Below, piece after piece: positions 1 to 32,079 of a stretch of 32,079 bases of DNA. This DNA comes from Duncaniella muris (lineage in GTDB: Bacteria > Bacteroidota > Bacteroidia > Bacteroidales > Muribaculaceae), in the NCBI RefSeq assembly GCF_003024805.1, contig NZ_PUEC01000032.1:1-32079 (forward strand), given 5' to 3'. A program made the translations under genes and the position numbers. The notes beneath the pieces are model-generated. The model did not search any database, was not told the origin of the DNA, and saw only the letters and a program-made list of their open reading frames with translations. Position 1 is the first letter of the stretch. Each line of letters starts with the position of its first letter.

Positions 1-57
1 TGAAAAAAATAAGATTTTGATACCAGAATAACTCTTTGATATACAGACATGGAAAAA

Positions 58-84
58 TTACCCGATTCTCAATGAACCGGGTAA
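58..84 (-). terminator. Rho-independent terminator of the small minus-strand unit
   Basis: The arms TTACCCG (58-64) and CGGGTAA (78-84) form a perfect 7-bp stem. On the minus strand the hairpin is followed directly by five T (A at 53-57). It lies downstream of the minus-strand small genes at 690-232 and would end a transcript of roughly 670 nt from the promoter at 732-764. Confidence 0.6.
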
Positions 85-124
85 GGGAAGATATGCTATT
101 TATTTTAGGTTAAATGAAAGAGCC

Positions 125-163
125 GTGAGTTGTAGTGTTAAATATTTTAACACTGCAACCCAC
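125..163. repeat. Long near-perfect palindrome
   Basis: The core arms AGTGTTAAA (134-142) and TTTAACACT (146-154) are perfectly complementary around a 3-nt TAT loop. Pairing continues outward (GTTGT with GCAAC using one G-U, then GTG with CAC after one mismatch), giving about 17 pairs over 39 bp. There is no T-tract on either side, so it is not a standard terminator. It could be a protein-binding palindrome, an mRNA 3' stabiliser for the minus-strand unit, or an element-end structure. Confidence 0.5.
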
Positions 164-231
164 CACACACAATTAATAGATGTTAAAACACGCTGTAAAT
201 ATTCCGTTCCTTACCATAATCTTGCATTGAT

Positions 232-447
232 TTACTCATCCGATTCTATAACGCTTGTCGCCACGTTCAAGTCTGTCAATATATGTTTGCCGTTAACCTC
301 CGCGTTTAGACCTGCGTTTGGTTCAGCGTTCAGTTGCGCATTTGCCTCCACATCAGACCATCCGTTTGCATTTGCGGTGACACTCACATACAAAACTGCA
401 TTTCGGTTGATGTTGAAACAAGCATCCACAGCTGGGAACAGACCCAC
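232..447 (-). CDS. Small hypothetical protein with a tetrapeptide repeat
   Basis: This is a 71-codon reading frame starting at GTG (447), downstream of the 487-690 gene and in the same frame but separated from it by several stops. The middle of the peptide has a four-residue periodicity of the NAxx type (NAQL, NAEP, NAGL, NAEV), which in DNA is a 12-bp tandem pattern at 302-349. No family is recognised and no clear ribosome binding site is seen. It lies between a plausible minus-strand promoter (732-764) and terminator (58-84), the main support for its being expressed. The plus-strand frame over the same bases looks like its shadow. It may equally be a non-coding 3' region. Confidence 0.28.
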   Translation of the reverse strand: MGLFPAVDACFNINRNAVLYVSVTANANGWSDVEANAQLNAEPNAGLNAEVNGKHILTDLNVATSVIESDE

Positions 448-486
448 ATTCCAAGGCTCATATCATAGCGTCGCCGCTCCACACTA

Positions 487-690
487 TTACGGATATTGAG
501 AAAGCGGACGATTGCGGACGGTACGGTTCCAAAGCCAGACTACAAGCAGTTTCAGGAGTAGTGCCGACTTCCGGATTACCCATAGCGCAACCATAATCGT
601 CTTTTTGAGCAGGAACAATGCCAGCCGCAACAGCAAGGCTGCGACAATAACCACAGGGAGCAGGTATATAATCAGTAAAAGCTCAAACAT
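487..690 (-). CDS. Small hydrophobic, basic membrane protein
   Basis: The gene encodes 67 residues from ATG at 690. Residues 3-30 are almost wholly hydrophobic (Leu, Ile, Val, Ala), then basic and aliphatic residues alternate and the tail carries several Arg, as expected of a small inner-membrane protein with a cytoplasmic basic end. I do not recognise the family. Support for a real gene is positional: a TTTG-N20-TATATTTAC promoter lies on the same strand with a predicted start about 35 nt upstream, and a minus-strand terminator lies at 58-84. It is divergent from the mobilization genes, a usual place for small accessory genes of conjugative elements. Confidence 0.45.
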   Translation of the reverse strand: MFELLLIIYLLPVVIVAALLLRLALFLLKKTIMVALWVIRKSALLLKLLVVWLWNRTVRNRPLSQYP

Positions 691-731
691 ATCAAATGCA
701 TATTAACTCGTGCCAACACTATTATTGGAAT

Positions 732-764
732 GTAAATATACTAAATTTCAGCGACTTATACAAA
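732..764 (-). promoter_or_regulatory. Bacteroidetes-type promoter for the minus-strand small genes
   Basis: On the minus strand, TTTG (761-764) and TATATTTAC (732-740) are separated by exactly 20 nt. This matches the Bacteroidetes -33/-7 consensus TTTG-N19-21-TAnnTTTG, with A instead of the final G. Transcription would start near 725, about 35 nt before the ATG at 690. Confidence 0.5.
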
Positions 765-1126
765 TTTTCAAGCGATAAAATTCAGTCTAAACCGTTGAAC
801 TTTTGACAATTATCCGACGCACCAGATTAAGGACAGTTGATAACACAGTCTCTTTTTCCCTTAAAGCCATATTCATTGTATCACATCAAGAATAGCGGAT
901 ATATTGTTTTGAAGATATAAAGACTGTATGACTTGAATAGATTAAGGCCCCATGTCTTTATGATACGCAAATTGCATCTTTTGGCAACATCTAATCTTAT
1001 AGATAGTATCCTTGCAAGTCCGCGAGTCTTGAAAACATATCCTTTTTATCGCTTGTATGATTATTTGCCGCATGACTTGATGTCTTTAAGTCATATAATC
1101 TTGATATAACCTGGGCTTGAAACATT
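765..1126. other. Intergenic region without a recognisable gene
   Basis: No convincing coding frame is seen on either strand. The sequence is AT-rich and contains loosely repeated words (ATGACTTGA at 928-936 and 1072-1080; ATGTCTTTA at 952-960 and 1080-1088) and a small hairpin, ATGACTT (1072-1078) with AAGTCAT (1088-1094). It separates the minus-strand unit from the mobilization region and may hold further regulatory or relaxosome-protein sites. Confidence 0.4.
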
Positions 1127-1175
1127 AAAGGTGTCCAAAGTTAATGCCTGTATGTCACGGGGTGCCTAACTTCGT
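1127..1175 (+). promoter_or_regulatory. Predicted activator-dependent promoter of the mobilization unit
   Basis: The 17-mer AAAGGTGTCCAAAGTTA occupies 1127-1143. After 23 bp comes TAACTTCGT (1167-1175), a near match to the -7 box TAnnTTTG. No TTTG is present at the -33 position. The same 17-mer with the same 23-bp spacing to a -7 box recurs at 3509-3557 before the parA unit. The shared geometry and missing -33 box suggest a common activator site at about -55 to -37. If this promoter is used, its transcript crosses the oriT candidate. Confidence 0.42.
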
Positions 1176-1226
1176 GGCCGGAGTGAACGATGGGGAGTAA
1201 TAGCCCTGTCGTGCAGAGATTGGGTA

Positions 1227-1283
1227 GCAAGTTGTGCTTTTCTCCGTACAAAACCGAGTTTTGCCCGTGGAAAAGCGACTTGC
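1227..1283. other. oriT: Candidate origin of transfer (oriT)
   Basis: The left arm GCAAGTTGTGCTTTTC (1227-1242) and right arm GAAAAGCGACTTGC (1270-1283) are inverted copies differing by two extra bases on the left. Between them is a small perfect hairpin CAAAAC-CGA-GTTTTG (1249-1263). An imperfect inverted repeat in the gap just upstream of the accessory mobilization and relaxase genes is the usual position and form of a MOBP-type oriT. The nick site cannot be placed from sequence alone. Confidence 0.5.
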
Positions 1284-1334
1284 CGACCACTGCGCGGCGG
1301 TGGAGAATCACATCGTTCCTCGTGAATTAATGAT

Positions 1335-1730
1335 ATGGATATGAAGCAGCGAACTGAAAGATTTGAAATGAGGCTTACGCCTGAGGAAATTGCCGGAATC
1401 CGTGAAAAATCGAAACGCTACCACAGCGTGAGCAACTTTATAAGGATGGCAGTCAACGAGTTTTCGGATACCGATGCAAAGACGCGCCTTGAATTGTGTA
1501 ACGACACAGCCCGGCTGTGCCGCAAATTCCAAGATGAGCTGTCCTGGATGGGAAGCAATCTGAATCAGGCTGTCAAACGAGCCAACGAACTTGCCGTAGC
1601 CGGCATCCTGTCCGAGAGTTATTTCAGGGATAATCTATCCCCCCTGATTGAAAAAGTATCGAGGCTCGTGGTGTCGATAAAGGAGGAACAGGCTCACATT
1701 GCCAAGAAAGCGACAAGGCTACGCTCTTAG
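1335..1730 (+). CDS. Mobilization accessory protein (MobC-like relaxosome protein)
   Basis: The gene encodes 131 residues. The N-terminus has the form of a ribbon-helix-helix DNA-binding domain (strand with RFEMRLTPEE, then helices up to about residue 40 with SNFIRMAVNEF), followed by a helical C-terminal half containing a W-x-G-x-N-LNQ motif typical of the plasmid mobilization MobC/MobA-accessory families. Such proteins bind oriT and help the relaxase nick it. The gene lies about 50 bp after the oriT candidate and 88 bp before the relaxase gene, which fits. The ATG at 1335 is followed by a second in-frame ATG at 1341; either may be used. Confidence 0.75.
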   Translation: MDMKQRTERFEMRLTPEEIAGIREKSKRYHSVSNFIRMAVNEFSDTDAKTRLELCNDTARLCRKFQDELSWMGSNLNQAVKRANELAVAGILSESYFRDNLSPLIEKVSRLVVSIKEEQAHIAKKATRLRS

Positions 1731-1769
1731 CCGCAAGTCATACAGTCTGTCTTACATTATCGGCTCAAA

Positions 1770-1805
1770 ACATATAGAGATAATGGTTTCAAGACATATA
1801 GAGAT
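1770..1805. repeat. Short direct repeat before the relaxase gene
   Basis: ACATATAGAGAT occurs at 1770-1781 and again at 1794-1805, with a 24-bp period, in the 88-bp gap just before the relaxase start at 1819. Position and spacing suggest a regulator site or a translational control element. The function is unknown. Confidence 0.4.
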
Positions 1806-1818
1806 CTAAACATAATAT

Positions 1819-3381
1819 ATGATAGCTACAATACTTCCGTCAAGTTCCAACTTTCACGCAGTTGCATATAATGAGAAAAAGGTGGCCCTGGGAGTGGCAC
1901 GCCTTCTTGAGATGAGCAATTTCGGCCATGTCGGGGTACTCTCACAGCCGACACCGAAAGAGCTTCAGGACTATTTGATAGCCTACTCGTCCCGAAATTC
2001 GAGAATCAAAAAAGCCCAGTTCCATCTGGCCATATCCTGCAAAGGACATGAAAAATCGGAAGATGAACTGCTTGATTTCGCCCACAAGTATCTCGGTGAA
2101 ATGGGATATGGAAGCGAGGGGCAGCCTTTGCTGGTATATTCACATACCGATACCGACAACACACATATACATATAATCACCTCCCGCATTTCTCCAGACG
2201 GAAAGAAAATCAGCGACCACCATGAAAGGGTTAGGTCACAAGCTGTGTTGAACAGGCTTGTCGGAAATGATGTAAAGGCAAAGGCCGGTGAGGATCTTGC
2301 AGCCTCACTGACCTATACATTCTCCACATTCGCGCAATACAAGGCCCTGATGTCCTCGATGGGCTATGAGGTGTATGAGAAGAACGATGTCGTGTATATC
2401 AAGCGCGACGGTGCAGTGCAGGTAAAGATTAACTTTGCCGAGATAAGCGACAGATTCCACAAGGTCAGTGTTGACGACAAACGCAGGAGGCAGTTGTGGG
2501 CCATGCTGCGGAAATACCGGGATGTAAGCTCCGACCGCCGGGAACTACAGGACGCGGTTAAACGCAAGCTGGGAATTGATCTCGTTTTCTTCGGACGCTC
2601 TGACAATCCCTATGGCTACATGATAGTGGATCATGCGAACAAAACCGTATATAACGGCGCATGGGTGTTGTCTATAAAATCACTTCTTGATTTCTCCACA
2701 CCGGAAGAAAAACTCGCACGTATCGACGCTTTCATTGACAGGCTGCTGGAGGATAATCCGACAATAGACACATGGGCCATCAACAAAAAACTATTCCGCA
2801 GTAACGCATACATAAGACGAGGCGTGATATATTGCGGAGGAATCACACGGCCGCTAAAGGATTTTATGGCCTCCACAATTCTACGGAATGACAAGATTCG
2901 GAGGATAGAGTCTTTCCATCCCGGCTCAGCGTCCGAGCGCGACCTGCTCTGCCGTATATATAAGGTGAATACTCCGGAACTTGTAAGGCTCACCCCGTCA
3001 CGAGATAACGGCTACCATGACGCGGTGAATAACCTGAACCCGCTCTTTGATGATGACAGTATAACAAATCTCCGTGCCGCCATACGTTCTTCAGGGTTCC
3101 ACATCAGACATGAAGGCGATGAATGGTTTGCAATAGATTTTTCATCAAAAACAATCATCAATCTTTCGGAAGCCGGATTTGACACCCGTAAGCTCGAATA
3201 CAGGAGATTTGAAAAACTCCGTCGCAGACAATCAACTGAAAAGCCTCGTGACAAAACAACCGGACGCGGCATAAGAGGTATGCGTGACGCGGCTTCCGGA
3301 CGTGGGGAAAACCGTGAGTGGGAAGTTGGCTACCGTGGCGACTATAACCGCATAGATGATGAAAACAGCATAAAGATGTGA
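1819..3381 (+). CDS. mobB: Relaxase/mobilization nuclease (MobB, MOBP type)
   Basis: This 520-residue protein nicks oriT and leads the transferred strand. Residues 1-250 form the relaxase domain: the candidate catalytic tyrosine is Y17 (HAVAYNEKK), and the metal-binding motif is H109-x6-H116-I-H118 in HTDTDNTHIHI, the MOBP motif III. The rest is a long mixed charged region with an Arg-rich tail after about residue 460 that probably contacts DNA. The gene follows the accessory mobilization gene and ends just before a strong terminator at 3415-3459. In many Bacteroidales elements a coupling-protein gene follows the relaxase; here it does not. The length is normal for Bacteroidales relaxases and no disruption is seen. 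Confidence 0.9.
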   Translation: MIATILPSSSNFHAVAYNEKKVALGVARLLEMSNFGHVGVLSQPTPKELQDYLIAYSSRNSRIKKAQFHLAISCKGHEKSEDELLDFAHKYLGEMGYGSEGQPLLVYSHTDTDNTHIHIITSRISPDGKKISDHHERVRSQAVLNRLVGNDVKAKAGEDLAASLTYTFSTFAQYKALMSSMGYEVYEKNDVVYIKRDGAVQVKINFAEISDRFHKVSVDDKRRRQLWAMLRKYRDVSSDRRELQDAVKRKLGIDLVFFGRSDNPYGYMIVDHANKTVYNGAWVLSIKSLLDFSTPEEKLARIDAFIDRLLEDNPTIDTWAINKKLFRSNAYIRRGVIYCGGITRPLKDFMASTILRNDKIRRIESFHPGSASERDLLCRIYKVNTPELVRLTPSRDNGYHDAVNNLNPLFDDDSITNLRAAIRSSGFHIRHEGDEWFAIDFSSKTIINLSEAGFDTRKLEYRRFEKLRRRQSTEKPRDKTTGRGIRGMRDAASGRGENREWEVGYRGDYNRIDDENSIKM

Positions 3382-3414
3382 CAAGGGATTTTGTCACCAT
3401 GCCGCGATTGCGAC

Positions 3415-3459
3415 ATAAAGCCTTGCAGACAGCAGTATATGATGTCTGCAAGGCTTTAT
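3415..3459 (+). terminator. Strong terminator after the mobilization unit
   Basis: Positions 3415-3431 (core AAAGCCTTGCAGACA) and 3443-3459 (core TGTCTGCAAGGCTTT) are a perfect 17-bp inverted repeat with an 11-nt loop. A short T-rich stretch (CCTTTT) follows on the + strand. It separates the mob unit from the parA unit. On the minus strand there is no T-tract. Confidence 0.75.
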
Positions 3460-3508
3460 CCTTTTATGACTGCAAAACTGTATCACAATAAATTCCCAAG
3501 ATTTGAAG

Positions 3509-3557
3509 AAAGGTGTCCAAAGTTACATATCGCGATGAAGCACCGTGGTAATTTTGC
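3509..3557 (+). promoter_or_regulatory. Promoter of the parA/DUF3408 unit with a shared 17-mer
   Basis: The 17-mer AAAGGTGTCCAAAGTTA lies at 3509-3525 and a perfect -7 box TAATTTTGC at 3549-3557, with 23 bp between them. No TTTG is found at the -33 position. The layout equals that at 1127-1175. Transcription would start near 3563, which puts the GTG at 3545 outside the message and supports the ATG at 3584 as the parA start. Confidence 0.5.
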
Positions 3558-3583
3558 CATATGAATCATTGAACCAGGGTGTA

Positions 3584-4282
3584 ATGGACGAATCAATAAT
3601 CATAACATTTGCCAATCAGAAAGGGGGCGTAGGGAAAACAACTCTATGTTTTGCCAACTATCTTGTAAAGAAGGGGCTCCCGGTGATTGTCATTGACTGC
3701 GATTCGCAGGAGAGTCTGGCGCAGCGGCGTGAGAGCGACCTGAAACGCTATCCTTCGGGAGATACCGCCATCCCCTATGAGGTTCTTCCTTTTTCATTGA
3801 ATAAGGAAGAAGCCCTATTCGGGTTCATAGGCAACATCCGCAAAACACGGTGTGTGGCAATATTCGATTCTCCAGGGAATCTAAAACAGCAGGGACTCGT
3901 GACATTGTTCGCCAACTCCGACTATATAATTTGTCCCTACCACTACGACAGGACCACCATCCCCTCGACCGCCACATTCATCGCATTTCTGCAAAAGCTG
4001 AAAAACGTCATGGCCGGGAAAATGAACGCCCGTCTGATTCTCGTGCCGAACCGACATGACGCGAGGGTCGGACGCCGTAGCGAGCTTATGCTGTGGGAGG
4101 AAACAAGGGAAACATTCAGCCGTTATGGTCTTGTGACCCCTAAAATCAATTCAAGGGCAGACATGGAACGCTTCTGCACACTATCGGATCTGGACGGACA
4201 ATTAGAGGTCACACAGGCCGCTTTCGACACAATCTTCAAAGAAATATTCGGACACATCGAAGCTGACATTGAAAATGGATAA
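3584..4282 (+). CDS. ParA/MinD-family ATPase of a conjugative transposon (TraA-like)
   Basis: The gene encodes 232 residues with a deviant Walker A, KGGVGKTT (residues 13-20), the A-prime motif VIDCDSQ and a Walker-B-like segment IFDSPGN. ParA proteins dimerise on ATP and organise DNA or machinery; copies at the head of Bacteroidales conjugation operons are often called TraA. Their exact role (element stability or transfer regulation) is not settled. The upstream GTG at 3545 would add 13 residues but overlaps the -7 box, so the ATG is preferred. The stop overlaps the next gene start, so the two are translationally coupled. Confidence 0.85.
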   Translation: MDESIIITFANQKGGVGKTTLCFANYLVKKGLPVIVIDCDSQESLAQRRESDLKRYPSGDTAIPYEVLPFSLNKEEALFGFIGNIRKTRCVAIFDSPGNLKQQGLVTLFANSDYIICPYHYDRTTIPSTATFIAFLQKLKNVMAGKMNARLILVPNRHDARVGRRSELMLWEETRETFSRYGLVTPKINSRADMERFCTLSDLDGQLEVTQAAFDTIFKEIFGHIEADIENG

Positions 4283-4685
4283 CAATAATTTCCCTGATAT
4301 AGACGGACTGCTCGGAAGCATCCGTAATGTGGCTACGCCTGTCGGCCATGCTGCCGGAACAACAACATCGCGTGAGGCTGCCGGGATACAGGAACCCGGT
4401 AATACTGCCGAATCCTGCATCAATATGGATGCCGCAGATCCGGTATGGGAGGCTTTCATGGAAAACCTTTCGTCCTACGGTTTTCGTGAACGGAAAGACG
4501 AGCGGAAGGTCTGCATGATTGACAAGGATATTGCCGACTCCCTCGATGAGTGCGACATCGACCGCAAATGCCGCTCCGACGTAATCAATGCCATCGTGAG
4601 GACATTCATAACAGCATTCCTTCCCCGGCTAAGGACTTATAGAAAGAAAAACAAGTCACTGCTTGACAAAAACGACAATATATGA
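4275..4685 (+). CDS. DUF3408 conjugative transposon protein (TraB-like position)
   Basis: The gene encodes 136 residues. The first 60 are low in complexity and acidic or polar; the C-terminal half (about 80-125) has the compact helical pattern of DUF3408, with VCMIDKDIADSLDECDID and then RSDVINAIVRTFI, which resembles a ribbon-helix-helix module followed by a basic tail. DUF3408 proteins are found next to ParA at the start of Bacteroidales tra operons and may be its DNA-binding partner. The start overlaps the parA stop by 8 bp and the stop overlaps the next ATG (ATGA). Function is inferred from context. Confidence 0.75.
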   Translation: MDNNNFPDIDGLLGSIRNVATPVGHAAGTTTSREAAGIQEPGNTAESCINMDAADPVWEAFMENLSSYGFRERKDERKVCMIDKDIADSLDECDIDRKCRSDVINAIVRTFITAFLPRLRTYRKKNKSLLDKNDNI

Positions 4686-5269
4686 AAAGAAAAAACTGGA
4701 CTGAGGCTGAAACCACTTATCTCATGGAGAACTACCCGGCTATATCGGACACGGTTATGGCCGCACGGCTCGGCGTATCCCGCAGGACATTATCGAACAA
4801 GGCTCATGAGCTTGGTCTTGACAAGGGCATCAACCCGGAATGGCTGGAGCGCGCTGAAAAAGTGCGCGGGCTTTACAGCTCACGCTCATATACTGAAATC
4901 GCGTTGGAAACCGGCATACCCGTCCGTTCCGTCGCAAGGATCATTTCCAAACTGGGGCTTACCCGTTCCAAAAGAGAGGAGAACCGAATACGCTCACGTA
5001 TAAGGAGAAACATTACCGACCGGGAGAAACGGCGCGTCATCTTCGGACTCGCCCCTCTGACGAGAATAAAGGTTGTCACCAACAAGCACCGGATAAAGTT
5101 GCGGCACGCCTTGAAGAAAGCCGGATATATAGTACAGCGCGGCCAGAATGTGATGTATTATCATCCGGAAATGGAGCGCGACCATCGGCGCGAGAATGCC
5201 GGAAGAAGCGTCGGCCTCAGCTTTGAGCCGTGGGAAACAATAGATAACAAACTATGCGTAAACCTCTGA
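4682..5269 (+). CDS. Double helix-turn-helix DNA-binding protein
   Basis: The gene encodes 195 residues, starting in an ATGA overlap with the DUF3408 gene. Residues 3-46 resemble a SANT/Myb- or resolvase-type HTH (WTEAETTYLMENYP, then MAARLGVSRRTLSNKAHELGL). A second HTH-like unit covers about 60-97 (YTEIALETGIPVRSVARII, then KLGLTRSK). A very basic region (about 98-150) follows, rich in Arg and Lys. No enzyme motif is seen. It is likely a DNA-binding regulator or relaxosome or partition partner; candidate targets are the shared 17-mer promoters and the 19-bp repeats before traE. I do not recognise a named family. Confidence 0.65.
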   Translation: MKRKNWTEAETTYLMENYPAISDTVMAARLGVSRRTLSNKAHELGLDKGINPEWLERAEKVRGLYSSRSYTEIALETGIPVRSVARIISKLGLTRSKREENRIRSRIRRNITDREKRRVIFGLAPLTRIKVVTNKHRIKLRHALKKAGYIVQRGQNVMYYHPEMERDHRRENAGRSVGLSFEPWETIDNKLCVNL

Positions 5270-5273
5270 CACT

Positions 5274-5630
5274 ATGACATACGGACAAATCATAACGCTG
5301 CTGTTCATTCTGCTGATTCTATATTATGCAGGTCTGGTAACTATGGATATTATAGCCGCAAAACGAATGAAAGCATCCGAGGAAGCCAAAAACGAGGAAA
5401 CCGAGATCGACATATCCGGACTTGCGGGCGGTTTTGAACCAGTTGTGATCAATCGCGACAATTCCCGGCCCGCGACAGTACCGCAAAGTATGGGTACGGT
5501 CAGGTATAAGGAGCCTGTAATGACAAACGGCTATCCCGTAGATAGCCTGATAAGCAAGACAAAAAATGCCATTGAATCCGGCAGATATGACGACCTCGAC
5601 AATCTTGTATATAAGTGTGAGGCGGCATAA
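5274..5630 (+). CDS. Small single-pass membrane protein of the tra region
   Basis: The gene encodes 118 residues and starts 4 bp after the HTH gene. Residues 5-28 are one transmembrane segment (ITLLFILLILYYAGLVT), followed by a basic cluster and a soluble, acidic-then-polar domain ending in a helix with DDLDNLVYKCE. It occupies the place where TraC/TraD-type proteins (DUF4122 and similar) stand in other Bacteroidales elements, just before traE, but I cannot match it with certainty. It is probably anchored in the inner membrane with the C-terminus in the cytoplasm. Confidence 0.6.
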   Translation: MTYGQIITLLFILLILYYAGLVTMDIIAAKRMKASEEAKNEETEIDISGLAGGFEPVVINRDNSRPATVPQSMGTVRYKEPVMTNGYPVDSLISKTKNAIESGRYDDLDNLVYKCEAA

Positions 5631-5697
5631 CTCTTGCCCCGGCCACCGGCCTGACTTATCACTTAAATAAATCCCATTCCACTCTCTCTTTATAATA

Positions 5698-5760
5698 TTG
5701 CCTTTATCGCCCTAAGTTGTCTTTAACGCCCTGCATTGCCTTTACCGCCCGATAACTTTT
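5698..5760 (+). repeat. Three 19-bp tandem repeats and possible -7 box before traE
   Basis: Units TTGCCTTTATCGCCCTAAG (5698-5716), TTGTCTTTAACGCCCTGCA (5717-5735) and TTGCCTTTACCGCCCGATA (5736-5754) are head-to-tail with an exact 19-bp period and a common core TTGYCTTTAnCGCCC. The last runs into TAACTTTT (5753-5760), a weak -7 box about 25 bp before the traE ATG. No -33 TTTG is present. This looks like an array of binding sites for an activator of the tra operon; iterons are an alternative reading. Confidence 0.6.
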
Positions 5761-5784
5761 TTTCAAAAACGAATATCATCGCAA

Positions 5785-6040
5785 ATGCAGAAGATTAAAA
5801 CAAAATGCCTGAGGGCGTTGGCTCGTTTCAGCCGCTCAGGGTTCGCCCGCAAGGGCACGCTCGCGCTCGCCGCCGTCACAGTGGCCGTCGGCGACGCAAT
5901 GGCCGCCAGCAAGGGTGCCGCAGGCTTCACGAAAGCCACGCAGGAGGTCAGCTCCTACCAGACCCCGGTTTCAAATCTTATGAAGGCAATCGCAGCCGTA
6001 ATTGTCTTGGTAGGAGCGTTTAATGTCTATTTCAAGATGC
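5785..6040 (+). CDS. traE: TraE (DUF4134), first exon
   Basis: This exon encodes residues 1-85 plus the first base of codon 86. TraE-type proteins (DUF4134) are small VirB2/pilin-like inner-membrane proteins of the Bacteroidales type IV secretion system. A basic N-terminus is followed by a signal-like hydrophobic stretch with an AMAASKG cleavage-like site (about 39-42) and a second hydrophobic segment (KAIAAVIVLVGAFNVYF, about 67-83). The group II intron starts at 6041; unspliced, the frame runs only four more codons to a stop. Joined to 8575-8675 it gives a normal 118-residue protein. The ATG at 5785 follows the 19-bp repeat array. Confidence 0.85.
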
Positions 6041-6349
6041 GTGCGTTCGTATAGGATATATAGCAAATAACTAAATAGCAATAGTTTAGGTATGGACTCA
6101 ATTTTACCTACTTCCATCAGACTTACTCTCTGCCACCCTTGTGGTGACGGAGCGGACACTTCTGCGGGAAACCAAGGGAGGAAAACAGCATGTCTGAAAA
6201 GTGCCGAGTCGGATAACTGCAAATCCGCGACTGAGGTGCAAGGAAGAAAGGCATACATGAGGATAAAGCCTGATTGGTTGAACGATAGTTCAGCGGCCTT
6301 AGAAGTGGCTACGGCGGAAAGCAGTTACATACGCCGTATCGGGACACCT

Positions 6350-6370
6350 GCGCGACCTGCATTTTCGCGC
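6350..6370 (+). ncRNA. EBS1 hairpin of the group II intron
   Basis: GCGCG (6350-6354) pairs with CGCGC (6366-6370). The 11-nt loop contains GCATTTT (6359-6365), complementary to the end of traE exon 1 (6034-6040). This loop chooses the 5' splice site and the target DNA during retrohoming. Confidence 0.7.
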
Positions 6371-6630
6371 AAGGCAACGAGTCAGTCCCGAAGCGACCGC
6401 AATAAGCGGATAGAAGAACGAAAGTCGTATCCGACAGTATGCTGTGCCTGTTGCTATATATCTAAGCGAAGATTGCCTAAATCGGGATGCCGCAAGGCTA
6501 TTGACAAAGGTCATGAATACCCGACATGGCAACGGAGCCACCATAGTAGTCCGAGCGCGGGAAAGCCGCGTACATGGCGAAGGGTGGCAGGTGGCTGTCA
6601 GTTATCAACCGTAGAAGACGTGAGAGACGT

Positions 6631-8442
6631 ATGAGAAATCCACAGTTGATAATCGACACTCTGTGTTCACACAGCAAGACCTCGGACTATAAGTACGAGC
6701 GTCTCTACCGCTTGCTCTTCAATGAGGAGATGTATTATGCCGCTTACGAGAGGCTCAAAGTCAAGCAGGGCAACATGACGCCCGGCACTGACGGGGAGAC
6801 CATGGACGGCATGAGCCTCGCGAAGATTAAGCGACTGATTGAAAGTCTCAAGGATGAGACCTATACCCCACATCCTGCAAAGAGGACATATATCCCGAAG
6901 AAAAACGGGAAACTGCGTCCTCTCGGAATCCCGTCATGGAGTGACAAGCTTGTGCAGGAGGTAGCGCGGATGATTCTGCAAGCCATCTATGAGGGTGCGT
7001 TCTCCGACCGCTCCCATGGCTTCAGACCTCACAAGAGCTGCCATACCGCACTGACTCAGATTCAAAGGACGTTCACGGGTGTGAAGTGGTTTGTCGAAGG
7101 TGACATAAAAGGCTTCTTCGACAATATCGACCACGACACACTCATCGACATCCTGCGTGAGCGGATTTCCGACGAGCGTTTTCTCCGTATGATTCGTAAG
7201 TTCCTCAATGCAGGATATGTCGAGGATTGGAAATTCCATGAATCCTATCACGGCACACCCCAAGGTGGCATTATCTCCCCGATACTTGCCAATATCTACC
7301 TTAACCGCTTCGACAGATACATGGAAGATTATGCCAAGACTTTTAACAGAGGTGTAGGTCGCAAGCGCAATCCGACGTATTTCAATCTCAATACCAAAAC
7401 TTGTGCGTTGAGACGCAAACTGCGCCAAGAGACAGATGAAAACAAGAGGGCTGACATGACGGAACGGCTTGCCGTCATGCAGGCTCAACTGAGAACCATT
7501 CCCTGCAAGCTCGATATGGACGAAGATTACCGACGTATCGTATATACAAGGTATGCTGACGATTTCCTTATAGGCGTAATCGGGTCAAAGACAGACTGCG
7601 AGAACATCAAGGCAGACATCACTGCACATATGCGTGATTGCCTCAAACTCGAACTGTCGCCCGAAAAGACCTTGATAACCCATTGCGAGGAAACCGCAAA
7701 ATTCCTTGGCTATGATATTACGGTGCTGAACTCCGACATGATGAGCAGAAACAGCAGGGGCATTCTCCAACGCAACCATAGAGGAAAAGTGCAGTTGCTT
7801 GTAAATTCCGAGACCGTGAGAAAGGCTCTTGAAAAGCACGATGCCGTCACATACCGTGAGTTGGACGGCAAAACCGTGTGGATGCCGAAATCGCGTACAA
7901 AGATGCTGGCAATGGAACCGCACATTATCCTCAGCAGGTTCAATTCGGAGATAAGAGGATTCTACAATTACTACTGCATCGCCAATAACTGTTCAAGACA
8001 ATGTTCGTCATTCGCGTACATCATGGAATACAGTCTATGCAAAACGCTGGCCCAAAAGCTGAACCTGACCAAATCCAAGGTCAAAAGACGCTACTCCAAG
8101 AAAGGTAGATTCGTGATTACCCATAAGGATAAGAACGGAACCACCAAGGAGACCGTCCTCTACAACATGGGATTCGCAAGGAAGCCCAAGGGCTATGACG
8201 AGCAGACACATCTTGAGGCAGTCGCGGAGCAATTGCCGAAAACGACTCTAATCAACCGTCTGAAAGCGGGAAAGTGTGAGTTATGCGGTCAAGAAAACCA
8301 ACAGCTCCATATGCACCATGTGCGGTTGCTGTCTGAGCTTGACAACGATACCCCTTGGGGTAGGCAGATGCTCAGACGCAGGAGAAAGACGCTTGCAGTA
8401 TGTAAATCTTGTATGGAAATCATCAATCAGAAAAAGAAATGA
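6631..8442 (+). CDS. ltrA: Group II intron reverse transcriptase/maturase with HNH endonuclease
   Basis: The gene encodes 603 residues from ATG 6631; an in-frame ATG at 6574 would add 19 mostly basic residues that probably belong to the ribozyme part. Reverse transcriptase blocks are clear: RTYIPKKNGKLRPLGIPSW, FVEGDIKGFFDNIDH, GTPQGGIISPILANIYL and the catalytic YADD at about 308-311. The thumb/maturase X domain follows (SRFNSEIRGFYNYY region). The C-terminus is an HNH/zinc module with C549-x2-C552, H560-x-H562-H563 and a final C591-x2-C594. The protein helps its intron fold and splice, nicks the target and copies the intron into DNA. All catalytic motifs are present. Confidence 0.95.
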   Translation: MRNPQLIIDTLCSHSKTSDYKYERLYRLLFNEEMYYAAYERLKVKQGNMTPGTDGETMDGMSLAKIKRLIESLKDETYTPHPAKRTYIPKKNGKLRPLGIPSWSDKLVQEVARMILQAIYEGAFSDRSHGFRPHKSCHTALTQIQRTFTGVKWFVEGDIKGFFDNIDHDTLIDILRERISDERFLRMIRKFLNAGYVEDWKFHESYHGTPQGGIISPILANIYLNRFDRYMEDYAKTFNRGVGRKRNPTYFNLNTKTCALRRKLRQETDENKRADMTERLAVMQAQLRTIPCKLDMDEDYRRIVYTRYADDFLIGVIGSKTDCENIKADITAHMRDCLKLELSPEKTLITHCEETAKFLGYDITVLNSDMMSRNSRGILQRNHRGKVQLLVNSETVRKALEKHDAVTYRELDGKTVWMPKSRTKMLAMEPHIILSRFNSEIRGFYNYYCIANNCSRQCSSFAYIMEYSLCKTLAQKLNLTKSKVKRRYSKKGRFVITHKDKNGTTKETVLYNMGFARKPKGYDEQTHLEAVAEQLPKTTLINRLKAGKCELCGQENQQLHMHHVRLLSELDNDTPWGRQMLRRRRKTLAVCKSCMEIINQKKK

Positions 8443-8479
8443 GACACTTGCTTATGACACATAGAGTTAAACCACTGGA

Positions 8480-8513
8480 GAGCCGGATACATGGAGACAT
8501 GTACGTCCGGTTC
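8480..8513 (+). ncRNA. Group II intron domain V
   Basis: This 34-nt hairpin starts GAGCCGGAT and ends ACGTCCGGTTC with a GAGA tetraloop, the highly conserved catalytic domain V. Domain VI occupies roughly 8518-8570 and the intron ends at 8574. Confidence 0.9.
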
Positions 8514-8574
8514 GGGGGCAGACACGTGGAAACGTGCCGCAGCAATGCGGTAACGCGCTTTGTGTCGAGCCTAC

Positions 8575-8675
8575 AGAACGGCGACCAGGACGTGAAGAAA
8601 ACCATCATGCTCACCATCGGCGGATGTATCGCGTTCATCGCCTTGAGTGAGGCGTTGCCCCTGTTCTTCAAGTAG
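8575..8675 (+). CDS. traE: TraE (DUF4134), second exon
   Basis: After the intron, AG completes codon 86 (C+AG, Gln) and the frame continues NGDQDVKKTIMLTIGG to a stop at 8675. It adds 32 residues after Gln86, including the last transmembrane segment (TIMLTIGGCIAFIALSEAL). The G-D-x-D before the last membrane helix is typical of DUF4134 proteins and confirms the exon match. Without splicing this part has no proper start and TraE would be lost, so transfer should depend on intron splicing. Confidence 0.85.
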
Positions 8676-8699
8676 CCGGAAGCGGAAAACCATACATTC

Positions 8700-8987
8700 A
8701 TGGCGGCATACAACGACGGCTACCCTGTTTTCAAAGGGTTACAGAAACCACTGGAGTTCATGGGAATCCGTGGACGCTTCCTGACGCTTGCGGCAGCGGC
8801 GATAGGCGTGTCATTCGTGGGATTCATCGTGTTCTCAATCGCGCTGGGGAAGCTCGCCGGGTTTGTCGCCATGCTTGTCATGGCCGCCGTCGGGCTGGTG
8901 ACAATCTATGTCAAACAGCGCGGCGGACTCCACAACAAGAAACGTGACCGTGGAATTTTCATTTATCACAACCTGTTCAAACGCTGA
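8700..8987 (+). CDS. traF: TraF (DUF4133), VirB3-like membrane protein
   Basis: The gene encodes 95 residues. A short soluble N-terminus with YPVFKGLQKPLEFMGI, a signature of DUF4133, is followed by two close transmembrane segments (about 29-48 and 51-70) and a basic C-terminus ending in IFIYHNLFKR. DUF4133 proteins take the VirB3 position in the Bacteroidales type IV secretion system and work with the VirB4-like ATPase TraG, whose gene begins 3 bp after this one. The start lies 24 bp after traE exon 2. Confidence 0.88.
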   Translation: MAAYNDGYPVFKGLQKPLEFMGIRGRFLTLAAAAIGVSFVGFIVFSIALGKLAGFVAMLVMAAVGLVTIYVKQRGGLHNKKRDRGIFIYHNLFKR

Positions 8988-8990
8988 CAG

Positions 8991-11834
8991 ATGGCAAAAA
9001 CGCATAAAAAAGTCTTTGACGGCATATTCGCCCAACTGGAGGAAACGGACGGCGACGTTGTGCTGTTCGACGCCAAGGGCTCCCCCTCGGTGATATTCTC
9101 AATGACTAATCCGGTGCCGCGCCTATGCACCGACCCGGAGCGTTATATGCTCTTTCAGGATGTCCTCGCAAACATAGTGCAGACCCTCGGCGAAGGGTAC
9201 GCCCTTCAGAAGCAGGACATATTCTGCCGCCAGAGCTACCACCACGAGATACCCGACGGCGCGGAATACCTGACACGCAGCTATTTCGCATACTTCGATG
9301 GACGCGGGTACACCGAGATAAAGACATATCTCATAATAACGCAGGAAGCTCCCAAAGGGCAGTTCGTACAGTACGACCCCAAGCGGTGGCTCGACTTTCA
9401 TTCCAAGGTGTCGAAGGTGGACGACATACTTTCCGAGAAAGGTATCCGGCACCGCAGGCTCTCCAAGCCGGAGGTCGCCGAGTACATACACCGTTTCATG
9501 GCCTTACACTTCAGGCACGGGGCTTTCTCCATGACCAATTTCAAGGCCTCCGACGAATATCTCAGGACAGGGAACCGCGTTATACGCTCATATCCGCTGG
9601 TGGATATAGACGAGATAAACCTGCCCTCAGTGGTGAGGCCATATACCGAAACAAGCGTCAACGGCTACCCGATAGCCACCGACGTGCTGTCGTTTCTCGC
9701 TGAGGTGCCGCACGCCGACTGTGTGGTGTTCAACCAGGTGGTGCAGATACCGGGGCAGCGGAAACTGCTCCGCAAGCTACAAGGCAAGGCGAAGCGTCAC
9801 GGCTCGATGCCCGACCCCAGCAACAAGATTGCAAAGGCTGACATCGAGGAGGTGCTGAACATCCTGGCTGTGGATTCATCATTGCTTGTAAATACCAACT
9901 TCAACATCATAGTGAGCTGCGCCCCGGACAAGGTTACTCCCGTGACCTCGTTCCTCGAAACCAAGCTCTACGAGTGCGGCATAATGCCGTCGCGCACGGC
10001 CTACAACCAGCTTGAGCTTTTCATCGACTCCTTTCCGGGCAACGCCTACGGCTTCAACCCCGACTACGACCTCTTCCTCACGTTATCGGACGCCGCCCTG
10101 TGCCTCTTTTTCAAGGAACACCTCAAAGGATGCGAGGACACGCCTCTCACCACCTATTACACCGACCGCCGGGGGCTACCGGTGTGCATCGACATAACCG
10201 GCAAAGAAGGCAAGGTAAAGATGACCGACAACGCCAACTTCTTCTGCATCGGGCCTTCGGGCAGCGGCAAGAGTTTTCACATGAACAGCGTCGTGCGTCA
10301 GTTGTTGGAACAGGACACGGATGTTGTCATGGTCGATACGGGCGATTCCTACGAGGGTATCTGCGGCTATTTCGGAGGCACATATATAAGCTACTCAAAG
10401 GAGAAACCAATCTCGATGAACCCGTTTAAGGTGACACGCGAAGAGTATGACCTGAATTTCGGAGAGAAGAAGAACTTTCTCAAATCGCTTATATTCCTGA
10501 TTTTCAAGGGCAGCGAAGCTCCGTCAAAAATTGAGGATATGCTTGTCAACCAGACCATCGTGGAATATTACGAGGCTTATTTCCATCCATTCGACTCATT
10601 CACTCCCGATGAGCGCGACGGCCTGAGGCAGAAGCTCCTTGTAGCTGCCAAAATGGAGAACGACTACGACAGGTACGCCGAAAAGATGGACGACATAGAG
10701 GAACAGATAAGCAGTCCGGAACCTCCGGCCCAGATAGAGAACAAGGCCCTCGTGCTTCCCTCGGAGGAACGGAGGCTGAAACTGATACGCCAGTGCCGCG
10801 CCTTCCGCGCCGTGGTGCTTGACAGGGCATCTACCCCGGCAGAGAAAGAAAAGGCGGCCAACAAGATAGAGGTTTACAAGAAGGAACTCTATGAGGCATC
10901 AATGCTTGTGAAGATTGACAAACAGATCGACCATATCGAGGAACAGAAACGCAGGCTTAAAGTCAGAAGCCTGTCGTTCAACTCCTATTACGAGTTCGCC
11001 CTTGAACGCATACCGCAGATAACCTCTCTTGAAAAGATACATTTCGACATACGCGACTTCGCGGCGATACTCAAGCAGTTCTACCGTGGCGGCGAGCTGG
11101 AGATGACGCTTAACTCCGACATAGACGCAAACCTTTTCGACGAGCGTTTCATAGTCTTTGAAATCGACAAGATTAAGGACGACCCCGTTCTTTTCCCTAT
11201 CGTGGTGCTCATAATAATGGACGTGTTTCTCCAGAAAATGCGTATCAAGAAAGGGCGCAAGGCTCTTATAATCGAAGAGGCGTGGAAAGCAATAGCCTCA
11301 CCCACAATGGCCGAGTATATCAAGTTTCTCTACAAGACCGTCAGGAAGTTTCACGGCATCGCCGGGGTTGTGACACAGGAACTTAACGATGTGATAGACT
11401 CGCCGATTGTGAAGGAGGCCATCATCAACAACTCCGATGTGAAGATATTGCTCGACCAGTCAAAGTTCAAGGACAGGTACGACGACATAGCGGCCATTCT
11501 CGGACTGACCCCTATACAGAAGCAGCAGATATTCACCATCAACGCGCTCAATAACAAGGAGGGTCGCAACTACTTCAAGGAGGTGTGGATATGCCGGGGC
11601 CAGAACTCGGACGTGTTCGGTGTCGAGGAGCCGCCGGAATGTTACTGGGCCTATACGACAGAGCGATCCGAAAAAGAGGCCTTGAAAATCTATCTCGCCC
11701 ACTACGGCACCATGCAGGAGGCAATCACCCGTATCGAGATAGACCGCAAGAAAACCGGAATCGCGAAATACCTCGATTTCGCCCGGAAAGTCAACCAACA
11801 CCAAAAAGTAATGACGCTATGGGAAAATCAATGA
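8991..11834 (+). CDS. traG: TraG, VirB4-like conjugation ATPase
   Basis: This 947-residue motor powers assembly of the type IV secretion channel. The N-terminal half is the VirB4/CagE N-domain. The C-terminal RecA-like domain has Walker A GPSGSGKS (421-428) and Walker B KALIIEEAW (about 757-765), followed by a VTQELNDV segment. Between them, about residues 545-655 form a highly charged, probably coiled-coil insertion (EDIEEQ/EERRLKLIRQ/KKELYE style). That makes the protein about 100 residues longer than the roughly 830-840 usual for Bacteroidales TraG as I know the family. The stop overlaps the next start in an ATGA. Confidence 0.92.
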   Translation: MAKTHKKVFDGIFAQLEETDGDVVLFDAKGSPSVIFSMTNPVPRLCTDPERYMLFQDVLANIVQTLGEGYALQKQDIFCRQSYHHEIPDGAEYLTRSYFAYFDGRGYTEIKTYLIITQEAPKGQFVQYDPKRWLDFHSKVSKVDDILSEKGIRHRRLSKPEVAEYIHRFMALHFRHGAFSMTNFKASDEYLRTGNRVIRSYPLVDIDEINLPSVVRPYTETSVNGYPIATDVLSFLAEVPHADCVVFNQVVQIPGQRKLLRKLQGKAKRHGSMPDPSNKIAKADIEEVLNILAVDSSLLVNTNFNIIVSCAPDKVTPVTSFLETKLYECGIMPSRTAYNQLELFIDSFPGNAYGFNPDYDLFLTLSDAALCLFFKEHLKGCEDTPLTTYYTDRRGLPVCIDITGKEGKVKMTDNANFFCIGPSGSGKSFHMNSVVRQLLEQDTDVVMVDTGDSYEGICGYFGGTYISYSKEKPISMNPFKVTREEYDLNFGEKKNFLKSLIFLIFKGSEAPSKIEDMLVNQTIVEYYEAYFHPFDSFTPDERDGLRQKLLVAAKMENDYDRYAEKMDDIEEQISSPEPPAQIENKALVLPSEERRLKLIRQCRAFRAVVLDRASTPAEKEKAANKIEVYKKELYEASMLVKIDKQIDHIEEQKRRLKVRSLSFNSYYEFALERIPQITSLEKIHFDIRDFAAILKQFYRGGELEMTLNSDIDANLFDERFIVFEIDKIKDDPVLFPIVVLIIMDVFLQKMRIKKGRKALIIEEAWKAIASPTMAEYIKFLYKTVRKFHGIAGVVTQELNDVIDSPIVKEAIINNSDVKILLDQSKFKDRYDDIAAILGLTPIQKQQIFTINALNNKEGRNYFKEVWICRGQNSDVFGVEEPPECYWAYTTERSEKEALKIYLAHYGTMQEAITRIEIDRKKTGIAKYLDFARKVNQHQKVMTLWENQ

Positions 11835-12586
11835 CAAACGGAAATTCACAATGCCTTATGCGCAATCTATTGGCTACGACGGCTATATTGTTGGCCGTTC
11901 ATTCCGCCTCGGCATGGAAAGTGGTGATTGACCCCTACTGCCTAAAGGCGGTGACGACCAACCTCGCGACGCAAAAGGCGATAGAGGATCAGCACAACAA
12001 GAGGCTCGACTCCATATCCTCGAGGCAGAACAAGCTGGAGCAGTATACCGTTAGCATGGCGACAATCACCGAGCTTTACAAGGTGACGATGGAGAACATA
12101 TCCGGCTTCGGCACCGAGAGCAAATATTATGTGGAGATAGGGCTGTGCGCCTTCGATATTGTCAGGAGTGTGCCGGAATTGGTAAAGACCGTAGGAAAGG
12201 CCGATTTCGCGAACAAGGCCCTGTGCCTTAACGAACTCGGCAACCTCACGGCGCAGACGCAGCAGCTTGTGGCCGATTTCATCAACATAGTCAACAACGG
12301 CAAGGTGAGGAACCCGCTCAAAGGAGCGGCCACCGCCGAAACCAAGTCCGACGGCTACAACTTCCTCGACCGCTACGACAGGCTGACGGTCGCCAACAAG
12401 ATATATACCGACCTCCTGGAGATTCGCTACAAGGTGCAGGCTATGATGGCGATGGCGCAATATGCCACAAAGGATGACCTTCTTTTCGCGATAGACCCGG
12501 AGGGCTGGGCCAACATGAAGGTGATGCAGAATCAGGTCGGTATGCTCATTCTCAACTGGAATGGGCTTAATATAATTAAACAGTGA
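11831..12586 (+). CDS. traI: TraI (DUF4141), exported conjugation protein
   Basis: The gene encodes about 251 residues from the ATG in the ATGA overlap with traG; in-frame ATGs at 11819 and 11858 are possible alternatives. A signal peptide covers the first 28 residues or so (NLLATTAILLAVHSASA). The mature part is mostly helical with WKVVIDPYCLK at its start, a long coiled helix (EDQHNKRLDSISSRQNKLEQ) and a C-terminal DRLTVANKIY region, the pattern of DUF4141. TraI-type proteins are thought to be periplasmic, VirB5-like components. Position between traG and traJ supports the name. Confidence 0.82.
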   Translation: MTNGNSQCLMRNLLATTAILLAVHSASAWKVVIDPYCLKAVTTNLATQKAIEDQHNKRLDSISSRQNKLEQYTVSMATITELYKVTMENISGFGTESKYYVEIGLCAFDIVRSVPELVKTVGKADFANKALCLNELGNLTAQTQQLVADFINIVNNGKVRNPLKGAATAETKSDGYNFLDRYDRLTVANKIYTDLLEIRYKVQAMMAMAQYATKDDLLFAIDPEGWANMKVMQNQVGMLILNWNGLNIIKQ

Positions 12587-12590
12587 TTAT

Positions 12591-13268
12591 ATGACAGCGC
12601 AAAAGTTCCCGGTCATTATACTGATTGCAATGCTTCTTCCCTTTAAGTCACTCGCCTTCGACTTCCCCAAAGACCTCCCGACATTCGAGGCCCTTATGGC
12701 ACTCCACAAGGCGGTGAAGAAGGACGAGGATCAGGCCCTCGCCCGTATAGCCACCAGCTTCGGCGAGCAGTCACTTGTCACAAAGGGAGCGGAGAAGTTC
12801 AACGATGTTCGCTCGACGCTCGACACGAGGCTCAACAACGCATACTCATACGTCGTGCTTGCCGCCGCAATATCGTCCACCGCAAGCTCCCTTTATCTTC
12901 TTACCAAGGAATACAAAGACTTCACGGCCAACATATACAAATATGTGTCGAAGAAGCCTTTTGTTGCATGGTACTATGCGGAGGCAAACGTGGCGATAGC
13001 GAGGGAGATAAAGCACGCCCAAAAGCTGTATGCCACGGTTGCCGCCTCCGGCATAAACCTTATGAAAGCCTCGATGGACGAGAAGCTGAACCTCGTGATG
13101 TCGCTGAAGGACACCATAGAGAACGCCCGGCGCATTATCGACAACGCCAACCTCTACTGCTACCTTGTGACCGACTGCGGCTGGAAGCCCGACTACATCT
13201 GGGAGATCCTGACCTCGGATGTCAAGGACGAGATCGTGTCGGCGGTAATCAGCAGATGGAACAAATGA
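12591..13268 (+). CDS. Exported helical protein of the tra operon, unknown function
   Basis: The gene encodes 225 residues and starts 4 bp after traI. A signal peptide covers about residues 1-22 (VIILIAMLLPFKSLA), a hydrophobic helix lies near 82-100 (VVLAAAISSTASSLYLL), and the rest is helical and charged, with two Cys near the C-terminus (NLYCYLVTDCGW). I do not recognise the family. It resembles TraI in size, export and helical character, so it may be a second VirB5-like or periplasmic assembly protein specific to this element type. Tight spacing shows it belongs to the operon. Confidence 0.7.
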   Translation: MTAQKFPVIILIAMLLPFKSLAFDFPKDLPTFEALMALHKAVKKDEDQALARIATSFGEQSLVTKGAEKFNDVRSTLDTRLNNAYSYVVLAAAISSTASSLYLLTKEYKDFTANIYKYVSKKPFVAWYYAEANVAIAREIKHAQKLYATVAASGINLMKASMDEKLNLVMSLKDTIENARRIIDNANLYCYLVTDCGWKPDYIWEILTSDVKDEIVSAVISRWNK

Positions 13269-13293
13269 ACGCCACTTTAACAACAACGCATAT

Positions 13294-13983
13294 ATGAGAT
13301 TCAGAATTTTCACACTGGCGGCGGTGGCCGCCCTGATAGCCGTGGCACCTGCGGCGTGTCCGGCCAAGACAAAGAAAATACACGACGACCAGAAGGAGAA
13401 GCAATGGCTCTCGATGGAGAACGGCCCGTGGTGGTTCGCCCCCGACTGGTACTATTATTTCCTGCACAAGAATTATTCCGGAGCGGAGATGTACTGGAAA
13501 TGGGCCGGCTTCAAATCCGGCTACCGGGTGAGGTTCAAGGAGGAGAAATCCAATGTCAAGCGTATAATGCCCGTGCGCGTCACGGCCGAGGAAACCCAGC
13601 GGCAGAAGCTCGCCAAGGTCGAGAAGGAACGCGCCCATGTCGAATCACTCTACAAGGAGGAGCTGGCACGCGAGGCTGACCGTGCGATAGATGTCACCTA
13701 TTCCATATACAAAGATGAGTTCAGCCGTATGCAGGACTGCATCGCCGACGGATTGCTCTACTGCCTAAACAAGAGCAAGGGTAAGATGAAGTACCAGGTT
13801 GACGAGCTTTCGAGGCAGAACGAGGTAATATGCGCCAACATAGCCTACATACATAAACAGGGGGTGGGATATGGATTGGAGAACGCGAAGCGTCAGCAGG
13901 CATACGAAGAGGCAAAGACCGCTATGGGCGAGCTTGTGAGCCGCACGGCGAGGCTTGCGGCGGTGGCCGCAACACATTACTGA
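13294..13983 (+). CDS. Exported DUF5045-like conjugation protein
   Basis: The gene encodes 229 residues. The first 24 form a signal peptide (LAAVAALIAVAPAACPA). A Trp/Tyr-rich domain follows (WWFAPDWYYYFLHKNYSGAE, about 47-66), typical of DUF5045 proteins found between traI and traJ in Bacteroidales elements. Then comes a long charged helix (EETQRQKLAKVEKERAHVES) and a helical C-terminus. It is probably periplasmic and part of the mating apparatus; the exact role is not known. The family call rests on the aromatic domain and gene order. Confidence 0.65.
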   Translation: MRFRIFTLAAVAALIAVAPAACPAKTKKIHDDQKEKQWLSMENGPWWFAPDWYYYFLHKNYSGAEMYWKWAGFKSGYRVRFKEEKSNVKRIMPVRVTAEETQRQKLAKVEKERAHVESLYKEELAREADRAIDVTYSIYKDEFSRMQDCIADGLLYCLNKSKGKMKYQVDELSRQNEVICANIAYIHKQGVGYGLENAKRQQAYEEAKTAMGELVSRTARLAAVAATHY

Positions 13984-14034
13984 TGGCCGGAAATGATAAT
14001 GACAATGAAACAATAATCCTACAAATACAAGATT

Positions 14035-15162
14035 ATGACTTTACTTTCAATATTATGCACTATGGGGCTTCCGGCCATCGACGAGAGCCTTGACAGGCTA
14101 CTTGTGGCGATGGAGGCTTTTCCGAATGTGGCGATTCTCGGCAACACCATCGGCTTCGCCCGTGTCCTCGGCCTTCTTCTCGCGCTGTGCGTCGGCTCCT
14201 ACGAGTGCTGGATGATGATGCTCGGACGGCGCGGCATGGACGTGATGAAGCTGCTCAGGATAATAGGTATTTCAATGTGCATATCCTCTTCCTCATGGAT
14301 ATGCTCTGCCTTGCAGGTGCCGGGCAAGTCTTTGGAATCCACCACAAAGGCTATGGCTATGGCGAAAAACAGGGAAGTGGCGGCCCTGGAGCTGAAAGTG
14401 GCGCAGAAGCAGGGCGAATACCTTGAAAGGCTGCGTGCCGTGCAGGATTCCATATCAACCGCCAAGCAGATAGCCGAAATCGGCGAGGACGCCAACTGGT
14501 GGGACAAGCTGATATACAATGTGGAGAATCTCGGAACAACAATCAACAACTACGCCCAGCGCGCGGCGGTGGCCGCCGAAACAAAGGTAAGCGAATGGAT
14601 TAACGACGTGATACGCTTTGTCGGAGAGCTGATCTTCCAGATGTCCTATTACGGCATACTCGTGGCGCAGAGGATATTCATAGCGATAATGATAGTTTTC
14701 TGCCCGATAATGTTCGCCCTGTCGCTGGCCCCGCCTTGGAACTCGGCGTGGAGCCAGTGGATGTCGAAGTTCCTCTCCCTGACGCTGTGGGGGTTCGTGA
14801 CCTATATGTGCCTTTACTATATCGACTTCATACTCATGTATAATCTCCAGGAGGATTTGGTGGCATACAACCACCTTCTGCACGGCACGGTCAACTCGTG
14901 GGAGCAGATAGGCGCGCTCGGATTGCAGGGCATAGGCTCCAACTGTATGTACGCGATGGGTATGCTCGTGGGAGCGTATATAATCCGCTTTGTTCCGGAG
15001 GTTGCCTCATGGCTCATTCCCGGTGGCATAAGCAGCGGCGCGGCATCCCCGGCAGGGTCGGTGGCTATGGGCGCGGCTACTATGGCCGGTTCCGCAGTAG
15101 GATCGGCTGTCGGCACCACCGTCGGCCTCGGTGTCAGAGGCGCGAAGGCACTTGTCAAATAA
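14035..15162 (+). CDS. traJ: TraJ, VirB6-like polytopic membrane protein
   Basis: The gene encodes 375 residues with several transmembrane segments: about 40-62, 78-98, a cluster at 205-235 (GILVAQRIFIAIMIVFCPIMF), 250-270 and 300-320. A long charged helix lies between (about 105-190). The tail is rich in Ala, Gly and Ser with repeated AGSAVG units. VirB6/TraJ proteins form part of the inner-membrane channel. Order traI-(two exported proteins)-traJ-traK matches other Bacteroidales conjugative transposons. No defect is seen. Confidence 0.85.
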   Translation: MTLLSILCTMGLPAIDESLDRLLVAMEAFPNVAILGNTIGFARVLGLLLALCVGSYECWMMMLGRRGMDVMKLLRIIGISMCISSSSWICSALQVPGKSLESTTKAMAMAKNREVAALELKVAQKQGEYLERLRAVQDSISTAKQIAEIGEDANWWDKLIYNVENLGTTINNYAQRAAVAAETKVSEWINDVIRFVGELIFQMSYYGILVAQRIFIAIMIVFCPIMFALSLAPPWNSAWSQWMSKFLSLTLWGFVTYMCLYYIDFILMYNLQEDLVAYNHLLHGTVNSWEQIGALGLQGIGSNCMYAMGMLVGAYIIRFVPEVASWLIPGGISSGAASPAGSVAMGAATMAGSAVGSAVGTTVGLGVRGAKALVK

Positions 15163-15186
15163 CACTAACCGCAACACCTTATAAAT

Positions 15187-15450
15187 ATGCTTATCAAATC
15201 ACTTGAACAGAAAACGCGGCTCGCGCTTATGACGGTCATGGCGACCGTCGCGGGCTGTGTCCTGATATGCGGATTCACCGTATGGCGGTGCGTGTCGCTT
15301 GTCAGCGAGGAGCGTCAGCAGATATACATCCTCGACGGCGACATACCCTTCCTCGCGGAACGTGCTAAGCTGGAGTCCAACTTCATTATGGAAGCGAAGG
15401 CTCATATCCAGCTTTTCCACCAATATGTTTACTATCTTCATATCGTGTAA
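15187..15450 (+). pseudogene. traK: TraK, truncated after about 80 codons
   Basis: The frame starts as a normal VirB8-like TraK: a transmembrane segment near the N-terminus (about 13-35) and the conserved QQIYILDGDIPFLAERAKLE and EAKAHIQLFHQY segments. Full TraK proteins are about 200 residues. Here, after QLFHQY (about 15424), the sequence changes to YYLHIV and a stop, and no further TraK sequence is found in the window. The following DNA is AT-rich and leads to the recombinase genes. The gene was therefore cut by deletion or by insertion of another element, and traL and later genes are missing. Confidence 0.82.
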
Positions 15451-15552
15451 GTAATAGGAATAAATAAGAATACAAACACTTTAATTATATGATACTTATC
15501 CTTGTTATTCATTTCTAATTTGATTCCTTTAATCTCTGCTGATAGGTTTATT

Positions 15553-15638
15553 TTTGTTACTTTAATTGCTACTTATTTGTTACTTTTGAAAATATTTTGT
15601 AATTTTACATCAGTAAAATGACCATATAGTAACAAATA
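15553..15638 (+). promoter_or_regulatory. Promoter of the recombinase pair with a TTTGTTAC operator triad
   Basis: TTTG (15576-15579) and TAATTTTAC (15600-15608) are exactly 20 nt apart, a good Bacteroidetes promoter starting near 15615. TATTTGTTAC (15574-15583) overlaps the -33 box and its perfect inverse GTAACAAATA (15629-15638) lies in the leader. A further direct TTTGTTAC is at 15553-15560. The three copies around the promoter look like binding sites of a repressor or of the recombinases themselves (arm-type sites). Confidence 0.55.
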
Positions 15639-15646
15639 TAATTCTC

Positions 15647-16771
15647 ATGAATCCCCCCAAGGCAAGAATAAGCCTGAAATACAAAGAGATAGACGGAGGA
15701 CGTAAGTCCCTCTATCTTGACTATTACAGTAACGGAAAACGTATCCGCGAAAGCCTGAGGTTGTATTTGTTACCCGAGACAAGCCGTAAAGCGAAAGGTG
15801 AGAACAAGGCTGTGATGCAAAAGGCGATGGAGATTCAACATCGCAGAATGGATGAGCTGACCGCTTCGGAGAAAGAAGTAGAGATAGAGACTTCTTTGCC
15901 GGATGTTCCACTTGCAAAGGCAATCAAAGAATATCATACCTTTATACTGGGTCGTGGTGATAAATCCACCGCAGGCAATATTATGGGAATGTCCCGAGCT
16001 GTGACAGCATATCGTGGCGAGGATGTTATGCTGTCCGATGTAGATGTCTCTTACTGCGATGGTTTGGTTGATTTTCTCCGATATGACTATCACAGCGTAC
16101 ACGGCAAAATGAAAATGACAACTGCAAGGTCATATATCTATCTTTTCAGCGGAGCATTGAATATGGCTGTTGAAAAGGGTTATATCTCCCGAAATCCTCT
16201 GTTTTTCGTAAAAATCCATGACCGTATAACACGTGAGCGTCCTCAGAAGCAATTTCTTTCGGTCGAGGAAGTCAGACTGTTGATGGAAACACAGTGTCCT
16301 GTCATATCGCGTCCGCAGGTCAAACAGGCTTATCTTTTCTCCATTTTTACAGGGTTAATCGCATACGACATTGTAAATCTGAAATGGAAAGACCTGAAGA
16401 CTTCCCCGGATGGAAAGTTATCTGTATGGTGCAGCTCCCGTAAGATATTCATTCCCCTTTCGTCTAATGCTTTACGATGGCTACCTGATACTACCAACCA
16501 CCGGGGGTTGATTTTCAAAGGATTGCCGAAAGATACGGAAATAAACAATATATTGAAACTATGGCAGAGGAAAGCCGGGATTGAGAAACGCTTGAATTTT
16601 TCTCTGGCGAGAAACACATTCGCGTTCCTAATACTTTACACCGGGGCTGAGGTTGCCACCTTCTGTTCCCTTATGGGTATTTCGTCAAAAACGGCGAAAT
16701 CCTATCTCGTCATGGTTGACCACCAACCTGCATCAATGGATGAAAAACTGAAATGTCTGCAACTTGATTAA
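15647..16771 (+). CDS. Tyrosine recombinase homologue with degenerate active site
   Basis: This 374-residue protein has the full phage-integrase layout: an arm-type DNA-binding domain (about 8-45, LKYKEIDGGRKSLYLDYYS), a SAM-like core-binding domain (about 100-205) and a catalytic-fold domain (about 215-370). Several catalytic residues are lost: the box I Arg is Ile238 (TGLIAYDI), the His of HxxR is Ser319 (SLAR, Arg322 kept), the following His is Asn323, and the LGH His is Ile345 (MGI). The nucleophile Tyr353 remains. It is unlikely to recombine DNA alone. The intact partner begins 12 bp downstream, so it may act as a DNA-binding subunit or regulator of the pair. Confidence 0.85.
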   Translation: MNPPKARISLKYKEIDGGRKSLYLDYYSNGKRIRESLRLYLLPETSRKAKGENKAVMQKAMEIQHRRMDELTASEKEVEIETSLPDVPLAKAIKEYHTFILGRGDKSTAGNIMGMSRAVTAYRGEDVMLSDVDVSYCDGLVDFLRYDYHSVHGKMKMTTARSYIYLFSGALNMAVEKGYISRNPLFFVKIHDRITRERPQKQFLSVEEVRLLMETQCPVISRPQVKQAYLFSIFTGLIAYDIVNLKWKDLKTSPDGKLSVWCSSRKIFIPLSSNALRWLPDTTNHRGLIFKGLPKDTEINNILKLWQRKAGIEKRLNFSLARNTFAFLILYTGAEVATFCSLMGISSKTAKSYLVMVDHQPASMDEKLKCLQLD

Positions 16772-16783
16772 ATCCCCCTTATT

Positions 16784-17935
16784 ATGGCACGACCCAAGAA
16801 ATCAGTAAAGGCTAAGGAGCCTGTAAGAATCCGCTTCAAGGAATTGAAGAACGGCAACAAGTCAATCTATCTTGATATATACCGCGACGGCAAACGCACA
16901 TACGAGTTTCTAAAACTCTACATCGTGCCTGAACTTGATCCTGCAAGCCGGGCATTGAACGAGCATAATCTCGCACTTGCCAACAAGGTGAAGGCTGACC
17001 GCATCATACAGCTAACCAACAATGAGAAAGGCGTTACAAACTCAATGCTTCACTCACGGTTGAAACTGATTGACCTTATCAATATGTATGAGCAATGGAT
17101 TAAGGACAACGGCAAGAGTATGGGTCCGTCGGGACTGGCAAGCCTGAGGAAAGCAGTGACGCAGTTCCGTGGGGATGGCGTGACCTTAAAGCAGATTGAT
17201 AAGACCTACTGCATCGAGTTTATCAACTATCTCCGGAATGACTATAAGTCTCGGATGAAAAGACCGCTTTCCACCAACAGCATAGCGTCATATTCCGCTG
17301 CTCTAAGCGCAACTTTCAACTGGGCTGTGCGACATGATTATATCAAGGAGAACCCTTTTGACAAACTTTCCTCCAACGACCGCGTGTATCATGTCGAGAG
17401 TCAGCGCGACTATCTGGAGATTGACGAGCTGAAACGCTTGATCGCCACAGAGTGCCCCACTCGTCAGTCCGTCAAACAGGCATTTCTGTTTTCATGTTAT
17501 TGCGGACTCCGTACAAGCGACATCCGCGCACTCCGATGGGGGCAGATCCATAAGGACGGCGACCAGTGGCGCGTGTCGGTTGTGATGAAGAAAACTGCCA
17601 CACCGATTTATCTCCCCCTTTCGTCACAGGCTATGAAGTGGCTGCCGGAGCGTGGCGATGCCTCAGATGATGACAAGGTTTTCAGTCTGCCTACGACAAG
17701 CCGTGTCAGCATTATTCTTGGCAACTGGGCGAAAGCAGCCAATGTGAAGAAAGAAATCACTTTCCACGTGAGCCGTCATACCTTCGCTACCCTTATGTTG
17801 ACGCTTGATGTAGACCTTTACACAACGAGCAAGCTGTTAGGTCACAAGAATATAGCCACCACGCAGATATATGCAAAAATCATCGATCAGAAGAAAGATG
17901 ATGCGGTTAATCGTGTGGACGAGATTTTCAAATAA
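16784..17935 (+). CDS. Tyrosine recombinase/integrase, intact active site
   Basis: The gene encodes 383 residues, 12 bp after its degenerate partner. The layout is an arm-type domain (about 14-50), a SAM-like domain (about 85-200) and a catalytic domain. All key residues are present: Arg243 (CGLRTSDI), His328 and Arg331 (HVSRHTFATL), His354 (LLGHKN) and nucleophile Tyr363 (TTQIYAKI). It should cut and rejoin DNA by a 3'-phosphotyrosine link. It may be the integrase of the conjugative element or of a separate island that carries the B12 genes. The end lies only 33 bp from the convergent DUF2284 gene. Confidence 0.92.
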   Translation: MARPKKSVKAKEPVRIRFKELKNGNKSIYLDIYRDGKRTYEFLKLYIVPELDPASRALNEHNLALANKVKADRIIQLTNNEKGVTNSMLHSRLKLIDLINMYEQWIKDNGKSMGPSGLASLRKAVTQFRGDGVTLKQIDKTYCIEFINYLRNDYKSRMKRPLSTNSIASYSAALSATFNWAVRHDYIKENPFDKLSSNDRVYHVESQRDYLEIDELKRLIATECPTRQSVKQAFLFSCYCGLRTSDIRALRWGQIHKDGDQWRVSVVMKKTATPIYLPLSSQAMKWLPERGDASDDDKVFSLPTTSRVSIILGNWAKAANVKKEITFHVSRHTFATLMLTLDVDLYTTSKLLGHKNIATTQIYAKIIDQKKDDAVNRVDEIFK

Positions 17936-17968
17936 TTGAAAGCGATTCTTACCCATTTTGAATTGCCG

Positions 17969-18544
17969 CTATATTTTTAATTTGTTTTTACAAATATTCT
18001 CAGTGTTATGAAATAAACCGCAGATGAGCGTTAGATATTCAGGTAGATTACCGTCATTACTCCATAGCAATGGGAAACCGAATAGCTCAGATGCAGTTTT
18101 TCCGAGATCGAAGCCGTATGATTCAAGAGAGGGTCTCACCAATTCCGGATGCCGGCACGGTTGATTGTCAAGCCTTGAACAAGTACCTTCGGGACAATAA
18201 AGGCAGCTTCCGGCGTAAGCAAATGCCTTTCCTCTGTAAGTGATTTCCATATCCCGCAATTTCTTTTCGATACGTAGTCGTTCCGGGCGAAAGAATCGGT
18301 TTACTTCCGAGAAAGGGATTTTCTTTTCATCGGGAATAATCTTGGTGGCTACTAAAAACAGATTGGCGTATTGACGCAGTTCCGCCATCGTATCATGCGA
18401 AAACGGAGGACAGACCCACACCTTACCATAATTCCGGCATTCTTTGCAATACTTTATGAAACACTCGGAATTACTGAATCTACGTATGTATTCTTCTGTA
18501 GATATGGTAGCTGTAAAATCTTGTACCTGGTATGTAAATGTCAT
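17969..18544 (-). CDS. Cysteine-rich DUF2284 predicted metal-binding protein
   Basis: The gene encodes about 191 residues from the ATG in an ATGA overlap with btuD, preceded by GGAAG; an ATG at 18559 would add five residues. It has two Cys clusters: C28, C33, C36 and C45 (ECFIKYCKECRNYGKVWVC) and a second set near 105-125 (SCLYCPEGTCSRLDNQPC), with CPPFSHD and CRHPELVRPS segments typical of DUF2284. Such proteins are predicted to bind metal or an Fe-S cluster. As the last gene of the riboswitch-controlled operon it may act on imported corrinoid in the cytoplasm, for example in reduction or handling; that is inference. The C-terminal few residues lie at the element boundary. Confidence 0.8.
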   Translation of the reverse strand: MTFTYQVQDFTATISTEEYIRRFSNSECFIKYCKECRNYGKVWVCPPFSHDTMAELRQYANLFLVATKIIPDEKKIPFSEVNRFFRPERLRIEKKLRDMEITYRGKAFAYAGSCLYCPEGTCSRLDNQPCRHPELVRPSLESYGFDLGKTASELFGFPLLWSNDGNLPEYLTLICGLFHNTENICKNKLKI

Positions 18545-19293
18545 TTTCTGTTCTTCCATAACAATTCTTCAAAGCTCAAATCCGGAGACGAGAATAATCT
18601 TTGTATATGCCCGCTTTTCACCATTTCCGTTACTGAAAGATGATGAAGCGCACCATTATCCACCAGTGCGATACTGTCACACATACGAAGTGCCACATCC
18701 AGTTCATGAGTTGAGAACAGGACACATTTAGCTTTTTCGTGTGCAAGTGTGCGAAGAAGCGAGACGAGTTCATAGCGGTTGGGCATATCGAGGAAGGAGG
18801 TGGGTTCGTCAAGAAGCATTACCGGTGTGTCCTGCGCCAAAGCCCGTGCGATCATAATACGCTGGCATTCTCCGTCGCTCATGGTATCCATTGTACGCCC
18901 GGCATAACCCTCCATCCCTACCAAGCGAATGGCATCCGACACAATGTGTATGTCGATATCCTGCATCCTGCCTATCCAGTTGGTGTACGGGGAGCGACCG
19001 ATGGCTACGACATCCTCACAGCGCAGATTGGGAATCCGTGTGCGTTCCGTGGTTACAAACGCGAGAGACCTGGCGAGTCTGTCGGGAGTGAGTGAACGTA
19101 TATCCTTGCCGTCAAGTATTATATCTCCCGAATATTGTCTGTTCAATCCGGCAATGGCTCTCAGAAGGGTCGATTTGCCTGAACCGTTGCGTCCGATAAG
19201 AGCGGTCAGTTGTCCTTTGCCGAAAGACGTATTCACCTTGTCGAGCAGGACACGGGAGCCGAAGCCTATTGAGAAATCCTTGAGATGTATCAT
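18541..19293 (-). CDS. btuD: BtuD-like cobalamin ABC transporter ATPase
   Basis: The gene encodes 250 residues from ATG 19293, which overlaps the btuC stop (ATGA). It has Walker A GRNGSGKST (34-42), a signature MSDGECQR (variant of LSGGQ), Walker B VMLLDEPTSFLD and an H-loop FSTHELD. It is of the FecE/BtuD class that drives vitamin B12 or siderophore import with a FecCD permease. Location in a cobalamin-riboswitch operon decides for corrinoids. The stop overlaps the DUF2284 start by 4 bp. Confidence 0.9.
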   Translation of the reverse strand: MIHLKDFSIGFGSRVLLDKVNTSFGKGQLTALIGRNGSGKSTLLRAIAGLNRQYSGDIILDGKDIRSLTPDRLARSLAFVTTERTRIPNLRCEDVVAIGRSPYTNWIGRMQDIDIHIVSDAIRLVGMEGYAGRTMDTMSDGECQRIMIARALAQDTPVMLLDEPTSFLDMPNRYELVSLLRTLAHEKAKCVLFSTHELDVALRMCDSIALVDNGALHHLSVTEMVKSGHIQRLFSSPDLSFEELLWKNRK

Positions 19294-20291
19294 GCGGTAA
19301 CGGATTTGTTGCGAAGCACCACCCATACTACCACGGGGATACCGAGCAGTGCGGTAATAGCATTGACAGGCAGTGTGAATAACTTGGAAACGAGGTCGCA
19401 GAGCAGCAGGACGGACGCGCCGGTAAGAACCGTCCCGGGAATGAGGATACGATGGTCACTGTTGTCAAAGAGCATCCTTGTGACGTGTGGCATAGCGAGA
19501 CCGATAAAGCCGATGGGGCCGCAGAAGGCAGTGACCATTCCTGCAAGCAATGTCGTTGAGAGGAACAGAAGTCCACGGGAGCGCCGGATATTCAGTCCCA
19601 TAGTGACGGCATATTCCTCACCGAAAAGGAGCAGGTTGAGCGGTTTGATGGTTATAACCGCCATAGCCAGTCCAATCATCACAGCCGGGACAAGGACATA
19701 AAGCTGGGATAGGGTGACATCACCGAGCGAACCCATAGTCCAGATGACAAAAGCCTTTAGTGATTCTTCCTTGCTGAGATACTGCAGAATCTGTACTATC
19801 GCACCGACCCCCGACGAGAACATCATGCCGAGAATGAGGATCACCATAATATCCTTGATGCGGTGTCCAACGGCAGCGATAACGATGAGAACAGCCGCAG
19901 CCCCGATCCATGCGGCTCCGGCAATGCCAAGTGAGGCAAAGGAAGCCGAAAGACCGAATAGAGGCGCACCAAGAATGAAAAGAGCCACGCCGAGACTTGC
20001 GCCTGAGCTTATGCCAAGGACGTATGGCCCTGCAAGTGGATTCCGGAAAAGAGTCTGCATCTGAAGTCCGCTCACTGACAGAGCAGCCCCGGCAAGTAAA
20101 GCGACAACCGCCTTTATAAGACGAATGTTGAGAATGATTTTTGCCGTTGTCCGGGGACAATCTCCACCGGTGAGAGCAGCCCACACATCGTGCAGGGGCA
20201 CAGCGACAGCCCCCACGGACAGATCCAGCATGAACAGGAAGAGCGTGAGGGCAGCCAAAACAATGAAAAGAAACAATGCTCTTGTCCGCAT
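19290..20291 (-). CDS. btuC: BtuC-like cobalamin ABC transporter permease (FecCD family)
   Basis: The gene encodes 333 residues, all of the FecCD/BtuC type: about ten hydrophobic helices, the family segments GLQMQTLFRNPLAGPYVLGI and CGPIGFIGLAMPHVTRML, and a C-terminal helix ending in VVVWVVLRNK. It forms the inner-membrane channel with BtuD and receives substrate from BtuF, whose gene lies 11 bp upstream. The length is usual for the family. Confidence 0.92.
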   Translation of the reverse strand: MRTRALFLFIVLAALTLFLFMLDLSVGAVAVPLHDVWAALTGGDCPRTTAKIILNIRLIKAVVALLAGAALSVSGLQMQTLFRNPLAGPYVLGISSGASLGVALFILGAPLFGLSASFASLGIAGAAWIGAAAVLIVIAAVGHRIKDIMVILILGMMFSSGVGAIVQILQYLSKEESLKAFVIWTMGSLGDVTLSQLYVLVPAVMIGLAMAVITIKPLNLLLFGEEYAVTMGLNIRRSRGLLFLSTTLLAGMVTAFCGPIGFIGLAMPHVTRMLFDNSDHRILIPGTVLTGASVLLLCDLVSKLFTLPVNAITALLGIPVVVWVVLRNKSVTA

Positions 20292-20302
20292 TTCCGTAAT
20301 TT

Positions 20303-21445
20303 CTATTTCAGTTGCTTGTAATAGACGAAATCTTCTTCTACGAGTTCGGGATGGAAGATTTTTACAAGATCGCGCAGTAGTATATCGGGATTGACAACAG
20401 CAGATTCGTAATAGTCATTACCACCCGCAGCATTTGTCTTCAGATTGTTGTTCCAGACAGAGCCGTTACGGAAGCATCGGGTGTCTGAGAACTTCGGGCA
20501 TGATGTCCTGAGTTCATCGAGTGTGTTTGCCATACCTACATTGAGCCACATATCCGCCTCGGAAGTCAGCTTATACGCTTCTTCAAGGTCAATAGGCAGT
20601 GAAGCATGCCCGGTATTCTTCTTATAAATGTAGTCACCTCCGGCATCCTTGACAAGCCGGGCCACATAGCTTTCGGTGGAAGGCATGAACCAGGAATCTC
20701 CATAGGGTGTGTTGAGCATCACGGAGGGAGCATCGAGCACGGTATCGGCGACTCTCTTTTTAAGGTCATTGTACCTGACAGGGATGCCGGCAAAAACCTG
20801 TTCGCCGGCGTTACGTTTTCCGACAACCTCGGAAAGAGCTACCATCCATTCGGCTTTGCCGAGCGGTGATTCCTCGAGATAGTCACCGACGTACATAAAC
20901 GGTATTCCCAGTTCGTTGAGTTTCCCTTCCATCGAGCTTGCACCGTTCACTCCGTAGAGTAGGACAAGATCCGGGTCGAGGGAAATGAGCAATTCGTAAT
21001 TGATGTTCCCTTCATAGCCTACGTCACCGATACTGTCACGGTTAGCGGAGATAACCGGATTGGAAATATAGTCGATGCCGGAAACACCTACCACACGCCC
21101 GTCTTCGCCGACAGCATCGAGCATGGCTATATGAGTGGATGACATAGCCACAATACGCGAAGCATCACCCTCGAGTACCTGACCTGTGAATCCTTCGGGA
21201 GCAGACTCACCGCCTCTTGCTATGAAGAGCTGAGTGGTTATGCTGTCCGCACCCTGCCACGGATTGGTGACAGTAATGATGGAGCTTTCATATCCGTCCG
21301 CACCCTTGATACTGAAGCCGGAGGCATATTCCGGTATATAGAGCTGATTGCTGAATTTGCTGAGCGAAGCTGCCTTTTTACCATTGCAAGCCACCAACAG
21401 GACGATGAGAAGGCACAGACCGAGGAAAGATTTACACTTTTGCAT
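20303..21445 (-). CDS. btuF: BtuF-like corrinoid-binding lipoprotein
   Basis: This 380-residue periplasmic substrate-binding protein of the TroA/BtuF fold has lipobox LLVAC with Cys20, two alpha/beta lobes and the family features SRIVAMSSTHIAMLDAVG (about 91-108) and LLISLDPDLVLLYGVNG. No acidic residues follow the lipid Cys (CNGKKAAS), unlike the surface lipoproteins of this operon, so it should stay on the periplasmic side and pass corrinoid from BtuB to BtuCD. It is longer than E. coli BtuF, as is common in Bacteroidetes. The gene starts 22 bp after btuB. Confidence 0.88.
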   Translation of the reverse strand: MQKCKSFLGLCLLIVLLVACNGKKAASLSKFSNQLYIPEYASGFSIKGADGYESSIITVTNPWQGADSITTQLFIARGGESAPEGFTGQVLEGDASRIVAMSSTHIAMLDAVGEDGRVVGVSGIDYISNPVISANRDSIGDVGYEGNINYELLISLDPDLVLLYGVNGASSMEGKLNELGIPFMYVGDYLEESPLGKAEWMVALSEVVGKRNAGEQVFAGIPVRYNDLKKRVADTVLDAPSVMLNTPYGDSWFMPSTESYVARLVKDAGGDYIYKKNTGHASLPIDLEEAYKLTSEADMWLNVGMANTLDELRTSCPKFSDTRCFRNGSVWNNNLKTNAAGGNDYYESAVVNPDILLRDLVKIFHPELVEEDFVYYKQLK

Positions 21446-21467
21446 ATTCTGATGATTTTTTGGTTTT

Positions 21468-23561
21468 TCAATAATTATCTGTTTTCAATTCTGTCTTTTT
21501 CTTTCCGAACTTCGGTGTTATTCCGACAAAGAACTCGAAATTGATGCCGGGCATGGGACGCGAGAGGACTGAGAGATAGTCCTCGTTGAAGAGATTGTTC
21601 ACAGCCAGTTTCAGCTGTAAATCGACAGGTTTGAACTTCAGCCCTTTTTCAAGGGATACGTTGCTCATGTAATACTTAGGGAGGTGCCCTGTGATAGTAT
21701 AGTCGTTGCTCGACATGGTGAATCTCTCTGAATAGTAAGCCCATTTATACAGGAAGCTCCATGACTTCCATGTAAGACGCCCCGTGAACGAAGCTGAGTG
21801 CTTGGGGACGTAAGGTAGCTGCTTGCCTACAGACTGGTCAGCAGGTGACATCTTCTCACCCTCGTTGATTGAGGGAGTCCATGAATATGATCCGTTCAGG
21901 TCGAAAATCCACCCCTTGAAAGGCTCGAAGGCGATATTCAGCTTTCCCTCGATGCCGTAGGCGTGTACCTTCTTGACGTTGCGTGGCGAGAAGAATCCTT
22001 TGGTTGTGGGAAGCCAGATGATCCAGTCGTCGATACGGCTGTCAAACCATGTGGCACTTCCACCCATCGACACCGGGAAGGGAGCTTTCCAACCCACATC
22101 GAATGAAGCACCGGCGTCATACGTCCACCCATGCTCGCTCTTCAGGTCAGGATTGCCGCCGGGGAGAAAATAGAGGTCGTTGAGCGTAGGGAACTTGTGG
22201 TTGCGTGATACGGACGCTTTCAGCATGACGTTTCCTTTCCTTGACAGAAGACCGTCGATGAAGAAAGCCGGGATTACGGGAGCCCAAGTTTCGCCAAACA
22301 TCTCCTGACGCAGTACGAGTGACAAGCCCAGCGGATTGATCGGCTGCCATTTAGCTGAAGCGGAACCGGATAGTTCAATACGACCCTTGTCGTAACCGAC
22401 AACGGCTTTGTCACCATCCTGAAGGATAATGTTCTTATCCTCGGAGCGGACGAAATGCTGATGTGCCGAAATATTAGCGGTAAAATACCATTTCCTTGTG
22501 GGATTATACTCACCCTCTGCCTGACCGTAGAAAGTGTTTACCCTGCTTCGTGAGCGTGTCATGGACGACCAGTTGTTTTCAGCTACCTCACGCTTGTAGT
22601 CATACGCCATCCATGTGTGGATATATCCCCCTTTTGCTGCAAATTTCCAGCCATCGCGCCGATGATCCCATGAGAGGACGCTGCGGAGGGTCTGTTCACG
22701 CTGACGGTTCTCGAAGTTGCGCTCGTTGCCGTAGTCGGTGGTGAGCATGGGCAGTTCGCGGTTGGAATTGATATACCAAGCGTTGAATCCGAAACGGTCA
22801 CCCTTGTTGGTGTCATAGTAAACCTCTTGCAGCGCATGGAAATCCTTGTAGGCACCGCTGCGATTGCGTTCGGTCGGGTGATACTGACCTATTATGTTCC
22901 TATCATCGTCGTAGATGTTCACCTTCTTGTCGTGGTTGATGTACTTGTAGTTGTTCGGTGAAGATGAATAGACAACACGGCTTGAAACGTGCCAGTGTTC
23001 ACTGCCGTATGTAAAACGGGCGAACTCGTCGAATGTGCTGAACGACCCCACACCCTGCACATATTGCAGATTGACACCTTCCGCCACATCGGGAATAGTG
23101 CCGAGTCTGACAAGACCGCCCAGACCTCCGCCTGTCTCATTGACCGATGACGTGCCGTGTAGCAGCGATGCCTGATCTATGAAGTAGGACGGAATGGTGG
23201 AGAAGTCGGTCATGCCGAGCATGGGGTTGTTGATGCGCATGCCGTTCCACGTCACCTGCGTATGGCTGGGGGAGGTTCCACGGAAGGCGACGGTGGAGAG
23301 TGTGGCTCGACCGTAGCTCTTGACGAAGACTGAAGAATTGAACGTGAGGATGTCAGCCATAGAGAGGGCGATGTTCTCTTTGAGGGCAATGGAATCGAAA
23401 GTTGTTTTCTGCACTCCGATATCCTTCATCGGGCGTTTGCCCCACACCACGACCTCACGCAGATTGTGCATTCTCTGTGAAGACTGTGCGTATGTTCCGG
23501 TGCACAATGCAAAATTCATAATGCACAGAAAAAAATATATGTATGACCGGTCTGTTCTCAT
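21468..23561 (-). CDS. btuB: BtuB-like TonB-dependent outer-membrane corrinoid receptor
   Basis: The gene encodes 697 residues. A signal peptide covers about residues 1-25 (ending in TGTYAQ). The plug domain follows (about 32-150, with REVVVWGKRP, SMADILTFNSSVFVKSYG, FRGTSPSHTQVTWNGMRIN and GGLGGLVRLGT). The rest is a 22-strand-type barrel ending in aromatic strands near NFEFFVGITPKF. It has no carboxypeptidase-like extension, unlike SusC proteins, which fits BtuB. Together with BtuG it should take corrinoids across the outer membrane using TonB. It lies 10 bp after the HUH protein gene. Confidence 0.9.
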   Translation of the reverse strand: MRTDRSYIYFFLCIMNFALCTGTYAQSSQRMHNLREVVVWGKRPMKDIGVQKTTFDSIALKENIALSMADILTFNSSVFVKSYGRATLSTVAFRGTSPSHTQVTWNGMRINNPMLGMTDFSTIPSYFIDQASLLHGTSSVNETGGGLGGLVRLGTIPDVAEGVNLQYVQGVGSFSTFDEFARFTYGSEHWHVSSRVVYSSSPNNYKYINHDKKVNIYDDDRNIIGQYHPTERNRSGAYKDFHALQEVYYDTNKGDRFGFNAWYINSNRELPMLTTDYGNERNFENRQREQTLRSVLSWDHRRDGWKFAAKGGYIHTWMAYDYKREVAENNWSSMTRSRSRVNTFYGQAEGEYNPTRKWYFTANISAHQHFVRSEDKNIILQDGDKAVVGYDKGRIELSGSASAKWQPINPLGLSLVLRQEMFGETWAPVIPAFFIDGLLSRKGNVMLKASVSRNHKFPTLNDLYFLPGGNPDLKSEHGWTYDAGASFDVGWKAPFPVSMGGSATWFDSRIDDWIIWLPTTKGFFSPRNVKKVHAYGIEGKLNIAFEPFKGWIFDLNGSYSWTPSINEGEKMSPADQSVGKQLPYVPKHSASFTGRLTWKSWSFLYKWAYYSERFTMSSNDYTITGHLPKYYMSNVSLEKGLKFKPVDLQLKLAVNNLFNEDYLSVLSRPMPGINFEFFVGITPKFGKKKTELKTDNY

Positions 23562-23571
23562 AATTGGCGGC

Positions 23572-23991
23572 TTAAAAAAGATTATAGTTCATGAACTGAC
23601 GTTTCTCCTGCATCCAGCTCATTTCAGAGTGTATGGTATCCTGCTGTTCAATGTAATCGGCCCAGAATGGCAGTCGGTCACGTTCAACAATAAAGGATAG
23701 ACAGCCTTTGAGCCATCCTCCAAATCTTTCCATATCCAGAATTCCGGCAGCCCTGAAACAACTGATATTTTTGATTTTCTCAATCAGCTTCTTCACGTTT
23801 TTGCGGAGCGGGATTTCTGTAAGGATATGGACGTGGTTCATATCTCCTCCGACGGCATAAACCGGGCAGTGGCGGTTGCTGAAGAGAAGTGCGATGGCAT
23901 CAAAAAATTCATCCCTGTGGAGAGGCGGTATCGCCACTCCAAAGTCTCTTGTCTGAAAAATCAGATGATATATGTTTCCTGACGCCTCCAT
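23572..23991 (-). CDS. HUH (Y1, RAYT-like) transposase-family protein within the btu operon
   Basis: The gene encodes 139 residues. The IS200/REP-associated transposase features are present: the HUH motif H53-V-H55 in GGDMNHVHILTEIPL, and the C-terminal helix with the candidate nucleophile Tyr113 in YIEQQDTIHSEMSW, matching the RAYT pattern Y-I-x-x-Q. The start (ATG 23991) shares one base with the btuG stop and btuB starts 10 bp after its stop, so it is co-transcribed and coupled. No insertion-sequence ends or partner genes are visible around it. It is either a domesticated DNA-processing protein or a very clean insertion. Any role in B12 uptake is unknown. Confidence 0.8.
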   Translation of the reverse strand: MEASGNIYHLIFQTRDFGVAIPPLHRDEFFDAIALLFSNRHCPVYAVGGDMNHVHILTEIPLRKNVKKLIEKIKNISCFRAAGILDMERFGGWLKGCLSFIVERDRLPFWADYIEQQDTIHSEMSWMQEKRQFMNYNLF

Positions 23992-25064
23992 CACTTCCAG
24001 CAGAATGCGCCGGGTATTATGCCGACATAAAATTCATCAATCAGTTTTCCTTCGGGAGAGTATCGGTAGATCATGCCCTGCTGCTGGTAGTCGATGGCAT
24101 CGGCTACATACACTTCGCCGTTCACAGGATTTACGGTAAGTCCGTAATACTTCGTGTCGCGGTATTCGAGGAAAGGACGGACAGGAACACGGTTTGCCGT
24201 CACGTCCATACACCAGATGTCGTTGTTAATCCAGTACAGCTTGTCACGTTCGCCGTTGAGCTGTACCTCCGAGGGCCAGTCGCCCAGTTTGAACTTGAAC
24301 TGCTTCTCAATCTTGAAAGTTGCCGCGTCGATGCAGTAGAGAGACGGAGCCTCATAGCCGTATGGAGATCCTTCATAACCACCGTCAGTCACAGTCCACA
24401 TCTTGTCGTACTTATCCATTACAAGGGACGTGGGCTGTATGCCGACCGTCAGCTGGTCCACTACCTTATCCGTCTCGGTATCGATCTTGATGATGCGGTT
24501 CTGGTAGCTCCAGCAGTTGCAATACACATATTTGCCGTATTGCACCATCTGCTCCGTTGAGCCGCTCTCCATCGTCATGTCAGGCACCTGAATGTAGCCT
24601 GTAATTTCATACTTCTTGGGATTGACAATGAAGATGCGGTTGTCCCAAAGCTGCGTGACGTAAGCCTTTTCATCGCTCAGGAAGTGGATATAACGCGGAG
24701 AGGTCAAATCCTCGATACGTCCCACCTCCTTGAACGTATTGAGGTCGATAGCAAAGATGACATGGGAGTTGTTCACCACTATCCAGCCCTTGTTGTCATA
24801 TATGCTCATGGACTGAGCAACATCGCCGAGCTTCATACCGTTTGCACGGAAGAACACCTCGTTCTGTACCTGATTCGTTGCAGGGTCATAATAAGAAAGC
24901 GTCGCGTTGCCATATTGGAAATTGCCCTCGTTGGTAATGAACAGTCCCGAGCCGGTCGCATTAAAGTCCTCCACCACATCGCCGTAGTCCCACTCCATGC
25001 AGGAAGCGAGGGTGAGCGACAGAAGTGTTGTCAGGATATATAAGAGTTTCGGTTTGAATTTCAT
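23991..25064 (-). CDS. btuG: BtuG, surface cobalamin-binding beta-propeller lipoprotein
   Basis: The gene encodes 357 residues. A lipoprotein signal with Cys22 (LTLASC) is followed by an acidic patch (MEWDYGD) that fits surface export. The rest is a seven-bladed YncE/DUF5074-type propeller: repeated blades such as GLFITNEGNFQYGNATLSYY, YIHFLSDEKAYVTQLWDNRI, TSLVMDKYDKMWTVTDGGY and YGLTVNPVNGEVYVADA. BtuG proteins bind cobalamin extremely tightly and sit as a lid on BtuB. Its gene lies just upstream of the btuB pair, as expected, apart from the inserted HUH gene. Confidence 0.9.
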   Translation of the reverse strand: MKFKPKLLYILTTLLSLTLASCMEWDYGDVVEDFNATGSGLFITNEGNFQYGNATLSYYDPATNQVQNEVFFRANGMKLGDVAQSMSIYDNKGWIVVNNSHVIFAIDLNTFKEVGRIEDLTSPRYIHFLSDEKAYVTQLWDNRIFIVNPKKYEITGYIQVPDMTMESGSTEQMVQYGKYVYCNCWSYQNRIIKIDTETDKVVDQLTVGIQPTSLVMDKYDKMWTVTDGGYEGSPYGYEAPSLYCIDAATFKIEKQFKFKLGDWPSEVQLNGERDKLYWINNDIWCMDVTANRVPVRPFLEYRDTKYYGLTVNPVNGEVYVADAIDYQQQGMIYRYSPEGKLIDEFYVGIIPGAFCWK

Positions 25065-25077
25065 TTTAATAATTTGA

Positions 25078-25120
25078 AAACCTCGACCCGCTATTCAAGG
25101 TAATATACGAGCCGAGGTTT
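25078..25120 (-). promoter_or_regulatory. Hairpin between the LRR-like gene and btuG
   Basis: AAACCTCG (25078-25085) and CGAGGTTT (25113-25120) form a perfect 8-bp stem with a 27-nt loop in the 86-bp gap before btuG. The T-tract is weak on the minus strand. It may be an mRNA processing or stabilising hairpin or a partial attenuator that sets the ratio of the upstream lipoproteins to BtuG/BtuB. Confidence 0.45.
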
Positions 25121-25150
25121 GGCAGAAAAATTTTAACTGTTTGAGCTGTT

Positions 25151-27136
25151 TTATTCAGCAGGTTTGCAACGACCTTCCTTCATATCCTGATATGTAGGAT
25201 TATAAGTGCAATTTTCAATCTTCCAATTAGATTCTGTTATTTGACCGTCATCAATGAATTTCTTAAAGAACGTGTAGTCAGAGAATTTTCTAACGGTGTC
25301 GAAATGCACACCTGAAAGTTTTAATAATTTTGGAAACTTCAGATGATCTGAAGAGATGAAATCTGTTGTCATGCCAAATTTAAGTGACCCGTCAATAACT
25401 TCAAGACTTGGAAATGAAGCTGATTCATATATTCTAAACAAAGTTAAGCCAGTGCCTCCAATATGACTTAAAACAGGGAAAAATGAATCAGTAATTGCCC
25501 CGTCCAAAAAGACGGTAAAAGATCCCCACTCAATATTTTTTACTGGTGACCCAGGGAGAAGATCCTCTTCTATGTACTCTGGAGACGATGCACAACATAC
25601 CGTAGTCAAACTGGGAAAATCTAATATAGCATCAACTCCAACCTGTAAAATAGACTGTCCACCAATGCTTTTAAGATTACTGGCTTTTACACTGGTAATA
25701 GAAGAACCTGTTATTAATAAATAACCTGGAATAGAATTAATACCAGATAAATCAATAGTATTCTTTGAAGATTGACCGCTCATTTGAATGATTGACAAAT
25801 TCCCCGTTATACTTTGTAAAGAAGACTCAAAAGTATCTATATTAGCGTTATAATAAAAGTTGTTTATTTTTGTGAAATTTGTTTTTACAGCAGTGTTTAA
25901 CGAGATAATCCTAACATCCACATCGGTTAGATCTTCTTTAGTTATCAAATTGTTGAACTTATTACAGTATTCAATTGTAATACAAGGATGTGTAGGTGAA
26001 GATGAAGTAAAACTAACATTACTAATATCTAGCGATTCAATTAGAGCGAGTTGTCTGATGAATACGCCTCCAAGCTGATTTAACCCTTGCAACTTGGGCA
26101 AGTTCTCAAGAACATCAAAATTCATTATGGACCATACTCCAGTTACTAATGTTAATTTATCGAACCCTTCAATAGATTTTAACTCGGTATTACCCATAAA
26201 GAATCTCATACCGGCAGTCTCCACTTCCCCATATATGCTCTCTATTGATAAATTTCCATTTACTGTAACAATATTGGGTACTGATATTGATGAAAATTCA
26301 CGTGGTAAAACCTTAAATTCAAGAGATCCTGTTTCCTTAAGTAGAGGTAACGATATTTGTGTAAGTTTTGTGTTTTCATTGAAAATAACATTACCCTCAA
26401 CTTTTTCAAGTTCTTTGAATTCAATTATTGATGCTCCTGAGCCATAAATTTGTATATCTCCTGTAACATTCTTTATTTTAGACATAGAAATCATTTCCAA
26501 GGACGTATCCTGTAATGGATTTTCTTCACTTCCTATAAGAAGTCCGCCAATCGAAGTAATATTGTCAAGACCAGTAAGGGTACCGCCAGTAAAGCTATTC
26601 TTGATTATGATGTTTCCTTCAACCTCCTTAAGAATGCTTAATCCTGTTATATCATTGATTATTTCGGCATTTTCAGCGTTTGAACCAATAATAAGATTCC
26701 CTTTTATGATTGTTACACCGGATTCAATAAAGGCTGCTACTTCTGAGGGTGTTTTGAGTTCAACATTTCCTTCACTTCTTATCTCATCCTTCACAACAAC
26801 ATAAGTATAATCATTTATAGTTCCATTATAAGAAGTTACACGGAAAGTGCGTTCAGTATTCCAATCTGTTATGGTTGCTGGGTCCGGGAATATTTTTGCT
26901 GATGGTGTATAATCGAATGATGCTTTCGCTCCATCAAGTGAAACCGTGTATGGAACTGTCACAGTAATTGTATTGTTTTCAATTACCGCTTCATACGTTT
27001 TATCATTTACACTAAGTACCACTGATGTGATATAATTATCATCAGCATCAACTGGAATTTCGTCTTTATCAGAACAGCCTACAGCAAAAATGCAGAAGAA
27101 TAGGCTGAACAGCAAGTTAAATTTGATTGTTTTCAT
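25151..27136 (-). CDS. Surface lipoprotein with DUF5018-like and receptor-L/LRR-like repeats
   Basis: The gene encodes 661 residues. A lipoprotein signal ends at Cys21 (FAVGC) followed by SDKDE, an acidic surface-export signal. Residues about 35-118 form a beta-sandwich of the Bacteroidetes DUF5018/cadherin-like type. From about 135 to 630 a series of beta-helical/LRR units repeats the theme GNLIIGS...LTGLDNITSIGGLL and TVNGNLSIESI, as in receptor L domains. Paired Cys occur at CCASS and near the end. It is co-transcribed between the PKD-like protein and BtuG under the cobalamin riboswitch. I do not know a function for this protein in B12 uptake; a corrinoid or corrinoid-protein capture role is inferred from context. 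The gene is visibly AT-rich. Confidence 0.75.
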   Translation of the reverse strand: MKTIKFNLLFSLFFCIFAVGCSDKDEIPVDADDNYITSVVLSVNDKTYEAVIENNTITVTVPYTVSLDGAKASFDYTPSAKIFPDPATITDWNTERTFRVTSYNGTINDYTYVVVKDEIRSEGNVELKTPSEVAAFIESGVTIIKGNLIIGSNAENAEIINDITGLSILKEVEGNIIIKNSFTGGTLTGLDNITSIGGLLIGSEENPLQDTSLEMISMSKIKNVTGDIQIYGSGASIIEFKELEKVEGNVIFNENTKLTQISLPLLKETGSLEFKVLPREFSSISVPNIVTVNGNLSIESIYGEVETAGMRFFMGNTELKSIEGFDKLTLVTGVWSIMNFDVLENLPKLQGLNQLGGVFIRQLALIESLDISNVSFTSSSPTHPCITIEYCNKFNNLITKEDLTDVDVRIISLNTAVKTNFTKINNFYYNANIDTFESSLQSITGNLSIIQMSGQSSKNTIDLSGINSIPGYLLITGSSITSVKASNLKSIGGQSILQVGVDAILDFPSLTTVCCASSPEYIEEDLLPGSPVKNIEWGSFTVFLDGAITDSFFPVLSHIGGTGLTLFRIYESASFPSLEVIDGSLKFGMTTDFISSDHLKFPKLLKLSGVHFDTVRKFSDYTFFKKFIDDGQITESNWKIENCTYNPTYQDMKEGRCKPAE

Positions 27137-27154
27137 ATTGTATTTTTTTGCTTA

Positions 27155-28915
27155 TTACTTAATATTTAAGTCTTGAAAAGAGAATACTTCAGTAGAAATC
27201 TCTCCTAGTGGACCGCTCTTTGCTAATACTCCACACTGAACTTTGATAAAATCAATATATTCAAGTTTGACTGGTGTTCCATCCTTAAATATGGCATTTG
27301 ATATTTTAAATCCATTCATCTGACCAGTGCCATCATAGGAGTCCCCTCCAAGACAATCACTTCCTATATTGTCAACATAACCCCACTCATAGGCTTGGTT
27401 ATTCCAAAAACCGGAAGATGGGATCTGAATATTTTTTGGCAATAATCTCGTGCCAGTCAGTGTGTATGATTCTTGATTCATCCAAAGAGGATAATAAGAG
27501 CTCTGTTGATGATATGAATTGTAATCAACAGACCCAGAATTTCCCAAATTATCAGTCCAATAAACATTTGAGCGTGCGGACACCGGACGATAGTATGTTA
27601 CTTCGTAATCTTGAATAGTTGAACCGTTACCAGTCTCACTACCTTTAAGCTCATACCATTCATCGTCTGGAAGACCATTCCCATTTACATCTTGCATTAC
27701 CCAAACAATGCCGGGCTCATTGCTTCCTCCTTGATCGCTTAAAAAAGCATTTCCTTGGATTGCAAAATCATATCCGCCTTTATTGGGAATACTATGATCA
27801 AATCCGACAATAACGTATCCTCCAAAAGAACCAAGGGAAACGTACTTTTTATTTGCCAGTCGCTCTGCAGCATATTGATTTGCAGCATTAAAAGTTATTT
27901 CATCACCTTTGAACCCACCGGAATTCGTTTCATTCACAAATTGCCCGGGTGCAGGTAAAAATTCAAAAACATCTGTTGAATAAGCTGAGCTGGAGGTATT
28001 TGCTGCTCGATATCTTGATGACTGTGCTCCTGGCTCACATACAACTCTAATTTTTGATTCAACAGAAATTCCATTCTCCTCTTCTGTTACTGCAATTGAA
28101 ATAAGATACTCACCGTCCTTTTCAGGAGTAAATATTAATAATGGTTCAGTAGCTCCTTCTACAGCTTTGCCATTGACAGCCCACTGAAAAGCAGGATTGT
28201 CAAAGTATTCCAATTGGGGCTTTAAGAAAACAGAGCGACCTGCAAAAGTAAATTTGGTAGTTTCTTTTGCATTATAATACGGTTTTTGAAAAAAAACCGT
28301 ATATGGCATATTTTCTACTACCTCAATCTCCAGTTCTTCTTCAGTAAGCCCATCTTCATTTGAAGCTCTAATAGTTATCGGATATGAACCTAAAATTTCT
28401 TCATTAAATGTGTAGGTTAATTTATCCGACACAACTATTCCATTTCTTAACCATTCAATTTTGAAATCTCCTATATCTTGATTGGCGATCTCCGGTGCGA
28501 GAAGCAGGTCATGACCTTTTTGAACTTTAAGTCCTTTTGAGGGAATGAATAAATTAATGGCAGGTGGAAGTAAATCTTTTACTTCCACCTTAAGTTCTTC
28601 TGCGGCATATCCATTTTCATTATCAACTCGCAATGTGATAAATACATCACCCGCTTCCTCCCATGTATGAGAAAAAGCTTTTTGATTCGATACAAGTTTT
28701 CCGTCAATAGTCCAAGAGAACAAAGCATCATCCGCATTCTCATATGTAGGACTAATGCTTAATTCCTTACCCACCTTAACATTATAAACTCCACTCACAT
28801 TATCAAGGATGATAATAGGTTTTAAAGTTCCATTGTCAACAATTATATCATCTTTATTGCAAGAGCTTATAAAAATGCAAAGTAAAACACATAAGGTTAC
28901 ACTTGGGATTCGCAT
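27155..28915 (-). CDS. PKD-like surface lipoprotein with C-terminal Ca-loop domain
   Basis: The gene encodes 586 residues from ATG 28915; the TTG at 28933 is less likely. Lipobox Cys20 (FISSC) is followed by NKDD, an acidic surface signal. Three PKD/Ig-like domains follow (about 28-115, 117-205, 206-297), each ending with a typical G-x-Y/F-x-I-x-I/L-R-V pattern. The C-terminal domain (about 300-586) is compact and rich in Gly, Tyr and Trp and contains DVNGNGLPDDEWYEL, a calcium-binding-like loop. Proteins of this layout stand beside btuG and btuH in other Bacteroidales B12 loci as I recall them, without an assigned biochemical role. Likely a surface scaffold or binding protein. Confidence 0.75.
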   Translation of the reverse strand: MRIPSVTLCVLLCIFISSCNKDDIIVDNGTLKPIIILDNVSGVYNVKVGKELSISPTYENADDALFSWTIDGKLVSNQKAFSHTWEEAGDVFITLRVDNENGYAAEELKVEVKDLLPPAINLFIPSKGLKVQKGHDLLLAPEIANQDIGDFKIEWLRNGIVVSDKLTYTFNEEILGSYPITIRASNEDGLTEEELEIEVVENMPYTVFFQKPYYNAKETTKFTFAGRSVFLKPQLEYFDNPAFQWAVNGKAVEGATEPLLIFTPEKDGEYLISIAVTEEENGISVESKIRVVCEPGAQSSRYRAANTSSSAYSTDVFEFLPAPGQFVNETNSGGFKGDEITFNAANQYAAERLANKKYVSLGSFGGYVIVGFDHSIPNKGGYDFAIQGNAFLSDQGGSNEPGIVWVMQDVNGNGLPDDEWYELKGSETGNGSTIQDYEVTYYRPVSARSNVYWTDNLGNSGSVDYNSYHQQSSYYPLWMNQESYTLTGTRLLPKNIQIPSSGFWNNQAYEWGYVDNIGSDCLGGDSYDGTGQMNGFKISNAIFKDGTPVKLEYIDFIKVQCGVLAKSGPLGEISTEVFSFQDLNIK

Positions 28916-28982
28916 TGTTTCTTTAAAATACAAATATGGTAAGCAACAATAGGATTAACCAAAGTTGCTTACCATAGTTAGA

Positions 28983-29939
28983 TTATTCAATAGTAATATC
29001 ATCAAGGCAAATATAGGCTGGAGTGTTCAGACCGTAGTCCCCCGTATCCGAACCAGAGAAGTTCAGTTTTACGGTTTTTACATTTGCCTGATTAATTGGC
29101 CAGTACGTCCAAGTGGTAACAGGATCTTGTTTTTTCCCGTTTCTGTAATCTGCCAAAGTTTGAACATAGGTGGCCAACAGTTCACCATTTTCATTATAAC
29201 ATTCTAATTCAACTTGAAAATAGCCAATACAATTTCCATCACCATCAACTTGCTTTGATAAAGGTGTAGCTACACCAGAAACGCCAAATTGATTGCCGTT
29301 CATTATCACTCCATATGTATAGGAAGAGTTACAAAACCACAGACCTTTTAGAGTTTTTTTTCGGATAAAAGAGAAAGATGGCTTAGCCATCCACTGTGAA
29401 TTGTAAAAATCCTGATACCCATATACAACTGCAAAGTTATTGCCACTATGACCTGCATTAACATTAGCTCCGTCAGTTGAAGTGGTGTTGTACACACTCA
29501 TCTGATTGTTATATGAATACCACCAATCGCCAGTTCCAGAACCGGTAATATTGGTACCACTACCAGGATTCGACCGATAGTTCCATTTAGAAAGAGCCAG
29601 ACCTCCATTATAGAAGGCGGTAGAACCGCCAATTACATTGATTGATGACTCAAAGATGCCTGAAGGATCTTTAATTTGCTTTACCTGTGCATAGCTTCCA
29701 GTATTGCCGTAATAGTTTGCACCATAAGAAGTGGGCATTGCCATCATGGTTGATTCAAAATCATCAAACGTGATGATTGTTGAATCGCCTTGCACGACCG
29801 CACGACTAACTGGGTTCTCAACCTCCATTTTGCCCTCAAAGTCGGCGAATGGTTCATCTTCACTGGAACATCCGGTGAAGACGGCTGCTGAGACCGCTAC
29901 GGTCGCCAGAGCCAAGAATTTAGTAAAATGTTTTCTCAT
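28983..29939 (-). CDS. btuH: BtuH-like cobalamin-binding surface lipoprotein (DUF4465)
   Basis: The gene encodes 318 residues. The signal ends at Cys24 (VFTGC) followed by SSEDEP, an acidic surface-export signal. After a short linker, residues about 55-318 form the DUF4465 beta-sandwich (ITFDDFESTMMAMPTSYGAN, SGNNFAVVYGYQDF, KPSFSFIRKKTLKGLWFCNS, the final PAYICLDDITIE). DUF4465 proteins of gut Bacteroidetes (BtuH) bind vitamin B12 at the cell surface. It is the first gene after the riboswitch and terminator and the leader ends 34 nt upstream, so it is directly controlled by B12. Confidence 0.85.
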   Translation of the reverse strand: MRKHFTKFLALATVAVSAAVFTGCSSEDEPFADFEGKMEVENPVSRAVVQGDSTIITFDDFESTMMAMPTSYGANYYGNTGSYAQVKQIKDPSGIFESSINVIGGSTAFYNGGLALSKWNYRSNPGSGTNITGSGTGDWWYSYNNQMSVYNTTSTDGANVNAGHSGNNFAVVYGYQDFYNSQWMAKPSFSFIRKKTLKGLWFCNSSYTYGVIMNGNQFGVSGVATPLSKQVDGDGNCIGYFQVELECYNENGELLATYVQTLADYRNGKKQDPVTTWTYWPINQANVKTVKLNFSGSDTGDYGLNTPAYICLDDITIE

Positions 29940-29973
29940 AACTAAACAGTTTTAGAGTTTGCAGATTGTTAAT

Positions 29974-30023
29974 AAAAAAAGTTACCCGATTGTGTACGAC
30001 TTGATAATCGTAACCAATCGGGT
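29974..30023 (-). terminator. Riboswitch-linked transcription terminator before btuH
   Basis: ACCCGATTG (29984-29992) and CAATCGGGT (30015-30023) pair perfectly, with an inner TACGA/TCGTA stem inside. On the minus strand the hairpin is followed by AAC and seven T (29974-29980). It lies about 108 nt after the B12 aptamer and 35 nt before the btuH ATG, so it is the likely expression platform: when B12 is bound, transcription should stop here. Confidence 0.75.
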
Positions 30024-30130
30024 ATATGACGGTATATGTATATCCTAAACGGAAATCGGCGGAAAGCCAAAGCCTTGCCAATACTGTTTGAGATAATCGC
30101 CGAGTGCCCGCGGTACATTATCGCATCGTA

Positions 30131-30308
30131 TTGAAGCAGGTCTTCTGACTCGTCCCCGTTGTCCGCGCCTTCTCACCCTGCGAGGGGCAATGACATTGTG
30201 CGGAAACGTTGCGTGGGACTCACAGCAGCAGGTACTGTCCCGGATTCTCACCGGATTCCCTTTCAATCCACTCTAGCCGACACCTCTGTAGCGGCAGTGG
30301 AACTTCAA
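30131..30308 (-). promoter_or_regulatory. Cobalamin riboswitch
   Basis: The P1 stem pairs TTGAAG (minus strand, 30303-30308) with CTTCAA (30131-30136). The conserved B12-box AGTCAGAAGACCTGC lies at 30136-30150 and the L5-region core (GGGAATCCGGTGAGAATCC, followed by the GCTGCTGTGA segment) at 30220-30260, all on the minus strand. This is the standard cobalamin aptamer. It controls the ten-gene operon from btuH to the DUF2284 gene, lowering expression when B12 is plentiful. Confidence 0.93.
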
Positions 30309-30312
30309 CGCC

Positions 30313-30345
30313 GCAAAATTACAAAAAATAATCTTCCCCACCTAA
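30313..30345 (-). promoter_or_regulatory. Promoter of the B12 operon
   Basis: On the minus strand TAATTTTGC (30313-30321) matches the -7 box TAnnTTTG, and TTAG (30342-30345), one mismatch from TTTG, lies 20 nt upstream. Transcription would start near 30306, at the base of the riboswitch P1 stem. Confidence 0.5.
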
Positions 30346-30392
30346 TAAGTTTCCTTTTTTAACGAACCGTAAATCATTTTTTTCGCAGTTAT

Positions 30393-30424
30393 CTTGGCGA
30401 TTAGACTTTTTGAGCTATCTTTGC
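30393..30424 (+). promoter_or_regulatory. Promoter of the AAA+ ATPase gene
   Basis: TATCTTTGC (30416-30424) is a perfect -7 box, and CTTG (30393-30396), one mismatch from TTTG, lies 19 nt upstream. Transcription would begin near 30431, so the start at ATG 30461 (or 30470) is preferred over a TTG at 30410 that lies before the promoter. Confidence 0.5.
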
Positions 30425-30460
30425 GATGTCTTTTTGTGTGACAAGGCACAATATTTGACA

Positions 30461-31723
30461 ATGGGCATTATGATAATACAAAGACCTCTATACCTGCGGA
30501 AGCTCATTTCTCGCAGACAGAACGGAATGATAAAGATTGTCACCGGCGTAAGACGCTGTGGCAAATCATTCTTGTTATCTACCCTATACGCAGGGTGGCT
30601 CAGGGAGCAAGGTGTGGAAAACGACCACATCATCACGATCAATCTTGAAGACAGACGAAACAGGAAACTGCGCGATCCGGATGCGCTGCTTGATTACATC
30701 GACTCAAAACTGACTGATGATGCCGTCCATTATATAATGATTGATGAGATACAGCATGTCAGCGAGTTCGAGGACGTGCTCAACAGCTATCTGAATATGC
30801 CTAATGCCGACGTGTATGTAACAGGTAGCAACGCACGATTTCTTTCCAAGGATGTAATCACTACTTTTAGAGGACGAGGCGATGAGATAAAGCTTTACCC
30901 TCTCAGTTTCGGTGAGGTCTTCCCATATATGGACTTACAGAAAGACCGTGCATTAAACACCTATATGCTTTTCGGAGGTCTGCCGCAGGTTGTTCAGAAA
31001 TCATCTGAGGAAGAAAAGAACGAGTATCTGAAAGGGCTTTTTACGCATACCTATATCAAGGATATAAAGGAACGTTACGGCATCAAGAACATAGAAATGC
31101 TTGATGAACTGCTCAACATCCTGGCATCTGATATTGGAGCTTTGACGAATCCCACCAAACTGACAAACACATTCGAGAGCGTTAAGCATACGAAAGTCAA
31201 CCGCATGACGCTTACGTCGTATCTGGAATACATCTGTGACTCGTTCCTTGTTGAGAAGGCAAGCCGGTATGATGTTAAAGGGAAACGGTATATCGACAGC
31301 CCGTATAAATATTATTTCACTGACTGCGGCCTGCGTAACGCCCTGCTTAATTTCAGGCAGACAGAGCCTTCACATCTGATGGAGAATGTGATATACAATG
31401 AATTGCGTGTGCGTGGTTTTAATGTCGATGTAGGTGTCGTGCCGGTACAACTTAGAAAGGAGGATGGCAGCCGGGAAAGGAAACAGTTTGAGGTGGATTT
31501 CGTCTGCAATATGGGCAGCAGACGCTACTATATCCAATCCGCCTACCGGATGCCGGATGAAGAGAAGATGAAGCAGGAGGAAGCGTCCCTGCGCAATATT
31601 GACGATTCCTTCAAGAAAATCATTATCGTTGGCGAAGACACTCCTGTTTTGAGAAATGAGGCTGGGATTACCACAATCGGTATATATGATTTCCTGTTAA
31701 ATGAAATTTCATTGGATTTGTAA
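30461..31723 (+). CDS. AAA+ ATPase, AAA_14/DUF4143 family
   Basis: The gene encodes 420 residues from ATG 30461 (ATG 30470 also possible). Walker A is GVRRCGKS (29-36) and Walker B is YIMIDEIQ at about residue 100; VTGSNARFLS (sensor I type) and FRGRGDEIKLYPLSF follow, then the C-terminal DUF4143 nuclease-like domain with HLMENVIYNELRVRGFNV and FEVDFVC segments. Members are common in gut Bacteroidales in many copies. Their function is not established; defence, stress or mobile-element roles have been proposed. It is transcribed away from the B12 operon and does not look like part of it. Confidence 0.85.
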   Translation: MGIMIIQRPLYLRKLISRRQNGMIKIVTGVRRCGKSFLLSTLYAGWLREQGVENDHIITINLEDRRNRKLRDPDALLDYIDSKLTDDAVHYIMIDEIQHVSEFEDVLNSYLNMPNADVYVTGSNARFLSKDVITTFRGRGDEIKLYPLSFGEVFPYMDLQKDRALNTYMLFGGLPQVVQKSSEEEKNEYLKGLFTHTYIKDIKERYGIKNIEMLDELLNILASDIGALTNPTKLTNTFESVKHTKVNRMTLTSYLEYICDSFLVEKASRYDVKGKRYIDSPYKYYFTDCGLRNALLNFRQTEPSHLMENVIYNELRVRGFNVDVGVVPVQLRKEDGSRERKQFEVDFVCNMGSRRYYIQSAYRMPDEEKMKQEEASLRNIDDSFKKIIIVGEDTPVLRNEAGITTIGIYDFLLNEISLDL

Positions 31724-31755
31724 GAAGTGCCAATGATATAGCTTTTTGATCAATT

Positions 31756-31983
31756 ATGGCTGACCAGATTATACATAACCTATTGACGCGGTTAAAAGAA
31801 GTCAATTTTATTCTTGAAACTTGTACAGACGGTACTATGCCTTTTGAACAGGCGAATGTCATTGCACGGTTCTACTACGACTATCAGGATACAAACGTCC
31901 TTATCGACGAAGCCGAGAGGATGGCAACGGAAGATACCGAGGGACTTAGGGAGTCGTACATTTGTACGGTTAAATGTTTTTGA
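31756..31983 (+). CDS. Small hypothetical protein
   Basis: The gene encodes 75 residues, starts 32 bp after the ATPase gene on the same strand and may be co-transcribed. It is mostly helical and acidic (NLLTRLKEVNFILETC, QANVIARFYYDYQDTNVLID, EAERMATEDTEGLRES). No family is recognised and no signal or membrane segment is present. It could be an accessory partner of the ATPase or a remnant of a longer gene. Confidence 0.4.
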   Translation: MADQIIHNLLTRLKEVNFILETCTDGTMPFEQANVIARFYYDYQDTNVLIDEAERMATEDTEGLRESYICTVKCF

Positions 31984-32013
31984 ATAAATTTATCTTCAAA
32001 TATCAGGCATCAC

Positions 32014-32077
32014 AAGCATGGAACAAGGCAGATTAGGGGGTGGCAAAACCCGTGACTAACGTTCAGTCCCCATGCTT
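32014..32077 (+). repeat. Inverted repeat at the window edge, possible terminator
   Basis: AAGCATGG (32014-32021) and CCATGCTT (32070-32077) are perfect inverse copies, and the right arm ends in TTTT. The 48-nt interior has GAAC/GTTC next to the arms and a GGG-TGGCAAAA-CCC hairpin. It may be a terminator for the ATPase unit or the edge of another element; the window stops here. Confidence 0.3.
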
Positions 32078-32079
32078 TT

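Follow-up and report, generated by a model that had tools for sequence, protein, structure and literature searches.

A predicted leucine-rich-repeat lipoprotein in a riboswitch-led B12 operon of Duncaniella muris: a very probable BtuL orthologue paired with PKD-type BtuH

The closest described relative of the protein studied here is BT_1955 of Bacteroides thetaiotaomicron, which was named BtuL in 2025 and belongs to operon 2 (BT_1957 to BT_1949) (PMC12751083). According to the main text of that paper, B12 starvation raised BtuL 99.6-fold in cells and 1000-fold in vesicles, in which it is enriched, and deletion of btuL reduced vesicle release early and not late; this vesicle phenotype has a single paper as its basis and concerns the early phase only. 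The same text states that recombinant BtuL kept no cobalamin on a nickel column, that among strains restored with single genes only vesicles with BtuJ1 or BtuJ2, and not those with BtuL, were an effective cobalamin source, and that a mutant lacking operons 1 and 3, btuJ2, btuH2 and btuL outgrew the wild type at low B12 (PMC12751083). Among other described systems, the levan utilisome contains SGBPlev (Bt1761; PDB 8aa0, 8aa2 and 8a9y), which consists of a lipidated N-terminal Ig-like domain, another Ig-like domain and a domain that binds levan. Proteins with a receptor L domain (PF01030) and LRR proteins of the BspA type have an LRR solenoid fold, and BtuH2 (7biz) is a B12-binding lipoprotein of the same cassette as BtuL.

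The window, i.e., the whole stretch of DNA analysed (32,079 nucleotides), is an entire 32-kb contig of a 3.27-Mb D. muris genome in 79 contigs, and the minus strand encodes its B12 operon. Upstream of the first gene we found a cobalamin riboswitch (RF00174, 98.6 bits; 30118-30321, read as 30321-30118), which confirms the riboswitch-led setting proposed in the earlier note. The first gene encodes the 318-aa lipoprotein BtuJ (DUF4465; 28983-29939; Pfam and a structure-sequence match). The second encodes a BtuH2-type protein with three PKD_3 stretches and a BtuH domain (27155-28933; best PDB match 7biz, E 3.3e-173); its start is probably ATG 28915 rather than the listed TTG 28933. The btuL-type ORF (25151-27136, ATG start, 661 aa, stop counted in) lies 18 bp downstream of the PKD-BtuH gene and 86 bp upstream of the gene for the surface lipoprotein BtuG (23991-25064; best PDB match 8bmx, E 1.6e-203). 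Beyond these lie a Y1 (HUH) transposase-like gene (23572-23994; Pfam) and the genes for the TonB-dependent transporter BtuB (21468-23561), a BtuF-type binding protein (Peripla_BP_2; 20303-21445; Pfam), the BtuC permease (FecCD; 19290-20291; Pfam), the BtuD ATPase (18541-19326; Pfam) and a DUF2284 protein at the BtuX position (17969-18559; Pfam). The placement between BtuH/PKD and BtuG that the earlier note had claimed is upheld by the 7biz and 8bmx matches; the co-transcription that it had stated outright is what spacing and strand suggest. The Y1 gene overlaps the end of btuG and occupies the same slot in three other loci (L011, L094 and L095; 96%), and a gene with 32-34% identity occupies it in L064-L068. 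It may be domesticated, since all nine copies listed retain HVH and, directly ahead of IExQ in the catalytic-Tyr motif, window-type copies have Tyr and those of L064-L068 have His.

The window gene order, btuJ-H-L-G-B-F-C-D-X, is that of BT_1957 to BT_1949 with the one Y1 gene added between G and B. We located the B. thetaiotaomicron-type operon in the Bacteroides loci L069-L075 and L077, and a slightly diverged version in L076. The L075 BtuH was identical to 7biz at 491 of 491 aligned residues over the matched range 103-593, the same range as in the BtuH2 construct of PMC8941943, and the L075 BtuJ was identical to 9i2l at 304 of 305 residues; the L075 BtuL was used as a stand-in for BT_1955, the two being equated via this operon identity. 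Seven other copies differed from it by at most two residues, and the L076 copy was identical at 649 of 696. The window protein aligned with the L075 BtuL over its full length (39% identity over 709 columns, E 1e-142). Because gene order and full-length homology agree, the window protein is almost certainly an orthologue of B. thetaiotaomicron BtuL (BT_1955). The two have in common the slot between btuH2 and btuG2, the cobalamin riboswitch and the lipoprotein signal; they differ in length (661 versus 696 aa) and in the variable middle of the solenoid, and at 39% identity the function may differ from that of BT_1955. The 661-aa gene is thus a new BtuL member, and the earlier view that LRR-like proteins of this kind lack an assigned function in B12 uptake is out of date, as BtuL was named and tested in PMC12751083. 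The main text of that paper, supplements aside, contains none of the terms leucine-rich, receptor L, LRR, hairpin or horizontal. Among open-licence PMC papers we found no other on BtuL, and the literature searched held no earlier description of its fold, near-obligate partner or cassette logic.

Next, we characterized the protein by ORF, Pfam, full-length homology, structure prediction and lipobox alignment. A signal peptide ends in the lipobox VGC-SDKDE, which places the lipid anchor at Cys21; an Ig-like N-domain (approximately residues 30-121), an LRR/receptor-L solenoid (approximately 130-613) and a C-cap with W638 and a CxYNPTYQDM motif follow. Cys21 was aligned in all 52 BtuL-family sequences, and 51 of the 52 carried at least two acidic residues at +2 to +7, as in Bacteroidota surface export. 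The gene coordinates and the 661-residue surface-type lipoprotein of the earlier note were therefore borne out, as were its LRR-like repeats: Recep_L_domain was detected by Pfam (E 3.1e-12; 47 bits against a cut-off of 21.8), and the structure was predicted to be a strand-rich solenoid (pLDDT 88.4) of the LRR type, as the best re-alignments were with LRR proteins. Among 20 family members (E 0.01), Recep_L_domain was found in 19 and LRR_5 in five. When solved structures were searched with a BtuL profile, the top matches were 4fs7 (a B. ovatus LRR protein, 5e-9) and receptor-type LRR/L domains, with the levan SGBP 8a9y also among them (7.8e-7); the window sequence searched singly gave nothing below E 0.099. 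Matches of the whole model to TLR4, insulin receptor and EGFR in Foldseek were low-TM repeat matches and were not taken as homology. Residues 22-128 (26753-27073, minus strand) matched the N-terminal domain of the levan SGBP, which is lipidated and Ig-like. In BtuL, unlike in SGBPlev, this domain is followed by the LRR solenoid in place of a glycan-binding C-terminal part, and the gene lies in a B12 operon instead of beside susCD. Likewise, BtuL shares the solenoid with receptor L and BspA-type proteins and is unlike them in its B12-operon location and in having no known receptor or adhesin role.

We then surveyed one genome per species. A single-protein query found BtuL in 4 of 149 genomes of the window's family, counting that of the window itself, and across the order BtuL was present in at least 8 of 393 genomes, with the same genome again counted (two candidates scored per genome); four of these eight order-level matches were partial solenoids without the N-domain. 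Within Bacteroides, surveyed as the genus to which the B. faecichinchillae genome belongs, at least 32 of 158 genomes carried BtuL (seven candidates were scored per genome, so that misses are possible). Of the 37 Bacteroides loci fetched (L057-L093), 36 had PKD-type BtuH next to BtuL and the remaining one (L084) ended at a contig edge; this BtuH lay upstream in 35 and downstream in L089, and was split into two ORFs in L091. Conversely, BtuL stood beside 36 of the 41 BtuH matches that covered the PKD part, and it was found in none of the 15 regions sampled (L102-L116) of the 88 other BtuH-type matches. The pairing of BtuL with PKD-type BtuH is near-obligate. In two loci (L085 and L086), riboswitch, btuH and btuL appear to form stand-alone units, since 539 and 636 bp separate them from the following gene on their strand. 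A riboswitch lay upstream on the operon strand in all 18 loci scanned, which were picked from 40 with full or partial upstream sequence. BtuL is therefore a standing part of B12 operons, in answer to the survey of other btuH/btuG loci that the earlier note had suggested, and the idea of an unrelated insertion or chance ORF, absent from other B12 loci, is excluded by its recurrence beside btuH in Bacteroides and other named genera. Two BtuL-family genes stand in tandem after BtuH in L015, L016, L018, L019, L022 and L082. A gene of 373-375 aa directly follows BtuL in L088, L090, L092 and L093; the starts examined, in L088, L090 and L092, have a lipoprotein-like signal, and it is possibly a further B12 component.

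Divergence was compared among 20 dereplicated loci, in which L094, a near-copy of the window, took its place. Identity distances correlated strongly within two groups of proteins (J-H 0.94, J-L 0.95, H-L 0.90; G-B 0.96), and correlations between J/H/L and G/B were only 0.44-0.52. In Mantel tests, 0 of 2000 permutations reached the observed value in any of the ten pairs, cross pairs included; the contrast is therefore one of degree. It survived removal of distant loci, after which the cross correlations were 0.51-0.65. Median identity was 0.34 for BtuL, 0.40 for BtuJ, 0.50 for BtuH, 0.61 for BtuB and 0.73 for BtuG. BtuL diverges in step with BtuJ and BtuH rather than with BtuG/BtuB, as expected of an exchanged cassette. 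Such correlated divergence also follows from cassette linkage, and contact is not proven by it. These values bear on one alternative, in which BtuL is a utilisome-like accessory whose N-domain docks on BtuB and helps pass B12 from BtuH to BtuG/BtuB. We consider it unlikely: BtuL diverges with BtuH and BtuJ (r 0.90-0.95) more than with BtuB (0.46), two loci appear to be stand-alone H-L units, and PMC10404256 reported that BtuB leaves no space for additional lipoproteins, which makes it a poor docking candidate.

Another alternative is the one proposed in the earlier note, in which the LRR surface is a receptor for a corrinoid or a corrinoid-carrier protein (intrinsic factor, haptocorrin or B12 proteins of other cells). 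The solenoid with its fast-changing middle, the surface-type signal and the riboswitch control fit a receptor. However, BT_1955 retained no cobalamin and vesicles with BtuL alone were not an effective cobalamin source (PMC12751083, main text), which argues against a corrinoid ligand for the orthologue, and cobalamin binding by the window protein appears unlikely. DUF4465 and the BtuG-type DUF5074, which mark cobalamin-binding lipoproteins, were absent by Pfam from the window BtuL and from the families listed for 20 members. The Pfam search had no model for the BtuH domain, and its sole test, phmmer, gave no 7biz match with the window BtuL; in the profile search, no B12 protein was among the 60 of 87 structure matches listed. 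A hidden corrinoid-binding domain was rejected in the absence of DUF4465, DUF5074 and any B12 protein among the structure matches listed. BtuL also differs in predicted fold from BtuH, which binds B12. We regard a receptor as improbable, and the data here favour a partner, PKD-BtuH, over a ligand for BtuL. Finally, that BtuL is an operon-borne variable surface shield or adhesin (e.g., against phages or competitors using B12 receptors), with secondary vesicle effects, is very improbable. In its favour, in 93% of 190 locus pairs no other of the five operon proteins was as divergent as BtuL, which also had the highest dN in 11 of 18 overlapping pairs and a tied one in two. It counts against this reading that BtuL did not rank highest in the other five, including the closest diverged pair (window and G092), that whole-gene pairwise dN/dS of 0.12-0.52 in the 11 of 18 computable pairs showed no sign of positive selection, and that the pairing with PKD-BtuH is left unexplained.

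The operon has two histories, one of BtuL and one of BtuG/BtuB. Compared with L009, L095 and L011, the window was 95-97% identical in BtuG and 96-98% in BtuB but only 39-41% in BtuL; with L009, a Muribaculaceae isolate, both BtuG and BtuB were 97% identical. DNA identity with L095 (genome G057) starts at 25210, within the last 60 bases of btuL. The reverse case was found between L010 and L062 (BtuL 90%, BtuB 78% and BtuG 86% identical). G092, a genome from a different genus, shares 96-97% DNA identity with the segment 15421-31954, against 83% in the rpoB region, and on this basis of sequence comparison the segment is a recent transfer; dS between the window and G092 was 0.014 for BtuL, 0.159 for BtuG and 0.284 for BtuB. 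The segment contains two tyrosine recombinases, the B12 operon and an AAA_14/DUF4143 ATPase. Positions 1819-16771 hold a relaxase, a ParA-like gene, a group II intron with reverse transcriptase (RF00029 at 8478-8574), TraG and an integrase; thus, the B12 operon adjoins a conjugative element. The B. thetaiotaomicron-type operon occurred in eight loci from eight genomes, one per species, with BtuL at most two residues from L075, and has therefore spread between species. Mobilisation of B12 transporters was reportedly described in a 2021 study.

Two hairpins lie on the minus strand at the ends of the H-L part, one between btuJ and btuH (28927-28984; 13-bp stem and T-rich tail) and one between btuL and btuG (25081-25117, then TTTT); read-through at these positions may therefore be partial. 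Relative to exact dinucleotide shuffles, the fold z of 110-nt gene-end windows fell below -2 at J-H in 16 of 19 loci, at L-G in 17 of 19 and at H-L in 3 of 19, compared with 2 of 19 for control windows inside btuL and 0 of 19 inside btuH. When the gaps alone were analysed by approximate shuffling, the counts at J-H, L-G and H-L were 12, 18 and 0 of 19. One of the 20 loci (L022) was excluded because it has no gaps for the gap-only analysis and no BtuG after BtuL. Stem sequences vary between lineages, and the L-G hairpin is not universal: btuL abuts btuG in L013/L096 and overlaps it in L087, and the L080 value was not significant. That the hairpin is a general btuG leader was not borne out, as the loci L097 and L102-L104, which lack BtuL, leave no gap between btuH and a btuG that adjoins or overlaps it. 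Promoter-like sites (28 against 25.0 in shuffles, sd 5.9) and terminator-like consensus sites (7 against 10.2) were not above chance; the terminator scan covered loops of 3-8 only and missed the two hairpins, whose loops are longer. The hairpins likely set the doses of BtuJ and of BtuH-BtuL apart from that of the transporter. BtuJ2 (Bt1957), the first gene, was reported to be very low, which does not fit a simple dose gradient.

We infer that BtuL acts together with PKD-BtuH, both on cells and on vesicles, as a scaffold for docking. B12 scarcity would let the riboswitch permit operon expression, and BtuL would reach the outer face, where its N-domain, modelled as the type by which the levan SGBP is docked to its SusC barrel, would dock on a membrane partner. 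The LRR arm would then hold BtuH, or group BtuJ and BtuH, into a patch that would favour budding of B12-capturing vesicles. That the window protein is a BtuL orthologue with a scaffold or vesicle role and no corrinoid binding is probable; for a vesicle role in the window organism, the chances seem even; and BtuH as the direct partner of BtuL is a tentative suggestion. The complete chain, in which a barrel-docked BtuL with its LRR arm on PKD-BtuH belongs to a swappable J-H-L cassette, the patches bud as scavenging vesicles and hairpins flanking H-L raise its dose above that of the transporter, is doubtful as a whole. Five PKD-BtuH loci without BtuL (L097-L101) and the L089 locus, where BtuH comes after BtuL, run counter to the scaffold explanation, as does the better growth at low B12 of the multiple mutant described above. 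The cassette structure suggests that the capture and transport parts of B12 uptake evolve and are exchanged separately within one operon. The predicted fold, the docking-type domain and the one consistent genetic partner make the vesicle-release phenotype described in the main text of PMC12751083 testable as contacts, and BtuL bears on the wider question of how Bacteroidota choose vesicle cargo and time the release of vesicles.
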